Program-made: the position numbers and the translations under genes
Shown: piece after piece, positions 1 through 64,000 of the stretch
How the letters are laid out: the number at the start of each line of letters is the position of its first letter
Numbering within the stretch: position 1 is the stretch's first letter
DNA from: an uncultured Ignavibacteriota bacterium
Lineage (GTDB): Bacteria; Bacteroidota; Ignavibacteria; Palsa-1295
NCBI GenBank assembly: GCA_903900335.1
Contig: CAIUMP010000062.1
Coordinates: 62,001 to 126,000, forward strand
Length of the DNA stretch: 64,000 nt
Reading direction: 5' to 3'
The notes under the pieces: generated by a model
Database searches by the model: none
Told to the model about the DNA's origin: nothing
What the model saw: the letters and a program-made list of their open reading frames with translations, nothing else

Positions 1-2
1 CC

Positions 3-407
3 TGGCCCGATGAAGAATGGAAAGGATGGTGGGGCAAAAACCCGCCGTATCATTGCGATGCATTCGTTCTTACACATTATGCCCGCCCTTCTTTGAAGAT
101 GGAGGGTGACACTACATTCCATTTCGTTACCGATGGCATGCATGCGGCTCTCGAACGAGCGAAAGCGGCGGCGGGCGGCAAAGATATTCGGATCGGCGGC
201 GGCGCGGAAACGATTCGGCAGTACCTGCAGGCCGGTCTGATCGACGAGATGCATCTTGCCATTTCACCGGTGCTGCTCGGACAGGGTGAGCATCTGCTCA
301 CCAATATCGACTTACCCTCGCTTGGCTATGAGTGTACGGAACACGTTCCGACAAGTCTGACGACGCATATCGTTATCGCCAAACGTAATTCAATCACACA
401 GAAATAA
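3..407 (+). CDS. Dihydrofolate reductase-like (RibD C-terminal fold) protein, 5'-truncated by window edge
   Basis: The reading frame is open from the first bases of the window, so only the last 134 residues are seen. They include a Trp-rich stretch (WKGWWGKNPPYH), VLTHYARPSLKMEG and FHFVTDG, followed by a GGAETIRQYLQAGLIDEMHL segment. These are typical of the 'dihydrofolate reductase family' proteins (RibD_C fold) found in stress-type gene clusters. Enzymatic substrate is unknown; these proteins are not the essential FolA. The gene ends 5 bases before the AHSA1-like gene, so the two are probably cotranscribed. A second, complete family member lies at 3737. The internal ATG at 93 is not the true start because homology clearly continues upstream. 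Confidence 0.85.
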   Translation, partial: WPDEEWKGWWGKNPPYHCDAFVLTHYARPSLKMEGDTTFHFVTDGMHAALERAKAAAGGKDIRIGGGAETIRQYLQAGLIDEMHLAISPVLLGQGEHLLTNIDLPSLGYECTEHVPTSLTTHIVIAKRNSITQK

Positions 408-412
408 TCATC

Positions 413-880
413 ATGTCTCAGAAAAACAAGCTAACCATTGTTGTCGAAACAGGCAAGCACGAAGCGATCCACACACGCGAGTTCGATGCGCCAAGGGACA
501 AAGTCTTCAACGCGATGTTCGGAGCCGAGGCCATTCCGAAATGGTGGGGCGATGGCGCGAAGGTAGAGCAGTTCGATGCGAAGCCGGGTGGCTCCTGGGC
601 GACGAGCTTCAAGGCCGCGAATGGATGGGATGTTCGTATGTTCGGCGTATTCCATACCGCCACAGCACCTGAACGAGCGATTCGTACGATGGAATTCATG
701 CCCGGAAAAGTCATGCTCGAAACGACAACATTCGAAGACTTAGGTGGCAGGACAAAGATGACTCAGCAACAACTGTATCAGTCCGTTCAAGACCGCGATA
801 TGGTTGTGCAGTATGGGATGGAAGAGGGCGCTAATTCGAGCTATGATAGGCTGGAAGCGATGCTTGCCGAGAACGGGTAG
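413..880 (+). CDS. SRPBCC / AHSA1-like domain protein
   Basis: 155 residues. The N-terminal REFDAPRDKVFNAMFGAEAIPKWWG is the hallmark of the AHSA1-like branch of the START/SRPBCC superfamily (hydrophobic ligand-binding helix-grip fold). It is followed by a PGGSW turn and a central 'FEDLGGRTKMTQQ' strand typical of the same family. Bacterial members are small soluble proteins of unclear ligand, often next to YciI, VOC and DoxX-like genes, as here. The start ATG lies 5 bases after the preceding stop. No catalytic function can be assigned. Confidence 0.88.
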   Translation: MSQKNKLTIVVETGKHEAIHTREFDAPRDKVFNAMFGAEAIPKWWGDGAKVEQFDAKPGGSWATSFKAANGWDVRMFGVFHTATAPERAIRTMEFMPGKVMLETTTFEDLGGRTKMTQQQLYQSVQDRDMVVQYGMEEGANSSYDRLEAMLAENG

Positions 881-887
881 GGGAGGT

Positions 888-932
888 CGGGCTGGAAGCA
901 CCGACCTACGCGTTGTCGGGGATTCCAGCCCG
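888..932. terminator. Nested hairpin between convergent genes (possible bidirectional terminator)
   Basis: A 10-base arm at 888-897 (cgggctggaa) is perfectly complementary to 923-932. Inside it ccgac (901-905) pairs with gtcgg (915-919). An alternative pairing joins gacctacg (903-910) with cgtaggtc (931-938). It lies between the convergent AHSA1-like and GlxA-type genes. There is no strong T-tract, so it could equally be a REP-like intergenic palindrome. Confidence 0.5.
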
Positions 933-936
933 TAGG

Positions 937-1914
937 TCAATTATACTTGTTCCGGTAATCAATCGGCGATAGGCCCGTGATCTTCTTAAAGGTCGTCCGA
1001 AACGCTTTCGTGTCGGTGTAGCCAACGTCGTACATCACTTCATTGACATTTTTGCGATTCGTTTCGAGGCTCTTCTTTGCAGCTTCGATCTTCACGCGCT
1101 GCATGTATTCGACGACGGTGTTCGTTGTCGCCTTCTTAAATCGGCGTTCGAATGTACGGCGGCCCATGGCGGACATCGCGGCGAGCTGTTCGATGGTGAT
1201 CTTCTTGTGAAAGTTGCTTTCGATGAAGGACTGAACCTCTTTGATCGGTTCGTCGTCGTGGTTCTTCTGTCCAGAGAAGATGACGAACGGCGCTTGGCTG
1301 TCGCGCTCGATCTCGATCTCGTAGATCTTCGCGCACATGATGGCAACCTCGCGGCCAGCGTACTTGTCGATCAAGTACATGATGAGATTCCAGAACGAGT
1401 TTGCACCACCGCTGGAATAGACGCCCTTCTCATCTGTAATGACTTTTTCGGAGACGAGATTCACATTCGGGAACATCCGGCGGAATTCGTTTTGTGCGAG
1501 CCAGTGCGTTGCGCACTTCTTTCCTTCGACGAGTCCTGTGGCTGCAAGGAGGAACGCGCCGACGCATAAGCTCGCGACTTCGGCTCCGTTTTTGTATTGC
1601 TCGACGATCCAGGGGAAGAAGCCCTTGTTCGCGGCGATAACCTCATCCATGTTGCCATTGACGGCAGGGATGATGATGAGGTCGGTCTTCGCAACTTCAG
1701 CTATTGCGAAGTCCGGGCGGACAGTGAAGAGGCGGTCGTATATCTGCGGCTCCTTCGTCATGCCGACGAGCTTGACATCGAATAGTGGTGGCCTGCCGAG
1801 CTTTTCGAGGACTTCGTTCGCACGCGAGAATCCGATGAACGATCCCTCGATACAACCAAGCGAGGTTGCACCGCGAGGGACGAGGATGGAGATGCGCTTC
1901 ATTGTGTGAACCAT
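937..1914 (-). CDS. GlxA-family transcriptional regulator (DJ-1/PfpI domain + AraC HTH)
   Basis: 325 residues in two parts. Residues about 5-200 form a DJ-1/PfpI class I glutamine-amidotransferase-like sensor domain, with the nucleophile-elbow Cys in EVASLCVGAFLLAATGL and the following THW. Residues about 225-325 form an AraC-type DNA-binding domain with two helix-turn-helix units (ITIEQLAAMSAMGRRTFERR and the final DVGYTDTKAFRTTFKKITGL, then SP). This is the standard GlxA architecture. ATG at 1914 is used, but MKRISILVPRG at 1902 is an equally good start. The gene is divergent from the VOC gene at 2067 and has a promoter-like element with a perfect inverted repeat just upstream, suggesting autoregulation and possible control of the small-enzyme cluster. 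The ligand is unknown. Confidence 0.93.
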   Translation of the reverse strand: MVHTMKRISILVPRGATSLGCIEGSFIGFSRANEVLEKLGRPPLFDVKLVGMTKEPQIYDRLFTVRPDFAIAEVAKTDLIIIPAVNGNMDEVIAANKGFFPWIVEQYKNGAEVASLCVGAFLLAATGLVEGKKCATHWLAQNEFRRMFPNVNLVSEKVITDEKGVYSSGGANSFWNLIMYLIDKYAGREVAIMCAKIYEIEIERDSQAPFVIFSGQKNHDDEPIKEVQSFIESNFHKKITIEQLAAMSAMGRRTFERRFKKATTNTVVEYMQRVKIEAAKKSLETNRKNVNEVMYDVGYTDTKAFRTTFKKITGLSPIDYRNKYN

Positions 1915-1953
1915 GATTTGGGTGGATTTCGGGGATTCGTGAGATTTACATTA

Positions 1954-1985
1954 CAAATATACGACATTCTTTGTGTCGTAATCAA
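1954..1985 (-). promoter_or_regulatory. Bacteroidota-type promoter for the GlxA-family regulator
   Basis: On the minus strand, TATATTTG (1961-1954) matches the TAnnTTTG -7 consensus exactly. It is preceded by TTG (1985-1983) with a 21-base spacer, close to the known -33/-7 spacing of Bacteroidota primary sigma promoters. It lies about 40 bases upstream of the regulator's start codon. Confidence 0.55.
1960..1980. promoter_or_regulatory. Perfect inverted repeat, candidate operator of the GlxA-family regulator
   Basis: TACGACA (1960-1966), a 7-base spacer, then TGTCGTA (1974-1980): a perfect 7+7 dyad. It fills the space between the -33 and -7 elements of the minus-strand promoter, where a bound protein would block transcription. 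Candidate binders are the adjacent AraC/GlxA regulator (autoregulation) or another repressor. AraC-family proteins often use direct rather than inverted repeats, which is a caution. Confidence 0.45.
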
Positions 1986-2034
1986 CCCCTCACAATGCCG
2001 TTTTTACGCCTCACCTCGGCGGGTGCCGATTCCG

Positions 2035-2042
2035 TAATTTTG
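2035..2042 (+). promoter_or_regulatory. Candidate -7 box for the VOC gene at 2067
   Basis: TAATTTTG matches TAnnTTTG exactly and lies 25 bases upstream of the ATG, giving a short 5' UTR. No TTG is seen at the expected -33 distance, so this is weaker than the divergent promoter. Confidence 0.35.
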
Positions 2043-2066
2043 TATCGTTAAGTTTAACATGCAACA

Positions 2067-2492
2067 ATGACACAGATTAATGCTTACATAACCTTCAACG
2101 GCAAGTGCCGCGAGGCGATGACTTTTTACCAAGAGTGCATCGGCGGCGAGCTTGAACTTCAAACGGTCGAAGGCTCGGCAATTGAAGCGCAGTGCCCGGA
2201 GGCAATGAAAGGACAGATACTTCACTCCGCTTTGACCAAGGATCCACTGCTCCTCATGGGTACTGATATGATTGGCCCTGAAGGGTACACCAAGGGGACA
2301 AACATGGCGCTGTCACTCAATTGCAGCAGCGAGGAGGAGATCAATCTATTTTTCGCGAGGCTCTCTGAGGGAGGCAGCGTCATTCATCCGTTGAGGGTGG
2401 AGTTTTGGGGCGCGACGTTCGGTGTATTTAATGACAGGTTTGGCATTCGTTGGATGCTGAACTACGATAAGAAATTGCAGGGACTTCCGTAG
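2067..2492 (+). CDS. VOC-family (PhnB/glyoxalase-like) protein
   Basis: 141 residues. It opens with INAYITFNGKCREAMTFYQ, the PhnB-type VOC signature (YLxFxGxCxEAMxFYxxxxG). It ends with the paired-strand motif WGATFGVFNDRFGIRWMLNY, in which the F(G)VxxDxFGxxW block is typical of PhnB/'3-demethylubiquinone methyltransferase-like' VOC proteins. These small dimeric proteins have a paired beta-alpha-beta-beta-beta fold; the chemistry cannot be told from sequence. It is divergent from the GlxA-type regulator and is the first of seven VOC genes within 9.6 kb. Confidence 0.9.
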   Translation: MTQINAYITFNGKCREAMTFYQECIGGELELQTVEGSAIEAQCPEAMKGQILHSALTKDPLLLMGTDMIGPEGYTKGTNMALSLNCSSEEEINLFFARLSEGGSVIHPLRVEFWGATFGVFNDRFGIRWMLNYDKKLQGLP

Positions 2493-2729
2493 AAAGAACG
2501 AGAAAACTATTGCATCCGCGATTTGAAAGTAGTAACTTGCTGGTGAAGAGATGGGCACCGTGTTTCTTTGGGAAGTGCGCTCCAAACACTCGAAAGAGGA
2601 GGCTGTTCATTAAATGAACACTCAATTGAGAGAATAGGGGCACCTTTTCAAATGGAATTGTAAATCGAAAATTATGCCGAACATTTACACAGAAAGATAT
2701 TTGATTCAGTAATTGAAAAGGGACAAACC

Positions 2730-3140
2730 ATGAGATTCTTGATGATCGTAAAAGCTAATGAGGAATCGGAGGCTGGCATTATGCCGACGGAGGAGCAGCT
2801 TGCCGAGATGGGGACCTACAACGAGCAGCTCGTAAAGGCGGGCATGCTGCTCGATGGTGCCGGATTGCACGCGAGTTCGGATGGAGCGCGTGTGAAGTTT
2901 AGCGGCGGAAAGCCGACCGTGATTCCAGGTCCGTTTGGTGAGCCGGAGTCGCTTCTCGCGGGATATTGGATCATCAAAGCGGACTCGAAAGAGGAAGCGA
3001 TCGAATGGGCGAAGCGCATACCATTCAAAGAGGGTGAAGTGGAACTGCGCCGATTCTTCGAGCCAGAGGATTTCGTGCAGGGGCCAGCGATGGAGCGCGA
3101 AATGGAATTATGGAAAGAATTGGAAGCGACAAGATCGTAA
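2730..3140 (+). CDS. YciI-family (DGPF domain) protein
   Basis: 136 residues. MRFLMIVKANEESEAGIMPT and the conserved VIPGPFGEPESLLAGYWII segment (the DGPF/YCII core) followed by SKEEAIEWAKRIP are characteristic of YciI-like ferredoxin-fold proteins. In many bacteria these sit beside ECF sigma factors or VOC and AHSA1 proteins. No sigma factor is present here. The catalytic role is unknown in this subfamily. The start ATG is unambiguous because the family begins with M(R/K)FLMLxK. Confidence 0.9.
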   Translation: MRFLMIVKANEESEAGIMPTEEQLAEMGTYNEQLVKAGMLLDGAGLHASSDGARVKFSGGKPTVIPGPFGEPESLLAGYWIIKADSKEEAIEWAKRIPFKEGEVELRRFFEPEDFVQGPAMEREMELWKELEATRS

Positions 3141-3142
3141 CG

Positions 3143-3274
3143 ATGGAAAATACCACTCAACAGGTTCCACAACGGAGGCGTCGCCCTTGGATGGTGCGGG
3201 CGCTGAGTAGTATTTCTCTGCTCGTGCTTTTGATCGATAGTATCGTCGCGTTGGTAATCATTGAATCGGATTAG
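3143..3274 (+). CDS. Small one-TM protein, possible truncated DoxX-like paralogue
   Basis: 43 codons from ATG to TAG, starting 2 bases after the YciI stop. A basic N-terminus (QRRRRPW) is followed by one hydrophobic helix (ALSSISLLVLLIDSIVALVII). It aligns with the first helix of the next gene: W..R.LSSISLLVLLIDSI here against W..WVLSGIAILFLLFDST there, each after an MEx N-terminus. It therefore looks like an N-terminal fragment of a duplicated DoxX-like gene, or a genuine small membrane protein. Expression is unknown. Confidence 0.45.
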   Translation: MENTTQQVPQRRRRPWMVRALSSISLLVLLIDSIVALVIIESD

Positions 3275-3290
3275 TTAAAGTAAACATCTC

Positions 3291-3707
3291 ATGGAACAAT
3301 CGTCCACATCAAAATCGAGGCTATGGATATCCTGGGTTCTGAGCGGGATAGCAATACTATTCTTGCTTTTCGATAGTACTATTCATATCCTCGCACCCCA
3401 GCCGGTTATTGACTCGTGCAAGCAACTCGGCTTTCCTTTGGAGACGATACAAGCGCTAGGCATTGTCCAGCTCATTTGCTTGGTTCTGTATGTGATTCCC
3501 CGCACCGCCGTATTTGGTGCTGTGCTGATGACGGGCTGGCTGGGTGGGGCGATGGCGCTACAATTTCGCATTGGCGCACCGCTGTTGAGCACAGCCCTAT
3601 CTCCCGTCTATGTGGGGGTGCTGCTGTGGGGAGGCTTGTACTTGCGCGAAAACCGAGTGGCAGCTCTCATCCCATTTCGGGGATCCGAGACATCTTCCGG
3701 ATTTTGA
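3291..3707 (+). CDS. DoxX-like integral membrane protein
   Basis: 138 residues with four predicted membrane helices. The N-terminal helix is WISWVLSGIAILFLLFDSTI. The helix PLETIQALGIVQLICLVLYV is followed by the PRTAVFGAVLMTGWLGGAMA segment typical of the DoxX-like family (DoxX_2), and a last helix begins near PVYVGVLLWGGLYLRE. Family members accompany YciI, AHSA1 and VOC genes in many genomes; their biochemical role is unsettled. The gene probably belongs to the same transcription unit as the YciI gene and the dihydrofolate-reductase-like gene that follows 29 bases later. Confidence 0.85.
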   Translation: MEQSSTSKSRLWISWVLSGIAILFLLFDSTIHILAPQPVIDSCKQLGFPLETIQALGIVQLICLVLYVIPRTAVFGAVLMTGWLGGAMALQFRIGAPLLSTALSPVYVGVLLWGGLYLRENRVAALIPFRGSETSSGF

Positions 3708-3736
3708 TTTCTTCACCACCGTTCATTCTACCAGCC

Positions 3737-4345
3737 ATGCGAAAACTGATCGTCTTATCGTTTATCACACTTGATGGCGTGATGCAAGCCCCCGGCGGAC
3801 CGGAGGAGGACACCAGCGGTGGCTTTAAGTATGGCGGATGGAGCTTCCCGCTCTCCGATGAAGTGACGGGCGCAGAAATGATGGAGCAATTAGGTCATGA
3901 TTTCGAGCTGCTGCTCGGACGCAAGACCTACAACATTTTCGCCGCGTACTGGCCAACCGCGAGCGTCGATAATTTCGTTGCTGAGCCATTCAACAGGACG
4001 CGGAAGTATGTTGCGACGCACTCGCCGTTGACGCTTGAGTGGGCAAACTCCCATCGAATTGAGGGCGATGTCGTAGAAGGCGTGCGGAAGCTCAAGGCGC
4101 AAGATGGGCCGGAGTTGCAGGTTCATGGCAGCGGCAACTTCATCCAGACGTTGCTCAAGAATGATCTTGTCGATGAGCTGTGGCTCAAGATCTTTCCGCT
4201 GACGCTCGGCCCCGGCAAGCGGCTCTTCGAAGACGGCGCGATACCAGCGGTGTTCGAGCTAACGAAAAGCATGATCTCGCCGAAGGGAGTGATCTTCGCG
4301 AATTACCGGCGAGCAGGCGAAGTTGGCACGGGGAGCTTTGCATGA
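3737..4345 (+). CDS. Dihydrofolate reductase-like (RibD C-terminal fold) protein
   Basis: 202 residues from the ATG at 3737, beginning MRKLIVLSFITLDGVMQAPG, the standard start of this family (xFxSLDGVxQAPGGPEED). Further family blocks are LLLGRKTYNIFAAYWP, a central KYVATHSPLTLEWANS and the C-terminal LVDELWLKIFPLTLGPGKRL. The frame is open far upstream across the DoxX-like gene, but that part has no homology and overlaps a better-supported gene, so the start was placed at the family start. A 5'-truncated paralogue is at the window edge. Substrate unknown; unlikely to be the cell's FolA. Confidence 0.93.
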   Translation: MRKLIVLSFITLDGVMQAPGGPEEDTSGGFKYGGWSFPLSDEVTGAEMMEQLGHDFELLLGRKTYNIFAAYWPTASVDNFVAEPFNRTRKYVATHSPLTLEWANSHRIEGDVVEGVRKLKAQDGPELQVHGSGNFIQTLLKNDLVDELWLKIFPLTLGPGKRLFEDGAIPAVFELTKSMISPKGVIFANYRRAGEVGTGSFA

Positions 4346-4386
4346 GGAAGATGCTCGGTTGGTCAAAGTACAAGGAAATGTTTAAG

Positions 4387-4486
4387 CCCCCCTCTCCAAA
4401 CGGGAGAGGGGGGTTGGGGGGGAGAGGCAGGACCGCAAAACGACCAATCCTGCCTCTCCCCAACCCCTCTCCCGCTGGGAGAGGGG
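4387..4486. repeat. Large nested inverted repeat (GC-rich 'cccctctcc/gggagagggg' element)
   Basis: Two arms of about 40 bases (4387-4432 and 4448-4486) are near-perfect reverse complements around a short spacer. Each arm contains its own hairpin (ctctcc...gggagag). The same nested design is seen as an intergenic element in many unrelated bacteria. It may act as a terminator or RNA-stabilising structure between the preceding gene and the VOC gene. Confidence 0.8.
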
Positions 4487-4533
4487 CTACTGATTTTCGA
4501 TTTCACGAATAACCTATTCTAAGGAGTATAACC

Positions 4534-4926
4534 ATGAATCCAGTAGTACACTTCGAAATGCCGGCCGTGGACAAGAAGCGCATGGGCGACTTCTACACCA
4601 AGACCTTCGGCTGGAAGACGCAGCAGTTCGGCGAGGATATGGGCAATTACATGGTCGTTAGTACTGCCGAGAGCGATGAGAATGGTCGCCCGAGACAGGG
4701 TATCAACGGTGGTTTTTATGACAGGACGGAGGATCCCATTTCGCACGCGCCGTCCATCGTGATCGGCGTTGAGAATATTCAGGATCATATTGCCAAGGTT
4801 ACGGCAGCGGGTGGGAAGATCATCGGTGAGCCGATGGATATTCCCGGCGTCGGAATGTGGGTATCCTTCTATGATACCGAAGGAAACCGCGCGAGCATGT
4901 TGCAGCCAAATCGCATGGGACAATAA
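4534..4926 (+). CDS. VOC-family (glyoxalase/bleomycin resistance-like) protein
   Basis: 130 residues. NPVVHFEMPAVDKKRMGDFY is the N-terminal strand-helix unit of the 'VOC family, predicted enzyme related to lactoylglutathione lyase' type. VENIQDHIAKVTAAGGKIIG and the C-terminal GVGMWVSFYDTEGNRASMLQ complete the second half. One VOC module of about 120 residues, which dimerises in known members. The gene is followed 2 bases later by another VOC gene, so the pair is an operon. An AAGGAG ribosome-binding-like sequence lies shortly before the ATG, after the inverted repeat. Substrate unknown. Confidence 0.9.
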   Translation: MNPVVHFEMPAVDKKRMGDFYTKTFGWKTQQFGEDMGNYMVVSTAESDENGRPRQGINGGFYDRTEDPISHAPSIVIGVENIQDHIAKVTAAGGKIIGEPMDIPGVGMWVSFYDTEGNRASMLQPNRMGQ

Positions 4927-4928
4927 TC

Positions 4929-5423
4929 ATGGCTATCCAAAAAATTTCACCCTGCCTGTGGTTCGACAGGCAGGCGGAAGAGGCGGCGAAGTTCTACATT
5001 TCGCTCTTCCCGAATTCAAAGATAACGAGCGTCCTCATGACCGATGCAGCGGCCTCGGAGCCTTCCGGAATGCCGGTGGGAAGCGTGCTCTTCGTCGAAT
5101 TCGAACTTGACGGCGAGAAGTTCGCCGCGCTTAACGGAGGGCCGATCTTCAAGTTCAACGAGTCGGTCTCCTTTATGATCGAATGCGAGACGCAGAAAGA
5201 GATCGACCACTATTGGTACGGACTTACTGCCAATGGAGGCGAAGAGAGTCAGTGCGGATGGCTCAAGGATAAGTACGGCCTTTCGTGGCAGGTCTTGCCG
5301 AAGCAGCTCATGGAGATGCAGCGTGATGAGGATGCTGCGAAAGCGGGGCGCGTCATGCGTGCGATGCTGGAGATGCGGAAGCTCGATCTTGCGAAACTCG
5401 AAGCGGCGTATCGCGGTGAGTGA
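4929..5423 (+). CDS. VOC-family PhnB-type protein
   Basis: 164 residues. MAIQKISPCLWFDRQAEEAA and KFYISLFPNSKI are diagnostic of the PhnB-like subfamily annotated as '3-demethylubiquinone-9 3-methyltransferase' fold. The second half has FMIECETQKEIDHYWYGL and QCGWLKDKYGLSWQVLPKQL, where the CGWxxDxxGxSWQ block is the family hallmark. It is the single-module equivalent of the two-module protein encoded next. The methyltransferase name in databases comes from the fold match only. The gene starts 2 bases after the preceding VOC stop. Confidence 0.93.
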   Translation: MAIQKISPCLWFDRQAEEAAKFYISLFPNSKITSVLMTDAAASEPSGMPVGSVLFVEFELDGEKFAALNGGPIFKFNESVSFMIECETQKEIDHYWYGLTANGGEESQCGWLKDKYGLSWQVLPKQLMEMQRDEDAAKAGRVMRAMLEMRKLDLAKLEAAYRGE

Positions 5424-5473
5424 GTCATCGCACCATTTTTTCAAACGACAAAAGTTTAACTTAGAAACACTAC

Positions 5474-6349
5474 ATGCAAAAGATCAACCCATTCCTGTGG
5501 TTTAACGACAACTCTGTTGAAGCGGCAGAGTTTTATACAAGCGCATTCAGCAAGAGCAAGACCGTGAGCACCATGCCCGGTCCCGGTGGCAAGCCGATGG
5601 GCGTCACCATTGAGTTGGCCGGACAAACGTTTATCCTGCTCAATGGCGGACCGCGATATCATCCCAATCCATCGATCTCCTTCTACGTCCATTGCGAATC
5701 GAACGATCAGGTCGATTCGATCTGGAATGCGCTATCAACAGAGGGCAAGGTGATGATGGCGCTCGATACGTACCCATGGAGTGCGCACTACGGGTGGGTG
5801 GAGGATAAGTATGGTGTTTCGTGGCAGATCGGGATTGGTACGATGGGAGTGCAAACGCCGCACTCGATCGAGCCAACGCTGATGTACACAGGCAATATGC
5901 AAGGCCGCGCCGAGGAGGCTGTTGATCTCTACGTATCGCTCTTCCCAAATTCGAGCGTCGAGCACAAATCGCGCTATGAAGATGGCGAGCCCGGACCAAA
6001 GGGGCAGATCAAGCACGCCGGCTTCATGCTCAACGGTCAGAGCTTCGCCGCAATGGATGCGCACATGCCATCACCGATCGAGTTCACACCGGGTATTTCG
6101 CTCTTCATCAATTGCGATACAGCGGAGGAAGTCGACTTCTTCTGGGAGAAGCTTGGCGATGGTGGTCGTTACGATCGCTGCGGATGGCTGCAGGATAAAT
6201 TCGGCGTCTCGTGGCAGGTCATTCCCACATTGCTAGGCAGACTCTTCAGCGATTCAAATCGCGCTAAGGCTGGTGCGGCGATGCAGGCGATGATGCAGAT
6301 GTCGAAGATCGACAGTGCTGAATTGCAGGCCGCATTCGATGCGGCGTAA
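5474..6349 (+). CDS. Two-module VOC-family PhnB-type protein
   Basis: 291 residues made of two consecutive PhnB-type modules. Module 1 (about 1-140) has INPFLWFNDNSVEAAEFYTS and YGWVEDKYGVSWQIG; module 2 (about 143-291) has LMYTGNMQGRAEEAVDLYVS and CGWLQDKFGVSWQVIP. Both carry the W(V/L)xDKxGVSWQ hallmark, so this is a tandem duplication within one protein rather than a read-through of two genes. In known VOC proteins two modules are needed to form one active-site barrel, so this form could be an intramolecular dimer. It follows the single-module relative by 50 bases. Function unknown. Confidence 0.93.
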   Translation: MQKINPFLWFNDNSVEAAEFYTSAFSKSKTVSTMPGPGGKPMGVTIELAGQTFILLNGGPRYHPNPSISFYVHCESNDQVDSIWNALSTEGKVMMALDTYPWSAHYGWVEDKYGVSWQIGIGTMGVQTPHSIEPTLMYTGNMQGRAEEAVDLYVSLFPNSSVEHKSRYEDGEPGPKGQIKHAGFMLNGQSFAAMDAHMPSPIEFTPGISLFINCDTAEEVDFFWEKLGDGGRYDRCGWLQDKFGVSWQVIPTLLGRLFSDSNRAKAGAAMQAMMQMSKIDSAELQAAFDAA

Positions 6350-6362
6350 ACTTATTGAACTG

Positions 6363-6440
6363 TCATTCCCGCGAAAGCGGGAATCCAGATCCAGCGGTGT
6401 GCTAAAGCCAAAACCTGGATTCCCGCATCCGCGGGAATGA
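6363..6440. repeat. Inverted repeat, dispersed element copy 1
   Basis: Arms 6363-6388 and 6415-6440 are reverse complements in 24 of 26 positions and each contains an inner hairpin (cccgc...gcggg). A second copy of the same element is at 34565-34631. This 'attcccgcgaaagcgggaat' type of palindrome is a common intergenic repeat in environmental bacteria. It lies just after the two-module VOC gene and may end its transcript. Confidence 0.85.
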
Positions 6441-6506
6441 TATGTTCCTCTTTATTGCGCGTATTGAATTTCACTCAACATTCATTCATACAACTCAGTA
6501 TACTCT

Positions 6507-6941
6507 ATGGCAACACTCAATCCATACCTCAATTTCCAGGGTAACACCGAGGAAGCATTCAATTTCTACAAATCCGTTTTCGGCGGAGAGTTCAGCAGCT
6601 TCGTACGCTTTAGCGATATGTCTGCTGCTGGCGGCGGGAACATCCCAGTCGAGGACCAGAGCAAGATCATGCACGTTGCGCTGCCTGTCGGGAAGGGCAA
6701 TACCATGATGGCGACGGACATGCTGGCATCTACCGGGCAGTCGATCAAGAACGGAAATAGGATCACGCTGGCACTCGAAGCGGATAGCAAAGAAGAAGCA
6801 GATCGGCTCTTCAATGCGCTCGGCGCTGGCGGGAAAGTTGAAGTGCCGATCGCCGACGCACCGTGGGGCGCCTATTGGGGAATGCTCTTTGATAAGTACG
6901 AAATCCAGTGGATGGTGAATTACACCTATCCGAAGGGCTAA
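6507..6941 (+). CDS. VOC-family PhnB-type protein
   Basis: 144 residues. MATLNPYLNFQGNTEEAFNF starts the module, and the phrase YKSVFGGEFSSFVRFSDM is typical of PhnB-like VOC proteins. The second half ends with APWGAYWGMLFDKYEIQWMV, the W(G)xxxGMxxDKxxxxWM signature of this subgroup. A central KIMHVALPVGKGNTMMATDM also matches. It stands alone between a dispersed inverted repeat and the SpoIIE phosphatase gene. Substrate unknown. Confidence 0.93.
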   Translation: MATLNPYLNFQGNTEEAFNFYKSVFGGEFSSFVRFSDMSAAGGGNIPVEDQSKIMHVALPVGKGNTMMATDMLASTGQSIKNGNRITLALEADSKEEADRLFNALGAGGKVEVPIADAPWGAYWGMLFDKYEIQWMVNYTYPKG

Positions 6942-6965
6942 TGCCTTCGCGTCAGTGGAGCGAAT

Positions 6966-7007
6966 GGTCATGCCAGGATTGTGGGCTTGCTGACCCTTGG
7001 CATGACC
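6966..7007 (+). terminator. Hairpin downstream of VOC gene, possible terminator
   Basis: ggtcatgcca (6966-6975) is perfectly complementary to tggcatgacc (6998-7007) with a 22-base loop. It starts 24 bases after the VOC stop codon. It lacks a T-tract, so its role as a terminator is only suggested. Confidence 0.35.
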
Positions 7008-7109
7008 TTGCTCCCGACCTCGACGATACGACCGGCTATTCACTGGGACATTTATGACTCTACTTCTGTGTTCTCAATTCCCAGCGAGTCCTAACAGCTA
7101 ACCCCAATT

Positions 7110-8324
7110 GTGGCGTCCACTACTCAAGAGCTCGAAACCCAACTTTCCCAGGAGCGCTATGCACTTAGCTCACTCTTGGAGTTTGCTCGCACTCTAACCC
7201 CAGACCTTGGCCCAAAGGGCATCATTCGTAGCGTCCTGCGAACAGTCATGGGTCGCTCACTCATAAAAGAGGCGTTTGCTTACCTCGAAGATCCGACATC
7301 CCAAGGATTTGAGCTTGTCAACCTCGCGGGCTTTTCCACATCGTCACTTCGTCCGTTCTTGAACACCGAGGCATTCGAAGCAACTCTCATGGGTGGTCCT
7401 GCGTCCGCTACGCTTGTTCCACTAGTCTCTTCCGATGGGAGGAGTTATTTGGGACTGTTGGGATTTGGGCCATCCATCAATCCGAATCTCCGTGATGAGA
7501 CGGAAGCGGTCTATTTGGCGTCGCTTGCGGCGCTTACTTCGATTGCGCTGACAAATGCTTGGCTATTCGAACGAGAAAAGGAGCGGGAACGCCTAGAATC
7601 CGAGCTAGGGCTCGCACGGGATATTCAGCAGTCGCTCCTGCCACAAGGATTTCCAGAGATAGACGGGGTTGAGTTTGCTGCCGTAAGCAGGCCATCCGAA
7701 TGGGTCGGGGGAGACTATTACGACATCATTTCTCTTGGGGATGATAGTGTACTGGTCTGTATAGCTGACGTAGTCGGAAAGGGGATCGCAGCCGCTCTGA
7801 CGATGTCAAACATGCAAGCGGCTTTGAGGGCGTTGGTTGGAATACTTCGGGGAGGCCATCTGAGTCTTCTGAACGTTGTGAAGGAACTCAATCGCCTGAT
7901 GTGTGAAAGTACCGCCCCAGACCGATTCATTACTGCTGTTATTGGAGTTCTCGACGTGAATCGCCGTAAGTTTGAGTGTGTGGTCTGTGGCCACCCAAAT
8001 CCGGCGATCGGTCTGGAGGACGAGCAGATCATCCATATAGAGAGCACCGGTATTCCACTGGGGATAGTACCGACTTTCCCCTACGAATCGAAGTCGTACA
8101 GTTTGCCGAAGGGTGCTCTTTTGCTGTTCTACACCGACGGGCTTTCGGAGGCAAAGTACGGCCAGTCAATGGTCGGTTCACAGGGAATCGAAGAGGTACT
8201 ACGGCATCCTGCGATGCGGGAGGGGGATCTCGGGGAAGCATTGCGTCAACTGGTGGAATCTCCTCGAATTACGGTTGAGGACGATATCACCGTTCTGGCA
8301 ATTCGCTTCGAATCATCACGCTGA
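7110..8324 (+). CDS. PP2C-type serine/threonine phosphatase (GAF-like sensor + SpoIIE domain)
   Basis: 404 residues from a GTG start. Residues about 1-160 look like a GAF-type sensor region. A short coiled linker (REKERERLESELGLARDIQQ) leads into a SpoIIE/PP2C domain (about 165-404) with SLLPQGFPEIDG, then VGGDYYDIISLGDD carrying the metal-binding Asp pair, and IADVVGKGIAAALTMSNMQA. The C-terminal LLFYTDGLSEAK and ITVEDDITVLAIRF also match, with the last metal-binding Asp in EDDIT. Known family members dephosphorylate anti-sigma-factor antagonists in partner-switching stress pathways. No anti-sigma kinase or antagonist gene lies next to it here. The GTG start is supported by lack of an ATG nearby. 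Confidence 0.93.
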   Translation: MASTTQELETQLSQERYALSSLLEFARTLTPDLGPKGIIRSVLRTVMGRSLIKEAFAYLEDPTSQGFELVNLAGFSTSSLRPFLNTEAFEATLMGGPASATLVPLVSSDGRSYLGLLGFGPSINPNLRDETEAVYLASLAALTSIALTNAWLFEREKERERLESELGLARDIQQSLLPQGFPEIDGVEFAAVSRPSEWVGGDYYDIISLGDDSVLVCIADVVGKGIAAALTMSNMQAALRALVGILRGGHLSLLNVVKELNRLMCESTAPDRFITAVIGVLDVNRRKFECVVCGHPNPAIGLEDEQIIHIESTGIPLGIVPTFPYESKSYSLPKGALLLFYTDGLSEAKYGQSMVGSQGIEEVLRHPAMREGDLGEALRQLVESPRITVEDDITVLAIRFESSR

Positions 8325-8417
8325 AACTCCAATTGTGCAACTTGTTAATGGGTGGGCCTGTTTGATGGCTTCTGCGTCGCGGAAGGGCGGCTGAGACGAG
8401 CGATTGTCCAGCAGGAA

Positions 8418-8491
8418 GCGCCCGTAGCTCAGTTGGATAGAGCAACAGCCTTCTAAGCTGTGGGTCGCTGGTTCGAGTCCAGCCGGGCGCG
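8418..8491 (+). tRNA. tRNA-Arg (anticodon TCT)
   Basis: Full cloverleaf can be drawn by hand: acceptor GCGCCCG/CGGGCGC with discriminator G, D-stem GCTC/GAGC, anticodon stem ACAGC/GCTGT around loop CTTCTAA (anticodon TCT), and T-arm GCTGG-TTCGAGT-CCAGC. 74 bases; the 3' CCA is not encoded. Confidence 0.97.
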
Positions 8492-8503
8492 CGAGACAAA
8501 CAT

Positions 8504-8581
8504 GGTGGGTGTAGCTCAGTCGGTTAGAGCGCCTGGTTGTGGCCCAGGAGGTCGTGGGTTCGAACCCCATCACTCACCCCA
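8504..8581 (+). tRNA. tRNA-His (anticodon GTG)
   Basis: Acceptor GTGGGTG pairs with CACTCAC with one G-T pair. The extra G at 8504 can pair with discriminator C8578, the G-1 feature specific to tRNA-His. The anticodon stem CCTGG/CCAGG encloses loop TTGTGGC (anticodon GTG), and the T-loop is TTCGAAC. The CCA end is encoded (8579-8581). It follows tRNA-Arg by 12 bases, so the two are probably cotranscribed. Confidence 0.97.
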
Positions 8582-8584
8582 CAA

Positions 8585-8729
8585 ACTCAGTAACGAGTGC
8601 TGAGTAGCGAGTATCGAGTGGATGCGTAGCGAAAAACGAGTGGAATCAAACGCCCCGCTCGTCTCTCATTACTCATCCACTCTTTACTTTTGGGACACTC
8701 GGAACTCATTACTCAACACTCGCTACTCA
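8585..8729. repeat. Imperfect inverted repeat of 'actcgctactca' modules abutting gltX
   Basis: The left half contains tgctgagtagcgagtatcga and gagtggatg. The right half contains the complementary catccactc and actcattactcaacactcgctactca. Related short modules recur several times on both arms, making a long imperfect hairpin between tRNA-His and gltX. The gltX ATG directly follows the last module, so the element supplies its 5' UTR. A transposed palindromic element is the likely origin; the repeats are too irregular for a CRISPR array. Confidence 0.6.
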
Positions 8730-10163
8730 ATGGTTCGCGTCAGATTTGCCCCTTCTCCTACGGGGTTCGTGCATGTAGGATCGCTTCGCACAGCGCTCTA
8801 TAACTACCTTTTTGCTCGGCACCATGGCGGTGTGAACATACTTCGAATCGAGGATACGGATCGAACGCGCTTGGTTGAGGGTGCTGTCGATGGTCTTTAC
8901 AGGACGATGCGGTGGGCGGGAGTGACGTTTGACGAGGGCCCGATCGAGGGTGGAAAATACGGGCCGTATGTCCAGTCTGAGCGAACCGACCTTTACAGGA
9001 AATACTCCGATGAACTCGTCACCAGCGGCAACGCATATCCCTGCTTCTGCACATCCGAGCGACTCGACCTTGTCCGCAAGTCACAGCAAGCGACGGGCAC
9101 ACCACCAATGTATGATCGGTTGTGCCGTAATCTAACCACAACCGAAGTGAGTGCCAGGATCGCCGCTGGTGAGCCACATGTCATACGCTTGCGCGTGCCG
9201 ATCGGGGAGACGGTCCATTTCCACGATCTGGTTCGTGGCAACATAGAGTTCGACTCGAGGACGATCGACGATCAGGTCCTTCTCAAGTCAGATGGCTTCC
9301 CAACGTACCACCTTGCCAACATCGTGGATGATCATCTGATGGAGATCACCCACGTCATTCGCGGAGAAGAGTGGGTCTCCTCGACTCCAAAGCATATTTT
9401 GTTATATCAGGCATTTGGATGGGAGCCGCCGAAGTTTGCACACTTGCCACTGCTATTGAATGCCGATCGAAGCAAATTATCAAAGCGCCAGGGTGATGTT
9501 GCGGTGGAGGATTATAAGGACAAGGGCTATCTTCCTGAGGCTCTGATTAATTTCCTAGCGTTATTAGGTTGGAATCCGAGCGCATTTCAGGAGATTTTCA
9601 CCATAGAGGAGCTTATTCGCGACTTCGATTTAGAGCGTGTCAATAAGGCTGGAGCGATCTTCAATCGCGAGAAATTGGATTGGGTGAATGCTGAGTACAT
9701 ACGGAAGATGACGCCGGAGTATCTCGCCCTTCTTGTTCGACCCATTCTTGAGACACGTGGGTATTTCGCAACGGACGATTATTTGGTAAGCGTCGTTCGC
9801 CTCATGCAGGAACGTGCCCGCACCTTGCCGGACTTCGTCGACTTCGCTAGTTACTTCTATGTGGCTCCCACGGAATATGACGAGAAGTACAAAGCTAAAC
9901 ATTGGAACGACGCTGCGAAGGAGAATCTTCGCGAATTGCTTCCGCTGTTTCAGGCCGTCGAATCCTGGTCACACGATTCGCTCGAAGGAATAGTGCGCGT
10001 TTTTGCGGAGTCAAAGAGTTTGAGCGCGGGCAAACTGATCCATCCCATTCGCTTGGCGGTCACAGGCAGAGGAATGGGGCCCGGTCTGTTTGAGCTTCTT
10101 ACCCTGATTGGAAAACAGGAGAGCCTCCTACGTATTGAGCATTGTGTGGCCAATCTTGCATAG
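8730..10163 (+). CDS. gltX: Glutamate--tRNA ligase
   Basis: 477 residues. MVRVRFAPSPTGFVHVGSLR contains the class I HIGH-type motif (HVGS), and SKLSKRQGDVAVEDYKDKGY contains the KMSKS-type motif (KLSKR). HVIRGEEWVSSTPKHILLYQ is another GluRS block. It charges tRNA-Glu (and possibly tRNA-Gln) with glutamate in the cytoplasm. The frame stays open upstream through the inverted repeat, but the family begins at MVRVRFAPSPTG, so ATG 8730 was chosen. Its length is normal for bacterial GluRS. Only one copy is seen in this window, so whether it is discriminating or non-discriminating cannot be judged. Confidence 0.97.
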   Translation: MVRVRFAPSPTGFVHVGSLRTALYNYLFARHHGGVNILRIEDTDRTRLVEGAVDGLYRTMRWAGVTFDEGPIEGGKYGPYVQSERTDLYRKYSDELVTSGNAYPCFCTSERLDLVRKSQQATGTPPMYDRLCRNLTTTEVSARIAAGEPHVIRLRVPIGETVHFHDLVRGNIEFDSRTIDDQVLLKSDGFPTYHLANIVDDHLMEITHVIRGEEWVSSTPKHILLYQAFGWEPPKFAHLPLLLNADRSKLSKRQGDVAVEDYKDKGYLPEALINFLALLGWNPSAFQEIFTIEELIRDFDLERVNKAGAIFNREKLDWVNAEYIRKMTPEYLALLVRPILETRGYFATDDYLVSVVRLMQERARTLPDFVDFASYFYVAPTEYDEKYKAKHWNDAAKENLRELLPLFQAVESWSHDSLEGIVRVFAESKSLSAGKLIHPIRLAVTGRGMGPGLFELLTLIGKQESLLRIEHCVANLA

Positions 10164-10184
10164 TGTATACATAGCGTATAAAGG

Positions 10185-10550
10185 ATGAACTTCAAGTACG
10201 TGAGTCTCACACCGATGCTGGAGACGCTTGACCTGGCGGGGACTATCAAGTTCTATGTGGAGACTATTGGGTTCACTTGTGACTCCTATTCGGCGGAGGC
10301 GCGGTGGGCTTCTCTAAAACGAGATGGCGTGAGGATCATGTTTTCCTTCCCGAATGCTCATCGAAACATAAAAGCACCGATCCTAAGTGGCTCGTTGTAC
10401 CTCCGCAGCGATAATGTTGACGCAGTGTGGAGCCATCTGAAAGACCGGTGCAGTATCTGTTATCCGATCGAAAATTTCAAATACGGGATGCGGGAGTTCG
10501 CGGTATTCGATAATAACGGCTATTTGCTACAGTTCGGCCAGGCGATCTGA
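10185..10550 (+). CDS. VOC-family protein
   Basis: 121 residues, one VOC module. LTPMLETLDLAGTIKFYVET resembles the first strand-helix unit, and GMREFAVFDNNGYLLQFGQA closes the second half (xDPDGYxLxFG-like motif). The central SLYLRSDNVDAVWSHLKDRC is the strand-helix unit of the second repeat. It resembles bleomycin-resistance-like VOC proteins of Bacteroidota. It follows gltX by 21 bases on the same strand. Substrate unknown. Confidence 0.88.
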   Translation: MNFKYVSLTPMLETLDLAGTIKFYVETIGFTCDSYSAEARWASLKRDGVRIMFSFPNAHRNIKAPILSGSLYLRSDNVDAVWSHLKDRCSICYPIENFKYGMREFAVFDNNGYLLQFGQAI

Positions 10551-10729
10551 CGCCTTTCTCTGTGGAATCACCAAGAGAAACCGAAAGAACTTATTTAACG
10601 GGCCTAGCATTTTCAAATGGAATTCATGCTTCCTTTGGGTTGTGTGTTTCGAGGATAGAACCGTTTTCGAACCCCGCATTGCGCATCTCGAATGGTAGTC
10701 GTTTGTTTCTATTTACTTAAAGTCAGCGA

Positions 10730-11101
10730 ATGAGGATTTACATCGGTGGCCTTCCGTATCAAACGGATGAGGCCCAGCTATCCGAAATGTTTTCTGGCTA
10801 TGGCGAGGTTGTTAGCGCGAACGTAATTACGGATCGCGAAACCGGTCGTAGCAAGGGGTTTGGTTTTGTGGAGATGCCGGATGACGAAGCAGCCAAGAAA
10901 GCAATTGAAGAATTGCAGGGTGCAGAGTTAGGCGGTCGTACGATCACGGTGAATGAGGCGCGGCCGATGGAAGAACGCGGCGGTCGCGGCGGCGGCGGAC
11001 GTAGCGGCGGAGGCGGCGGTTACCGCGGCGGCGGTGGGGGCCGCGGCGGCGGCGGCGGACGTGACCGCGATGGCGGCGGTGGTGGTGGCCGACGCTGGTA
11101 G
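10730..11101 (+). CDS. Glycine-rich RRM RNA-binding protein
   Basis: 123 residues. Residues 1-80 are a single RNA-recognition motif with RNP2 IYIGGL and RNP1 KGFGFVEM. A C-terminal Gly/Arg tail of about 35 residues with repeated GGGRGG units (RGG-box like) follows. The architecture is that of cyanobacterial and Bacteroidota 'Rbp' cold-shock-like RNA chaperones. It is likely to bind single-stranded RNA non-specifically. It is followed by a 10-bp hairpin. Nothing in the surroundings indicates a specific partner. The long GC-rich tail may be a site of length variation. Confidence 0.94.
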   Translation: MRIYIGGLPYQTDEAQLSEMFSGYGEVVSANVITDRETGRSKGFGFVEMPDDEAAKKAIEELQGAELGGRTITVNEARPMEERGGRGGGGRSGGGGGYRGGGGGRGGGGGRDRDGGGGGGRRW

Positions 11102-11120
11102 TTTAGAAGAATTCTCTCAT

Positions 11121-11145
11121 CGAGGCAGTATGTTCTACTGCCTCG
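11121..11145 (+). terminator. Hairpin terminator after RRM gene
   Basis: cgaggcagta (11121-11130) pairs perfectly with tactgcctcg (11136-11145) around a 5-base loop, 19 bases after the stop codon. The following attcattt is only weakly T-rich. Confidence 0.6.
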
Positions 11146-11203
11146 ATTCATTTGGGGCTATTCACGGCCTCGTGTTTTTCGGTAAATCAACCAGCAGTAG
11201 CAA

Positions 11204-11593
11204 ATGGCAAGGATTATTGGCAGAGAGGTAATGTCGGTGTGCGTTTACGTGGACGACTTTCGAGAGGCGGTTGATTTCTACTGTCATTCGCTTGGACTTG
11301 AAAAGTCGAAGGATGTGAGTGATAGCGCTTGTTTTCTCAGATTGAATGATAACTCGAATGCAATCTATCTTGAAGGCGGCCACGTAAGGGTAGATCATGG
11401 TGCCGGTGCGACTGGGGTATCCTTTATGTTGCTGGTGGATTCCGCCATTGATGCACATCACGAACTTCGTGAGCAGGGAATAAGATTCGTTCATGATAGC
11501 CCGCAGGACATGGGAGGGGGGAGCCACTGGTTCCGTTTGTATGACCCGGCTGGCAATATTATTGAGATTGTCTCCAGCCCCGTCGGAGCGTGA
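11204..11593 (+). CDS. VOC-family (glyoxalase-like) protein
   Basis: 129 residues, one VOC module. MSVCVYVDDFREAVDFYCHS and LGLEKSKDVSD form the first repeat, and WFRLYDPAGNIIEIVSSP is the classic DPxGNxxEI ending of glyoxalase-I-like VOC proteins. The conserved Glu in NIIEI is a metal-ligand position in true glyoxalases, but no reliable assignment of a second set of ligands is possible. It is the seventh VOC gene of the region and precedes accD by 88 bases. Confidence 0.9.
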   Translation: MARIIGREVMSVCVYVDDFREAVDFYCHSLGLEKSKDVSDSACFLRLNDNSNAIYLEGGHVRVDHGAGATGVSFMLLVDSAIDAHHELREQGIRFVHDSPQDMGGGSHWFRLYDPAGNIIEIVSSPVGA

Positions 11594-11681
11594 CCCCAAC
11601 TGCGGTTCGAAGGGAAGTTTCGAGGGAAGGACTCAACCTGGACAGAATCTCGTTAGAGGACGGCTGAATTCTGATCAATAC

Positions 11682-12524
11682 ATGGCTTGGTTTACACGAT
11701 CAAAGAGAAATATTGAGACTCGCCCTAAAGGCGACGACACAATGCCGGACGGCGTTTGGGCAAAATGCTCGGAATGTAAGTCGATTTTGTACCGCAAGGT
11801 AATTGAGGAAAATTTATTCACGTGCCCGACCTGTCAAAAGCATTTTCGCATTGGCAGCCGCGAGTACTTCGACATACTGCTGGATAAGGGCGTAGAGGAA
11901 GAGATCGCTGCTCATCTCGTGCCTGCCGATCCGCTTTCCTTCGTTGATTCAAAGCCATACCCGTCTCGGGTCGCTGATGCAACGCGCAAGACGCACCTGA
12001 ACGAAGCGATGCGGGTTGCACTCGGGAATCTTGATTCGCAGCCAGTTGCGGTCGGGGTAATGGATTTTGCCTTCGTTGGTGGATCCATGGGGTCCGTCGT
12101 CGGAGAGAAGTTCTCCCGCGCAGTCGATAGGGCTATCGCGGATCGCCGTCCTTACATCATGGTTTCAAGCTCTGGAGGCGCCCGAATGCAGGAGGCCGCC
12201 ATCTCGCTTATGCAACTTGCTAAGACCAGCGCTAAACTTGCGCAGCTCGCCGAGGCAAAGCTTCCCTATATATCTGTACTAACTGACCCGACCACAGGCG
12301 GAGTTACGGCGAGCTTTGCGATGCTTGGTGACGTGAATATCGCCGAGCCGAAGGCGCTCATCGCGTTTGCAGGTCCACGCGTCGTTGAGCAAACAATCCG
12401 CAAGAAACTTCCCCCCGGCTTTCAGCGGTCAGAATTTGTTCAGGAGCATGGATTCATTGATATCATCTCCCATCGTAAAGAACTCAAGGCGACAATTGCT
12501 GGTGTCCTGAAACACTTAGTGTAG
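11682..12524 (+). CDS. accD: Acetyl-CoA carboxylase carboxyltransferase subunit beta
   Basis: 280 residues. An N-terminal zinc ribbon with paired CxxC motifs (CSECKS and CPTCQK, residues about 27-50) is followed by the carboxyltransferase domain with VVGEKFSRAVDRAI, SSSGGARMQEAAISLMQLAK and LTDPTTGGVTASFAMLGD. With AccA it transfers the carboxyl group from biotin to acetyl-CoA in fatty-acid synthesis. MAWFTRSK at 11682 is the usual family start; the frame extends upstream but overlaps the VOC gene. AccA is not in this window. Confidence 0.97.
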   Translation: MAWFTRSKRNIETRPKGDDTMPDGVWAKCSECKSILYRKVIEENLFTCPTCQKHFRIGSREYFDILLDKGVEEEIAAHLVPADPLSFVDSKPYPSRVADATRKTHLNEAMRVALGNLDSQPVAVGVMDFAFVGGSMGSVVGEKFSRAVDRAIADRRPYIMVSSSGGARMQEAAISLMQLAKTSAKLAQLAEAKLPYISVLTDPTTGGVTASFAMLGDVNIAEPKALIAFAGPRVVEQTIRKKLPPGFQRSEFVQEHGFIDIISHRKELKATIAGVLKHLV

Positions 12525-12610
12525 TGGCCGGAAGTGGGCTTCAGATGCTGGCCAAGTGTCAAGCTGTTAGCACCCATGGCCCATCCCGCATGTCAAATTA
12601 CCATTAGAGA

Positions 12611-13555
12611 ATGCCATTAACATCATCATCCTCCCTTACTGGATCCGGTTGGAATGTGCGGATCATCGGTTTTCCGATGGATCTGGGTGCTGGTCGGCGC
12701 GGAGTTGATATGGGACCATCGGCAATTCGTATTGCTGGTGTCAGTGATAAGCTCCGTGCACTAGGTTACAACGTGATCGACGCCGGTGATATTGAGATAC
12801 GGACGGCAGAATCGCAGGAGATAGAGGATCCGAAGCTTCGGTATCTGCCGGAGATTTCCAAGGCCTGCACTCTGCTTGCGGCTGAAGTGGAGGCCGCACT
12901 CGATCACGATGAATTTCCTTTGGTCCTAGGCGGTGACCATTCCATGTCGATCGGTACTCTTGCAGGTATTGCTGCACATTGCAAGCGCACTGACAAGCGG
13001 CTCGGGGTCATCTGGATAGATGCTCACACCGATATCAACATTCCAGAAACTTCCCCAAGCGGCAACATTCATGGAATGCCTGTTGCCGTTTCGCTCGGGT
13101 ATGGTCCTAAAGAATTAACTGCAATTGCTGGCGATTTTCCGAAGTTGCTTCCCCATCAGCTCGTCTACATCGGGTTGCGTTCTGTCGATGAAGGCGAGCG
13201 TTCACTTATCCGGAAGTTGAAGATCGAGGCGCACACGATGGCTGATCTCGATAAGCACGGTGTACATCGACTCATCATGAAAGCGGTGACGTCGCTTCGC
13301 GCCAAGGTGGATCATCTGCATGTTAGCTTCGATCTAGATTCAGTTGATCCCATGGTGGCGAGCGGTGTGGGCACTCCGGTACCCGGTGGTTTGACTTATC
13401 GGGAGGCGCATCTGATCATGGAAGCAATAGCAGATACTGGCTACATGGCTTCCATGGAGGTTGCAGAAGTCAATCCAATTTTGGATAATAAGAATGCGAG
13501 CGCAGAGTTCGCTGCAGATCTGATCGCGAGTAGTATGGGGAAGAGGATCCTCTGA
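12611..13555 (+). CDS. rocF: Arginase
   Basis: 314 residues of the ureohydrolase family. Binuclear manganese motifs are all present: LGGDHSMSIG, IDAHTDIN and SFDLDSVDPMVASGVGTPVP. MASMEVAEVNPILD is the C-terminal arginase block, and the SGNIHGMP substrate loop supports arginase over agmatinase. It hydrolyses L-arginine to ornithine and urea in the cytoplasm. The stop overlaps the panC start by one base (TGATG), so the two are translationally linked although metabolically unrelated. Confidence 0.93.
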   Translation: MPLTSSSSLTGSGWNVRIIGFPMDLGAGRRGVDMGPSAIRIAGVSDKLRALGYNVIDAGDIEIRTAESQEIEDPKLRYLPEISKACTLLAAEVEAALDHDEFPLVLGGDHSMSIGTLAGIAAHCKRTDKRLGVIWIDAHTDINIPETSPSGNIHGMPVAVSLGYGPKELTAIAGDFPKLLPHQLVYIGLRSVDEGERSLIRKLKIEAHTMADLDKHGVHRLIMKAVTSLRAKVDHLHVSFDLDSVDPMVASGVGTPVPGGLTYREAHLIMEAIADTGYMASMEVAEVNPILDNKNASAEFAADLIASSMGKRIL

Positions 13556-14412
13556 TGATGAAGACAGTACACAGCAATGCTGAACTTCGCGAGGAGCTCG
13601 CGTTCGTCCGAAGTCAAGGGAGAACTATCGGATTTGTGCCAACGATGGGTGCTTTGCATGAAGGCCATCGGTCGCTCGTGCGACTTTCAAAGCAGCAGAC
13701 GGATGTTACCGTCGTGAGCATTTTTGTAAATCCTACACAGTTTGCTCAGGGCGAGGATTTCGATCGCTACCCTCGTACGCTAGAAAGTGATGCGAAGATC
13801 CTGCTTGAGGAGAAGGTTGAGTTACTCTTCCTTCCCGATGCAGCGGAGATGTATCCGAAAGGGTTCGCGACAAGCGTCCATGTCTCAGGCGTGACGGAGT
13901 TGTACGAGGGCGCCATTCGGCCTGGACACTTTGACGGAGTAGCCACGGTAGTGTACTTGCTAATGCATGAGGTTGAGCCTACGATTCTGTTTTTGGGACA
14001 GAAAGATGCGCAACAGGTCGCAGTACTCAAGCGGATGGTTCAGGACCTCCGTTTGCCTGTTATGATAACGGTTGGGGAGACGGTTCGCGAAGGACGAGGG
14101 TTGGCGCTCAGCTCCCGCAATCGGATGTTGGATGAGGAAGCGCTGTCTGAATCGGATGCTTTATATGCTGCACTTCAGACTGTCCGAAATCGGGTTTTTC
14201 TTGGAGATGACCCGGAAGCAGCGAAGCGTGCAGGTATCGCAAAATTCGAGCGAATTGCTACCCATGGGAAGCTTGATTACCTGGATATTGTCCACTCCGA
14301 AACATTTCAATCAGTACCCTCGTTTGAACGGGTTGGTGCTCCAGTAACGATCATAATTGCCGCGCGCTTCGGCTCAACGCGATTGATCGATAATATGAAG
14401 ATCGATACGTAA
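13555..14412 (+). CDS. panC: Pantothenate synthetase
   Basis: 285 residues. VPTMGALHEGHRSLVRLS contains the nucleotidyltransferase HxGH motif, and VSIFVNPTQFAQGEDFDRYP the pantoate-binding segment. GHFDGVATVV, FLGQKDAQQVAVLKRMV and ALSSRNRML are further PanC blocks. It condenses pantoate with beta-alanine using ATP. The start codon overlaps the arginase stop; a second ATG follows directly at 13558. It is followed 24 bases later by panD, which supplies the beta-alanine, so the two steps are in one operon. panB is not in this window. Confidence 0.97.
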   Translation: MMKTVHSNAELREELAFVRSQGRTIGFVPTMGALHEGHRSLVRLSKQQTDVTVVSIFVNPTQFAQGEDFDRYPRTLESDAKILLEEKVELLFLPDAAEMYPKGFATSVHVSGVTELYEGAIRPGHFDGVATVVYLLMHEVEPTILFLGQKDAQQVAVLKRMVQDLRLPVMITVGETVREGRGLALSSRNRMLDEEALSESDALYAALQTVRNRVFLGDDPEAAKRAGIAKFERIATHGKLDYLDIVHSETFQSVPSFERVGAPVTIIIAARFGSTRLIDNMKIDT

Positions 14413-14436
14413 GTCTACAGACGAGAAATCGAGAGT

Positions 14437-14826
14437 ATGAAACGGATTTTGTTCAAGTCGAAAGTACACCGGGCGACAGTGACGCAGGCGGAGCTGTACT
14501 ACGAAGGCTCGCTCACGCTCGATGCGGATCTCATGCGCGCGGCAGATATGTTGCCGTTTGAGAAGATCGCGGTGGTGAACAACAATAACGGTGAGCGATT
14601 CGAAACGTATCTCATCGAAGGCCCGGCGGGCTCCGGCGTCGTTTGCTTGAATGGGGCTGCGGCACGAAAAGGCGCTGTGGGGGATGAAATCATCATAATT
14701 ACGTATGGTGAGTACGAAGATTCCGACGAGCTTCGCTATCATAAGCCCACAGTCGTGCAGGTTGACAAGTCTAATAAGATCAAGAATGTCAATCGGACCA
14801 TCGAAGCGTTTACTTTTGTGAATTAG
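14437..14826 (+). CDS. panD: Aspartate 1-decarboxylase
   Basis: 129 residues. The self-cleavage site Gly24-Ser25 is present in LYYEGSLTLD, giving the pyruvoyl group from Ser25. VNNNNGERFETYLI and CLNGAAARKGAVGDEIIIIT are the PanD core. Known PanD proenzymes cleave into alpha and beta chains and decarboxylate L-aspartate to beta-alanine, feeding PanC. The C-terminus is slightly longer than in Escherichia coli PanD (126 residues). A strong terminator follows. Confidence 0.97.
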   Translation: MKRILFKSKVHRATVTQAELYYEGSLTLDADLMRAADMLPFEKIAVVNNNNGERFETYLIEGPAGSGVVCLNGAAARKGAVGDEIIIITYGEYEDSDELRYHKPTVVQVDKSNKIKNVNRTIEAFTFVN

Positions 14827-14849
14827 GACTTCAGCATTACTTGCCGGTA

Positions 14850-14882
14850 CCCTCTCCTTCAAAAAGGAGGGGGTTCTTTTTT
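14850..14882 (+). terminator. Rho-independent terminator after panD
   Basis: A 10-bp stem (14850-14859 with 14864-14873, one G-T pair) with a CAAA loop is followed by TTCTTTTTT. It closes the arginase-panC-panD unit. Confidence 0.9.
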
Positions 14883-14905
14883 GATATAAGTACCCACTTC
14901 TCACA

Positions 14906-15682
14906 ATGTCCGACAAACCCCTCGCGGTAATTATCATGGCAGCTGGCCAGGGAAAGCGAATGCAGGATCCAAGCAAAGCAAAAGTGCTTTATCCACTCGC
15001 TGGAAAACCAATGTTGGGGCACGTCCTTACGCTGTGCAGCAAGTTAGAGTGCGCAAGGAGCATCTGCATCGTAGGATTTGCGAGGGAACACGTTGCGCAG
15101 TATGTCCAAACTGAATTCCCAGGTGTGTTAATCGCAATTCAACAGGAGCAACTTGGAACCGGTCATGCTGTTCAACAAGCAGAGCCGGAAATGCTTAATT
15201 TTGAGGGAGATGTGCTGGTTCTTTCCGGTGATGTTCCATTGCTTTCAATTGAGACAGTCCGACGACTGATCATGACTCATAGGTTGAAGTGCGCGCTAGC
15301 AACAGTACTTGCGGTTCGGTTATCCGATCCCACAGGATATGGGAGAATTGTCCGGAATAAGACCGGCAATCTTGAGAGGATCGTGGAAGAGAAGGATGCA
15401 AGTTCCGAAGAACGTGCCCTTCGTGAGATAAATACCGGGATTTACGTATTTGATTGCCGAGCACTGTTTGACGCTTTGAAGTTCGTTGATCGGCGGAATG
15501 CACAGGGGGAGTATTACTTGACTGACACGCTGGCCCTCATCGCCGCTCGGTATGGCTCTGACAGTGTTGCGGTAGAACTAACTGGGGATGAGGCGGAGGT
15601 AGCTGGTGTGAATACTAAGATCCAATTGGAGGAATTGGAAGCTGAGTATTTAAGGAGAACTGGACCCTCCTCCGGTGAGTGA
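14906..15682 (+). CDS. GlmU-like UDP-N-acetylglucosamine pyrophosphorylase domain protein (no acetyltransferase domain)
   Basis: 258 residues matching only the uridylyltransferase half of GlmU. It has AAGQGKRMQDPSKAKVLYPL (nucleotide-binding loop and Lys), QQEQLGTGHAVQQAEP, LSGDVPLL, INTGIYVFD and NAQGEYYLTDTL. The left-handed beta-helix acetyltransferase domain that makes bacterial GlmU about 450 residues is absent; the gene stops normally at TGA. It would form UDP-GlcNAc from GlcNAc-1-phosphate and UTP, or act on another sugar phosphate. A separate acetyltransferase would be needed for the preceding step. It follows the panD terminator. Confidence 0.88.
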   Translation: MSDKPLAVIIMAAGQGKRMQDPSKAKVLYPLAGKPMLGHVLTLCSKLECARSICIVGFAREHVAQYVQTEFPGVLIAIQQEQLGTGHAVQQAEPEMLNFEGDVLVLSGDVPLLSIETVRRLIMTHRLKCALATVLAVRLSDPTGYGRIVRNKTGNLERIVEEKDASSEERALREINTGIYVFDCRALFDALKFVDRRNAQGEYYLTDTLALIAARYGSDSVAVELTGDEAEVAGVNTKIQLEELEAEYLRRTGPSSGE

Positions 15683-15790
15683 TGAGGGTGAAGCCGAATT
15701 CAGTGATATTGGGCTCGGAATTGAAACTTCTTGACCTGCTAATCGCTTTTATTAACGGTTCCGGGAGCAGTGAAAAAACCCGGTTTGATT

Positions 15791-16324
15791 ATGAAACGAC
15801 TGTTTGCTTCTCTTATCGTTCTGCTTGCAACAAGTGGATTGGCGCAAGCACAATTCCGCAATGAACTCGCTCCAGGAGCTGATGAAAAGTTAAACACTCT
15901 GGACGCGATGAAGGGCGGGGATTCCTTTTTGTCCCAGCTCTTCGATCCCGCGCGGTTTAGCATGCATCAGAGCTATTCGATGAGCTTTTTCTCCGGTGGA
16001 GGTGGTAGCACAGGACTTAGCATGTTTACGAACACGTTTAGCTACAAGGCTGCCGATAATCTATTCATTTCTGCTGACGTTTCCGCCGTTTATTCCCCAT
16101 TTAGTTCGTTCGGAAGCGAGTTCAGCAAGTCGTTAAATGGGATCTATTTGAACAATGCACGGCTGGACTGGAGATTGGGTGAAAACACCTTTATGAGAGT
16201 CGAGTATGTGGGGGGGCCGGGAAATAGCTTGAACGGGGGGTACAATCCATTCTACAATCCCTATTCCACCCCATCGCCGTTTACTCCGGCGACGTCGTCG
16301 ACACCGAAGTTTCCCGGACATTAA
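15791..16324 (+). CDS. Secreted or outer-membrane hypothetical protein
   Basis: 177 residues. The first 20 (MKRLFASLIVLLATSGLAQA) are a textbook signal peptide, so ATG 15791 was preferred over the GTG 21 bases upstream. The mature part contains FDPARFSMHQSYSMSFFSGG and alternating polar/aromatic strands (LSMFTNTFSYKAADNLFISA), suggesting beta-strands of an outer-membrane or periplasmic protein. A Pro/Tyr/Thr-rich tail ends the protein. It precedes the LytR_C gene. I recognise no named family and assign no function. Confidence 0.75.
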   Translation: MKRLFASLIVLLATSGLAQAQFRNELAPGADEKLNTLDAMKGGDSFLSQLFDPARFSMHQSYSMSFFSGGGGSTGLSMFTNTFSYKAADNLFISADVSAVYSPFSSFGSEFSKSLNGIYLNNARLDWRLGENTFMRVEYVGGPGNSLNGGYNPFYNPYSTPSPFTPATSSTPKFPGH

Positions 16325-16458
16325 TACGGAGTTGGTCGAGCTATGCTTTTCACATAGTGCCTGTACGTTCGGCATTCATGCAGCGCGTTCTCGGATTGGC
16401 TGGCTCTGCGTATGCGGATTCCAGCCATTAGTATTTCACACCGTTGCTTGCGCTGATC

Positions 16459-16971
16459 ATGGCTAGGAGGAACTTGCTGGATCGTCTAGTAGGCGTTGGT
16501 GAGCGGGAGCGAGAAAAACGCAAGCGGACTGCCGTTCATCTCGTATCCTGGCTGTTCGTAGGCATGGTGGTTCTTTTCGTGTTGCTTTTACTCGGGCAGT
16601 TCGTGAGCCGCACAATGCTTTCCCATCCGATCTCCGGGGAGATGGACAAGGCGGCTATGGAAGTCCACAAGGGAGAACGAATCCAAATCAACGTGCTCAA
16701 TGGCTCTGGCAGGAAGGGGATCGCGCAGAAGTTCACCGACTTTCTTCGGGCAAGAAAATTTGATGTGGTACACAGTGACAACTTTACTGATACCAATGTT
16801 GAGCACACCTACATCGTTGACAGAATGCACGATAGCGCGTCTGCACGCAAGATTGCTTACGCGCTTGGAGTAGAAGATAAGTTTGTTCGTACGGAAGTTG
16901 ATACTGAAGAGTACGTTCAGGCGGATATTGTCATCGGCAAGGATTATCCGTTATTAAAGCCGATGAAGTGA
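16459..16971 (+). CDS. LytR C-terminal domain (LytR_C) membrane protein
   Basis: 170 residues. A basic cytoplasmic N-terminus (about 1-28) is followed by one membrane helix (LVSWLFVGMVVLFVLLLLGQ, about 28-50). The C-terminal periplasmic domain, about 75-170, has IQINVLNGSGRKGIAQKFTD and ends ADIVIGKDYPLL. This matches the LytR_C domain that follows LytR-CpsA-Psr catalytic domains in other bacteria, but no LCP domain is present. A TTG 15 bases upstream could also start the protein. It sits directly upstream of rsfS and argS. Confidence 0.85.
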   Translation: MARRNLLDRLVGVGEREREKRKRTAVHLVSWLFVGMVVLFVLLLLGQFVSRTMLSHPISGEMDKAAMEVHKGERIQINVLNGSGRKGIAQKFTDFLRARKFDVVHSDNFTDTNVEHTYIVDRMHDSASARKIAYALGVEDKFVRTEVDTEEYVQADIVIGKDYPLLKPMK

Positions 16972-16983
16972 TTTATATTTTGA

Positions 16984-17679
16984 ATGGCAAAATTAACGAC
17001 GAAAAAGACGGTTTCGAAAGGCACTGCGAAGGCCGCTCCGGCAGCCAAAAACAAGATTGCTGCTGCAAAAAAAGTTGCGGCGCCAAAGTCTGGCGTTAAG
17101 CCACGCACCACAAAGGCAGTCACAACCAAGGCCTCCAGTGTGAAGCCAGCCGCGGTGAAGATCACTGCTTCAAAGAAGTCGGCAGCAAAACGACCGGCCC
17201 GCAAGCCTGCCGACCAATTCGCAGAGGTTCGAAAGGCGGCTCTCGCGGCGGCTCAGTATGCGATTGAGAGGAAAGCTAGCGAGGTCAAAATGCTAGATCT
17301 GACCGGCATTACGTCCATGACAGACTTCTTTGTTGTTGCCAGTGGAGATAGCGACCGGCAGGTGAAAGCGATCGCAGAGAATGTCATTGCGAGTATGCGC
17401 GACCTTGAGGGTGTCAGTCCATGGCGGAGCGAAGGGTGGGATGCACTACAATGGATCGTGATCGACTTCGTGGATTTCGTCGTACATGTATTCCAGACGG
17501 AATCTCGGCACTTTTACAATATCGAGCGATTGTGGGCCGATGCACCAACTGTAGAAGTAGAAGATACTCTTCCGAAGGCAAAAGCACCAAAGAAAGCAAA
17601 AGTATCTACGACCACAAAACCGCCTTCTAGTATTCGTGTCATAAGCGACTTTCAGGAAGTCGGAGGAGCACAGAGATAA
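16984..17679 (+). CDS. rsfS: Ribosome silencing factor with histone H1-like N-terminal extension
   Basis: 231 residues. Residues about 1-75 are almost entirely Lys, Ala, Pro, Thr and Ser (for example KKSAAKRPARKPADQ), resembling histone H1 or HctB-type tails. Residues about 82-185 are the RsfS/Iojap domain, with VKMLDLTGITSMTDFFVVAS, GDSDRQVKAIAENV, EGWDALQWIVIDFVDFVVHV and FYNIERLWADAP. Known RsfS binds ribosomal protein L14 and blocks subunit joining in starvation. Typical RsfS is about 105-130 residues, so both the basic N-terminus and a C-terminal Lys-rich tail (186-231) are extra. The TAATG stop/start overlap couples it to argS. Confidence 0.93.
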   Translation: MAKLTTKKTVSKGTAKAAPAAKNKIAAAKKVAAPKSGVKPRTTKAVTTKASSVKPAAVKITASKKSAAKRPARKPADQFAEVRKAALAAAQYAIERKASEVKMLDLTGITSMTDFFVVASGDSDRQVKAIAENVIASMRDLEGVSPWRSEGWDALQWIVIDFVDFVVHVFQTESRHFYNIERLWADAPTVEVEDTLPKAKAPKKAKVSTTTKPPSSIRVISDFQEVGGAQR

Positions 17680-19313
17680 TGGATGGGTATCTTCAAACGC
17701 TCTTTCGTGCCGCTCTCGATAACTTGGGTGCGCCAGTGGATGCGGTCATCAAATTCGATGTGCCACAGAATGCCTCGCACGGTGATGTCTCGACGAACAT
17801 AGCAATGGTGCTTGCAAAGCAGCTCAAGCGGCAGCCGCGCGCACTTGCGGAGGAGCTAGTTGCGCTGCTGAAGGCAGATCATCGTTACGTCCAGTCCATA
17901 AATATTGCCGGGCCTGGTTTCATCAACATCACGTTCTCGCCAACTTGCTTGACCGATCAGCTAAAAGTCTTGATCTCAGGCGGTGCAAACTTTGGCCGGT
18001 CGAACCTCAACAAAGGCAAGACCGTAAACCTTGAGTGGGTCAGTGCGAACCCCACGGGGAATCTGCACGCCGGCCACGGTCGGCAAGTTTGCCTCGGACA
18101 GGTGATCGGCAACCTCCTCGAATGGACTGGCTACTCTCTGACTCGAGAGTATTACTTTAACAACGCGGGTAACCAGATGACAAATCTGGCGAAGTCCGTC
18201 AGAACCCGTTATCTCCAGGAGTTGGGTGATTCTGTCGAACTTGAGGAAGATGGTTATCGTGGCATTGAGATCATCGAGATCGCAAAGGGAATCGTACAGG
18301 AGTTTGGCGAGTCCAAGAGGGGCGCTCCGCTTGCGTTCTTCCAATCATACGGTGAACAGGCTAACTTCAAGAGCATCCGTCGAACCTTGGATCGCCTTGG
18401 TGTGCATCATGACGTGTTTTTCAACGAGAACTCCCTCTATGATTCCGGTGCTGTAACCGAGACAATTCAAGCATTCCGTGACAGGGAGCTCGCTTACGAC
18501 AGGGATGGCGCTGTCTGGCTGAAGCTTTCCGAGATGGGAGAGAAGGAAGATCGAGTGATTGTCAAGTCGTCAGGAGATCCGACCTATCGCTTACCGGACA
18601 TCGCTTATCACCGGAATAAGTTAGCTCGCGGTTATGATGAAATCATTGATATCTTTGGTGCTGATCACATAGCAACAATTCCCGATGTATTAGCGGGGCT
18701 ACGCGCTTTGGGATATGATACTTCAAGGGTCCGCGTGATCATTCACCAGATGGTGTCCTTTGTTTCCGGTGAAGAGGTTATCAAGTTTTCAAAGCGCAGT
18801 GGCGGGACGTACACCCTTGAGGAGTTAATTGACGACGTGGGGACTGACGCCGTGAAGTTCTTCTTCAATATGAGGGCGGCCGGAACGCACCTTGAGTTTG
18901 ATGTTGCTCTCGCGAAGGAGCAATCGGAAAAGAACCCGGTGTACTATGTGCAATATGCCCATGCGCGCATAGCAAGTATATTGCGTTTCGCGGACCAGCA
19001 AGGATTGCGGGCAGGGCTGCACCCGGAGACGGATCTAACCGCTCTCGTCCACCCGGAGGAGCTCAATCTCATAAAGATCCTTCTTCGATTTCCTGAGCTT
19101 GTGGAGCGATCGGCCACCTCGTGTGCCCCTCACCATCTTTGCGAATATGTGCGTGATGTGGCGGCGCAATTCCACAAGTTCTATCACGATTGCCGCATTG
19201 TGGGCAGTTCGGAGCCCGTTCAGTCTGCTCGACTTGCACTCGCCCTTGCTTCCAAGCAGGTCCTCGCTAATGGCTGCGCCATTCTTGGCATAGCAGCACC
19301 GGAGAGCATGTAA
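17679..19313 (+). CDS. argS: Arginine--tRNA ligase
   Basis: 544 residues. An N-terminal additional domain (about 1-90) binds tRNA. SANPTGNLHAGHGRQVCLGQ contains the HIGH-type motif HAGH; YYFNNAGNQMTNLAKSV and VIKFSKRSGGTYTLEELID follow, the latter in place of the KMSKS loop (FSKRSG), a common ArgRS variant. The C-terminal DALR anticodon-binding domain has YVQYAHARIASILR. It charges tRNA-Arg. The start overlaps the rsfS stop by one base. Confidence 0.97.
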   Translation: MDGYLQTLFRAALDNLGAPVDAVIKFDVPQNASHGDVSTNIAMVLAKQLKRQPRALAEELVALLKADHRYVQSINIAGPGFINITFSPTCLTDQLKVLISGGANFGRSNLNKGKTVNLEWVSANPTGNLHAGHGRQVCLGQVIGNLLEWTGYSLTREYYFNNAGNQMTNLAKSVRTRYLQELGDSVELEEDGYRGIEIIEIAKGIVQEFGESKRGAPLAFFQSYGEQANFKSIRRTLDRLGVHHDVFFNENSLYDSGAVTETIQAFRDRELAYDRDGAVWLKLSEMGEKEDRVIVKSSGDPTYRLPDIAYHRNKLARGYDEIIDIFGADHIATIPDVLAGLRALGYDTSRVRVIIHQMVSFVSGEEVIKFSKRSGGTYTLEELIDDVGTDAVKFFFNMRAAGTHLEFDVALAKEQSEKNPVYYVQYAHARIASILRFADQQGLRAGLHPETDLTALVHPEELNLIKILLRFPELVERSATSCAPHHLCEYVRDVAAQFHKFYHDCRIVGSSEPVQSARLALALASKQVLANGCAILGIAAPESM

Positions 19314-19318
19314 TCGCG

Positions 19319-20683
19319 ATGATACCGCTGGGCGCAGAGATCGTTTTGGTGGTCGTATTCCTTGTTTTGCACGCGTTCTTCTCGCTGGCAGAAACAAGTG
19401 TACTCAATGTGCGCAAAAGCAGGTTGCGCGAAATATTGGACGACGAGGATTTGCCAGAGTGGAAGCATCGCCGGGCACGTATGATCTTGTCGATGAAGCT
19501 CAACCCAGAGGGCTTCATTGCTACGGTGCAGTCGGGATCCGTTTTCTTCAGCTTCCTCGCGGCTACTTACTCGATCTTTATCGGTTATCAACATTTGTGG
19601 CCGATTCTCCAATCAGCTTCAGGGCTACCATCGGGATTGAGCCTGGCCGTTGCTTTTATCGTGATGATACTCGCTGTCACGATACTTGATCTAACTTTCG
19701 GTGCACTGATTCCTAAGTCGATCGCGATTCATCGCTCGGAGCTGATTTCAAGTACATTGGCTCCGACACTCAGCCTCTTACTCAAGATTCTCCGCCCGAT
19801 CATTCACATCCCAGTGATGATCTCAAATATGGTGCTTCGCCCGTTCCGTGACCATACTAGTTTCATCGAAAGCCGGATCTCGGAAGAGGAATTCCGAGTA
19901 ATGCTTGAGGAAGGTGCACGAAGCGGGGTGCTCGATAAGACTGAGAACGAGCTCATTGAGAACATCTTCGACTTTCGAGACACTACTGCTCGTGAGATCA
20001 TGGTGCCGCGAATCAAGATTACAGCGATCGATCTCGGGATGCCGCGCGAACAGGTGATTGATAGGATCATCTCAGAAGGTTTTACCCGGCTTCCGGTTTA
20101 TCAAGATACTCTTGACAACATTGTCGGTGTGATCAATTCCAAGGATGTACTAGCACTGATTGAGCATCCAGATCTGATCGTTCTTTATGACATAATTCGA
20201 CCAGTAAGCTTCGTCCCAGAGACAAAGCTGATTGCAGAGCTTCTACGCGAGTTTCAGCGGGAGAAACTCCACATGGCTATCATCGTAGATGAATTTGGTG
20301 GGACCGCCGGAATAACTACTTTGGAAGATATTCTAGAGGAGATAGTCGGAGAGATCCATGACGAATACGACGAGGAGCGGCGTGAGGTTCAGGTGGGTGA
20401 GGATAGAAAGTCAGTCGGACTATCCGCAGATTATTCAATCGGTGATGCAAACCAGGAGTTGGAGGCGATCTTCTCGGACTTCCACATTCCGGAGGACGAG
20501 GAGTACGAATCGGTCAGCGGGTATGTCAATAAGCTATTCGGACACATTCCGGAGATCGGAGAGAGCCGCGAAACACAGGGTGTAAAAATTGTTGTTACGG
20601 AAAAAGGACCGATGAACGTATCACAGGTTCGATTCGAGGAAGTGGGTAATTTGGAGAACCCCAATTTAAACGGAAAAGCATGA
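19319..20683 (+). CDS. CNNM/CorC-family membrane protein (hemolysin-like, CBS pair)
   Basis: 454 residues. The N-terminal CNNM domain has about four membrane segments, including IVLVVVFLVLHAFFSLAETS and VAFIVMILAVTILDLTFGAL, followed by the conserved IPKSIAI. Two CBS domains (about 215-340) start at TAREIMVPRIKITAIDL, and the second holds HMAIIVDEFGGTAGITTLED. The C-terminal CorC_HlyC domain is about 350-440. Characterised family members are implicated in magnesium and cobalt efflux; 'hemolysin' is a historical label. It lies 5 bases after argS and is probably cotranscribed. Confidence 0.92.
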   Translation: MIPLGAEIVLVVVFLVLHAFFSLAETSVLNVRKSRLREILDDEDLPEWKHRRARMILSMKLNPEGFIATVQSGSVFFSFLAATYSIFIGYQHLWPILQSASGLPSGLSLAVAFIVMILAVTILDLTFGALIPKSIAIHRSELISSTLAPTLSLLLKILRPIIHIPVMISNMVLRPFRDHTSFIESRISEEEFRVMLEEGARSGVLDKTENELIENIFDFRDTTAREIMVPRIKITAIDLGMPREQVIDRIISEGFTRLPVYQDTLDNIVGVINSKDVLALIEHPDLIVLYDIIRPVSFVPETKLIAELLREFQREKLHMAIIVDEFGGTAGITTLEDILEEIVGEIHDEYDEERREVQVGEDRKSVGLSADYSIGDANQELEAIFSDFHIPEDEEYESVSGYVNKLFGHIPEIGESRETQGVKIVVTEKGPMNVSQVRFEEVGNLENPNLNGKA

Positions 20684-20737
20684 AATTTGCGACGAATTAG
20701 CAGTCTACAATTGATCTTACTTCGAAGCAAGCTACTC

Positions 20738-22936
20738 ATGCCATATTTTTCGTATTCCCGCCTCTCAAAGCTTCTACTCGTTCTCGTCGGCTTCGTTGGC
20801 CAAATGCTCTCCGAGGGGTCACTGCTTGCACAGCAGATTTCCCCGAAGCCGGAGGCGTTGAAGCACGCTCGTGCTGGATTTGACTACGAGCAAAAGCGCC
20901 AGTATCAACTTGCTCTTTTCGAGTACGACACGGCCTCCAAGCTAGATCCAACTTACCCCTACCCCGTGGAGCGAACAGGCGGGATGTATCAAGTTCTGAA
21001 GAACTACAAACTTGCAATAGCCTTTTATCAGAAGGCGATCAAACTCGACTCCAATTTCGATGTGTATAACTACTACAACTTGGGATTGGCATATCGCATC
21101 GTGGAGAAACACGACAGCGCGGTGAGCGCATTACGCGAATTCCTTCACAGAATGGATCCCATTAACCATTCGGACTCAGTGGCGATGAAGGATGCGGATT
21201 GGTGGATCAAGTTCAATTTAGGATGTATTGTTGAAAAAGCAAAGGCGAAGAATACTGATGAGCCTGTTGCGCTCACGGAGTTAAACAGTTCGTACGATGA
21301 TTTTGGACCTACCGTGACGGCAGATGGGCTTACCCTTTATTTCACCTCGCGTCGCCCTGGCACCAACGATAAGCAGCAGATAGAGACGAAGGATTTTGGC
21401 GACGACCTCTTCGTTTCACATCGTGATACCTCGGGCCATTGGTCTAAGCCTGTCACCTTACCACCGCCGGTGAATTCTTCTGACGACGAAGGTGCTTCCA
21501 CAGTCAGCGCAGACGGGCAATCGCTGTACTTTAGTTTGTGCAGAAGACCGGATGGCATCGGGGATTGTGATCTGTACCACTCTGAGCTCGTGGGAGATCA
21601 GTGGACGAAGCCTTCAAATTATGGGCGGCCACTCAATTCGGAGTCCTGGGATGCACAACCAACTGTTACCGCTGATGGCAACACTATGTATTTCTCCAGC
21701 AGGCGGCGAGGTTCGATCGACGGTTCCGAGGATATTTATGTAAGTTACAAGAGCCCGGGTGGAACCTGGACGACACCGCAGAACATTGGCGAACCCGTGA
21801 ATACGCGCTTTAATGAGCGTTCGCCGTTCATCTCGGCCGATGGGAAGACCCTCTACTTTTCCTCCAATGGTCACCCTGGTTTTGGCAATCATGATCTGTT
21901 CATGGCGCGTATGATGGATGACGGGACATGGAGCGAGCCTATAAATCTTGGCTCACCGATCAACTCTTATGGGGACGATGCATTTCTGACCATCCCTGCT
22001 CGCGGTGACAAGGTTATCTATTCGAGTCAGCGCGCAAACGCGCGAGGAGATCTGAATCTCTACGAGGCTGTATTGCCTTTGGCATTCCGCCCTGGCCCGA
22101 TAACGCTCGTAGCTGGGACTGTCTATGATAAGAAGACCCATAAGCCCGTGGGTGCGAAGATCGAAGTGAACGATCTAAAGGCCGACCAGGTCGTTGCATC
22201 CTATCGGTCCAATAAGGTGACCGGTAAGTTCTATATTACCCTCGGCACTGGCAAGATGTACGGAATCACCGCGCAGGCCCCTGGTTACGTGCATTATTCG
22301 GATAACTACCTTGTCCCTGATACTATATCTTATCGTGAGGTAACACATGATCTGCCGCTGGACAGACTACCGGACTATGTGGACAAGGGCTCAGATTCTG
22401 GTGCTCTTGGCAATGGCAACAGTACGTTAGCTCAGAACGGAGGAAAGGAAAATAGCTCCCCAAACCCTGGGACTGCGACCACCAATTCTGGTGCTGGTCG
22501 GAATATTGGTTCCGGGTCCGTTGTGAGCGTGCCGCTGGACTCTGGCAAGCGTGCCGGCAAAGAGCAGAAGACGACCGGATCTAGCCAGCCAATTGGGGAG
22601 CCGATTGCACTGCACAATATCTTTTTTGATTTCAACAAAAGCGATCTAAGGCCTGAATCGCACACGGAGCTTCGCTACCTAATCGAGCTGATGAAAGAAC
22701 ACACTACCTATCGCATTGAGATCGATGGGCACACAGATAGCGTGGGCACACCGATTTATAACCTGAAGCTTTCGGAAGCTCGCGCGAATGCCGTACGGAC
22801 ATATATGGTGCAGCAAGGTATAAACGCTAAACGAGTTACTGCACGTGGATATGGCGCAACAAAGCCCATGGACACGAATGCAACCGAAGAGGGAAGGCAA
22901 AAAAATAGGCGGACGGAGTTCCGATTCCTTAAGTAG
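20738..22936 (+). CDS. PorE-like T9SS-associated protein (TPR, PD40 propeller, regulatory domain, OmpA)
   Basis: 732 residues. A signal sequence (to about residue 32) is followed by TPR helices (about 40-165) and WD40-like PD40 repeats (about 180-430). The repeat motif (SxDGxTLYFSS / GxxDLF) is seen as TADGLTLYFTSRRPG, SADGQSLYFSLCRRP, TADGNTMYFSSRRRG and SADGKTLYFSSNGHPG. A carboxypeptidase-regulatory-like domain (about 455-545) begins AGTVYDKKTHKPVGAKIEV. After a low-complexity linker, an OmpA peptidoglycan-binding domain (last 110 residues) carries FFDFNKSDLRPES and IDGHTDSVG. This domain order is that of PorE of the type IX secretion system. A TTG 51 bases upstream is possible, but the ATG gives a better signal peptide. 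Confidence 0.88.
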   Translation: MPYFSYSRLSKLLLVLVGFVGQMLSEGSLLAQQISPKPEALKHARAGFDYEQKRQYQLALFEYDTASKLDPTYPYPVERTGGMYQVLKNYKLAIAFYQKAIKLDSNFDVYNYYNLGLAYRIVEKHDSAVSALREFLHRMDPINHSDSVAMKDADWWIKFNLGCIVEKAKAKNTDEPVALTELNSSYDDFGPTVTADGLTLYFTSRRPGTNDKQQIETKDFGDDLFVSHRDTSGHWSKPVTLPPPVNSSDDEGASTVSADGQSLYFSLCRRPDGIGDCDLYHSELVGDQWTKPSNYGRPLNSESWDAQPTVTADGNTMYFSSRRRGSIDGSEDIYVSYKSPGGTWTTPQNIGEPVNTRFNERSPFISADGKTLYFSSNGHPGFGNHDLFMARMMDDGTWSEPINLGSPINSYGDDAFLTIPARGDKVIYSSQRANARGDLNLYEAVLPLAFRPGPITLVAGTVYDKKTHKPVGAKIEVNDLKADQVVASYRSNKVTGKFYITLGTGKMYGITAQAPGYVHYSDNYLVPDTISYREVTHDLPLDRLPDYVDKGSDSGALGNGNSTLAQNGGKENSSPNPGTATTNSGAGRNIGSGSVVSVPLDSGKRAGKEQKTTGSSQPIGEPIALHNIFFDFNKSDLRPESHTELRYLIELMKEHTTYRIEIDGHTDSVGTPIYNLKLSEARANAVRTYMVQQGINAKRVTARGYGATKPMDTNATEEGRQKNRRTEFRFLK

Positions 22937-23021
22937 TTAGATCGATTGCTTCGTCCGATCGGTGCATATCGGGCGCGTCTCTTCGTGAATAAATATCGCG
23001 AGAGTTCTGTTCTACCGCTGG

Positions 23022-23618
23022 ATGAAAATCAACCGTCTCGGCATTCTCGGAGCGACATTCAATCCTCCGCATCTTGCACACCTGATCGGAGGGGAGCGAG
23101 CTGTGGAGGAGTGTACGCTTGATCGATTATTGTTTGTCCCCGCGAATATACCCCCTCATAAGGCTGAATGCGATTTTGTCGTCCCTGCATTGCATCGCCT
23201 TGCGATGACTCGATTAGCCACTCAACATAATCCTCACTTTGGCGTTTCGGACATTGAGATAGCGCGTGAGGGGATCTCCTACACGATAGACACAATTAGG
23301 CAAATTCGGAAGCAGTTCAACCCTGAGAAGCTACTCCTCTTCATAGGTTTGGATCATTTGGAGACATTCGGTGCCTGGTACAAATCGAATGAGGTACTTG
23401 AGGAATCGAGCGTTGTTGCAATGCTACGTCCCTCGCATGGCCTTGACAGAGTGGACCCCTCAATTCTAGCCAGAGTGCAGGTTCTTAGGATACCGCTGCT
23501 CGAGATTTCCTCCACGGATATTCGTCAAAGGCTGCAAGCCAGAAAGTCTATCCGATACTTGGTACCGGAGGCGGTAGCTGAGTACATTTCGGATCACGAA
23601 CTCTACGCAAGTAAATGA
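23022..23618 (+). CDS. nadD: Nicotinate-nucleotide adenylyltransferase
   Basis: 198 residues. ILGATFNPPHLAHLIGGERA contains the nucleotidyltransferase (H/T)xGH-like motif as HLAH. FVPANIPPHK and LEISSTDIRQRL carry the ISSTxIR motif of NadD. It adenylates nicotinate mononucleotide in NAD synthesis. The motif's usual Gly is Ala (HLAH for HxGH), a tolerated variant. Its stop overlaps the start of the ABC permease gene by four bases. Confidence 0.96.
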   Translation: MKINRLGILGATFNPPHLAHLIGGERAVEECTLDRLLFVPANIPPHKAECDFVVPALHRLAMTRLATQHNPHFGVSDIEIAREGISYTIDTIRQIRKQFNPEKLLLFIGLDHLETFGAWYKSNEVLEESSVVAMLRPSHGLDRVDPSILARVQVLRIPLLEISSTDIRQRLQARKSIRYLVPEAVAEYISDHELYASK

Positions 23619-24445
23619 TAACATCATTTCGCGGTAAAGCAGGCGTTGCGGCGCACACGCTACTGATTGTGGGTTCCGTCACGATGTTCTTCCCCTTGCT
23701 TTGGATGATCCTGCTCTCCTTAAATGATAACCCGCCAGGAAATGCCACGATTCGAGAGCTTTTGCACAATACGTGGGTGCTAACGAATTTCACTGACGCT
23801 CTTCAGTCCGATCAATTTGGGATATATTTTCTGAACTCTGTAATTGTCAGCACTGTCGTTGCTGCGGGGAGTTGCCTATTCTCGACGACAGTTGCCTACG
23901 CCTTTGCTCGTCGCGAGTTTCGGTTGAAGGGCTTGATGTTTGCCAGCGTACTGGGTGTGCTGATGGTGCCGCCGCATGTAGTGATGATACCGCTGTATCG
24001 GGAGATCGTGAGGTTTGGGTGGATCAATACCTATCTTGCATTAACGTTGCCGTTCATCGTTACACCTTTTGGGATATTCCTGATGCGGCAATACATTGAA
24101 GCATTGCCCAAGGAATTGGAAGAAGCTGCACGAATTGACGGGGCGAAAACACTTGGCATTTTGCGCGGCATTATCTTTCCACTCGCTACGCCTATGCTGG
24201 TCGTACTCTTTATCTACCAGTTCCTTACGACCTGGAATGCGTTTCTGTTTCCATTTTTGTTTGTTAACAAAGCTAGTATGAGGACGCTGCCGGTGGGGCT
24301 GGCGTTCTATCAAGGAAAGCAATCCATTGATTGGGGCCATCTCATGGCAGGTGCGGGACTTAGCGCTATTCCGGTGCTTGTGCTCTTTGCCGTCTTCCAG
24401 CGAAAGATCATTGCTGGATTTACGGCGGGCGCAATCAAGGGGTAG
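23615..24445 (+). CDS. Carbohydrate ABC transporter permease (MalG/UgpE-like)
   Basis: 276 residues, about six membrane helices. The cytoplasmic EAA loop that contacts the ATPase is present as ALPKELEEAARIDGAKTLGI followed by LRGIIFPLATP, and LPFIVTPFGIFLMRQYIEAL precedes it. The NSVIVSTVVAAGSCLFSTTV segment is also typical of MalG-type permeases. Such a permease needs a MalF-type partner, an ATPase and a binding protein, none of which are in this window. Its translation is probably coupled to nadD through the ATGA overlap. Substrate unknown. Confidence 0.92.
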   Translation: MITSFRGKAGVAAHTLLIVGSVTMFFPLLWMILLSLNDNPPGNATIRELLHNTWVLTNFTDALQSDQFGIYFLNSVIVSTVVAAGSCLFSTTVAYAFARREFRLKGLMFASVLGVLMVPPHVVMIPLYREIVRFGWINTYLALTLPFIVTPFGIFLMRQYIEALPKELEEAARIDGAKTLGILRGIIFPLATPMLVVLFIYQFLTTWNAFLFPFLFVNKASMRTLPVGLAFYQGKQSIDWGHLMAGAGLSAIPVLVLFAVFQRKIIAGFTAGAIKG

Positions 24446-24454
24446 CTGTCATAC

Positions 24455-25324
24455 TTATCCAAACTGCACGACCAGAACACCAATAAGGGTTAGGATACCG
24501 CCGCCAACAAGTTGCTCGGTGAGTATGACTCGCCCAAGCAGCATTGCCAGGAATGTAGTCATTACGGGTTGGAGATTTTGGAAGATGGCGACTTTAGTCG
24601 TCTCCAGTTTGGCTAGCGCGGTGTACCACAGGATGTAGTTTAGGACCGACGCGATTGCAGCAAGGTATGCTATCTCCAGCCAAGATGAGGTCGAAATCGC
24701 TGTGACGTCACTCACCCTTGTTGTGAACAATCCGAAGGGGAGGTAGAGCAGCGTTCCAATCATCATGTTTACTGCAGTTACGTACACAGCGCCATATTTA
24801 AGTACCAGCGGACGTCCCAGCATTGTAAACAACGACCATGCAATCACCGCGATGAAGATAAGGATGTTCCCGACGGTATGCTCCGACCTAAGGGCGGCCC
24901 CTCTCTCAAACATTATTATGGCAGCTCCGATAAATGCCATTGCGATGCCGACTATCTTTCTGCTCGATGGGCGCTCGCTATGGATCACAAGGGTTAGAAT
25001 GAAGACCATGGCCGGGGTCATGGCATAGAGAAGGGCGCTATTTGCTGGAGTGGTATATCTTACCCCGTGCAAATAGAGCAATTGGTTCATTGGGACATTA
25101 AGCAAGCCAACGAGGAACAGACGGGAGTAATCTTGTCGCTCGATTCGGGAGAAGACGTTCCACTTGCGCTCAGTTACAAACAAAATGGGAATGAAAAGGA
25201 CGGATGCACCACACGACCGAAAGAGTAGGATCACACCCGGAGGGACAGCGTGGCTTGCGGACTGCGCGATGATGTGCGTTGAGCTGCCAATCAGCTGTTG
25301 AAGTACTAAGAAGAAATAGATCAC
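24455..25324 (-). CDS. EamA/DMT-family transporter
   Basis: 289 residues with about ten membrane helices in two EamA repeats. The first repeat contains PANSALLYAMTPAMVFILTL, the conserved EamA motif near helix 3-4. The second contains TKVAIFQNLQPVMTTFLAML and ends with the VILTEQLVGGGILTLIGVLV helix typical of DMT exporters. Known members export metabolites or amino acids; the substrate here is unknown. It lies convergent to the ABC permease with a 9-base gap and is separated by 2 bases from the upstream glycosyltransferase gene, so it is probably in that operon. Confidence 0.9.
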   Translation of the reverse strand: MIYFFLVLQQLIGSSTHIIAQSASHAVPPGVILLFRSCGASVLFIPILFVTERKWNVFSRIERQDYSRLFLVGLLNVPMNQLLYLHGVRYTTPANSALLYAMTPAMVFILTLVIHSERPSSRKIVGIAMAFIGAAIIMFERGAALRSEHTVGNILIFIAVIAWSLFTMLGRPLVLKYGAVYVTAVNMMIGTLLYLPFGLFTTRVSDVTAISTSSWLEIAYLAAIASVLNYILWYTALAKLETTKVAIFQNLQPVMTTFLAMLLGRVILTEQLVGGGILTLIGVLVVQFG

Positions 25325-25326
25325 AG

Positions 25327-26418
25327 TTAAGTATTAGCAAGCTTTGAATTGATAAGCGAAAGCAACGGCGCAGCATCCCGTTCAAAATGATAGTGTTCGA
25401 GAGAAAGAGCTCTTTCGCGTCCGCGCAGAGCTCGGTCGTGCGACATCTGTATCAACCGTCGGATACCATCCTTTATAGAGTTAATATCCTCCACGTCAGC
25501 GAATATGATCCACTCTTCACCCTCAAACAGTTCAGTCACATGCCGCATCTTACTGGAAAGGATGGGCAATCCTGCCATCATATATTCGAACACTTTACTC
25601 GGGAGCGCCAGCTCGTAACTTTTTGAGACCGATTCAATAAGTACAACACCGAAATCGCATGCGGCCGCAAGTGAAAGTGCCTTCGCAGATTCGACTGCAC
25701 CTGCAAAATGCGTTCGATTCGCAATTCCCAAGATGTGGGCGAGCGTTTCCAGGTTGGCGCGAATTGCGCCGTCGCCGACAAGGAGCAGATGCATCGCTTC
25801 ATTCTGCATTGCGGTAAAGAAGGCCTCCAACCCGCGGCCCCGTTGGAGGCCGCCTACGTAAACAAAGACCTTCGTGTCCGGTGGAATGGAGAATTGGTCG
25901 AGGAGACTGCGGTCTGGTGAAAGGGAGAGGTCACGCCAGGGGAGATTGCGAACGAGCAGACTTCTTGGTGCGAATCGATGTACTTCGAGAATGGCCTCCA
26001 AGTCGTGTGGAGCCGTTACGAGGATGACATCGGTAACCGCAAGCCCTCTCTTTTCCAATCGTTTCCAGATCATCTGCACGAGCGGTCTCTTTGCAACGGA
26101 CGGCAGCTCGGTATAGACTTCTCTAGCATCGTAGAGGGCAAGAGTTGCATGTCCATGCTTCCGCATCCAGGCAGCAGCAGAGAGCGAATACAGATCGCAT
26201 GCAAGTACTACGTCCACATTTTTAGATCGGACGCCCTCAATAAGTTTGCGGTGGTATTCCAGAAACTTGCGCGGGCCGTGTGAATGAACTGTGGGTATAG
26301 CAAGCAGTTCGACACTCCACCCATTCTGCTCAAAGTACTTCTGAAAGCTCTGCACGCGCCGATCCAAAGTAGCATCGCCGAGGAATAGAAGGAGTATCTT
26401 CCTCTTATTTTGCGCCAC
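25327..26418 (-). CDS. Glycosyltransferase family 4-like (GT-B fold)
   Basis: 363 residues from GTG. KRKILLLFLGDATLDRRVQS resembles the N-terminus of GT4-type proteins. The C-terminal domain has KVFVYVGGLQRGRGLEAFFT, HLLLVGDGAIRANLETLAHI and ALPSKVFEYMMAGLPILSSK, in which the FEYMxxGLP block is the donor-binding signature. The ATG at 26466 would cause a 62-base overlap with the upstream gene and has no homology; the GTG gives a 14-base overlap. It is likely to add a sugar to an envelope glycan. The EamA gene follows after 2 bases. Confidence 0.88.
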   Translation of the reverse strand: MAQNKRKILLLFLGDATLDRRVQSFQKYFEQNGWSVELLAIPTVHSHGPRKFLEYHRKLIEGVRSKNVDVVLACDLYSLSAAAWMRKHGHATLALYDAREVYTELPSVAKRPLVQMIWKRLEKRGLAVTDVILVTAPHDLEAILEVHRFAPRSLLVRNLPWRDLSLSPDRSLLDQFSIPPDTKVFVYVGGLQRGRGLEAFFTAMQNEAMHLLLVGDGAIRANLETLAHILGIANRTHFAGAVESAKALSLAAACDFGVVLIESVSKSYELALPSKVFEYMMAGLPILSSKMRHVTELFEGEEWIIFADVEDINSIKDGIRRLIQMSHDRALRGRERALSLEHYHFERDAAPLLSLINSKLANT

Positions 26419-27463
26419 GAGGGTACTTCTTGTGCATGGTCGAGCGAAGCACGCCACGCGAGTCAAACTTCTCCTTGAAGTGAATGAGTTTGAGTGACGG
26501 CGTCATCGGATTCTCATCACTTGTGTCCTGTGAGACACCAATATCGACGAACTGAAATCCATTCTCTTTCGACCACTGCGTGACACGATCCATCAAGAGG
26601 AATATCGGCCGGTAATCATCGAAAGCGTAGCGCAACATGTGATAAAAGATAAGGGAGACTCTTTCGTTGGCAAGAAAGAGTAGCGATCCTGCAATAGGCT
26701 CATCACCAACCCGAACAATAAAAAGCTTCATCAACTCTGGCACCAACTCGTTCAGCTTTAGAAGTTCTTCCAGTGAGTGCGTGGGTATCGCGCGATGTTT
26801 TGCCTTGTTCTCCAGGAGGACCGGGTACACTTCCCGAAGCATTGACTGGATCGTCTCCGGCGTTGATTCCTCGATTCGCAATTCCGGGTACCGTCGGGTA
26901 ACTCGTCGAATATCCTTTCGGGCAGCTGGTTTGAATCGCTCGAATGGGTTGCCATCCTTTGTCAAATCAATGGCATGAGAAATATAATGGCGCTGATAGT
27001 AAAAACCACGATACAGTAAAGCAAAGTCCAGGTTCTGGGTAAGTACGGGTTGATAGATAACTGGCGCACTTGTCAGGTAGACTTCCTCGATATTCTCTTG
27101 CCGGACAAATTCTTCAAATGCGGCAACAACATCAAGCGCTGTCTGAGCGCTAATGTCTTCGGTCACGAAGGAGCCATAGCTTGCGCCAGCGGGGGATTCG
27201 AACACGCGGCCACCGTCACGAAGCCCGCCTGGCACAACTGCCACCAAGCGATCGCCTCGGAAAAACATTAGGTGGCAGAAGTTAAACCGGCCCGCAGGAT
27301 GGTATCGGAGAAAGCGCTGCTCATGGAAGACCGTCCCATTCATCGAGCCCCTCACAAAGTTATCCCAGAGCGCCTCGTGTTGCTCAGGAATGTAACGAAT
27401 TGCGCGAATTGAGGTTTTTTTCAAGCTGGCGGATGCCGATGAAGGCCGTGTGGTATCGTTCAT
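26405..27463 (-). CDS. FemAB-like/GNAT acyltransferase
   Basis: 352 residues. The two-lobe GNAT layout of FemAB-like proteins is seen as FVRGSMNGTVFHEQRFLRYH near the N-terminus (the substrate lobe) and FERFKPAARKDIRRVTRRYP in the middle. PIAGSLLFLANERVSLIFYH in the C-terminal lobe is the acetyltransferase-like core (GxLxFxxxxxVxxxY). Related proteins transfer aminoacyl groups to peptidoglycan precursors or acyl groups to exopolysaccharides (CelD-like Acetyltransf_6). The downstream glycosyltransferase suggests an envelope-glycan role. The exact substrate is unknown. Confidence 0.82.
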   Translation of the reverse strand: MNDTTRPSSASASLKKTSIRAIRYIPEQHEALWDNFVRGSMNGTVFHEQRFLRYHPAGRFNFCHLMFFRGDRLVAVVPGGLRDGGRVFESPAGASYGSFVTEDISAQTALDVVAAFEEFVRQENIEEVYLTSAPVIYQPVLTQNLDFALLYRGFYYQRHYISHAIDLTKDGNPFERFKPAARKDIRRVTRRYPELRIEESTPETIQSMLREVYPVLLENKAKHRAIPTHSLEELLKLNELVPELMKLFIVRVGDEPIAGSLLFLANERVSLIFYHMLRYAFDDYRPIFLLMDRVTQWSKENGFQFVDIGVSQDTSDENPMTPSLKLIHFKEKFDSRGVLRSTMHKKYPRGAK

Positions 27464-27582
27464 TGGGATGAGTTAACAAATAAGGGGCACGAAAATTTCG
27501 TCTATATGGGTTTACGCATCTCCATTCAGGTATAGCACCCCATTTAAGGAAAGATCGACTTCCTCGGACAATTCTACTCTAC

Positions 27583-28161
27583 GTGACCAATCGCAGACCA
27601 CTCCATCGCCTTCTGCTCCTAGTTCTGTGCAGCACCTTACTCGGCGGCTGTCTTACCGCAGAGAAGAAGGAATTTCGAATTACCCTCAATGCTGACGGCA
27701 AGAGTGGTTCTGGCGTAATCACGTTCACAGGCATATCGAGTAGCCCTGGGGACTCGATTGCCCTCATCCGCGAAGATTTTAATACCTTAATTGCCGAGTA
27801 TTATCAGGGGCGAAAGATCGAGTTAGAGAATAAGGGGATGAAGAATGTCCGGAAGCGGCTCTATAAGGAGGGTGGAAAACTGATGGGTGAGGTCAAGTTC
27901 GAATTTGACGACCTCACGTCTCTTGGCTTTTACCGTTACAAAAATTCAGGACCGTGGATGTTTTACACGGTGGCAGATGGGTTCTTCACCAGCGGTCAAT
28001 ATGAGTCGAGCAACGGCTCTTATCTCGGCGAGAAACTACCGGTGATCTTCTGGGACGCTGACCAGACGGAGCTCTACTATCGGATGGCATTGACCAGCTC
28101 CCAAGAGCCCGAGAAGTCATTAGTATTCCAATATGATAGCTGGCAATCTCGTCAGCACTGA
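27583..28161 (+). CDS. Putative lipoprotein of unknown function
   Basis: 192 residues from a GTG start. Residues 1-23 form a lipoprotein signal with lipobox LLGGC, predicting cleavage before Cys23 and lipid anchoring. The mature domain is about 170 residues with FRITLNADGKSGSGVITFTG, suggesting beta-strands, and RKIELENKGMKNVRKRLYKE. It stands alone between the divergent FemAB-like gene and convergent rnhA. I do not recognise the family. Confidence 0.75.
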   Translation: MTNRRPLHRLLLLVLCSTLLGGCLTAEKKEFRITLNADGKSGSGVITFTGISSSPGDSIALIREDFNTLIAEYYQGRKIELENKGMKNVRKRLYKEGGKLMGEVKFEFDDLTSLGFYRYKNSGPWMFYTVADGFFTSGQYESSNGSYLGEKLPVIFWDADQTELYYRMALTSSQEPEKSLVFQYDSWQSRQH

Positions 28162-28204
28162 TCCCATTGAGAATAAAGTAGGTTAGCCCTTTCTCCGATA
28201 ATGA

Positions 28205-28672
28205 TTATCGCTCATCTTGCGGTAGGTTATCCTGTTTCGAGGCGACTACTGCTAACTCGTCACAACGCTCATTCTCGGGGTTGCCCGCATGCCCCTTTGT
28301 CCACCTGAATTCGATGTTGTGCTCTTCGAGCAGCGGGATCAGGCGTTCCCACATGTCGATATTCTTCACGGGCTGCTTATCAGACTTCTTCCAGCCTTTC
28401 GCCCGCCACGACTTCAGCCATCCCTTAGTAACAGCATTGACGACGTACTCTGAGTCCGAGAACAGCGTCACATCGCAGGGCCGCTTGAGTGCCTCAAGCG
28501 CGGAGATCACCCCCAACAACTCCATCCTATTATTCGTCGTGTTTCGAAAGCCGCCGGAGATCTCACGCCGGCGCCCGTGGGAATCCAGTAGCACGGCCGC
28601 GAAGCCACCAGGGCCGGGGTTTCCAGAGCAAGCTCCATCGGTGTAGATAGTGATGTGGGGTGGGCGTGTCAT
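28205..28672 (-). CDS. rnhA: Ribonuclease HI
   Basis: 155 residues. The DEDD metal-binding residues are visible: Asp12 in [14 protein letters not shown], Glu51 in NRMELLG, Asp73 in FSDSEYVV and Asp138 in NERCDELA. The [11 protein letters not shown] segment carries the catalytic His loop. It degrades RNA in RNA-DNA hybrids. Full-length and ordinary. Convergent with the lipoprotein gene. Confidence 0.97.
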
Positions 28673-28739
28673 GAAGGGACGCTATTCCGTTAATAGTCAG
28701 ATAATAGTCAGAAGTGGGGGATCGGAGTTGTTGCCGGGC

Positions 28740-29714
28740 CTAGACTGTCGGACGGCGAAGCGTGATCTGGGTGATCTCTGGCGGGCAATTGATCCTGATT
28801 GGAACACCAACCACCCCGATTCCACGTGAGACATACAACTGCGTCTTTGAGTTCGATTCCTGCGGTGTATATGTCCCCTCCACGTACTCGGAGGCGAGGG
28901 AGCTGAAGGTCATGACACTTCTACCAATACGGCCGAGTACGATCTGCCCGCCATGCGTATGGCCCGAAAGCATTAAGCCAACATTAGTCTTGGAGTACTC
29001 CTCGAAGTAGTAAGGCTTATGGCATAGCAGAATCGAAGCCGATTTTTCTGGCACGCCCTTGTACGCTGCCTCGATGTGGCTTGCCGGCTTCCCTTGAACG
29101 AAAGACTTCACCTCTTTGGCATCATCGTCATCAACGCCGATCATGTAGAGGGACTCGCCACCAATCGTAAGGCGAGCATTCTCATTTCGCAGCAGCTTGA
29201 AGTTAATTTCCTCCACAGCTTTGCTCACAGCATCCACTCCAGCATAGTAATCATGGTTGCCGGTGCAGGCATAGACTCCATGCTCCGCCTTCAACTCCGA
29301 CATCGCCTCCAAAAATGGCGGGATCTCATTCGTATGCGACGTCACGAAATCCCCCGGCATCACAATAACATCACTCTTCAACCCATTCACAAGCCGAACC
29401 ACATTTCGCAGCTCGTTCACGTCCATAAAAGGCCCAGAATGGATATCACTCAGGAACGTCACAGTCCTCCCATTCCATGCTTCAGGCAGGTTCGGGATCT
29501 CAAACGACCGATGCGTGATCTCGATGTCATTCCGATCCACGATCCCGGTCGTACAGCTCGCGAGCGCGATGCCGCTCACGCCGAGAATAGTCGTATGAAG
29601 GAACGCCCGCCGCGTCATACTGAGCGGAGTCGAAGCCGGGCCAGGCTCAATCCCGGAGCCATCACCAACCACCTGCATATCATTCATATCACCAAGTCCC
29701 AACATACCATTCAT
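28740..29714 (-). CDS. Metallophosphoesterase with twin-arginine signal (YkuE-like)
   Basis: 324 residues. A twin-arginine motif in MTRRAFLHTTILGVSG near residues 33-48 is followed by ALASC, indicating Tat export, perhaps with a lipobox. The calcineurin-like domain has FLSDIHSG (first Asp and His), VMPGDFV, CTGNHDYY and SGHTHGGQ, all metal-binding motifs. The family is close to YkuE/YaeI phosphodiesterases acting near the membrane. ATG 29714 lies 2 bases after the upstream membrane gene's stop, supporting coupling; an alternative start at the Tat motif itself is 29618. Confidence 0.88.
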   Translation of the reverse strand: MNGMLGLGDMNDMQVVGDGSGIEPGPASTPLSMTRRAFLHTTILGVSGIALASCTTGIVDRNDIEITHRSFEIPNLPEAWNGRTVTFLSDIHSGPFMDVNELRNVVRLVNGLKSDVIVMPGDFVTSHTNEIPPFLEAMSELKAEHGVYACTGNHDYYAGVDAVSKAVEEINFKLLRNENARLTIGGESLYMIGVDDDDAKEVKSFVQGKPASHIEAAYKGVPEKSASILLCHKPYYFEEYSKTNVGLMLSGHTHGGQIVLGRIGRSVMTFSSLASEYVEGTYTPQESNSKTQLYVSRGIGVVGVPIRINCPPEITQITLRRPTV

Positions 29715-29716
29715 CC

Positions 29717-30127
29717 CTATTCACTTACCCCTTCAAAGGCTGGCTCTGGATCGCTATTCTCAGCCGGACGCCGCACTGCGGAGACCAGCTTCTTCGCGAA
29801 TCTCTTCACCCCCCGACGCCACACCATAAACGGCAGCAATATCATCACCCACATCAACATTATTGCTTGCCAGATGGAAAAAGGGTAGATGATCAGCTGG
29901 GTCAGCAGATTCACATCGACTCGAATCCGATTGCGGTAGAAGAGGAAGACGAAAGGAGTGTCCATCACCACAAAAAGGGCAGCCGCATAGCGCGCCAGCC
30001 GAGGCCCCAGCCGGGGGTAATCCCGCAGGATCACCCGCTTCAGATTCACATAGACAAAACGATGCAGCCCCGCCGAAACGAGGAAGACCGATAAGAAAGC
30101 GATGAGCTGGGCGGCTTTGGTTGGCAT
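29717..30127 (-). CDS. Small membrane protein, partner of the metallophosphoesterase
   Basis: 136 residues from MPTKAAQL (ATG 30127, GAGG 9 bases upstream); a longer version starts at 30178. There are about three to four hydrophobic helices: LIAFLSVFLVSAGLHRFVYV, YAAALFVVMDTPFVFLFYRN and SIWQAIMLMWVMILLPFMVW. In several bacteria an N-terminal membrane domain of this kind is fused to YkuE-like phosphoesterases; here it is a separate gene joined by a 2-base gap. The function is unknown. It would place the phosphoesterase activity at the membrane. Confidence 0.7.
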   Translation of the reverse strand: MPTKAAQLIAFLSVFLVSAGLHRFVYVNLKRVILRDYPRLGPRLARYAAALFVVMDTPFVFLFYRNRIRVDVNLLTQLIIYPFSIWQAIMLMWVMILLPFMVWRRGVKRFAKKLVSAVRRPAENSDPEPAFEGVSE

Positions 30128-30484
30128 GAAGTAGTCCTCTTCCAAAACCCGCAAACGACACTCCCTGTTCGCATCCACGGATGAAATTCTGCTAAGCCTT
30201 CGGAAGCGCTGTGCCGGTATCTACCCGATTTATTATTGGCGAGGTGTGCGTTAATTCAGGCCTGCTGCGCCGCCCATCCCGACACCAAAGCGCTTTCCCA
30301 AAGCCAGCGCAAATACTTTTGTGCGCGTGTGTCAATTCATAATTCATGAACTTCTCATATAAATCAACAACTTACAGCATTTTGTCTATAAGACAGAAAA
30401 CGCTTTCCATAAATATTTTGCGGTTCCCGAACCGACCAGGAATTCGGTAGAAACCCGAAAATTTTTCCCCGCCTCCCCGTGTAG

Positions 30485-30502
30485 CACAGACTTTAGTCTG
30501 TG
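30485..30502. repeat. Short perfect palindrome (cacagact/agtctgtg)
   Basis: cacagact (30485-30492) and agtctgtg (30495-30502) are perfect reverse complements with a TT loop. A partial repeat (cgcagacta) follows 8 bases later. It resembles widespread intergenic palindromes. Confidence 0.65.
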
Positions 30503-30678
30503 ACCCAATCCGCAGACTAAACCATGCCCTGAGCCAGCCGAAGGGGCCGCGCTGCACGGCGGCCATCATCTTTCCACAACCACCCGCAGCGGCGCTCCCT
30601 GCCTCGCGCAGGACGGTGCAGCCCGACACACCCCGTTTTGTTTAGAGCGAGGTTCCAACTTCGAAACCGCCCACCCGC

Positions 30679-30710
30679 CAAAAAAGAAAGGGCGGGATTT
30701 GCCCGCCCTT
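30679..30710 (-). terminator. Rho-independent terminator of the T9SS cargo gene
   Basis: On the minus strand, aagggcggg (30710-30702), a 5-base loop and cccgccctt form a perfect 9-bp stem, followed by tcttttttgg. It lies just 12 bases after the stop of the T9SS protein. Confidence 0.9.
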
Positions 30711-30721
30711 GACTTCCCAAA

Positions 30722-32170
30722 CTACTCCTTAACAAGTTTCACTGTCTGCGCCTCGCCATAGGTGCTCAAAATACGGGCAAAGTAGGTGCCGGATGGCAAA
30801 CCGTGGAGCGAAATGGGTATCGAGTAATTCTTCGGCTCAAGCACGCTCTCAAACCCATTCGATGCTACGACGTTACCAAGAAGATCATAGATCTCGATCT
30901 TAACGTAAGCCTCTTGCTTAAGCCCGAAGGAAATCACTGTTCCCTCGTTCAAGGGGTTTGGGTTCGCCGAGGCATTGGTGATGATGCCTGGCCCACTTGA
31001 ATTATGAACTCCCAGCATAGACGCATATTTCAACACACTGTCAAGGCCGAGGTCATGAAGCGAGTAGATGGTTGTATCTAGTTTAACCTTCGTGGTATCT
31101 TGTGTACTCCACCAGTCTTCCCGCTGGGAGCCACGACCATTAGTATATGATTGACTGTCACTATGCGTAGTGCATAGCGGATTATGAATGATCCAGTAGA
31201 ATACTGATAACCCCTTATTCGTCGCTGTATTCAGTGCCTGATAGCCCGTGTCATTGTTCTCTGTCAATGAGCCGGAAAGCACATCTACGATAGCGCAGAA
31301 GTATTGGGAATTGTGCGGGTTCCAGGCAAAGGCAGACAGAAGCCATTTCTTGAACGACGGATAGCAGCCGGGAAAGGGGCCGTTTCCACCCGCCTGTACG
31401 GCCGTCGATAAGTTGCCAATCGCAGCAGGAGCATTGGGATTTGTCGGACACCGCTGCACAAATGCGCAAAGCGTGTCGTACATCAGCTTCCACTGCGCAG
31501 CCCTGAAATACTTCACCCCTCGCTGATATGAGCTATCGCAGTTGGATACGCTGTCTGACGAACGGAGGGAGAGTGCGTGGCTGTTCATCTTTGGATGCGA
31601 GACTGCTGCAAACGAGCCGCACTCCGTAGCGTTTTTGTCCTGCACAGAGGATTCGGTATTCGAAGGGGACGTGAAGGTGATATTGTCAGCAGAGGACTGG
31701 GTATGAATATCGTCATTCCAAAAATGAGCGCCGAGCGTCGCTTCGTTAGCAGGGTCGATAGGATTGCTTGACCCGTCAAGCCCAAAGAAGTTATGATCGA
31801 TATCGCCCAGCGCGGTCGGAGAAGCACCGGTTCCGGCTATGATGATTCCATAAGCATCGCTCGTAGGCTGACATGGGGGAATGCCGGACCCCACATCGCA
31901 CTGGAAAATGTTATTGTGACCTCCGTCCAAGAGAAGATGAGAGACGTTATCGACAAAAATCAAAGGCCCACCCTGTTCAAACGTTGTTGTTGATTTTATG
32001 GTGTTACGACCCGTAAAACCAGACGCGCCTGAAAGATCGACGGTATTTACAGAAGCGCGTAGGTCGAGCGTCCTCGCTCGACTCTCCGGGGATTGTGCAA
32101 AGCTTGACGCCATTCCGCACAGCGTAAACAAGGTGAAGCTTGCGATTGCACAGCAGTGGTTTGCTCTCAT
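30722..32170 (-). CDS. Secreted protein with T9SS type A sorting domain, paralogue 1
   Basis: 482 residues. A signal peptide (to about residue 26, ...GMASSFAQ) is followed by RARTLDLRA, encoded by a translated palindromic element, then an unrecognised domain. The last roughly 85 residues form a T9SS type A C-terminal sorting domain: NPNPLNEGTVISFGLKQ, VKIEIYDLLGNVV, LPSGTYFARI and TVKLVKE. This predicts T9SS export and cell-surface anchoring. The region around residues 230-300 (YDTLCAFVQRC...) and LDTTIYSLHDLGLDSVL are homologous to the divergent gene at 32427. The middle contains Gly/Ser/Asn-rich low-complexity segments. No enzymatic motif was recognised. Confidence 0.85.
   Translation of the reverse strand: MRANHCCAIASFTLFTLCGMASSFAQSPESRARTLDLRASVNTVDLSGASGFTGRNTIKSTTTFEQGGPLIFVDNVSHLLLDGGHNNIFQCDVGSGIPPCQPTSDAYGIIIAGTGASPTALGDIDHNFFGLDGSSNPIDPANEATLGAHFWNDDIHTQSSADNITFTSPSNTESSVQDKNATECGSFAAVSHPKMNSHALSLRSSDSVSNCDSSYQRGVKYFRAAQWKLMYDTLCAFVQRCPTNPNAPAAIGNLSTAVQAGGNGPFPGCYPSFKKWLLSAFAWNPHNSQYFCAIVDVLSGSLTENNDTGYQALNTATNKGLSVFYWIIHNPLCTTHSDSQSYTNGRGSQREDWWSTQDTTKVKLDTTIYSLHDLGLDSVLKYASMLGVHNSSGPGIITNASANPNPLNEGTVISFGLKQEAYVKIEIYDLLGNVVASNGFESVLEPKNYSIPISLHGLPSGTYFARILSTYGEAQTVKLVKE
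32055..32083 (-). repeat. Palindromic element, copy in paralogue 1 coding sequence
   Basis: gcgtaggtcgagcgtcctcg and ctcgac form an imperfect palindrome (gtcgagcg...cgctcgac). On the coding strand it reads RARTLDLRA in frame. It shares a 27-base identity with the copy at 32516-32543. Confidence 0.8.
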
Positions 32171-32368
32171 ATCAAATGACGACGTGTCATTTCAAACGGC
32201 GGAAGTTAACCTCGGGTTCGAATGCTATTTCGAGAAGCTGCAGTACATTCTATATAATGCTGTTAAGAATGGTCTTGCAGCATCGCCCTTCGAGTACCCG
32301 TGGTTGTATTGGATAGGAATTCCCCCAATGAATGAATCGGAGTCCGCTGTGGTTCAGATTCTACCGTT

Positions 32369-32389
32369 GGTCGAGAGTCCTCGCTCGAC
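32369..32389. repeat. Palindromic element, intergenic copy
   Basis: ggtcgagagtcctcgctcgac is a close match of the same palindrome, here untranslated and just upstream of the second T9SS cargo gene. Confidence 0.7.
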
Positions 32390-32426
32390 ATCTCGCGGTG
32401 ATAGATTGAACACGTATCCAATTGCC

Positions 32427-33506
32427 ATGAAAGCATACATCTCTAGTGCGATAGTGCTCTTCAGCCTGTACGCGCTCTGCGGGATGACGACAAGTTCTGC
32501 GCAATCCCCAACCTGTCGAGCGAGGACGCTCGACCTACGCGCTGGCACCAGCAATAGTACCCTACTGAGTGGCAGTATTACGTACAATCTGGATCCGAAC
32601 AATGATGTTTCCGTGAACACGGCTCCTTCATCCTCCTGTGGCGAAGGTAGCTCAATCCCGTATCATAAAGGAAGCAAAGGGTTTGCCTCCTTGAGTGCAG
32701 ATTCTGAGAGTCAGTCTACGCGGTTGTACAGATATGGGTCTTTGAATGCAAATTATAAACCAAACGCGATGAAGGCATACGATACACTCCGCCTTTACAT
32801 CGAGACTTGTGCTGCTCTTCCTTTGTCTGGGATGGCGTTTGGCGATTTGGGCACCGCAGTAGATATCATGAGCAGTTCATACTCCCGCTTTCTAACCTAT
32901 CGGGATTGGCTGAAATCCGTGCTCTATCTGAATAAGACAACAGACTATTATTGCTCGGACCTCGACGAAATAGAACATACCTTTGAGAAGTATTGGCCCT
33001 ATGATTACAACGCAGGTGTTGCCTTCATTGATTTCATCATTAGCACAGGTCGGTGTGGTGCTACCTTCGCTGATCTTGGTGCGACACGGGCGAAGCTTCG
33101 TCGCTTCCAGATTATGTTTTACCAAGATAGCGTGCATGATTCGCTTGCTACTCCTATCGATACCACCCTACCCTCTCTTCAGAGCATCGGGCTTGGTGTG
33201 TTATTGAGTGGTGTTCCAGAGGCTTATACTCCTCACCTTGGGCAGGAGATTATTTCATTCGCAGCGACGGAGAATCCTTTCCGTCGTGAGAATGAAATTA
33301 GCTTCGAACTGGGCGAGATTGATGCTGCTCAGATCGAAATCTTTGATCTGCTGGGGTCGAAAGTCTTTTCGAGCGAACGGAAAGTGTTCGTGGGCGGGGT
33401 TCATTCCATCCCGGTTGATATCAGTTCGGCTCCTTCCGGTACATACTATGCGCGCCTTACAACGGGGCATGGAGATACGCAAACGTTGAAGTTAGTGAAG
33501 AAATAG
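32427..33506 (+). CDS. Secreted protein with T9SS type A sorting domain, paralogue 2
   Basis: 359 residues. Signal peptide (to about residue 28, ALCGMTTSSAQ), then RARTLDLRA from the palindromic element. The central domain has AYDTLRLYIETCAALPLSGM and LPSLQSIGLGVLL, matching paralogue 1. The C-terminal sorting domain has ENPFRRENEISFELGE, AQIEIFDLLGSKVFSSE, APSGTYYARL and LKLVKK. ATG 32427 was chosen because the signal peptide begins there; the frame is open upstream but covers the promoter region. Exported by T9SS by inference. Divergent from paralogue 1 across about 256 bases. No catalytic motif recognised. Confidence 0.85.
   Translation: MKAYISSAIVLFSLYALCGMTTSSAQSPTCRARTLDLRAGTSNSTLLSGSITYNLDPNNDVSVNTAPSSSCGEGSSIPYHKGSKGFASLSADSESQSTRLYRYGSLNANYKPNAMKAYDTLRLYIETCAALPLSGMAFGDLGTAVDIMSSSYSRFLTYRDWLKSVLYLNKTTDYYCSDLDEIEHTFEKYWPYDYNAGVAFIDFIISTGRCGATFADLGATRAKLRRFQIMFYQDSVHDSLATPIDTTLPSLQSIGLGVLLSGVPEAYTPHLGQEIISFAATENPFRRENEISFELGEIDAAQIEIFDLLGSKVFSSERKVFVGGVHSIPVDISSAPSGTYYARLTTGHGDTQTLKLVKK
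32516..32543 (+). repeat. Palindromic element, copy in paralogue 2 coding sequence
   Basis: gtcgagcgaggacgctcgac followed by ctacgcgc; translated as RARTLDLRA immediately after the signal peptide. It shares a 27-base identity with the copy in paralogue 1. Confidence 0.8.
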
Positions 33507-33531
33507 CGAGAGCAAGCCCTTGCACCGCACC

Positions 33532-33570
33532 GCACAAGCCCGCTCCCATCCCGAGCGGGCTTGTGCGTTT
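33532..33570 (+). terminator. Terminator hairpin after T9SS paralogue 2
   Basis: A perfect 14-bp stem (33532-33545 with 33553-33566) with a 7-base loop, followed by gttt. It begins 26 bases after the stop codon; the T-tract is short. Confidence 0.8.
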
Positions 33571-33656
33571 CGGGAGTGCTGCTTGCCCCCGGCGTGCGGC
33601 ATGAAATTCTCGCTGGCAATGTTGGCCCAGGCTGTGGTACTATTAGAGGCATCTGT

Positions 33657-34514
33657 ATGAGCAATGAAGTAGAGGAGCAGCAGCCGGAATTTCAGCAGCC
33701 AGAGCCATCGGCCATGGCCGAGGCCACTCCGCACGCACATCCGGTTGCGCGGAGCCTTCGTCCCGTGGCGTTCTATCAGCGCCGCTGGGTGAAGGTTGCG
33801 GCGGTCTCGTTTGGTGCGTTCATCCTGCTCATAATTCTGCTGGATAATGTGATCATGCCGCTCTATGTCAAGCGCGGCTCTGTCGCCACGGTGCCGCAGG
33901 TGGTGGGGATGAAGAAGGATGATGCGAAGAAGAAGCTAAGCGATGCCGGATACGAGCCGGTGGAGTATGAAGTCCGCTTCGACGAAAAGGGAATCGAGGG
34001 CACGATCGTCCGCCAAACCCCGGAAGGCGGCGAGGAGACCAAGCCGGGCCGGAAGATCTATCTCATCATCTCCGGTGGCAAGGAGATGGCGGTCGTCCCC
34101 GATCTTCGTGGCCGCTCCCTCCGCGATGCCAAGATGATGCTCCTGAAAGCGAACATGACCGTCGGCAATATCGCCTATGGCTACACCGACAGCGCGGGGA
34201 ATGGTACGGTCTTTCAGCAAACTCCTCCGCCGGGCAGCAAGACAAGCGCGAGCACACAGGTGAGCGTCGTCGTTTCTCAAGGTCCCCTCGTTGGCCGTGT
34301 GCCCGTACCAGATGTGAAAAAGCTGACGCTGGCTCAGGCCATCGAAAAGCTGAAGAGCGTCAAATTGGAGTTGGGGAAGGTCACCTATCAGAATGGCTCG
34401 CCGGAGAGCAGCGTGCTCGATCAATATCCACAGCCGGGCGAGCTGGTCAATGAGGGAGCGACGATAGACGTCTTTGTTGCCAGAGGTGGCGAGGGTGCTC
34501 CGCCGGAGCATTGA
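33657..34514 (+). CDS. PASTA-domain membrane protein
   Basis: 285 residues. An acidic, Pro/Gln-rich cytoplasmic N-terminus is followed by one membrane helix (WVKVAAVSFGAFILLIILLD, about 45-64). Three extracytoplasmic PASTA domains follow (about 80-150, 151-220, 225-280), with VPQVVGMKKDDAKKKLSDAG, VPDLRGRSLRDAKMMLLKAN and VPDVKKLTLAQAIEKLKSVK each ending in a PxPG turn. PASTA domains bind peptidoglycan stem peptides or beta-lactams in other proteins, where they sit on Ser/Thr kinases or PBPs. Here there is no kinase or transpeptidase domain, so it is a stand-alone sensor or scaffold by inference. Confidence 0.9.
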   Translation: MSNEVEEQQPEFQQPEPSAMAEATPHAHPVARSLRPVAFYQRRWVKVAAVSFGAFILLIILLDNVIMPLYVKRGSVATVPQVVGMKKDDAKKKLSDAGYEPVEYEVRFDEKGIEGTIVRQTPEGGEETKPGRKIYLIISGGKEMAVVPDLRGRSLRDAKMMLLKANMTVGNIAYGYTDSAGNGTVFQQTPPPGSKTSASTQVSVVVSQGPLVGRVPVPDVKKLTLAQAIEKLKSVKLELGKVTYQNGSPESSVLDQYPQPGELVNEGATIDVFVARGGEGAPPEH

Positions 34515-34847
34515 TTGGATGAGTAGCGGCAACCGGTCCCACTGTTACCACCCCGGTCTCCCATTGTCATTCCCGCGAAAGCGGGAATCCATTTTCCGAA
34601 CGGCTGGATTCCCGCGTTCGCGGGAATGACAGTCTCGAAGCGATTCCAACTCGTAACTATCCTCCAAAAGGCCGTAGAAAATGGCAGGCGGTCGCCGGAT
34701 ACGTCGCGGTTGGCGCGAATCTGCCGGAATTGATGTTCCGCCTGTCGTTAGGAATAACTCATTGAGAAATCGTCTCGGAGCGACAATTTTCCCTCCCAGA
34801 AACGTCATCCTTCTGAATGGATCATTCCTGATACTTAACTACGCATA
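34515..34847. other. Intergenic region with dispersed repeat, no gene seen
   Basis: Contains the dispersed inverted repeat at 34565-34631. The remaining 215 bases show no coding frame with recognisable content; they should hold the rhomboid promoter, which was not identified. Confidence 0.55.
34565..34631. repeat. Inverted repeat, dispersed element copy 2
   Basis: Arms 34565-34591 and 34605-34631 are reverse complements in 26 of 27 positions. The left arm matches the left arm of the copy at 6363-6440, with a different spacer. Confidence 0.85.
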
Positions 34848-35852
34848 ATGGCCTGGAATCCTCAGCAGCAATATCAGCGACCGCAGCGGGGCGGTTTCTC
34901 GTTCTTTCCACCCGCGATCAAGTTCTTGCTCATGAGCAACGGCGCGATATTTCTCGCCGAGTTGCTCTTTGGTAGTTTCCACGCCGGGAATGGCCCGTCT
35001 CTTACGGAAAGCATCGTCGAGTACTTTGCCCTTTGGCCCATCGGCTCGGGGCATTTTTATCCGTGGCAATTCCTGAGCTACATGTTCCTGCATGATGGCT
35101 TCACGCACATCCTCTTCAACATGTTCGCGCTATGGATGTTCGGCGCGGAAGTGGAGACCACGATGGGCACGAAGAAATTCATGACCTACTATTTCCTCTG
35201 CGGTCTCGGCGGCGCTGTGGCGCATATGATCATGTCAGGGTTGATGGGTGCCGAGCAGGGTGGTCCGCTGTTGGGTGCCTCGGGTGCGATCTTCGGTGTG
35301 CTCGTTGCCTTCGGCTTGACCTTTCCAGATCGCTCAGTCTATTTCTTCCCATTGGTGTTCTTTCCCGTCAAGGCGAAGTACTTTGTCGGCTTCTACATCG
35401 CGCTTGAAGTCTATTCAACATATTCTTCGAACGACAACGTCAGCCATCTCGCGCATCTTGGCGGCGCAGTCACGGGCATACTCTTCTTGATCATCTCAAC
35501 AGGAGGCCGCATTCTCTCAACCAAACGGGCGGGGACAGGAGCGGCCACATCTTGGAATGGTGGGATACCACCAGTAGATAAGCCATCCGCGAATCCGTGG
35601 CGAGGCATGGGAGGCGGGATGTTCAACAAGAATCCACGCGGACAAAACCCCGTGGACGCAGAGTATCAAGACATTGACTCGCAGAATATCATCCAACATC
35701 CTGTTGCCGATGTGAAGCAGAGCCTGGTCATCACCCAGGAAGAAATTGACCGCATACTCGATAAGATCGCCGCAAGCGGATACCAGAACCTGACTACCCA
35801 AGAGCGCGACATTCTCTTCGAAGCGTCGCGGAGAATGGAAGAGCGGAAGTAA
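34848..35852 (+). CDS. Rhomboid family intramembrane serine protease
   Basis: 334 residues. About six membrane helices over residues 20-225. WQFLSYMFLHDGFTHILFNM is the L1/helix 2 signature with the HxxxN block. The catalytic Ser lies in LLGASGAIFGVL (GxSG) and the catalytic His in VSHLAHLGGAVTGILF. A C-terminal soluble helical extension (about 290-334, EEIDRILDKIAASGYQNLTT and QERDILFEASRRM) is seen in many Bacteroidota rhomboids (DUF6576-like). It cleaves membrane-spanning substrates within the bilayer. Its substrate is unknown. Confidence 0.93.
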   Translation: MAWNPQQQYQRPQRGGFSFFPPAIKFLLMSNGAIFLAELLFGSFHAGNGPSLTESIVEYFALWPIGSGHFYPWQFLSYMFLHDGFTHILFNMFALWMFGAEVETTMGTKKFMTYYFLCGLGGAVAHMIMSGLMGAEQGGPLLGASGAIFGVLVAFGLTFPDRSVYFFPLVFFPVKAKYFVGFYIALEVYSTYSSNDNVSHLAHLGGAVTGILFLIISTGGRILSTKRAGTGAATSWNGGIPPVDKPSANPWRGMGGGMFNKNPRGQNPVDAEYQDIDSQNIIQHPVADVKQSLVITQEEIDRILDKIAASGYQNLTTQERDILFEASRRMEERK

Positions 35853-35892
35853 TTCGGAAGAACGCCTGTTTTCGTCGCCAGAATCAATTATT

Positions 35893-37005
35893 ATGGATCT
35901 ATCACTACCACTCTATTCTGAAACACTGCTCGACGCACCCATCGAGCACACCCGCCGCAAATCGCGCCGGGTGATGATCGGTAACATCCCCGTCGGCGAC
36001 GGCGCGCCGATCAGCGTGCAATCCATGACCAAGACGAAGACGGGAGATGTTGATGCCACGGTCGCGCAAATCCATCGATTGGAAGAAGCTGGCTGCGATA
36101 TCGTCCGCGTGACGGTCAATGACTGGGAAGCAGCCGATGGTATCGCGGAGATCGTCCGGCAATCGAATATCCCCGTCGTTGCGGATATTCATATCAATCA
36201 CGTCTTCGCACTGAAGGCGATCGAAGCGAATGTCGCGAAGGTGCGGCTGAATCCGGGCAACATCGGTTCAATTGCGCGCATCCACGAAGTCCTCGCACAA
36301 GCGAAAGAGAAGCGCATTCCGATTCGTATTGGCGTTAACTCCGGCTCGCTCGAAAAGGATATTTTGGATAAGCACGGCTACCCGACCGCCGAGGCGCTGT
36401 TCGAATCCGCAATGCGGCATGTACAGATCTGCGAAGACTTTGGCTTCGAGGATGTGCTCATCAGCGTCAAGTCCACCGATGTGCGCCTGATGATCGACGC
36501 CTACAAGCTCGTCGCCGAGCGTACGGATTTCCCGCTACATCTTGGAGTTACCGAGGCGGGCACGACCCGGGTTGGCTCGATTAAATCCTCCGTCGGCATT
36601 GGCTCGTTGCTCTCACAGGGGATTGGCGACACAATCCGCGTTTCCCTCACGGACGAACCGGAAAAGGAGATCGAAGTTGGCAAGGAAATTTTGCGCACAC
36701 TCGGTTTGGCAACGCGCGCTGTCGAGATTATAGCGTGCCCGACCTGTGGCCGTTTGGACATCGATCTCTTCAAGGTTACTCGCGAACTGGAGGCCGCCGT
36801 TGCACATATCAAGAAGCCAGTGAAAATCGCGCTGCTCGGCTGCGTCGTCAACGGTCCCGGCGAAGCCAGCGAAGCGGACATCGGCATCGCAGCAGGGAAG
36901 GGCGTCGGCATTCTTTATCGCAAGGGCGTGATGATCAAGCGCATCCGCGAGGATGAGATCGTCGCGACGCTCCTCGAGGAAGTGGAGAATTTTCAACCGG
37001 CGTGA
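35893..37005 (+). CDS. ispG: 4-hydroxy-3-methylbut-2-en-1-yl diphosphate synthase
   Basis: 370 residues. ISVQSMTKTKTGDVDATVAQ, VVADIHINHVFALKAIEANV and KVRLNPGNIGS form the TIM-barrel part. The C-terminal cluster-binding domain has ACPTCGRLDIDL and GCVVNGPGEASEADIGIAAG, providing the 4Fe-4S cysteines. It is the penultimate enzyme of the MEP isoprenoid pathway. The length is that of the short bacterial form. The GNAT gene overlaps its stop by 4 bases. Confidence 0.97.
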   Translation: MDLSLPLYSETLLDAPIEHTRRKSRRVMIGNIPVGDGAPISVQSMTKTKTGDVDATVAQIHRLEEAGCDIVRVTVNDWEAADGIAEIVRQSNIPVVADIHINHVFALKAIEANVAKVRLNPGNIGSIARIHEVLAQAKEKRIPIRIGVNSGSLEKDILDKHGYPTAEALFESAMRHVQICEDFGFEDVLISVKSTDVRLMIDAYKLVAERTDFPLHLGVTEAGTTRVGSIKSSVGIGSLLSQGIGDTIRVSLTDEPEKEIEVGKEILRTLGLATRAVEIIACPTCGRLDIDLFKVTRELEAAVAHIKKPVKIALLGCVVNGPGEASEADIGIAAGKGVGILYRKGVMIKRIREDEIVATLLEEVENFQPA

Positions 37006-37556
37006 TCGAGATTCGCGAAGAACCCGCCACCCAGGAAGTCATCGCACGGTATTGCGAGGTACCGATAGCGTTTCTTGTGAATGCTCAGTTCGAACCCCAC
37101 CCAAGACCCGATGGCGGTTGGGATTTGCAGGAGCGGCCGGTTGCGGAGCCTTATACAAAAGATTACGATTACTACGAATGGGCATTAGACTTCGATCTTT
37201 CCAATTGTGCAATCCTCTCCGCGTTTGTTGGTGATCGACGAGTTGGCGGAGCACTCCTCGCGTTCAACACGCGGGGTATCCACTTGTTGGAAGGCCGAAG
37301 CGATCTAACGGTTCTCTGGGATCTTCGGGTTGCTCCGGAATTCCGACGGCACGGTATCGGCTCGATGCTCATTGAGCGAGCAGTGCAATGGGCACGGGAG
37401 AGAGGATGTCGTGAGTTGAAAATCGAGACGCAGAACATCAATGTCGCAGCGTGTAATTTCTATGCCAGGATGGGTTGCGAATTGCGGTTCGTTCGGGAAG
37501 GGATTTATCCTTCGATTCCGGATGAGATTCAGTTTTTGTGGTATCGAGAACTATAA
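37002..37556 (+). CDS. GNAT family N-acetyltransferase
   Basis: 184 residues from a GTG that overlaps the ispG stop (GTGA). The acetyl-CoA-binding signature is LWDLRVAPEFRRHGIGSMLI (V(A/R)PxxRxxGIG). It is followed by ELKIETQNINVAACNFYARM with the typical NxxAxxFYxxxG ending. The N-terminal half (about 1-75) is unlike standard small GNATs. The acceptor substrate is unknown. A downstream in-frame ATG is not needed because the family core is complete. Confidence 0.88.
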   Translation: MIEIREEPATQEVIARYCEVPIAFLVNAQFEPHPRPDGGWDLQERPVAEPYTKDYDYYEWALDFDLSNCAILSAFVGDRRVGGALLAFNTRGIHLLEGRSDLTVLWDLRVAPEFRRHGIGSMLIERAVQWARERGCRELKIETQNINVAACNFYARMGCELRFVREGIYPSIPDEIQFLWYREL

Positions 37557-37579
37557 GGCATCTGACTCGTTTTCAAAAC

Positions 37580-38362
37580 ATGTACCAACTCCTCACCATC
37601 ACCAAATCCCACCCCCTCGCGACGATCACCATGACGCGAGAGGAGAAGCGCAACGCACTCTCGCCAGAACTCATCGGCGAGCTTTCGCAGGCGTTCGATG
37701 AGCTTGCCGGAGATGAAGACGTGCGCGTCGTCATTCTCACGGGGCAGGGCAACACGTTCAGCGCCGGTGCCGATCTGGAGTACATCCAGAAGATCACCGA
37801 GTTCGGCCCGGAAGAGAATCTCGCCGATTCCCGCCGCCTCCGCGATCTGCTCTGGAAGATCTACACCTTCCCGCGTTTTACCATCGCGCAAGTCCACGGC
37901 GCGGCGCTTGCCGGTGGCTGCGGACTCGCCACCGTCTGCGATGTCATCTTCGCCGCAGACGATTCGAAATTCGGCTACACGGAAACCGGCATCGGATTTA
38001 TCCCCGCGCTCGTCTCCGTCTTCCTCGTTCGGAAGATAGGGGAGCAACATGCGCGTGAGTTACTGTTGAGTGCGCGGCGCATTACTGCTGAGGAGGCATA
38101 TTCGCTTGGTCTTGTGCAGTATGTCGTGCCGTGCGGCTCGCTCGCGGAGTCCGTGCAGGCTTATGCAATGCAGGTCTCGAAGAATTCTCCCTCGGCAATT
38201 GCTCTTACTAAATCGCTCATCGCGGCCCAACATGGCATGAGCCTGGAGGCAGGATTGGAATATGCTGCTTCCATGAACGCTCTGGCCCGCGGCACCGAAG
38301 ACACAAAGAAGGGGATTGCTGCGTTTCTCAATCGATCGTCAAAAGATTCTTCTAAATCTTAA
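37580..38362 (+). CDS. Enoyl-CoA hydratase/isomerase family protein
   Basis: 260 residues. REEKRNALSPELIGELSQAF and VVILTGQGNTFSAGADLEYI form the crotonase N-core, with the oxyanion-hole GADL and AALAGGCGLATVCDVIFAAD. The catalytic Glu is expected in YTETGIGFIPALV (E of TETGIG). Likely to hydrate or isomerise acyl-CoA in fatty- or amino-acid degradation (a methylglutaconyl-CoA hydratase-like role is possible). ATG 37580 was chosen because the upstream in-frame extension overlaps the GNAT gene and is not homologous. Confidence 0.9.
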   Translation: MYQLLTITKSHPLATITMTREEKRNALSPELIGELSQAFDELAGDEDVRVVILTGQGNTFSAGADLEYIQKITEFGPEENLADSRRLRDLLWKIYTFPRFTIAQVHGAALAGGCGLATVCDVIFAADDSKFGYTETGIGFIPALVSVFLVRKIGEQHARELLLSARRITAEEAYSLGLVQYVVPCGSLAESVQAYAMQVSKNSPSAIALTKSLIAAQHGMSLEAGLEYAASMNALARGTEDTKKGIAAFLNRSSKDSSKS

Positions 38363-38373
38363 CTACCGTTCTC

Positions 38374-39048
38374 ATGGTCAAGATTCTCGTTCTACTTCTC
38401 CTCGCGCCGATGGCCGCCTTTTCCCAACACGTAACAGAGGATCGCGGGGCAGCCGCTGATCCGCTGAAACTGGGCACGACCTTCGTTAATGTTTACTATG
38501 TCACCGATTCTGCAGATGCGCTCGTGCAGAATAGCGCTGTCGATGCCGACGTGCCCGGTGACGACACGCAGGTGGTCGTTAGGACAGGTGCACATCTGTA
38601 TGGTCGGCAGGACTGCACTGTCCTTACTGGACCGAACCACGGCGATAGCAACGTCTACTTCTTCGCGAAAAATGGCGATCTCTACCTCCTCAACACGAAC
38701 CACCCAGGGAAGTGGGAGTACCTTCCATTTGGATTGAAGCAGGGAAAAGTGATGAAGACCGATCCTGTCCTCGATACTGGAACGGCACTCGGGCATCATT
38801 ATGAGATGATGGATCACCGCGAACTTTCCGTCATTGGCCACGAGAAGGTGACGCTCGATGGCAAAAATTATGATTGTATCAAACTTCTGCTCGTGGAAGT
38901 GAAGGTTTTTGAAGGGAAGGAATATCGAAACGGTACTACGTATTGGTACTCACCGGATATTCGCTACTTCATCCGCGCAAAGTTTGGCTGGGGTGGGAAG
39001 TACTTTCTGAACCAGAAGATCGCCGTTTATAAGCCAAAGCAGGGATGA
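38374..39048 (+). CDS. Secreted protein of unknown function
   Basis: 224 residues. The N-terminal MVKILVLLLLAPMAAFSQ is a signal peptide. The mature domain is rich in beta-strand-like patches and ends with YYFI-type segments (RYFIRAKFGWGGKYFLNQKI). Its length and SIGHEKVTLDGKNYDCIKLL followed by TTYWYSPDIRYFIRAKFGW resemble DUF3108-like periplasmic proteins, but I cannot confirm that. It follows the enoyl-CoA hydratase by 11 bases on the same strand and is convergent with the Asp-box protein. Confidence 0.65.
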   Translation: MVKILVLLLLAPMAAFSQHVTEDRGAAADPLKLGTTFVNVYYVTDSADALVQNSAVDADVPGDDTQVVVRTGAHLYGRQDCTVLTGPNHGDSNVYFFAKNGDLYLLNTNHPGKWEYLPFGLKQGKVMKTDPVLDTGTALGHHYEMMDHRELSVIGHEKVTLDGKNYDCIKLLLVEVKVFEGKEYRNGTTYWYSPDIRYFIRAKFGWGGKYFLNQKIAVYKPKQG

Positions 39049-39061
39049 GCTCTGCTTATTG

Positions 39062-40630
39062 CTATCGCAGAAACAAAAATTTCCAAGACCATGCCGCACC
39101 TCGTTCCTCGTCAAGGATTGTGATCAAATACGGCCCGTTTGACAAATTTGTATAGAGCGGGATGCGGTGTTTACCAGCATCGAATTTTCCTCTATACTTT
39201 GGCCCACACTTCCTTCCGAGCGCATCGAATACCTCAATCGTGAGACGTGCTGAAGCGGGAAGGACAAGTTCGAGTCCTAACGGGCAACTTGTATTGACCC
39301 TAAGTTGGGTCGGATTCTCGTCTTCGGTCATCCTTACGCCTGATGCTCCCGCATCGGCAGTATCAAACACGAGAGCGGCCCATATCGAGGTCTTGTTCTT
39401 ATCTGCACGCGTCCAGATCGGGACGACGTGACGGTTGTAGGCTGCAACGGAAATATAATCACCGAGGAAAGCACCATTCCCTGGATAGAATTGCGATTCA
39501 CTCACCTTGCTTGTTGTGAAACTGCCGCCGCCGTCTGTCGAGCAAGCGAGATAGACGTCGGTTGAATATCCATTCTCGGGGTGCATGGAGTAGTAGGCAA
39601 CAAACAGGTGCCCGGTTATCGGATCAACGGCCAAGGTGGGGAAGAGATGCTGCGCTGTGTCTGCACTGGTCAGATTCTGCGGTTGGCTCCATGTTTGGCC
39701 GCCGTCAGCCGAGCAGATGAAGTAGGCGTCGGGTACGCCGTGCCGGGTGGATGACCGATCATCCACTTCGCCCCAAAGGACATAGATTCGGCCCTTGAAA
39801 CTTGCAGAAAACTGATCGCAGACGGCAACCGGTATTCCATTGGCTCGGAATATCCGCTTCTCCGTAATATTCCATCCGCCTGGCTGTACGGCAATCACCT
39901 TATCCCGGCCAAAGGTCACGCCGCCGTCCAAGGACTTATCAAAAAAGATAGTGTCGCGCGCGGACCACACGATGTAAAGTTCTCCGTTCGGACCGAACGC
40001 CGGGACAGCGCCTTCTGCGGTGTTGCTGCTGTCTAAGCAGTCACCACCTGCGTCATCTACGCGAACGGGCGTGCTCCATGTTAGTCCCCGGTCATGCGAA
40101 ATCGAGCAGAGGATGCGTGATGTATCGCTGTTCTTGCGGCTGTTGTAATGATCGAATCGTGTCCAGGCAAGTGCAAGAGTGTTTCCAGATCCTGCTCGTT
40201 TGTCCACGGCCAGAGTTGGTTTGTCTTGTACTCCTGCTTCTAGACCAACAGTTGCTCCGGTATCGAAACTCATGCCGCCGTCCCTCGAGCGGCTGATGCC
40301 TATCCCGGTACCAAGGCTTGCAAAGTACAAGTTACTTTCATCATCAAAGGCAAGCGAGGGGTCGCAGCCGCTGCCGAAGTCTGTGCGGAGCATCGCGCTT
40401 GCCCATGTCTGACCGCCGTCCGATGAGGTATAGAGCCATTGCGCATTCGAACCAGCGACGATCGCGAGTGGATTGCGCGGGTTGATCGCGATACTAACTT
40501 CACATGGACTATACCGCGACACCGTATCGGCAGAAACGTGGACGTTTTGGGGTTGCGACTGAGCTGTTGCAGTGAAGCAGAAAATCACGATCAGCGCAGA
40601 AAGCCTATGGCAGGAAAAGGAAGTAAACAT
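39062..40630 (-). CDS. Secreted Asp-box repeat (sialidase-like fold) protein with T9SS-type sorting domain
   Basis: 522 residues. A signal peptide (to about residue 25) is followed by at least six Asp-box (SxDxGxTW) units: SSDGGQTW, SRDGGMSF, SHDRGLTW, SLDGGVTF, SADGGQTW and STDGGGSF. These mark a six-bladed beta-propeller of the sialidase/exo-alpha-sialidase fold. The C-terminus has the T9SS type A layout: ENPTQLRVNTSCPLG, LTIEVFDALGRK, LSNGPYLITI. The catalytic arginine triad and nucleophile of true sialidases could not be placed, so enzymatic activity is uncertain. Start ATG 40630 (MFTSFSCHRLSAL) is preferred over the more distant 40660. Confidence 0.8.
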   Translation of the reverse strand: MFTSFSCHRLSALIVIFCFTATAQSQPQNVHVSADTVSRYSPCEVSIAINPRNPLAIVAGSNAQWLYTSSDGGQTWASAMLRTDFGSGCDPSLAFDDESNLYFASLGTGIGISRSRDGGMSFDTGATVGLEAGVQDKPTLAVDKRAGSGNTLALAWTRFDHYNSRKNSDTSRILCSISHDRGLTWSTPVRVDDAGGDCLDSSNTAEGAVPAFGPNGELYIVWSARDTIFFDKSLDGGVTFGRDKVIAVQPGGWNITEKRIFRANGIPVAVCDQFSASFKGRIYVLWGEVDDRSSTRHGVPDAYFICSADGGQTWSQPQNLTSADTAQHLFPTLAVDPITGHLFVAYYSMHPENGYSTDVYLACSTDGGGSFTTSKVSESQFYPGNGAFLGDYISVAAYNRHVVPIWTRADKNKTSIWAALVFDTADAGASGVRMTEDENPTQLRVNTSCPLGLELVLPASARLTIEVFDALGRKCGPKYRGKFDAGKHRIPLYTNLSNGPYLITILDEERGAAWSWKFLFLR

Positions 40631-40819
40631 TATGGTCTGCGAATAATGGGGCAGGAACACGCCTCCTGCCTAAAAGTCGCTCGGGGGGCACATCCTTCCA
40701 TTTCTGCTTTTCCCTCAATCGGGACTATTTCTTCTAATTGTGACACATCGGTAGCCCCACCGTCCCTCGCATCGCGATTGGATACTGGTGAGGCCACTAA
40801 CGTAACGTCATAATCCGAA

Positions 40820-43800
40820 TTATGTCAGGGCAGTCTGCGGCTGCTCCTCACCATCATGCAGTCGCCCTTCCGGCGCGATAACATTCTTCCTGAAGCGCTC
40901 TTCAAATATCGTGTAGATCGTTGGCACAAAAAAGAGAGTCAGTAGTGTCGAAAGGGAGAGTCCCCCGATAACAGCAATGGCCAGCGGAGCTTGCGTCTTC
41001 TCACCGCCGACACCAATGGCCATTGGGATAAGACCAAGCACCGTTGCGAGTGATGTCATAAGGATCGGCTTGAGACGTGTTCGTCCACCGTCAATGACTG
41101 CATCATGCAAACTCTCACCCTTCATGCGGAGGTGGTTGGTGTAATCGATTAGCAGGATACCATTGCTGACCACGATTCCAACCATCACGATAATACCCTG
41201 GAAGGACGTCACAGACAGCGTCGTGCTGCTTAGGAACAGTGCCCACATCACGCCCACGATTCCAAACGGAACGGTAAACATGATGATGAATGGATCCATC
41301 AGGGACTGAAATTGTGAGGCCATCACGACATACACGAGCAGAATTGCAAGCGCGAATGCCATCGTGAGATCACTGAACGTCTTCTGCTGCTGTTCCACAT
41401 TACCTCCGAGTTTGACTTCGAAGCCGGGTGGCACAGGAATCTTATCGAGCTTGGCGCGAATATCGCTCGCGACGCTACCCAGATCGCGACCGTTGACCTC
41501 AGAGGTGACATCAATGATGCGCTGTTGGTACTTGCGGTCGATCTGCACGGGCGAGGCATCCTGCTTGATATCCGCGATGGAGCCAAGTAACACCTGATCA
41601 CCAGTTGGCGTCGTCACAAGCAACTTGCGCAAGTCATCTATGTTGCGCCGATAATCTTCGTGGAGTCGAACGAGGATATTATATTGATTGCCGCTGACAG
41701 GATCGGTGTACAAGGATGCTACCGCACCGTTCATACCAGCGCTGATCGTGTTCGAGACCTGCGCAACATCAATTCCGAGAATGCCGGCCTTGTTGCGATC
41801 GATGTTCACCCGCAGTTCGGGAAGGTTGTCCTCACGAGAAGATTGCACGTTGACTGTCCCAGGCGTCGACCGCACCGCTGCCAATATCTCCTTCGACAGG
41901 GCTGTCCCGGTGGCAAGATCGAATCCGCGAATTTCAATGTCGATCGGTGCGGTCGAACCAAAGTTCAGCAGGAATCGGAGGAAGCCACTCGGGGATGTAT
42001 AGACCGATGCGCCAAGGAAGTTGGACACTTTCGGGCGAATGGAATCCATCACCTCGAAGATCGTCCGTTTACGTTCTTCCGGTGGAACCAGAGAGACCTG
42101 GATATTGGCTGCGTGTGAGCCCGAATTACGCCCAAAGAAGTTACCGCTTCGAGCAGAAGGCACGCCAATATCCGAGACCATCGCCTGCATCTCTGGAATG
42201 TTCTTCCTAAGAATATTCTCCATTTGAATTACGGCCTTCTCCGTTTCCTCCGCGCGCGTCCCTACGGGAAGCTTCATCGTGACGGTGAACACACCCTCGT
42301 CCTGATCCGGGAAGAACTCCGTACCAATGAACTTGAAGAGAAACACCGAAACCGCTGCGATACCAAGAATGCTAAAGACGATCGTCTTCCGATGCGCAAG
42401 CGCCCACTCGAGCATCCTGGCATAGCCATGGTCTATCGCTTCGATCTTGTCATGAAAGAGAACACGCAGTCGGTCTGGGAGCTTCGTCGAGGTGCGATCA
42501 AGCTCCTTCTCTGGAGGTAAGAACTTGAGACAGAGCAGGGGGGTAATGGTCCTTGAAATGAAGAACGATCCAAAGAGCGCGACCGCGATGGTAATTGTCA
42601 GTGGTATGAAAAGGAGCTTTGCAATGCCGGATAGAAAGACAACGGGCAGGAATACGATCACTGTAGTCAGGGTAGAGACGAAGATCGGTGTAGCCACTTC
42701 GCTTGCGGCTGCCAGAGTCGCCTCTATCTTGGATTGTCCCTTTTTCCGCTCGTTGTAGTGGCGACTAATAGCTTCCAATTCGACGATGGAATCATCGACC
42801 AATCTACCGACAGCGAGTGCCAAGCCACCGAAAGTCATGATGTTCAGCGTGATATTGCCGAAGCGGAACATGATGAAGGTGATGAGGATCGACATCGGGA
42901 TCGCGACGATGATGATGATCGTCCCACGAATATTGCGTAGGAAGATCATAATGATCAGCATTGCCAGCAATGCACCAATGATCGCTTCGCGAGAAAGCCC
43001 CGAGATCGTTTGTCGGATGTAGAGTGATTGGTCGAATGAGAGCGCGATGTGGACGTTCGAGGGAATTCCCGTTAGCTTCGGGATGGCCTTCATGACGTTG
43101 TCAACCACGGTTACCGTGTTGGCGCCCGCCAGCTTCTGCACTCGCAGCGTCAACCCTGGCGTACCGTTCACGCGGATCAACTCGGTCTGTTCTTGATAGC
43201 CATCCTCCACAGTGCTCACATCACGAATGTGAATAGGCACACCGTTGACGATCTTCACGACGATATCGCCCATAGGTTGGACGACGTTGAACCGGCTCTC
43301 CGTCTTCAAGGAATAGTCGAACACACCGCTCTTGATGTCTCCGCTTGGTATGATGAGGTTCGAATTTCCAACAGCCTTCAACACATCGGCAATCGGCAGT
43401 CCGATCGCCTGAATCCGATCCCTATCCAGCACGATATGGATCTCGCGGATACGTCCTCCTGTGACTTGAGCAGAGGCCACACCCGGAAGATGCTCCAGCT
43501 GCGGCTCGATCGTGTTGTAAGCGAGATCATACATATCCCGCTGATCCATGTCGCCAGAGACCGCCAGCGTAATCACCGGGAGATTCGTAATGTCAAATCG
43601 GAGTGCGATCGGTGTCGAAACGCCGGTTGGAAGCTGGTTGTAAACGCGATTCATACGCTGGATCACGTCGATCAGGCCCACATCGACGTTCGCATTCCAA
43701 TTGAAGTTGATGCGAACCTGCGAGACACCCTCGCGCGTGGTCGATTGCACATAATCCACATCGTTGACCGAGGTCACGCCACGCTCGACGATGGCCGTCA

Positions 43801-43987
43801 CCGATTGCTCCATATCCAACGGGCCAGCACCAGGATAATACGTGATCGTTGTAACCACCGGTACAGTGATATTCGGAAGCAAGTCGATCGGCAACTGCGA
43901 GAGCGATACCCAGCCGAGCACGAGGATCGTGAACCCGATGAGAAAGGTTGAGATCGGGTACTTAAGCGCGAGTCGAGTTAGCCACAT
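40820..43987 (-). CDS. RND efflux pump, inner-membrane subunit (AcrB/HAE1-like)
   Basis: 1055 residues, normal for the family. The first helix is at residues about 10-30 (FLIGFTILVLGWVSLSQLPI), and TM4 carries the proton-relay Asp pair in GLALAVGRLVDDSIVELEAI. Two large periplasmic loops and a second six-helix half follow (VVMASQFQSLMDPFIIMFTV, VSNGILLIDYTNHLRMKGES). Only one pump gene is present, so it should form a homotrimer like AcrB. It lies downstream of its adaptor gene with an 18-base gap. No outer-membrane TolC-like gene is in the operon. Substrates unknown. Confidence 0.95.
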   Translation of the reverse strand: MWLTRLALKYPISTFLIGFTILVLGWVSLSQLPIDLLPNITVPVVTTITYYPGAGPLDMEQSVTAIVERGVTSVNDVDYVQSTTREGVSQVRINFNWNANVDVGLIDVIQRMNRVYNQLPTGVSTPIALRFDITNLPVITLAVSGDMDQRDMYDLAYNTIEPQLEHLPGVASAQVTGGRIREIHIVLDRDRIQAIGLPIADVLKAVGNSNLIIPSGDIKSGVFDYSLKTESRFNVVQPMGDIVVKIVNGVPIHIRDVSTVEDGYQEQTELIRVNGTPGLTLRVQKLAGANTVTVVDNVMKAIPKLTGIPSNVHIALSFDQSLYIRQTISGLSREAIIGALLAMLIIMIFLRNIRGTIIIIVAIPMSILITFIMFRFGNITLNIMTFGGLALAVGRLVDDSIVELEAISRHYNERKKGQSKIEATLAAASEVATPIFVSTLTTVIVFLPVVFLSGIAKLLFIPLTITIAVALFGSFFISRTITPLLCLKFLPPEKELDRTSTKLPDRLRVLFHDKIEAIDHGYARMLEWALAHRKTIVFSILGIAAVSVFLFKFIGTEFFPDQDEGVFTVTMKLPVGTRAEETEKAVIQMENILRKNIPEMQAMVSDIGVPSARSGNFFGRNSGSHAANIQVSLVPPEERKRTIFEVMDSIRPKVSNFLGASVYTSPSGFLRFLLNFGSTAPIDIEIRGFDLATGTALSKEILAAVRSTPGTVNVQSSREDNLPELRVNIDRNKAGILGIDVAQVSNTISAGMNGAVASLYTDPVSGNQYNILVRLHEDYRRNIDDLRKLLVTTPTGDQVLLGSIADIKQDASPVQIDRKYQQRIIDVTSEVNGRDLGSVASDIRAKLDKIPVPPGFEVKLGGNVEQQQKTFSDLTMAFALAILLVYVVMASQFQSLMDPFIIMFTVPFGIVGVMWALFLSSTTLSVTSFQGIIVMVGIVVSNGILLIDYTNHLRMKGESLHDAVIDGGRTRLKPILMTSLATVLGLIPMAIGVGGEKTQAPLAIAVIGGLSLSTLLTLFFVPTIYTIFEERFRKNVIAPEGRLHDGEEQPQTALT

Positions 43988-44005
43988 AGTTTGTACTTGA
44001 AACGA

Positions 44006-45103
44006 CTAGTTCTTCACAACGATAACTTTTCCGTTCGGCTTTGCAAAGGTCTGGCCGGTCACGATAACCTGTTCGGTGCCGTCAAGGCCGGATAGAATCT
44101 CTGTGCGCCCGTTCTCCGCCACACCTGTCTGAACTGGAATGCGCTTTGCAAGCGTGTCCACGACCGCGAGCACATAACTGCCATCCTTATCTGGCAGCAC
44201 GGCTTCGGTTGGAACCGTGATCGCATTCGGATGCTGCCCCAGCGCGAGTGACACATGTGCAAACGAGCCTGGCTTGATCGCTTCATCATGATTGGGGATC
44301 ACAATTTCCACCGCCATGGTCCGAGTAGTAGTATTGATGGACTGGGCCGTTCTGGAGACGGTGCCATAGAATTCACGCCCGGGCAGCGTACTCAATGAAA
44401 TGACCGCGCGCTTAGCATTCGGCAGCTGAGGAATATCGCGATCCAGAACATTGATGTCGATCTTGACCGTATCAATATCCATTATCGTAAACAGCGTCGT
44501 GTTGCTGCCGGGAGCGCCATTCGTTGGCGTTGCGGAGACCGTCGTACTCGTCGAGACCACCGAACCCGGATCGAGGAACCGCTTTGTGACGTAGCCATGG
44601 AACGGTGCGCGGATCTTCGCATAGTCAAGCCGAATCCGCGTTGCGTTGTAGCTTGCCTCCGCAGATTTTAGCGCTGCCTCCGCGTTATCCAGATCCTGTT
44701 TTGCAGCGAGATTCTTCGAGACCAAAGTGCGCGTTCGAGATTCCGTCGCCTTTGCGTTAAAATACACGGCAGCCGCCTGCTCCTCCGTTTGATAGGCCTC
44801 AGTTGTGTCAATAACTGCAATCAACTGGCCTGCACGAACAGACTTACCCATGTCGGTGAGAACCGATTCGAGCGTTCCGGCGACCTTGCTGAAAATGTTC
44901 GCTTGTAAAACAGGTAGGACGTCCCCGTCATACTCGAGCTTGTAAGTGATGTCGCGGCGTTCAGGTAGCGCAATGCGAACCAGCGGCGTTGCCTGCTTCT
45001 TCTGCTCCGGTGGTTTCGCCGCGGAGATGACCCGATAGACGATAAACGCCACGGTGGCCAGCCCGACGAGCGCGATAAGGGAATACTTGACGGCTCTATT
45101 CAT
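44006..45103 (-). CDS. RND efflux pump periplasmic adaptor (HlyD/AcrA-like)
   Basis: 365 residues. One N-terminal membrane helix (SLIALVGLATVAFIVYRVIS) is followed by a lipoyl/biotinyl-like half-motif (GKSVRAGQLIAVIDTTE), a helical hairpin (about 110-165, KNLAAKQDLDNAEAALKSAE) and the second lipoyl half (IRAPFHGYVTKRFLDPGSVV). The membrane-proximal beta-barrel is in the C-terminal half. It should link the pump to an outer-membrane channel. It is the first gene of the operon and the region upstream (to 45517) must hold the shared promoter. Confidence 0.95.
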   Translation of the reverse strand: MNRAVKYSLIALVGLATVAFIVYRVISAAKPPEQKKQATPLVRIALPERRDITYKLEYDGDVLPVLQANIFSKVAGTLESVLTDMGKSVRAGQLIAVIDTTEAYQTEEQAAAVYFNAKATESRTRTLVSKNLAAKQDLDNAEAALKSAEASYNATRIRLDYAKIRAPFHGYVTKRFLDPGSVVSTSTTVSATPTNGAPGSNTTLFTIMDIDTVKIDINVLDRDIPQLPNAKRAVISLSTLPGREFYGTVSRTAQSINTTTRTMAVEIVIPNHDEAIKPGSFAHVSLALGQHPNAITVPTEAVLPDKDGSYVLAVVDTLAKRIPVQTGVAENGRTEILSGLDGTEQVIVTGQTFAKPNGKVIVVKN

Positions 45104-45517
45104 AGACTACAATATCTGATACGATGGTATCTGACCGATGTACTAGCCACCGCAGCGGGTTGGCCGGGAATGGTGCGTAAGCAGACTATTGACGATCCGC
45201 TAATGCTTCGGCCCATACAATACGATACGAGCCACTCTGGTTTCAGAGTGCCGTGTTAACAAACGCTGACTGCCAAGATTCGCCCGTTCGTGGACCGAAC
45301 ACACCTAAAATGGTCTGATAGGAGCAGCAAAGCCTGGTTGTAGATTGGCCATGTTGGAGCCGGTAGTACGTCCGGGGTTTAAGCATTGTTGCGTGAAGAA
45401 TAAGTAACCATCGGACGATTTGGAAGGAACGCTATTTTGCAACTGTGTGATAGCACTGACACAACTTTCTTCACAAGGGAGCTGGAACGACCTGTCACTT
45501 CTACAACGTCAGTTCGA
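45104..45517. other. Intergenic region between divergent RND operon and glycan locus
   Basis: No gene recognised. A 7-bp hairpin (cactctg/cagagtg, 45233-45250) and a 13-base motif ggaacgctatttt at 45426-45438 were noted. The latter recurs at 46255-46267 upstream of the second Anp1-like gene. It should contain promoters for both directions, but no convincing -33/-7 pair was found. Confidence 0.55.
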
Positions 45518-46216
45518 ATGCGCATCCTGATCGCCACACCCGCTTACGGCGGAATGATTACGACGAAATACGTTCACGGGATTCGAGAATCCATTTATGG
45601 ATCCTTGATGGAGAAGGATCTGCAACTCGTCCTTACGACGATTCATAACGAATCCCTGATTAATCGTGCAAGGAATAATTTTGCCAGTATGGCGATCGAG
45701 CACAAGTATGACCGGCTGTTGTTCATAGATGGGGACATTGGATGGCACTGGCCGGATCTGCTTGCGATAATCCGGAGTAACAAGCGGGTCGTCGGGGCTG
45801 CCTACCCGAGAAAGCATCTGCCGATATCACTGAACTACGGTCTCTTTCCAGAGCAGGCGGCCTCCGTTCGGTTCGCGAAGGATGGCCGTGAGAAGCACGA
45901 GATGCTACGCAAGCTTGCCGATCAGCTTACGGGGGAGTTGGAAGTGGCACATGTTCCTACGGGCTTTCTACAGATCGACGTCAGTGTATTCCATCAGCTC
46001 GCCGACAAAGTGGCCTCGTACGTGGACCTGGACGGTTCCAGTGACACGTTGAAGGAAATCCGCGATTTCTTCCCGATTCGCGTGGTCAACGGAGAGATTC
46101 AGCCTGTGGACCAGGCATTCTCCTCGATCTGCAGGGAGAACGGAATTCCCGTCTACTTGAATACTAACGTGATCCTAGAGCATACGGGTCAATACACATT
46201 CGATGTTCCTCGATGA
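45518..46216 (+). CDS. Anp1-like/GT-A glycosyltransferase, paralogue 1 of 4
   Basis: 232 residues from ATG 45518. RILIATPAYGGMITTKYVHG is the shared N-terminus. HNESLINRARN (43-53) is followed by DGD at 71-73 in RLLFIDGDIGWHWPD, the metal- and nucleotide-sugar-binding DxD of a GT-A fold, then AAYPRKHLPIS, VAHVPTGFLQIDVSVF and the C-terminal block ENGIPVYLNTNVILEHTGQY. The combination NES..RARN + F(I)DxD resembles Anp1/GT62 mannosyltransferases, but the acceptor is unknown. The frame is open 81 bases further upstream without matching the paralogues. First gene of the + block of the glycan locus. Confidence 0.72.
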   Translation: MRILIATPAYGGMITTKYVHGIRESIYGSLMEKDLQLVLTTIHNESLINRARNNFASMAIEHKYDRLLFIDGDIGWHWPDLLAIIRSNKRVVGAAYPRKHLPISLNYGLFPEQAASVRFAKDGREKHEMLRKLADQLTGELEVAHVPTGFLQIDVSVFHQLADKVASYVDLDGSSDTLKEIRDFFPIRVVNGEIQPVDQAFSSICRENGIPVYLNTNVILEHTGQYTFDVPR

Positions 46217-46347
46217 GTTTTGTGGCTTCCGAGTTCAAACAACTGGCCGAGAGCGGAACGCTATTTTCTCATAATTTGATAGAATGCACGCGGTTGCAAC
46301 AGTTGTGGCCCGGCCCCTGAATAGAGCATACTATTTAATCCTTTACG

Positions 46348-47061
46348 ATGCGAATTTTGATCGCGACCCCCGCATATGGCGGGATGTTAACCACGAAATA
46401 CGTCCACGGCATCCGGGAGTCCATCTACGGCTCTCTTCGAGAGGGGGATTTGGAACTGGGGTTGTACACCATGCATAACGAGTCGCTCATTAATCGTGCT
46501 CGGAACACGTGTGCCGCGATCGCAATGGAGCATGGCTTCGATCAGTTGGTTTTCATTGATGGGGACATCGGCTGGCACTGGCCGGATCTGCTCGCGATAA
46601 TACGGAGTAACAAGCGGGTCGTCGGTGGAACATATCCGAAAAAAAGCCTGCCCATCTCGCTGAATTATAACGTCATTCCCAATAGCGTACCAAATTTTGA
46701 TAATCGCCGGAAAAGCTTCGAGGATCACAAATTACTGCGTCAGTACGCTGACCCAGTGACGGCAGAGTTAGAAGTCGCTCACATTGCCACCGGCTTTATG
46801 AAGATCGATGTTAGCGTGTTCCATCAGCTTGCGGACAAAGTCCCGTTCTACATTAATCGCGATGGCTATGGTGATATGCCAAAAAAGGTCAGCGATTTCT
46901 TCCCCGTTCGCGTTCTCAACGGGTTTATGGAGTCGGAAGATTGGGCGTTTTGCACGATTTGTCGCGAGAACGGAATTCCGGTCTACCTGAATACGAATGT
47001 GATAGTTGACCACACGGGCTCCTACACCTTTGATGTTCCCCGTCCATTTCCAGCGGTATAA
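46348..47061 (+). CDS. Anp1-like/GT-A glycosyltransferase, paralogue 2 of 4
   Basis: 237 residues starting directly with MRILIATPAYGGMLTTKYVH. Motifs as in paralogue 1: HNESLINRARN, FIDGDIGWHWPD and GTYPKKSLPIS. AHIATGFMKIDVSVF and SEDWAFCTICRENGIPVYLN follow; the ESEDWAF segment is better kept here than in paralogue 1 (QPVDQAF). It shares a 65-base near-identical stretch with paralogue 1 at the DxD region. A 13-base motif ggaacgctatttt lies 81 bases upstream in the same position relative to paralogue 1. The next paralogue starts 3 bases after its stop. Confidence 0.75.
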   Translation: MRILIATPAYGGMLTTKYVHGIRESIYGSLREGDLELGLYTMHNESLINRARNTCAAIAMEHGFDQLVFIDGDIGWHWPDLLAIIRSNKRVVGGTYPKKSLPISLNYNVIPNSVPNFDNRRKSFEDHKLLRQYADPVTAELEVAHIATGFMKIDVSVFHQLADKVPFYINRDGYGDMPKKVSDFFPVRVLNGFMESEDWAFCTICRENGIPVYLNTNVIVDHTGSYTFDVPRPFPAV

Positions 47062-47064
47062 GCA

Positions 47065-47754
47065 ATGCGTGTCATGATCTCTACGCCTGCCTATGGCGGG
47101 CTTCTGACTGTCAACTACTTGAGCAGCATGCTCGATACGATCGCGCGTTTCTTTCAAGAGCGGGTAGAATACAACGTACTGACGATCGCGAACGAATCGC
47201 TCATCTCGCGCGCCCGGAATATCAGCGCAACGATGGCCATGGAAAAGGGCTATGACAAACTGGTATTCATTGATTCCGACATCGGATGGAAGTGGGAGCA
47301 ACTTGCCGCACTCTTGCGCAGCGATAAGTTGGTAGTCGGCGGCACGTACCCTCTGAAGCAACTTCCGCTTTCACTCAATTACAATGTCTTCCCCGAGCAC
47401 GAGCGTTTGTTTGCGCAGAATGGTGTAAAAAGCTATGAAGCTCATGCCGAATTTGGGAAACTCTCAGACCCATCCACCCGTGAAATAGCCGTCCGAGATA
47501 TTCCTACAGGATTCATGGTGATCGATACCCGCGTCTTGCGTGCATTGCGGGAGAAAGTAGCGGCCTATACGGATTACCGTATCGGACTGCCCACCCAAAG
47601 CGTTAGCGATTTCTTTCCTGTTAGAGTGCGTGATGGCATCCTCGAATCAGAGGATTGGGCATTCTGTTCACTGTGCCGCGAGCACGGAATTCCAGTCTAC
47701 CTTAACACCGCTGTGGTGGTAAGCCACACTGGTAGCTTTGTCTACGGCGGCTAA
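47065..47754 (+). CDS. Anp1-like/GT-A glycosyltransferase, paralogue 3 of 4
   Basis: 229 residues. MRVMISTPAYGGLLTVNYLS, then ANESLISRARN and FIDSDIGWKWEQ with DSD at 70-72. GTYPLKQLPLSLNYNVFPEH, RDIPTGFMVIDTRVL and the ILESEDWAFCSLCREHGIPV block with YLNTAVVVSHTGSFVYG close it. It is more diverged from paralogues 1 and 2 than they are from each other. It starts 3 bases after paralogue 2 and ends 13 bases before the fucosyltransferase start, so translation is probably coupled. Confidence 0.75.
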   Translation: MRVMISTPAYGGLLTVNYLSSMLDTIARFFQERVEYNVLTIANESLISRARNISATMAMEKGYDKLVFIDSDIGWKWEQLAALLRSDKLVVGGTYPLKQLPLSLNYNVFPEHERLFAQNGVKSYEAHAEFGKLSDPSTREIAVRDIPTGFMVIDTRVLRALREKVAAYTDYRIGLPTQSVSDFFPVRVRDGILESEDWAFCSLCREHGIPVYLNTAVVVSHTGSFVYGG

Positions 47755-47767
47755 TATCAGAATCCGC

Positions 47768-48520
47768 ATGGTGACGTTTCTCAAGCTTGGTAAGCATGGA
47801 AGATTCGGCAATCAGCTTTTCCAGATCGCTTCTACCATTGGAATTGCAACGCAAAACGGACACCAATTCGCGTTTCCCTTTTGGTTCAATCATGATCAGA
47901 ATTTCAGAACAGGGGGGACCGATGGCAATGTTCAAGAACATTTCGCTCGGCCACTGCCCTTGATACCACGAGCACTGAACTTCGAAGAGGTCGTGGTAGA
48001 ATTCGGATTCAGTGATATTAAGCTTGGCGAAGGTGACTTCTCGATCTTTGGCCATCTTCAAAGCGAGCGGTATTTTCGACATTGTCCCAAGATTATTCGC
48101 GCGTTTTTCACTCCAAGACGTCCGGTCGAGTCACCACTCGGTGCAGGGACGTGCGCCGTTCATATCCGGCTTGGCGATTACGACGGCAAGCTACATTTGC
48201 GTATGGGCGCGGACTACTACAGGAAGGCAATGGCGCTGCTCCCCGGCGGCACACGATTTGTTGTTTTTAGCGATGAGCCGGATGCTGCGCACAAACTGCT
48301 GGGACCGAATCACGAGTATGTTACGCCGAGTCAATACATCTCGGATTTCTTCCTCATGGCCACCGCAGAGCACAATATCATTGGCAACTCCAGCTATAGC
48401 TGGTGGGCAGCATGGCTCAACGCAAATCCGGACAAGATCGTGATTTCACCGAAAACCTGGTTTGGCTCCGACGAGTTAAGTACCAAAGATATCAACTGCG
48501 AGGGGTGGCGTGTAATTTAG
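47768..48520 (+). CDS. Alpha-1,2-fucosyltransferase-like (GT11)
   Basis: 250 residues. GRFGNQLFQIASTIGIA is the GT11 N-terminal block (GxxGNQxFQ). HIRLGDY (132-138) is the HxRxGDY GDP-fucose binding motif, and MATAEHNIIGNSSYSWWAAW is the third GT11 signature. It would transfer L-fucose from GDP-fucose, the product of gmd and fcl in the convergent block. In family members the linkage is usually alpha-1,2. The ATG at 47768 was chosen because the motif follows directly; an upstream ATG in the same frame overlaps paralogue 3. Confidence 0.92.
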   Translation: MVTFLKLGKHGRFGNQLFQIASTIGIATQNGHQFAFPFWFNHDQNFRTGGTDGNVQEHFARPLPLIPRALNFEEVVVEFGFSDIKLGEGDFSIFGHLQSERYFRHCPKIIRAFFTPRRPVESPLGAGTCAVHIRLGDYDGKLHLRMGADYYRKAMALLPGGTRFVVFSDEPDAAHKLLGPNHEYVTPSQYISDFFLMATAEHNIIGNSSYSWWAAWLNANPDKIVISPKTWFGSDELSTKDINCEGWRVI

Positions 48521-48593
48521 TGAGCAAGCACTGACCGCGTTACGGGATCCAGCTACAGAGCCTCCACAAAGTCCAAATTTCCAAGCCTAGCAC

Positions 48594-49280
48594 ATGCGCC
48601 TTCTGATTGCAACACCCGCGTACGGCGGCCTTGTCACGACGCCTTACCTGCAGAGCCTCTATCAAAGCTTTTTCGGACTTCAACGCCTAGGGGTTGAGTT
48701 TGGGCTCACTACGATCGCGAATGAGGCGCTGATCTCACGAGCACGCAATACATGCGCTGCGGTAGCGATGCACGAAAAGTACGACAAACTCATGTTTATC
48801 GACGCAGACGTTTCGTGGAAGTGGGAAGATCTGGAAGCGCTGATCCGCAGCGACAAACCTGTTATCGGCGGCACTTACCCGAAGAAATCGCTTCCGATCG
48901 AGTACAACTACAATGTGCTTCCCTTGCACCGGACGGCCTTCGCCAACCACAACCGAAGGAACCCCGCAGACCATGCGTTATTGAGATCACTCGCCGACCC
49001 AGCCACCGGGGAGATCGAAGTGCTGCACCTTCCGACGGGCTTCCTCATGATCGACGTCCGGGTATTGCACGCACTGAAATCCAAGGCCGAAACCTATCGA
49101 CACCTGGAGCTTGGCACGATCGGTGGAGAAGTCTGGGATTTCTTTCCGGTGCGTGTTCGCGATAAGATCCTCGAAAGCGAGGATTGGGCATTTTGCACGA
49201 TGTGCAGGGATAGTGGCATTCCGGTCTATCTGAACACCAACGTCATCGTGAACCACACGGGGTCTTACACGTTTGGGTGA
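48594..49280 (+). CDS. Anp1-like/GT-A glycosyltransferase, paralogue 4 of 4
   Basis: 228 residues. MRLLIATPAYGGLVTTPYLQ, ANEALISRARN, FIDADVSWKWED (DAD) and GTYPKKSLPIEYNYNVLP. LHLPTGFLMIDVRVL, ILESEDWAFCTMCRDSGIPV and YLNTNVIVNHTGSYTFG close the protein. Its last about 40 bases (49241-49280) recur as decayed copies after three downstream genes. It is followed by the FkbM fusion 34 bases later. Confidence 0.77.
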   Translation: MRLLIATPAYGGLVTTPYLQSLYQSFFGLQRLGVEFGLTTIANEALISRARNTCAAVAMHEKYDKLMFIDADVSWKWEDLEALIRSDKPVIGGTYPKKSLPIEYNYNVLPLHRTAFANHNRRNPADHALLRSLADPATGEIEVLHLPTGFLMIDVRVLHALKSKAETYRHLELGTIGGEVWDFFPVRVRDKILESEDWAFCTMCRDSGIPVYLNTNVIVNHTGSYTFG

Positions 49281-49313
49281 TCTTAACGCGTATTATTGCA
49301 ACGAAGCGATTCA

Positions 49314-50795
49314 ATGAAGGTAAGCGAACTTGTTTCAAGGTACGGCATGGCGATCCGTGGGATCATCCATGTAGGAGCACATTTTGGCCAGGAATATAGT
49401 GAGTATCGTACGCTCGGGAATCCGAATCTCATGTTCTTCGAGCCGATGCAAGCTAGCTATCTGGGGCTCCTCAGGAATTTGGGATTTGGGCAGTATGCGG
49501 AGCGCTGCGAAAGGAATGAAGGCCAATCACATCTTATAACGCATCACCTCGCTTTGGGAACGGAAGCGGGCCAGATCACTATGCACACGGAGACGGCCAA
49601 CCAGGGCATGTCCTCATCCATACTGCGACCAAAGACCGTCCTGCAACAATATCCAGCGATTCAATTTACTGGTCAGGAAACGGTGAGGCAAGCGCGGCTC
49701 GATGAGGTCTTCCAGACGGAGTCCATCGAGCACTATAATATGCTCGTGATCGACGTGCAGGGGTATGAGAAGTATGTCATCGAGGGTGGGCTAAATGTGC
49801 TCGGGACGATGGACTTCGTCATCACGGAGGTGAATCGACAAGAACTCTATGAAGGCTGCACAACGATCCAGGAAATGGATATTCTCTTGTCGAGCCAGGG
49901 ATTTGTGAGAATCGAAACAGATTGGGAAGGTGACACTTGGGGGGACGCCCTCTATGTCCGAACGCAATTTCAACAGAACATCGTGGCATCCATGGTGCAA
50001 CAGAACCTTGCGGTAAACGCGAGCCAATCGAATTCAGCGCCCACTTTGACGTTCAGCACGATCGTCGGTGTCATAGACAAGGTGCGAACCCAACTTCAGG
50101 CTCACCCGGGTGACATTCAGGCGCGGTTCACAAGTTATTGCGCGACGTATCACAGCGCCTCTCGTGCGCAGTTGTTTCAGGATCTCTTCGTTCTGTTCGT
50201 TCTCAACGATAAGAAGGCCGGTTATTTTGTAGAGTTCGGAGCCGCCGATGGCGTATTTCTAAGCAACACATTCTTGTTGGAGCGCAATCGAGGATGGCGT
50301 GGCATACTCGCGGAACCGGCGCGCACATGGCATGCTGCTCTTAAGGCTGGCAATCGGACGGCGATCATTGATACGCGCTGCGTCTGGTCCCGATCTGGCG
50401 AAACCCTCACGTTCAACCAAACGGAGGATGCAGCGCTTTCTACGGTTAACTCGTTTAGTGATACAGACATGCACAGTGCCGCTCGCTCAACGGGGGAGCG
50501 ATACGATGTGGAAACAATCTCGCTGACGGACCTGCTCGATTTCCACGATGCCCCGACGGTCATAGACTATCTTTCTATAGACACGGAAGGCTCGGAACTC
50601 GTTATTCTCGAGAACTTCGATTTTGATAAGTATCGGTTCAGTATCATCACTGTGGAGCATAATTATGCAGAGCCAGCGCGGTCAAGATTGCTTGCACTCC
50701 TAACGGCAAAGGGCTATTCACGCGTCTTCGAAAATTTCTCCCGATGGGATGACTGGTATCTTCATTCTTCCATCCTGAGCCGCTCCGAAGGGTGA
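49314..50795 (+). CDS. Double FkbM methyltransferase fusion
   Basis: 493 residues made of two FkbM-type SAM-dependent methyltransferase domains. Domain 1 (about 1-215) has GIIHVGAHFGQEYSEYRTLG (motif I) and MLVIDVQGYEKYVIEG (the D-x-x-G-x-E region). Domain 2 (about 248-493) has FVEFGAADGVFLSNTFLLER and LTDLLDFHDAPTVIDYLSID, then TEGSEL and TVEHNYAEP. The two domains are only distantly related to each other; domain 2 is close to the separate gene at 50879. FkbM enzymes O-methylate hydroxyls of sugars or polyketides; here they probably methylate glycan sugars. ATG 49314 is used; a TTG 18 bases upstream is possible. Confidence 0.87.
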   Translation: MKVSELVSRYGMAIRGIIHVGAHFGQEYSEYRTLGNPNLMFFEPMQASYLGLLRNLGFGQYAERCERNEGQSHLITHHLALGTEAGQITMHTETANQGMSSSILRPKTVLQQYPAIQFTGQETVRQARLDEVFQTESIEHYNMLVIDVQGYEKYVIEGGLNVLGTMDFVITEVNRQELYEGCTTIQEMDILLSSQGFVRIETDWEGDTWGDALYVRTQFQQNIVASMVQQNLAVNASQSNSAPTLTFSTIVGVIDKVRTQLQAHPGDIQARFTSYCATYHSASRAQLFQDLFVLFVLNDKKAGYFVEFGAADGVFLSNTFLLERNRGWRGILAEPARTWHAALKAGNRTAIIDTRCVWSRSGETLTFNQTEDAALSTVNSFSDTDMHSAARSTGERYDVETISLTDLLDFHDAPTVIDYLSIDTEGSELVILENFDFDKYRFSIITVEHNYAEPARSRLLALLTAKGYSRVFENFSRWDDWYLHSSILSRSEG

Positions 50796-50812
50796 TCCCC
50801 CGCCTGCCGAAA

Positions 50813-50851
50813 GTCATTGTGAACCACATGTGGTCTTACACGTTTGAATAA
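50813..50851 (+). pseudogene. Vestigial 3' tail of an Anp1-like GT gene, remnant 1
   Basis: Reads VIVNHMWSYTFE then TAA in frame, matching the tail VIVNHTGSYTFG of paralogue 4; most bases agree with 49241-49280. It lies 17 bases after the FkbM fusion and 27 bases before the next gene. No body of the gene remains. Confidence 0.75.
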
Positions 50852-50878
50852 ATTTGGATTACTATTTCACCTCCACAA

Positions 50879-51646
50879 ATGGCAGAAGACAAGCAAGTTA
50901 CGATGGAGCAGATGCTCATACTATTGGAGTCACTCCGAAGCTACGTGCAAGCGCATCCGGGGGATGCGCAAGCACGGTTTGTCGCGTTTTGTGCAGCGAA
51001 CTTGATGCAGTCTCCTTCTCAGAATTTTCAGGATCTGTTTGTACTCTTTGTGCTCGATAACAAGAGGGAGGGATTCTTCGTGGAGTTCGGGGCCGCCAAT
51101 GGGCTCTATATAAGCAATTCGCTCTTGCTGGAGCGGCGCATGGGCTGGAACGGAATTCTAGCAGAACCGGCACGAAGCTGGAAGGCGATACTCCAGGCCA
51201 GTGGCCGACGCGCTACGATTGATACACGATGCGTATGGAGTCGATCCGGAGAAGCGCTGACCTTTAACGATACTGAAGATGCGATGATAGCAACGGTGAA
51301 CGCCTTTAGCGACGTAGATAGCCACAGTGCCGAACGAGTGACAGGGAAGCGCTACGAGGTGGAGACGATCTCTCTGACTGACCTGCTGGATTTCCACAAC
51401 GCACCGAAGGTCGTTGACTACCTCTCTATAGACACCGAAGGATCAGAACTCGTCATTCTCGAGACCTTCGATTTTGAAAAGTATCAGTTTAATGTCATCA
51501 CGGTAGAGCACAATTACACCGAGACTGAGCGTGCAGGTCTGTTTTCACTTCTGACCGCAAAAGGGTATGTGCGCGTATTCGAAAGCTTTTCCGGCGCGGA
51601 TGACTGGTATGTTCATTCTTCCATATTGAACCGCTCCAATGGATGA
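50879..51646 (+). CDS. FkbM-type methyltransferase, copy of the fusion's second domain
   Basis: 255 residues. FVEFGAANGLYISNSLLLER (motif I), RCVWSRSGEALTFNDTEDAM, LTDLLDFHNAPKVVDYLSID, TEGSELVILETFDFEKYQFN and ITVEHNYTE. It aligns along its whole length with domain 2 of the upstream fusion, including identical TDLLDFH and SIDTEGSELVILE. This is a recent tandem duplication. The SAM-binding acidic residues (Glu/Asp in FVEFGA and SIDTEG) are present. Predicted O-methyltransferase of the glycan locus. Confidence 0.87.
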   Translation: MAEDKQVTMEQMLILLESLRSYVQAHPGDAQARFVAFCAANLMQSPSQNFQDLFVLFVLDNKREGFFVEFGAANGLYISNSLLLERRMGWNGILAEPARSWKAILQASGRRATIDTRCVWSRSGEALTFNDTEDAMIATVNAFSDVDSHSAERVTGKRYEVETISLTDLLDFHNAPKVVDYLSIDTEGSELVILETFDFEKYQFNVITVEHNYTETERAGLFSLLTAKGYVRVFESFSGADDWYVHSSILNRSNG

Positions 51647-51660
51647 TCTCGAGCTGCCAC

Positions 51661-51694
51661 TGGCTTCGTGAACCACAGGGGACTTATACGTTTG
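51661..51694 (+). pseudogene. Vestigial 3' tail of an Anp1-like GT gene, remnant 2
   Basis: gtgaaccacaggggacttat followed by acgtttgg matches the paralogue 4 tail (gtgaaccacacggggtctta, cacgtttggg) with a one-base deletion that breaks the frame. It lies between the FkbM copy and the TylF fusion. Confidence 0.7.
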
Positions 51695-51826
51695 GAAATG
51701 GAAGCCAAATTGTGACTGAAGCATTGCGAACGGATCTATCCCATGACGGAGATGCGTTAGATGATTCGCGACTGTAATTATAGGTGTACAATTGGGTTCT
51801 AAAGAACCTCATTAAGAAGACAACGA

Positions 51827-53128
51827 ATGAAGCAGACGTTGAACGAAGTATTGCAAACGGAGATCAAATTTCCAACTGTGTACTTGGAAATGTGGAATCG
51901 CTTTTCGCCATACACAATGATATCACAGTGGCACTTCATTGAGAACCTGGCTATTATTCAGCACCTCGGGACACAGATGGCTGGAGCATTTGTCGAGTGC
52001 GGGACGTGGAAGGGCGGAATGTCGGCCGCCATGATGAACATCGGTGGCCCTAATCGGGATTACCATTTCTTCGATTCCTTCGAAGGACTGCCGCCGGTGC
52101 AGACAATTGACGGCCCCGCCGCAGTGGGATGGCAAGCCAAAACAGATAGTGTAGAGTATTACAATAACTGCACTGCTAACTATGAGGAATTCCGCTCTCT
52201 CCTTGCACAACAACCTATTCCCAGCGAGCGTGTTCATATTCACAGAGGCTGGTTTAAGGATACTTTGAAGGATTTCCCTAGACAACCCATCGCCACACTC
52301 AGGCTCGATGGGGACTGGTATGAATCAACAATGGAGTGCCTCCAACGGCTTTTTCCGCTCGTCGTCCCAGGCGGTGTAATTATCATTGATGACTACCAGA
52401 CATGGGACGGATGCGCTCGGGCAGTGCATGATTACCTTAGCGAGGAAGGATCCGTTTCTCGAATTCGGCAGACCCCATACTCAGGTGTGACCTACCTCAT
52501 TAAAGAGGACAGTTGGAAGGAAGCTCCACTGCTGGTCGATACGGACAGGTACAGAGGTAATGAGGCATACGTGAGGCACGGTATCTGGACCTTCCAGGAA
52601 GCGCGATCCGAGCACATGTTCGATGAGAGTCTTGCAATTGCCATCAGCCAACTGTTTCCGCAAAAGCCTGCCTCTATGGCCGATCTTGGCTGCGGACCCG
52701 GATTTTATTGTGAGTACTTCGCCGCTAAAGGGTGGGACGCCCAAGGGTATGAAGGAACGCCTGGAGCGAGCGAATTAGGACACTATCGTCGAATCATTAC
52801 ACAAGATCTGAGCGTGAGGGATGAATCGCTCCCAAAGCATCCGTTCGTGATGTCGCTGGAAGTGGGGGAGCACATTCCGAAGGAGTTTGAGGCAAATTTC
52901 TTGGATAATGTCTGTGCGATGGCCGCTGGCACCTTGATCTTAAGTTGGGCAGTTCCGGGGCAAGGTGGATACGGGCATTTCAACGAACAGCCCAATGACT
53001 ACATCATCCAGCAGGTGCAGGCACGAGGTTTGACGCTCAATGTGCCAGCGAGCAATCATCTTCGAGAGGGAGCGACGTTCAGATGGTTTAAGAATACACT
53101 AATGGTCTTCGAACGCGGTAAAGGATGA
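51827..53128 (+). CDS. TylF-like methyltransferase fused to a second methyltransferase domain
   Basis: 433 residues in two parts. Residues 1-230 form a TylF/macrocin O-methyltransferase domain: GAFVECGTWKGGMSAAMM, YHFFDSFEGLPP, ATLRLDGDWYESTMECLQRL and PGGVIIIDDY. Residues about 251-433 form a class I SAM-methyltransferase module with MADLGCGPGFYCEYFAAKGW, SLEVGEHIPKEFEANFLDNV and ILSWAVPGQGGYGHFNEQPN. The latter is shared with the opposite-strand gene at 54744-56159. TylF enzymes methylate hydroxyls of sugars in antibiotics and glycans. Probably two successive O-methylations in one polypeptide. Last gene of the + block. Confidence 0.9.
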   Translation: MKQTLNEVLQTEIKFPTVYLEMWNRFSPYTMISQWHFIENLAIIQHLGTQMAGAFVECGTWKGGMSAAMMNIGGPNRDYHFFDSFEGLPPVQTIDGPAAVGWQAKTDSVEYYNNCTANYEEFRSLLAQQPIPSERVHIHRGWFKDTLKDFPRQPIATLRLDGDWYESTMECLQRLFPLVVPGGVIIIDDYQTWDGCARAVHDYLSEEGSVSRIRQTPYSGVTYLIKEDSWKEAPLLVDTDRYRGNEAYVRHGIWTFQEARSEHMFDESLAIAISQLFPQKPASMADLGCGPGFYCEYFAAKGWDAQGYEGTPGASELGHYRRIITQDLSVRDESLPKHPFVMSLEVGEHIPKEFEANFLDNVCAMAAGTLILSWAVPGQGGYGHFNEQPNDYIIQQVQARGLTLNVPASNHLREGATFRWFKNTLMVFERGKG

Positions 53129-53143
53129 AGGCATTCACGTTTG

Positions 53144-53179
53144 CCTGAACACGAATAGCGTCGTGAACCACATTGGGAA
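53144..53179 (+). pseudogene. Vestigial 3' tail of an Anp1-like GT gene, remnant 3
   Basis: Reads LNTNSVVNHIGN in frame, matching LNTNVIVNHTGS of the paralogues. It lies just after the TylF fusion and overlaps the end of the convergent GT9-like gene's 3' flank. Confidence 0.65.
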
Positions 53180-53944
53180 TCATAGATATTTGCAAATCTT
53201 GTCAACTACATCGCGTGGCTCGATTAACATCATGCACTTGTGGTTGTTTGGGCAGCCAGTGCGGAGAAAGCAGTTGCGACACTCTACCGGCAGGAACAGT
53301 GCCTCATAAGGGTAGGTAGCTCCCCAGTGGTAATAATTGCTATACCCGCTTTGGAGAATGAGACCTTTATTCACAACCCCGGCAACATAGTGACTCATAC
53401 CCGTATCCAGTCCGAGATAGAGTTTACTTTTCTTCACCCAATTGAGCACGGCATTGCCGCGAATCTTATCAATGCTGAGATCCTTCCACCTCACTCCTCG
53501 CTGGTTTAGTAGCTGCTTGATTTCATTCATTCGCGGATATTCGCGATACTTGCTATGAACGGAGACCTCCGAACAGATCACGACATCGGTTCCGATGATG
53601 GATGGGTCATCGTGATACCTGACCGGCACGGTAGGTCTGCTGATAGGGATTGGGGGAAGGACAAAATCCGCGCTGAAATTGTCGAGAGCTGTCCGAAGCA
53701 TAGTTCGCCCGTCCCATTTTGGTGCTTGGCCATAATTGAAACGCCATGATTTCATTTCCGTGCCGTCCCATAGTGGCACGTCAACGAGCGCGCGAAACGC
53801 CGGGTTATCGTGCCACCAACAGGCTTCGGTTCCGAAGTCGTTGAGGATTGCGACCATCTGGGCGGCCATGAGTTCGTCGCCGAGAAACTCGTTGTTCCGA
53901 TAGATCAGGATCACGTTACACCGCTGCCTTCCTGGTTGCTGCAA
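53180..53944 (-). CDS. Glycosyltransferase family 9-like (heptosyltransferase-like), short form
   Basis: 254 residues. VILIYRNNEFLGDELMAAQM is the N-terminal strand-loop. YLGLDTGMSHYVAGVVNKGL is the GT9 donor-site motif (GxDTGxSHxA), and ECRNCFLRTGCPNNHKCMML is the Cys-rich GT9 C-terminal block followed by I.P..V. GT9 proteins are usually about 330-350 residues, so this is short, mostly in the middle and N-terminal domain. It adds a heptose-like or other sugar by inference. Last gene of the minus block. Confidence 0.72.
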   Translation of the reverse strand: MQQPGRQRCNVILIYRNNEFLGDELMAAQMVAILNDFGTEACWWHDNPAFRALVDVPLWDGTEMKSWRFNYGQAPKWDGRTMLRTALDNFSADFVLPPIPISRPTVPVRYHDDPSIIGTDVVICSEVSVHSKYREYPRMNEIKQLLNQRGVRWKDLSIDKIRGNAVLNWVKKSKLYLGLDTGMSHYVAGVVNKGLILQSGYSNYYHWGATYPYEALFLPVECRNCFLRTGCPNNHKCMMLIEPRDVVDKICKYL

Positions 53945-54007
53945 GTTTAGATGGCATGATTAATCCAACCTGGGATAGAATCGCCCTGCATCCCAAATTG
54001 AATTTGG

Positions 54008-54739
54008 TCACACAAGTTTGCCGTTTCGTAGGATTTCCAATTCCTGAGGTGTGATCTGTTGAAGATAGAATGGCTTGCGGGTGTCAATTCCAAACGATGG
54101 GCGCGTTCTCCCGTACCCAAATGGTAGGTGGCCGATTTTCCCCATACTGTAGTCCATAATTTCGGCGAACTTAATTTCCGGTCTTTTGTATTTGCCTTTC
54201 CCACCATCACTCCCGGGCCATTCCAAAAACAATTTCACGAATTCAAGGATAAAGGAATGCTTGATAATCGTCAAGCTCTGTTCGAGTCTCATTCCCATGA
54301 CGTTTTCACGGCCGACAAGCATCTCGCATCCAGTTTCGTCGAGTGTTCGATACATTAGATCAACCCAAGGGCCAAACGCGAGACAATCTTGTTCCTTGAA
54401 GATATAATCGCAATTGTTCGCATAGGCCGTCATTGCACCGAGGATGTACGCTGCCGACCAGCCACAAAATTTTGGCGAAATATCCATGCTGTCGAGATCG
54501 TGCGCATGACCTAAGTTGTGCTGAAGGTACAGCCACTGGCCTTTCCTAAGTTCTGGCGCAGGCAATTGGTCGCTCGGAGCGGCGATGGTGATAATATCAA
54601 CGGGGCGAGCGAACATTGTTGTATTCTTCAACCAGATATCGAAGAACGCGCAGATACGGTTGGCTTCGGCCTGACTGCCGGTGTTCCGCCAATTCTTCCC
54701 GCAAAAAAAACCCGTAGTAATGATATACCGTTGATCCAT
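54008..54739 (-). CDS. Glycan-locus protein of unrecognised family
   Basis: 243 residues. I recognise no named family. Visible features: a start MDQRYIITTGFFCGKNWRNT, the acidic loop IFKEQDCLAFGPWVDLMYRT, CEMLVGRENVMGMRLEQSLT and IGHLPFGYGRTRPSFGIDTR. FKEQDCLAFG could occupy the position of a GT-A acidic motif, making a glycosyltransferase fold plausible but unproved. It is 4 bases after the methyltransferase fusion and 63 before the GT9-like gene on the same strand, so it should act in the same glycan pathway. Confidence 0.6.
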   Translation of the reverse strand: MDQRYIITTGFFCGKNWRNTGSQAEANRICAFFDIWLKNTTMFARPVDIITIAAPSDQLPAPELRKGQWLYLQHNLGHAHDLDSMDISPKFCGWSAAYILGAMTAYANNCDYIFKEQDCLAFGPWVDLMYRTLDETGCEMLVGRENVMGMRLEQSLTIIKHSFILEFVKLFLEWPGSDGGKGKYKRPEIKFAEIMDYSMGKIGHLPFGYGRTRPSFGIDTRKPFYLQQITPQELEILRNGKLV

Positions 54740-54743
54740 GGAT

Positions 54744-56159
54744 TCAGGTTACTCGTTCAAACGCCATGAGAGTCGCTTCGAACCACCAAAGTGTCGCTGC
54801 TTTACGCAGCCGCGCTGTTCTTTCAGGATTGAAGCGAAACCCATGTTCTTCAATTTGCTGGACGACATAGGGATTCTCACGCTCGTTGAAGTGGCCGGTG
54901 CCCCCCTGTCCCGGAATTGCCCAACTCAGGATCAGATTCTTTTTCGCGATCGAGGTCACATTGTCGAGGAAATTTGCCTCAAATTGTTTCGGTATGTGCT
55001 CACCGACCTCTAAACAGAGGACTAATTCGTATTCCGGAATCTTATGCTGGGGCTGACTAAGATCGACCTGTTCGATTCGTTCATAGATACCCATATCCTT
55101 GGCTTCCGCCAATCCCTCATATCCCTGGACATTCCACCCGGCTCGGTTGGTAAAATGACGACAATACTGCCCGAGCCCACATCCAAGATCGGCAACGGAT
55201 TCTGGGGCTATGGGAAATTCTCTAATTATCGCATCGGCGAGTGATTCGTCTATGTAATGGCCGGTACGGGCTTCGTCAACAGACCAAATCCCACTATTGC
55301 GGAACAGTTTTATTGTGGTTTGATCGGCGTTTGTCAGATCAACCTGTGCCACCCCATTCGGATCATCGCTCTGCCCGGTTGCATTTCGATCATGTTCCCA
55401 CTCTAATTGTGCTTCTGGCCATCCCAGAAGATGCGCGGGAATTTCCCAGTTCGCAGCAGGATCGGGGATGTGATGGACGGGCTGCACATTCCCGCGCCAG
55501 GCAACGCCCATTATCTGAGATGTATGGAAGATGCGTGTCTTCCATCCTCGATACCGGAAATACTGAAGCCCTTCAGCAACGTGAGGGGAGAGCAAGTCGT
55601 GAAAGAGAACCATTGCGTCGGGTGCGCAATAGCGTTCGCAGACCACCGCGTCGTTCACCGGGCCGGGGAAATCATGGTTGCCATCAATGAACATGAGCGA
55701 CCATCGCTTATTGGTTCGTCTCACCAGTTCTACTACTGCATCTGGGCTGGAGCCTGTGTAAAGCCTCACTGGTGTTGGGACACCGGCCTTGTTGATCGAG
55801 CTGCTAACGCTTTCGAAGTAAGACGAGTCCGCGAGCAGCGGATCAATGACGTCCAACGCCACACCCCCTAGAGCCAGGTGGCAGGCAGACCACCCCATAA
55901 AACAACCGATCTCCAGCGCTTCTTTGCCCTGAAAGAGGCGTGCAGTGTTGTACAAAATGTGCGCCTCATCTCGGTTCGCAAATCCTACGTTCGGCTTCCG
56001 GCGGTCGCAGTACCAATTGTGGTTCCCGGTTCGTCGTAAATATTTCCAGCTACAGGCAGAGGTGTCGCCTATGGTCAGGTTGGGGAAACTTGCGTCAGGT
56101 CGTACCCTGAGGAATCCAGGAGAAACGTAATCACCAACGGGGAATTCAATATCGGTCAT
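54744..56159 (-). CDS. Methyltransf_24-like methyltransferase fused to the shared second methyltransferase module
   Basis: 471 residues. Residues about 60-225 form a Methyltransf_24-like domain: EALEIGCFMGWSACHLALGG (motif I), SLMFIDGNHDFPGPVNDAVV and MVLFHDLLSP. Residues about 289-471 are the same module as in the opposite-strand TylF fusion: VADLGCGLGQYCRHF, CLEVGEHIPKQFEANFLDNV and ILSWAIPGQGGTGHFNEREN. An unusual Cys/Trp/Tyr-rich N-terminus (about 30-55) precedes. Predicted bifunctional methyltransferase of glycan residues; 4 bases from the next gene. Confidence 0.87.
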   Translation of the reverse strand: MTDIEFPVGDYVSPGFLRVRPDASFPNLTIGDTSACSWKYLRRTGNHNWYCDRRKPNVGFANRDEAHILYNTARLFQGKEALEIGCFMGWSACHLALGGVALDVIDPLLADSSYFESVSSSINKAGVPTPVRLYTGSSPDAVVELVRRTNKRWSLMFIDGNHDFPGPVNDAVVCERYCAPDAMVLFHDLLSPHVAEGLQYFRYRGWKTRIFHTSQIMGVAWRGNVQPVHHIPDPAANWEIPAHLLGWPEAQLEWEHDRNATGQSDDPNGVAQVDLTNADQTTIKLFRNSGIWSVDEARTGHYIDESLADAIIREFPIAPESVADLGCGLGQYCRHFTNRAGWNVQGYEGLAEAKDMGIYERIEQVDLSQPQHKIPEYELVLCLEVGEHIPKQFEANFLDNVTSIAKKNLILSWAIPGQGGTGHFNERENPYVVQQIEEHGFRFNPERTARLRKAATLWWFEATLMAFERVT

Positions 56160-56198
56160 GAGCGAATCGAGGATTTTAGGTGGTGCTGCTTGGTAGGA

Positions 56199-57068
56199 TT
56201 ACGTGGTAAGCCCGATCTGCTTGTAGATCTCATACATCCTAACAGTCTGCTCCTGAAACGTGACCAACTGGTTGGAGTTCACGAGGTGAGCGACGGCAAT
56301 CTTTCTCTCTGGCTCCGCCGGAGTAACCCATGCTCGCACGGCGGCATTCCAGACTGGCATGCTGTATCTGCAAAGCCAATTGTACGTCGGTGGTGCTATC
56401 ATTGGATTGCCGACTTCTGCGATAGCAACGTTCATGGCATCCTGTTCACGTCCCCAGTGAACGCCGTGGGGCATTGTTATGCTGAGGTTGCGCTTGTAGC
56501 GCGCCCACAGCGGAGAATCGGCTCGCGCAGCGAAGAGCCCAGCATTGAACATGTTGTAGTATTGAAAATACTGGGCGATCTCTACTCCAAATTCGTCGGA
56601 GAGTCTCTGAAATGCGTCCGAGTGGTGCTCTCGATTTGAAATCGGATTCGCATTGAAGGAGTAGGTCGATTCCGACTCATGCGCTATCACGACAGAGTTC
56701 GCGGGATTCAAAGCGTGATTCACGTAAAATTGCAGACCATCGGGCTGCAAAAAGCGGATGTCAGAATCGATCCACACGTACGCCGCGTATCCGGGGAATG
56801 TCTCCGGAATATACGGGCGACACGTCATTGCAACATAGTGCTTTTCGCCGGTTGAAAATTGAGGAAACCGGCTAAGATCGGTCAGCACCTCAATACCGTT
56901 CTGCCGCAGCCAAGCTTGATGTTCGGCGATCATTCCAATCGAGATCACTTTGATGTCGAACGTCCGACCGAGCGGAAATCGCACGATACTCTCCAAAGTA
57001 TCCCGTAGGTACCCAAAGTAGTTTGAATCAGAGGCGAGGACGAGACAAATCTGAGCCGAAGGCATCAA
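56199..57068 (-). CDS. Glycosyltransferase, GT8-like (GT-A fold)
   Basis: 289 residues. The N-terminal strand ICLVLASDSNYFGYLRDTLE is followed by YVWIDSDIRFLQPDG with the DSD metal site near residues 97-101. VVIAHESESTYSFNANPISN, YNMFNAGLFAARADSPLWAR and HWGREQDAMNVAI (the acidic D in the EQDA helix) resemble GT8-type acceptor and donor regions. It is about the right length for a bacterial GT8. Donor and acceptor are unknown. It lies between the GT2-like gene and the methyltransferase fusion. Confidence 0.75.
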   Translation of the reverse strand: MMPSAQICLVLASDSNYFGYLRDTLESIVRFPLGRTFDIKVISIGMIAEHQAWLRQNGIEVLTDLSRFPQFSTGEKHYVAMTCRPYIPETFPGYAAYVWIDSDIRFLQPDGLQFYVNHALNPANSVVIAHESESTYSFNANPISNREHHSDAFQRLSDEFGVEIAQYFQYYNMFNAGLFAARADSPLWARYKRNLSITMPHGVHWGREQDAMNVAIAEVGNPMIAPPTYNWLCRYSMPVWNAAVRAWVTPAEPERKIAVAHLVNSNQLVTFQEQTVRMYEIYKQIGLTT

Positions 57069-57182
57069 TATGGTCGCTTAGTGGTGTTGAACGTAGCTCA
57101 AAAGTGAGTACTGCAGAAGTTGGGGTTAATGTGTACAGGCAAGAAACCGTTCCGCTAGCGCCGCAGACTGCACCTGCCTCCC

Positions 57183-57881
57183 TTAATCGTTCGTGCAGTA
57201 GGCTTGAAACATCCCGATTAACTTGTCCGGGCACGTCTGATTGACGGTATGGTGGTTGGATTGTCCTGGCTCGCCTCCAAGCTTTGAAAGGAATTCTAGC
57301 GCGAGTCTATCATCGTTATAGCTGAGCGTTTCGCGATACCGCGGTGCCATCGCCACCGCTAACTCCCGTCGGATCAAATAGGTGTTGCCATCCACGAGGT
57401 CGTAGCCTAACTTGTTGCCCATCCCGATGCTCTCAAAATCGTCTTTGCCGATGAATGTGCCGTTCGGATGCCAGATCTTCCTCCGCGAGAAACCCCAGTT
57501 CTTACCTTCAACCGCACTAAGCAGGGCAGTGTAGTGATCGCGTTCTATCCAGCAATCATCATCTTGAAAGGCGACCCACGGGGTGTCCGCCGCCATTATT
57601 CCAACAGCCCGCAGTGCTGCGCCCGCCGTTGGCTTTTTGACGAAATTCCCAGGGATTGTAATCTGGTAGCGCTTACCATGCGGCGGGGCGTCACAGTATT
57701 GCTCCGGTGGTAGTGCCTTCTCTGCTCGGTAGTCATCAAAAAGAATGATGTGACAGAAGGGGACCGGCTGATCATCAATGCTCTGAATGAGTCTCCATAA
57801 ATTCGGTCTGCCGATCGAGGGCGTAATGATCGTTATCAGTGGAGTCTGTGGGTTCTCCTCCTGGTTAAGGTAAACTCTCAT
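57183..57881 (-). CDS. Glycosyltransferase family 2-like
   Basis: 232 residues. LITIITPSIGRPNLWRLIQS is the GT2 N-terminal strand-helix, and WVAFQDDDCWIERDHYTALL holds the DDD metal-binding acidic cluster. It is followed by WGFSRRKIWHPNGTFIGKDD and, near the C-terminus, ETLSYNDDRLALEFLSKL with the acidic catalytic-base-like region. A small soluble GT-A enzyme with no membrane helix. It starts 3 bases after the fcl stop, in the same operon. Confidence 0.85.
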   Translation of the reverse strand: MRVYLNQEENPQTPLITIITPSIGRPNLWRLIQSIDDQPVPFCHIILFDDYRAEKALPPEQYCDAPPHGKRYQITIPGNFVKKPTAGAALRAVGIMAADTPWVAFQDDDCWIERDHYTALLSAVEGKNWGFSRRKIWHPNGTFIGKDDFESIGMGNKLGYDLVDGNTYLIRRELAVAMAPRYRETLSYNDDRLALEFLSKLGGEPGQSNHHTVNQTCPDKLIGMFQAYCTND

Positions 57882-57884
57882 TCG

Positions 57885-58817
57885 TTACTGCGCGGTCGTT
57901 AGAAAATCAGAATATGCCAAAGCAAGGCCATCACGAAGCTGCGTCTTGGGCAGCCATCCCATCTTGTGCAGGCGCGTGCTGTCCATCAGCTTCCGTGGTG
58001 TGCCGTCTGGCTTTGTGTCGTCGAACTGAACGCTGCCAGTGAATCCTGTGACCGCTTGGATCAACTCTGCAAGTTGCTTGATGGTCACTTCTTGTCCGCT
58101 GCCGACATTGAGGAATTGCCGCTCGTCATAATTCTTCATTAGAAAGTAGCATGCATCGGCAAGGTCATCCACGTACATAAATTCCCTAAGCGGAGTGCCG
58201 GTACCCCATAGCGTGACCGAGTCCGCGTTGGCATTCTTCGCCTCGTGGAATTTGCGGATCATGCCTGGGATAACATGAGAGTTCATTGGATGATAATTAT
58301 CACCTAGGCCGTAAAGATTCGTCGGCATACACGAGATGAAGTTGCAACCGTACTGGTCGCGATAGGCCTCGCACAGTTTGATGCCAGCGATCTTTGCGAT
58401 TGCGTAAAACTCGTTCGTCGGTTCGAGCGGACCGGTCAGCAGCGATGCCTCCTGGATGGGTTGCGCCGCCAACTTTGGATAGATACAGGAGCTGCCAAGG
58501 AAGAGCAACTTCTGCACTCCGGAAGTGTACGCAGCATGAATGACGTTGGTCGTCATGCTGAGGTTGTCGTAGATGAACTCGGCGCGATAGGTATTGTTTG
58601 CGAGGATACCTCCGACTTTCGCCGCAGCCATGAAGACGAATTCAGGCCTGTTCGCCGCAAAGAAATCATTGACGGCACGCTGATCGCGCAGGTCTAACGC
58701 ATCAGACCCAGCAGTAAGGATATTGTTGAATCCATCCTGCCGCAGTCGTCCAACGATCGCAGAGCCCACCATCCCGCGATGACCTGCGACAAATATCTTC
58801 GAGTCTGGTCGCATCAT
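57885..58817 (-). CDS. fcl: GDP-L-fucose synthase
   Basis: 310 residues. [20 protein letters not shown] has the Rossmann GxxGxxG motif. The short-chain dehydrogenase triad is visible: Ser in [10 protein letters not shown] and Tyr-Lys in [25 protein letters not shown] and [20 protein letters not shown] are diagnostic for Fcl. It epimerises and reduces GDP-4-keto-6-deoxymannose to GDP-L-fucose with NADPH. The ATG overlaps the gmd stop (ATGA), so ATG 58817 was used; the frame continues upstream inside gmd without homology. Confidence 0.97.
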
Positions 58818-59926
58818 TCGAATTGGTTTAGAATGCGGTAACCCGCTTGATGCGCAAGCTTTTCCCGGCTGAAGATATGTAGATCGGATGCCACCATCTC
58901 TTCGACGAGTTGCTGAAGCGTGTGCTTTGGCTCCCATCCGAGCTTTGTCCGCGCCTTAGAGGCATCGCCGAGCAGCATGTCAACCTCTGTTGGCCGGAAG
59001 AAACGTGGATCAACCTCAACGACGGTGTCGCCGATCGAGACATCACATTCGGGGTTTGTCAACCCGCAGACCACCGCTCTCTCACTGACGCCTGAGCCGA
59101 CAAATTCCAGTTCGATCCCGGCATGTGCAAAGGCCAATCGCAGGAATTCGCGAACGGATGTTGAAACGCCGGTGGCGATGACGAAATCTTCTGGTGTGGG
59201 ATGCTGCAACATGAGCCACATGGCCTCAACGTAGTCTTTAGCGTGGCCCCAATCTCGCTTGGCGTCGAGATTCCCGAGGTACAATTTCTTCTTAAGTCCC
59301 AATGCGATCTCGGAGACTCCGCGCGTGATCTTCCGCGTGACGAACGTCTCGCCGCGCATTGGGCTTTCATGGTTGAATAGGATTCCGTTACAGGCGAACA
59401 TTCCGTACGCCTCCCGGTAGTTCACGGTGATCCAGTAGGCATATAGCTTAGCCACACCGTATGGCGAACGGGGGTAGAAGGGGGTCGCCTCTGTCTGCGG
59501 CGTCTCCCGCACATCCCCATATAGCTCAGAGCTGGACGCTTGGTAGATGCGCGTCTTGTCGATCAAGCCGAGAATGCGTATTGCCTCCAGCAGCCGAAGC
59601 GTTCCGACGCCGTCTGTGTTGGCAACGTATTCCGGCTCATCGAAGCTGACGTGAACGTGGCTCATCGCTCCAAGATTGTATATCTCGTCCGGCTGAACAG
59701 ACTGGATAATTCGAATAAGATTAGTAGAGTCGGTAAGGTCCCCGTAATGCAGCACCATCCGCAGATCCGATTCGTGCGGATCCTGATAGAGATGATCTAT
59801 CCGCTGCGTGTTGATAAGCGAGGTTCGCCGCTTAATTCCATGGACCTCATAGCCCTTCTCGATAAGCAGCTCGGCGAGATACGCGCCGTCCTGCCCAGTG
59901 ATGCCTGTTATGAGTGCGCGTTTCAT
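58814..59926 (-). CDS. gmd: GDP-mannose 4,6-dehydratase
   Basis: 370 residues. [20 protein letters not shown] carries the NADP-binding GxTGxxG motif. [53 protein letters not shown] (the YxxxK pair) and [20 protein letters not shown] are the Gmd blocks. It converts GDP-D-mannose to GDP-4-keto-6-deoxy-D-mannose, used by the next enzyme to make GDP-fucose. Full length. It precedes fcl with a 4-base overlap. Confidence 0.97.
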
Positions 59927-59998
59927 GCTGTGTGTAATCCTATTGCTCCATTCATAGATGCTTCTCGTCGCACAGTTGTACCCATTTCGGATGCGCCA

Positions 59999-60721
59999 TC
60001 AGGCGATTGCTTTGGCATCCCCGGGGATTGGTTGTGGCCGACGATCCCGCCAAGTACCAAGCCAAAAATGGAGTGTGAACGATTGTGCGGTTGCCTGCTG
60101 CCGTATCGCCGCATTTGATGCCATGCCGCTCCAGATCTGGGTGCGGTCGAATGGGTAGAGCAGTGTTGGCGCTGCGACAGAGATGGTTGCGTTTTGGGGA
60201 TAGGTCGCGATCGCCGTTGTCAGGAAGATGGAGCCTGTCGCGACGAGTGGGTCCTGCTCGCCAGCAAAGTGGGGGACGAGCCGCAGAAGATGATCCCAAA
60301 ACGGATGGCCCGGAACGGATGCGATGAATGCGGTCCCAACGACCTTTGGCATCTGTCGTTCCTTCGCGACGGGATGCCCGGCGTGGGAATCCGGCTCGCG
60401 TCCAACGATCAAGGAGTGATCCCCTAGCAACAGATCAATGGGTTTCAAGCACTCCAGATCGAGATCGACGAAAACACCGCCGTATTTCTTCAGAATCAAA
60501 TAGCGCAGTAGGTTGACACGATTAATGTCGAGCGCGTAGGAGTTCAGAAGATCGAGGTATTGTGGATACTCTTTTGCAGCAAAATTCCCGAGCAGCTCGT
60601 CGCTCCATCCGGCAGCGTGCCAATCGGGATGATGCGTCTTCCAGGAATGGAAAGGATGGGCGAGTTCGACGGGAACGTCGAGCGTCTTCCAGGCTTGATG
60701 GATGATCTTGGGTATCTTCAT
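59999..60721 (-). CDS. GT32-like glycosyltransferase (OCH1/TcdA-type sugar-binding region)
   Basis: 240 residues from MKIPKIIHQAWKT, the usual GT32 start (IPKIIHQIW). GWSDELLGNFAAKEYPQYLD and RVNLLRYLILKKYGGVFVDL lead to the DxD motif DLDLECLKPID. The C-terminal half holds VVGTAFIASVPGHPFWDHLL. Members transfer hexoses to glycans in fungi and capsule loci in bacteria. First gene of the minus block; gmd follows 72 bases later. ATG 60721 is preferred over a more upstream ATG that lacks homology. Confidence 0.88.
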   Translation of the reverse strand: MKIPKIIHQAWKTLDVPVELAHPFHSWKTHHPDWHAAGWSDELLGNFAAKEYPQYLDLLNSYALDINRVNLLRYLILKKYGGVFVDLDLECLKPIDLLLGDHSLIVGREPDSHAGHPVAKERQMPKVVGTAFIASVPGHPFWDHLLRLVPHFAGEQDPLVATGSIFLTTAIATYPQNATISVAAPTLLYPFDRTQIWSGMASNAAIRQQATAQSFTLHFWLGTWRDRRPQPIPGDAKAIA

Positions 60722-60776
60722 AGTGCAGCCGTCAACAATGATCGCAGTGGATTTGGTCGCATGGAAACTCTTGGTG

Positions 60777-61544
60777 CTATCTATCGCCAAAGATCTGCCC
60801 ACCGAGCCCCATGAGTCCGCCGATCAGGCCCTGGCCGCCCTGGTCGGAGTCATCCGCGCCTGTTCCGGCATGAAGGTACATGGATTGCAGCGCGATCCTA
60901 CCGGGTCCCGTGAAGCGATTGACGACGAAATTCATGCTGCCGAATATCCCCGTGGAAAGATTCGTTACCATCGTGCGCATATCCACTGTCGCCTCTTTGT
61001 AGAGCCATCCTCCAGGCTCGACATCAATGACTTCACCGACCTCGAGCGTCTTCTCGAACACGTTGCCATAGCCATGCAGCCACAGAATGCCCTCACGCTC
61101 GGCACGGAATCGATCGATAAAGAAGCCTGTGCCGCCGAAGAGCATGTTGGAAAATCCCTTCACGCGCTCGAAGGTATAGTCGATTGCTCCGGTAGCTGCA
61201 AGGAATTGGTGTTCGCGTACGTGCCACTCATCGCCTGGCTTCATGTGGATCGGCACAATGTGCCCCGCGCCATCACGGCTGAACGCGATGGCACCGTCGC
61301 CAGTGGCTTCGGTGATAAATATTTGCATTCCGGCGATGAGGCGTTTGACCATGCCTTTCATCGGGCGAATTCCGATCTGCACAGAGGGATGCTTCCATAG
61401 CAGAATGTGATGCTCAAAATAGACCGGTGTGTGATTGAGCTCAATTGTTAGCACAGGTACGAGCTCACCTTCAAGGTGATAGGTTACTCCGCCGAAAGAT
61501 TCGTCGGTGATCTTTGTGCTGAGAAGGGAAGGGCGTTGAAACAT
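60777..61544 (-). CDS. AIM24-family protein
   Basis: 255 residues. VTYHLEGELVPVLTIELNHT, KPGDEWHVREHQFLAATGAI, SNMLFGGTGFFIDRFRAERE and ILWLHGYGNVFEKTLEVGEV with IDVEPGGWL are the repeated beta-strand blocks of the AIM24 (DUF124-like) fold. The role is unknown in bacteria. The C-terminus is Gly/Asp-rich (GADDSDQGGQGLIGGLMGLG). The ATG was chosen from the family start MFQRPSLL; an in-frame extension upstream has no homology. Confidence 0.88.
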   Translation of the reverse strand: MFQRPSLLSTKITDESFGGVTYHLEGELVPVLTIELNHTPVYFEHHILLWKHPSVQIGIRPMKGMVKRLIAGMQIFITEATGDGAIAFSRDGAGHIVPIHMKPGDEWHVREHQFLAATGAIDYTFERVKGFSNMLFGGTGFFIDRFRAEREGILWLHGYGNVFEKTLEVGEVIDVEPGGWLYKEATVDMRTMVTNLSTGIFGSMNFVVNRFTGPGRIALQSMYLHAGTGADDSDQGGQGLIGGLMGLGGQIFGDR

Positions 61545-61667
61545 TGTCTGTTTAGAGTAAATTAGAAACTTTCTGTGGAGACGACCGCTTTCACCGTGTC
61601 GCCCCTTAAAGGCGCGGTCGGAAGCCATGCTCTGCGCGACAGGAGCATTCGTCGGATGTGCTACGTT

Positions 61668-61675
61668 CAAATATA
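61668..61675 (-). promoter_or_regulatory. Candidate -7 box for AIM24
   Basis: TATATTTG on the minus strand (61675-61668) matches TAnnTTTG exactly. A TTG lies 16 bases further upstream, a slightly short spacer. The start codon is 124 bases downstream, so a long leader would be implied. Confidence 0.3.
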
Positions 61676-61702
61676 CGAAGTCTAAGAGAAGCAACCTTGG
61701 GT

Positions 61703-62740
61703 GTGAGATTATTGATTACCAATTGGCGGCTGCTTATTGCGCTGATTTTCATGCTATCAGTCGGTCGAGCGGTTCAGGCGGAGCCCACGCTCGCCGCTGA
61801 CCCAGCCCGCACGGACTCCGTGTCCGTTGATTCGTCGAGTAGGCTTGCGATTCCCAGCACAGCTGACTCTCTACAAAGGTCGTCGATTTCCACTCCTGTC
61901 TCGGTAGGCACGGACAGAAGGTTGGAGCCAGGGTTCTTCGACATGATTACTAACCTCCCATCGGATTGGCGGGATTGGTACCTTCAAACGGCAAGGCTTT
62001 CGAATTGGCCCATCATGGCAGCAGTCACTGTCTCTACTGCAGCGATGATCGTCTATGACAACCAGATGTGGGTGCCATTCAAAAAGCTCTACGAGAAATA
62101 CCCTACCATAAATACCCTGGCCAATAGGTTTGTTGATATGGGAGATGGGAAATTCCAGTTCGGCGTTGCCGGAGCCTTTGCGGGCTACGGATTGATCGCA
62201 AGCGACAAGCGTGCACTGCGAACGGCGTCCCAGGTATGCGAAGTGATTCTCGCAGCAGGCGCTGTCGTGCAATTTCTGAAGCATACAACTGGGCGGGAAA
62301 GCCCGATCGTCTCAACCACCCCAACTGGCCGCTGGCAATTCTTTCCAAATCAGATCACCTACGCCAACAATGTTCCGCACTTTGATGCCTTCCCGTCCGG
62401 ACATCTTACTACGGCTCTTGCCACACTGACGGTGATCGCGCGTAATTATCCCGAGCAAAGTTGGATAGCTCCCGTCGGCTACGTGGCTTGCACTGGAATT
62501 GCCCTCGGGTTGGTCTCAACCAGCATTCACTGGTGGAGCGATTATCCTCTTGCGATCGCACTCGGATACGGATTTGGCTCACTGCTCTCACCGAATCCAA
62601 ACGAGGACGTGTCGGTCACAGAACCCGCGAAGAAAAAGGACGTTGGAGCCACTGGACTAAGCAAACTGCTCGACCAGGCAACGCTTGTTCCAATCTATGA
62701 GCCGGGCGGAGCCGGGATAGCGATGTCGGTCCGGTTCTAA
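61703..62740 (+). CDS. PAP2-like phosphatase-fold protein with altered motif
   Basis: 345 residues from GTG 61703; an in-frame GTG at 61658 is possible. An N-terminal helix (LLITNWRLLIALIFMLSVGR, then AVQA) looks like a signal peptide. The PAP2 core has KHTTGRESPIV (motif 1, K-x6-RP with Ser in place of Arg), DAFPSGHLTTALATLTVIAR (motif 2, PSGH) and STSIHWWSDYPLAIALGYGF (motif 3, H-x3-D but without the usual upstream Arg). Several membrane helices are present. A phosphatase acting on polyprenyl or lipid A phosphates is likely from the fold, but activity is uncertain. Confidence 0.78.
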   Translation: MRLLITNWRLLIALIFMLSVGRAVQAEPTLAADPARTDSVSVDSSSRLAIPSTADSLQRSSISTPVSVGTDRRLEPGFFDMITNLPSDWRDWYLQTARLSNWPIMAAVTVSTAAMIVYDNQMWVPFKKLYEKYPTINTLANRFVDMGDGKFQFGVAGAFAGYGLIASDKRALRTASQVCEVILAAGAVVQFLKHTTGRESPIVSTTPTGRWQFFPNQITYANNVPHFDAFPSGHLTTALATLTVIARNYPEQSWIAPVGYVACTGIALGLVSTSIHWWSDYPLAIALGYGFGSLLSPNPNEDVSVTEPAKKKDVGATGLSKLLDQATLVPIYEPGGAGIAMSVRF

Positions 62741-62746
62741 CGAGCG

Positions 62747-63445
62747 CTACTTCGCAAACAGTCGATACCGCGTCGCGCCGTTCTTCGTCACCTTGGAAAT
62801 GTGCGCTTTGGACTGCCCATCCGCCTTTAGCTCGGCTAATTGCTCTTCAGCTTCATAGCTGCTGGATGTTTCAAGCACGGGCCTAATTGAAGTAACTGGA
62901 GCGGTGTGCTCCTGCTTCCGAACCGCTTTGGTGTGCGGACTGGGTGGAGGAGTTTCGCGGGGGATCTCCACGGCCTCTGGTGGTAACTGGTCGGGGGTTA
63001 CATCCGCTGGCGTCACGGGCGGAGTTGAAGCCTTTGCTGTTTGCTGATTGAGAAGATTCTGGATGGTGTCTATCGGCTTTGATGCAGCTCGTTCAGCGCG
63101 TTGCTCAAAGCAACCCCGACGAAACGAGAATGCAATTCCCAATACGATCAAGAGCACAGTGTACAGTGCTATCATGAATCCGCCGCTTAGGGGCCTGCTT
63201 CGATGCAATTCTTCGTCAAATCCTGCCGCTTTAACACTAGAGACTGCCGAAGGGGGCAGAGCGCTTTCGGGAGCGGTGGCCGTTGGAGTAGAAATTGTCT
63301 CAATCGAATTCGATGGGGCGGGCTTCCGATACTCTTCGTTCGTGCCACGCAAAATGTCCTCGATATCGGATGTGGTCATGCCATACCGAGTCGCGAGGGA
63401 CTGCAACGGGTTCTCCTGGCCGATGGGGTTTGGTTGTTCTGGCAT
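62747..63445 (-). CDS. One-TM protein with C-terminal SPOR-like tail, function unknown
   Basis: 232 residues. An N-terminal cytoplasmic segment (about 1-88) begins MPEQPNPIGQENPLQSLATR and contains MTTSDIEDILRG, suggestive of a small helical domain. A membrane helix (GGFMIALYTVLLIVLGIAFS) follows. The periplasmic part is Pro/Thr/Glu-rich, ending with SYEAEEQLAELKADGQSKAH and TKNGATRYRLF, which resembles a minimal SPOR-like strand. No family assigned. Convergent with the PAP2-like gene with a 6-base gap. Confidence 0.65.
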   Translation of the reverse strand: MPEQPNPIGQENPLQSLATRYGMTTSDIEDILRGTNEEYRKPAPSNSIETISTPTATAPESALPPSAVSSVKAAGFDEELHRSRPLSGGFMIALYTVLLIVLGIAFSFRRGCFEQRAERAASKPIDTIQNLLNQQTAKASTPPVTPADVTPDQLPPEAVEIPRETPPPSPHTKAVRKQEHTAPVTSIRPVLETSSSYEAEEQLAELKADGQSKAHISKVTKNGATRYRLFAK

Positions 63446-63533
63446 GATCAGGGTGCAAAACGGGATAGTCTGCGCTTATAGTTCGAAGGAAAAACTGCCA
63501 CTGGATTGGCACAACCAACCTACAGCCACGCAT

Positions 63534-64000
63534 CTACTCAATACGATACCGCACACTCGCCCAAACTGAGCGTGGATATTCAGGATACCCTGGCCAGAAG
63601 TCGCTTGCGCTTCCAAGAATATTTTCGGTTCTCACGAACAGGTCAACTTGTGGCATCAAGACGATCCGAGCCTCGGCGTTCAGGAGGTTGATTGTTCGAA
63701 CCGTCGAAGATACAGAACGGAATTCGATTGAGGGGAAGATGGAATTCGAGATGGAATTGAAATGATAGGTGAAGTCGGCTTTTATCGTTGGTTCGATAGA
63801 CTCAGGTAAAACGAGGTATTGACTATTGTCATTCTGTCTGTCAACATGCAGTAGTGAAAACGACGCGGTAAGCACATCGTGCGAGAAAGCGTGGAGGCGA
63901 GCAGAGATGGTAGTCGTTAACTGGCGTGAATCGTTGTCCGACACTGCCATAAACGAACGCACAGCACTATCGTTGGCCTGCAGTTGATAGAAGAATGGAT
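63534..64000 (-). CDS. C-terminal part of a TonB-dependent receptor-like outer-membrane beta-barrel (5' end outside window)
   Basis: The minus-strand frame is open to the window end, so the true start lies outside. The visible 154 codons contain alternating strands: PFFYQLQANDSAVRSFMAVS, LTASFSLLHVDRQNDNSQYL, INLLNAEARIVLMPQVDLFV and a final RTENILGSASDFWPGYPEY segment ending VRYRIE. The last aromatic-ended strand and the 'vrxeNilg...GYPexpR' turn are typical of TonB-dependent receptors. Substrate unknown. A GTG at 63962 is an artificial start. Confidence 0.75.
   Translation of the reverse strand, partial: PFFYQLQANDSAVRSFMAVSDNDSRQLTTTISARLHAFSHDVLTASFSLLHVDRQNDNSQYLVLPESIEPTIKADFTYHFNSISNSIFPSIEFRSVSSTVRTINLLNAEARIVLMPQVDLFVRTENILGSASDFWPGYPEYPRSVWASVRYRIE

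Follow-up and report, generated by a model that had tools for sequence, protein, structure and literature searches.

The window analysed here is a 64,000-nt stretch of a 4.0 Mb genome and corresponds to positions 62001-126000 of its contig. It contains a variable glycan island without an assigned strand (45104-61657), which lies between a membrane-fusion-protein gene (44006-45103) and a PAP2 gene (61658-62740). A same-genus genome (G004, locus L241) carries one nagB-like gene between the same two flanks, compared with 16.5 kb of island here, and the glycan cluster sits in a species-specific island. Because GDP-fucose genes and a GT11 family enzyme are also located within the island, its product is probably a fucosylated, methylated surface glycan.

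Four paralogous glycosyltransferase (GT) genes are encoded in this island. GT4 (48594-49280, + strand) is intact, and its product of 228 aa matches the profile of phrog_1574, the family to which these GTs belong, over its full length (residues 3-227, E 7.8e-28). GT1, GT2, and GT3 (45518-47754, + strand) are older intact paralogues of GT4, with 50-59% amino acid identity to it and silent sites near saturation. The leaders upstream of GT1 and GT2 (45426-45453 and 46255-46282, offset 829) are 75% alike over 28 nt; that duplication therefore carried the leader along. The fold is GT-A, near those of COLGALT1, Mnn9, and viral A197. An earlier reading of this DNA made from the sequence only (the sequence-only reading) had called the family Anp1-like. 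By sequence this is weak, as Pfam Anp1 (PF03452) reached only E 0.016 on GT4 and missed the gathering cut-off (15.1 bits versus 28.8). By fold it is plausible, with the Anp1 member Mnn9 among the top Foldseek matches (E 1e-7), although COLGALT1 ranks above it. The GT family was not found in 40 relatives or in two overlapping draws at the class and phylum levels (391 and 395 genomes, ~390 each); among about 800 genomes, from genus to phylum, it was found in this genome only. No related locus was detected in these genomes, in phages, or in plasmids, and the DNA of the locus gave no match to phages and plasmids.

Downstream of GT4 lie three methyltransferase genes, all on the + strand. FkbM1 (49296-50795; the start may be the ATG at 49314) has two FkbM methyltransferase domains, and its C-terminal domain is a paralogue of the neighboring FkbM2 (50879-51646), which has one domain, with 67% amino acid identity. 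Among phage records, the N-terminal half of FkbM1 is closest to cyanophage proteins (about 39%). The third gene (51827-53128) encodes a fusion of a TylF-like and a class I methyltransferase and belongs to another methyltransferase family than FkbM. The three genes had been described as unrelated, which is true of the TylF-like fusion but not of the FkbM paralogues. A second fusion protein is encoded at 54744-56159, on the opposite strand in a convergent operon; the C-terminal methyltransferase halves of the two fusions are 54% identical, and their N-terminal halves best match different methyltransferase families. Pairing with a methyltransferase was not seen as a general trait of the GT family, and the gene behind a GT is usually not a methyltransferase. 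In one viral contig (L045:6001-7281, also L046 and L047), a single ORF runs from the GT through into a putative class I methyltransferase domain, which was read from the sequence alone and gave no family match.

The 3' end of GT4 (49215-49280, + strand) is homologous to three short orphan sequences, hereafter tails 1 to 3, for which GT4 is the source. Tail 1 (50810-50851) begins 14 nt past the FkbM1 stop codon; its positions 50810-50846 correspond to GT4 49239-49275 with 33/37 identical bases (89%), and the reading frame and a stop codon are kept. Tail 2 (51657-51695) begins 10-19 nt past the FkbM2 stop codon. Its secure core, 51666-51695, corresponds to GT4 49246-49276 over 28 of 31 columns (90%) with one gap, confirming the single deleted base reported earlier. 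Tail 3 (53130-53177) begins 1 nt past the stop codon of the TylF-like fusion gene and corresponds to GT4 49215-49262 (36/48, 75%). Its source thus lies about 20-65 bases ahead of the GT4 gene end and the last 18 bases are missing, so that the earlier description of the tails as the last about 40 bases of the gene holds for tails 1 and 2 but not for tail 3. Tail 3 also ends 2 nt ahead of the stop codon of a convergent gene (53177-53182); the scar therefore marks the junction of the two operons. As the sequence-only reading had stated, each copy follows a methyltransferase gene with no GT body: all tails are on the + strand, they start 1-19 nt past a methyltransferase stop codon, and neither a 5' nor an internal GT remnant was found anywhere in the window.

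We evaluated the significance of the three matches in several ways. When the GT4 end was searched with blastn against the whole 4.0 Mb genome, the tails were the best matches apart from the GT genes, with E-values of 4e-7, 3.8e-4, and 0.03, followed by 0.72 for the next match. The comparison with shuffled controls that the sequence-only reading had proposed bore out the recurrence at all three sites: the local-alignment score was 54 for tail 1, 45 for tail 2, and 36 for tail 3, whereas the best of 1,000 dinucleotide shuffles per tail scored 26, 35, and 27, respectively, so that no shuffle reached the score of its tail. When, for control purposes, the two ends of each of 54 genes were searched against the window, the GT4 3' end alone had orphan copies; the remaining off-gene matches were paralogues or stretches of 16-24 nt at E 0.003, near the chance rate. 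The sequence TCGTGAACCACA, with at most one mismatch, has four occurrences in the window, one at GT4 and one at each tail (0.26 expected), and a 10-nt core, GTGAACCACA, is kept in all four. Tail 3 on its own is marginal (E 0.03 genome-wide, 2.6e-4 within the window), but its location immediately after a stop codon, in the same orientation, makes it credible. Homology does not continue downstream of the GT4 stop codon, and the spacers there are unrelated. The sequences 3' of the GT4 stop and 3' of tail 1 are not alike (p 0.8), and sharing between the stop-to-tail spacers of the two FkbM genes (tails 1 and 2) is not significant (p 0.10). These results indicate that the three orphan tails are real. 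Their presence, clustering, and orientation, the lack of other GT remnants, and the GT4-lineage ancestry described below are direct observations.

Among the GT paralogues, the tails are closest to GT4. The tails and GT4 share 28/38 third positions (74%), a count made by hand on alignments that partly reflects selection for similarity, compared with 44/120 silent sites in the 3' ends of the paralogues (p 8e-5). In the FkbM pair, only 27/83 fourfold sites are identical (Fisher p 3e-5 against the tails), and the fraction in GT paralogue pairs is 0.28-0.53, i.e., near saturation. The silent-site divergence of the FkbM pair was about 1.7 substitutions per site (Jukes-Cantor estimate), whereas in a neutral-decay simulation tails this similar were obtained only at divergences of up to about 0.5-0.6 substitutions per site. 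Since the silent sites of the FkbM genes are near saturation and those of the tails are not, the tails are not neutral relics of an old FkbM and GT duplication; they derive from the GT4 lineage and are younger. Over 31 columns, tail 1 differs from GT4 at four sites, tail 2 from GT4 at three, and tail 1 from tail 2 at six. Tails 1 and 2 are thus mostly independent copies, each being closer to GT4 than to one another. Tails 2 and 3 have two variant sites in common and tails 1 and 3 have one. First, second, and third codon positions all carry differences, a spread like that of dead sequence. No RNA structure above that of shuffled sequences and no promoters or terminators were detected at the tails. 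The tails carry no sign of a selected function: they lack structure and a terminator, and the counterpart stretch of GT1-GT3 lacks constraint.

We consider it reasonably likely that the tails are scars of insertion and displacement, left when three methyltransferases were added one by one at the GT 3' end. The incoming piece would have been a methyltransferase, probably with a GT4-like allele or a GT fragment as an anchor. The incoming GT-homologous sequence would recombine through the resident GT, and the far end would join illegitimately within the 3' end of the resident GT, the tail of which would stay behind the new gene. Each event would keep one intact GT gene, resident or incoming, and the tail left behind would be an incomplete 3' end from the resident GT allele or an older one. 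With each addition, earlier methyltransferases would be displaced downstream, giving the arrangement GT4, FkbM1, tail, FkbM2, tail, TylF-like fusion, tail. FkbM1, which adjoins GT4, would be the newest gene, and the TylF-like fusion with tail 3 the oldest. The first junction was probably formed by homology-facilitated illegitimate recombination with the homology upstream, and for later junctions the tail itself may have provided the short homology. Neither a strain or close relative with this locus nor a donor sequence was found, and neither an empty site nor an intermediate was seen; it is for this reason that we infer the insertion events, together with their order and mechanism. Identity to GT4 drops with distance (89%, 90% with a gap, and 75%), the direction expected if the newest gene adjoins GT4, but the trend is not significant (tail 1 versus tail 3, p 0.16), and because the tails are short, the proposed order rests on few sites. 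The tails do form a readable record of locus assembly, as the sequence-only reading had described them.

A parallel case was found in a survey of the GT family, in which 117 other family loci with a complete GT 3' end were scanned for orphan tails. One was clear, L092 from a Sphingomonadales MAG, a distant relative, and the others were at chance level. The candidates L056 and L057 were rejected, as the query had extended past the GT stop into acyl-CoA dehydrogenase paralogues. No orphan tails were found in 80 viral relatives of the L092 GT, nor was the tail pattern found in viral contigs. In L092, a DUF1963 gene (4503-5894) stands behind the GT (to 4499) and is itself followed by an orphan GT 3' tail (5954-6009; 86%, E 6e-15, stop codon included) with weaker similarity from 5926; this case is limited by the contig, which ends 11 nt past the tail. 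In two relatives that share the upstream gene order, L229 and L230, other genes come after a single GT, and there is no DUF1963 gene and no tail. Because both are lacking there, the insert and the tail in L092 arrived jointly, and a second GT is not needed in that case. The first 42 nt of the L092 tail match the GT allele of a relative, G703, at 39/42 positions and the GT of L092 itself at 36/42, whereas across all 57 nt the GT of L092 is the better match (48 versus 41). A G703-like start would be expected of a tail that derives from a replaced allele. Every junction, that of L092 among them, lies in the final 6-11% of the GT (under uniform breakpoints, p about 2e-4). This clustering at the GT end is left unexplained by pure illegitimate recombination; it would be explained by reuse of the first tail as short homology or by a real preference for the gene end. 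It is doubtful that the 3' end of this GT family is a preferred insertion point that has repeatedly captured genes, in unrelated bacteria and without an integrase.

The sequence-only reading had preferred another history, in which ancestral GT-methyltransferase units were duplicated and the three GT bodies were later deleted. The 3' ends would then have been kept perhaps because they carry the leader of the next gene. Tails lying between methyltransferase genes with traces of a reading frame, in tail 1 with a stop codon, are what such deletions would leave, and tails 1 and 2 stand at near-equal offsets behind the FkbM paralogues (849 versus 851 nt). Yet the silent sites of the FkbM genes have approached saturation and those of the tails have not, the spacer between FkbM stop and tail is not significantly common to both (p 0.10), and a 5' or internal GT remnant is lacking in the window. 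Three independent deletions would all have had to stop in the last tenth of the GT (0.096^3, about 1e-3 under uniform breakpoints). Behind tail 3 there is no + strand gene to protect it, and L092, a comparable case, has a tail where its relatives show no second GT. With three recent GT4 duplications and three deletions, this history is also less parsimonious, and it seems unlikely. One part of it survives, because displacement implies that earlier GT alleles stood at the tail sites. The alternative that the same reading had offered, a recurrent junction adding cassettes, fits better than its main proposal.

Simple tandem duplication, with the left breakpoint in the GT4 3' end, the right one behind FkbM, and unequal crossing over at the tail repeats, would need no body deletion and would produce both tail 1 and the FkbM tandem in a single step, together with the 849 and 851 nt offsets. 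It is nevertheless very unlikely: silent sites of the two FkbM copies are close to saturation, the N-terminal domain is missing from FkbM2, the regions behind the GT4 stop and tail 1 are unlike (p 0.8), and tail 3, behind an unrelated gene, is left unexplained. An integron-like reading, in which selection maintains the tail as a functional element of DNA or RNA (a recombination site, a terminator, or a processing site), would account for the alternation of gene and tail and for the 10-nt core GTGAACCACA in GT4 and all tails, but we regard it as highly improbable. The tails have no RNA structure above shuffles, no terminator, and no promoter; the attC-type GTTRRRY core is absent when their sequence is read by eye; the genome yielded no tyrosine recombinases besides XerD and a XerC-like protein, and no IntI; and the 3' ends of GT1-GT3 are unconstrained at silent sites. 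Chance, or convergence on the conserved C-terminal motif of the GT family that the tail-matching region of GT4 encodes, is hardly credible given the genome-wide E-values, the single strand, the same placement behind stop codons, and the loss of frame in tails 2 and 3; for tails 1 and 2 this explanation is refuted, and tail 3 by itself is marginal.

The displacement reading has counterparts in known systems. In the type VI secretion system (T6SS) immunity arrays of V. cholerae, each new module displaces the upstream gene and shifts the older downstream genes further back, and the 3' end of a displaced effector was once left behind (PMC5361080). The locus resembles these arrays in having one intact upstream gene followed by retained downstream genes, here probably from successive insertions, and in that the 3' end of a displaced upstream gene can remain between array genes. 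The intact anchor GT4 is followed by partial GT 3' ends in the same orientation between retained genes, and the array genes are not recent duplicates within the locus, given the fourfold sites of the FkbM pair (27/83) and the separate family of the TylF-like gene. Unlike in the T6SS arrays, the genes here are a glycosyltransferase and methyltransferases, three short 3' ends (31-48 nt) occur consecutively, all from the last tenth of the gene, and the locus is known from one genome, without a strain series ordering the events. In Rhs loci, where homologous recombination with circular intermediates was proposed for displaced C-terminal tips (PMC2935791), direct repeats of part of the upstream gene likewise punctuate an array of displaced downstream pieces. 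The Rhs fragments, however, consist of part of the core and a different tip, whereas the repeat here comes from the very 3' end, and whole, separate genes lie in between.

Integron cassette arrays are similar in that single genes in one orientation are each followed by a short repeat, but the repeat here is the coding end of a glycosyltransferase, with no attC-like structure and no integron integrase. No attC sites (RYYYAAC and GTTRRRY cores, folding inverted repeats) were found at the tails: no fold exceeded shuffles, and no GTTRRRY was found by reading. IntI was not found in the genome; XerD scored above its NCBIfam cut-off and the XerC-like protein just under the XerC cut-off, and both scored far below the integron-integrase cut-off. 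As in islands at gene 3' ends (tRNA-type att sites), the target gene is intact and its 3' end is repeated beyond the insert, but no integrase lies in or near the cluster, the inserts are single genes, and the copies are 75-90% identical rather than exact. As no tyrosine recombinase other than XerD and the XerC-like protein was found, an integrase of the integron type or the tRNA-island type is unlikely.

Few bacterial loci vary as much as surface-glycan clusters, and the addition of single decorating genes to such clusters has mostly been inferred by comparing strains. Here, a single genome preserves the junctions, from which one can read in what order three additions took place and how their ages compare. 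This mode of growth is known from toxin-immunity arrays; in a limited search of open papers, we came across no description of scars of this kind in a glycan cluster, and this lends weak support to their novelty. If the displacement model is true, the mechanism of toxin-immunity arrays would also build glycan-modification arrays, and orphan 3' ends would be a searchable signature of it. If the GT 3' end were in addition a preferred insertion point, glycan-modifying genes would pile up like cassettes via recombination on the last tens of bases of a GT gene.
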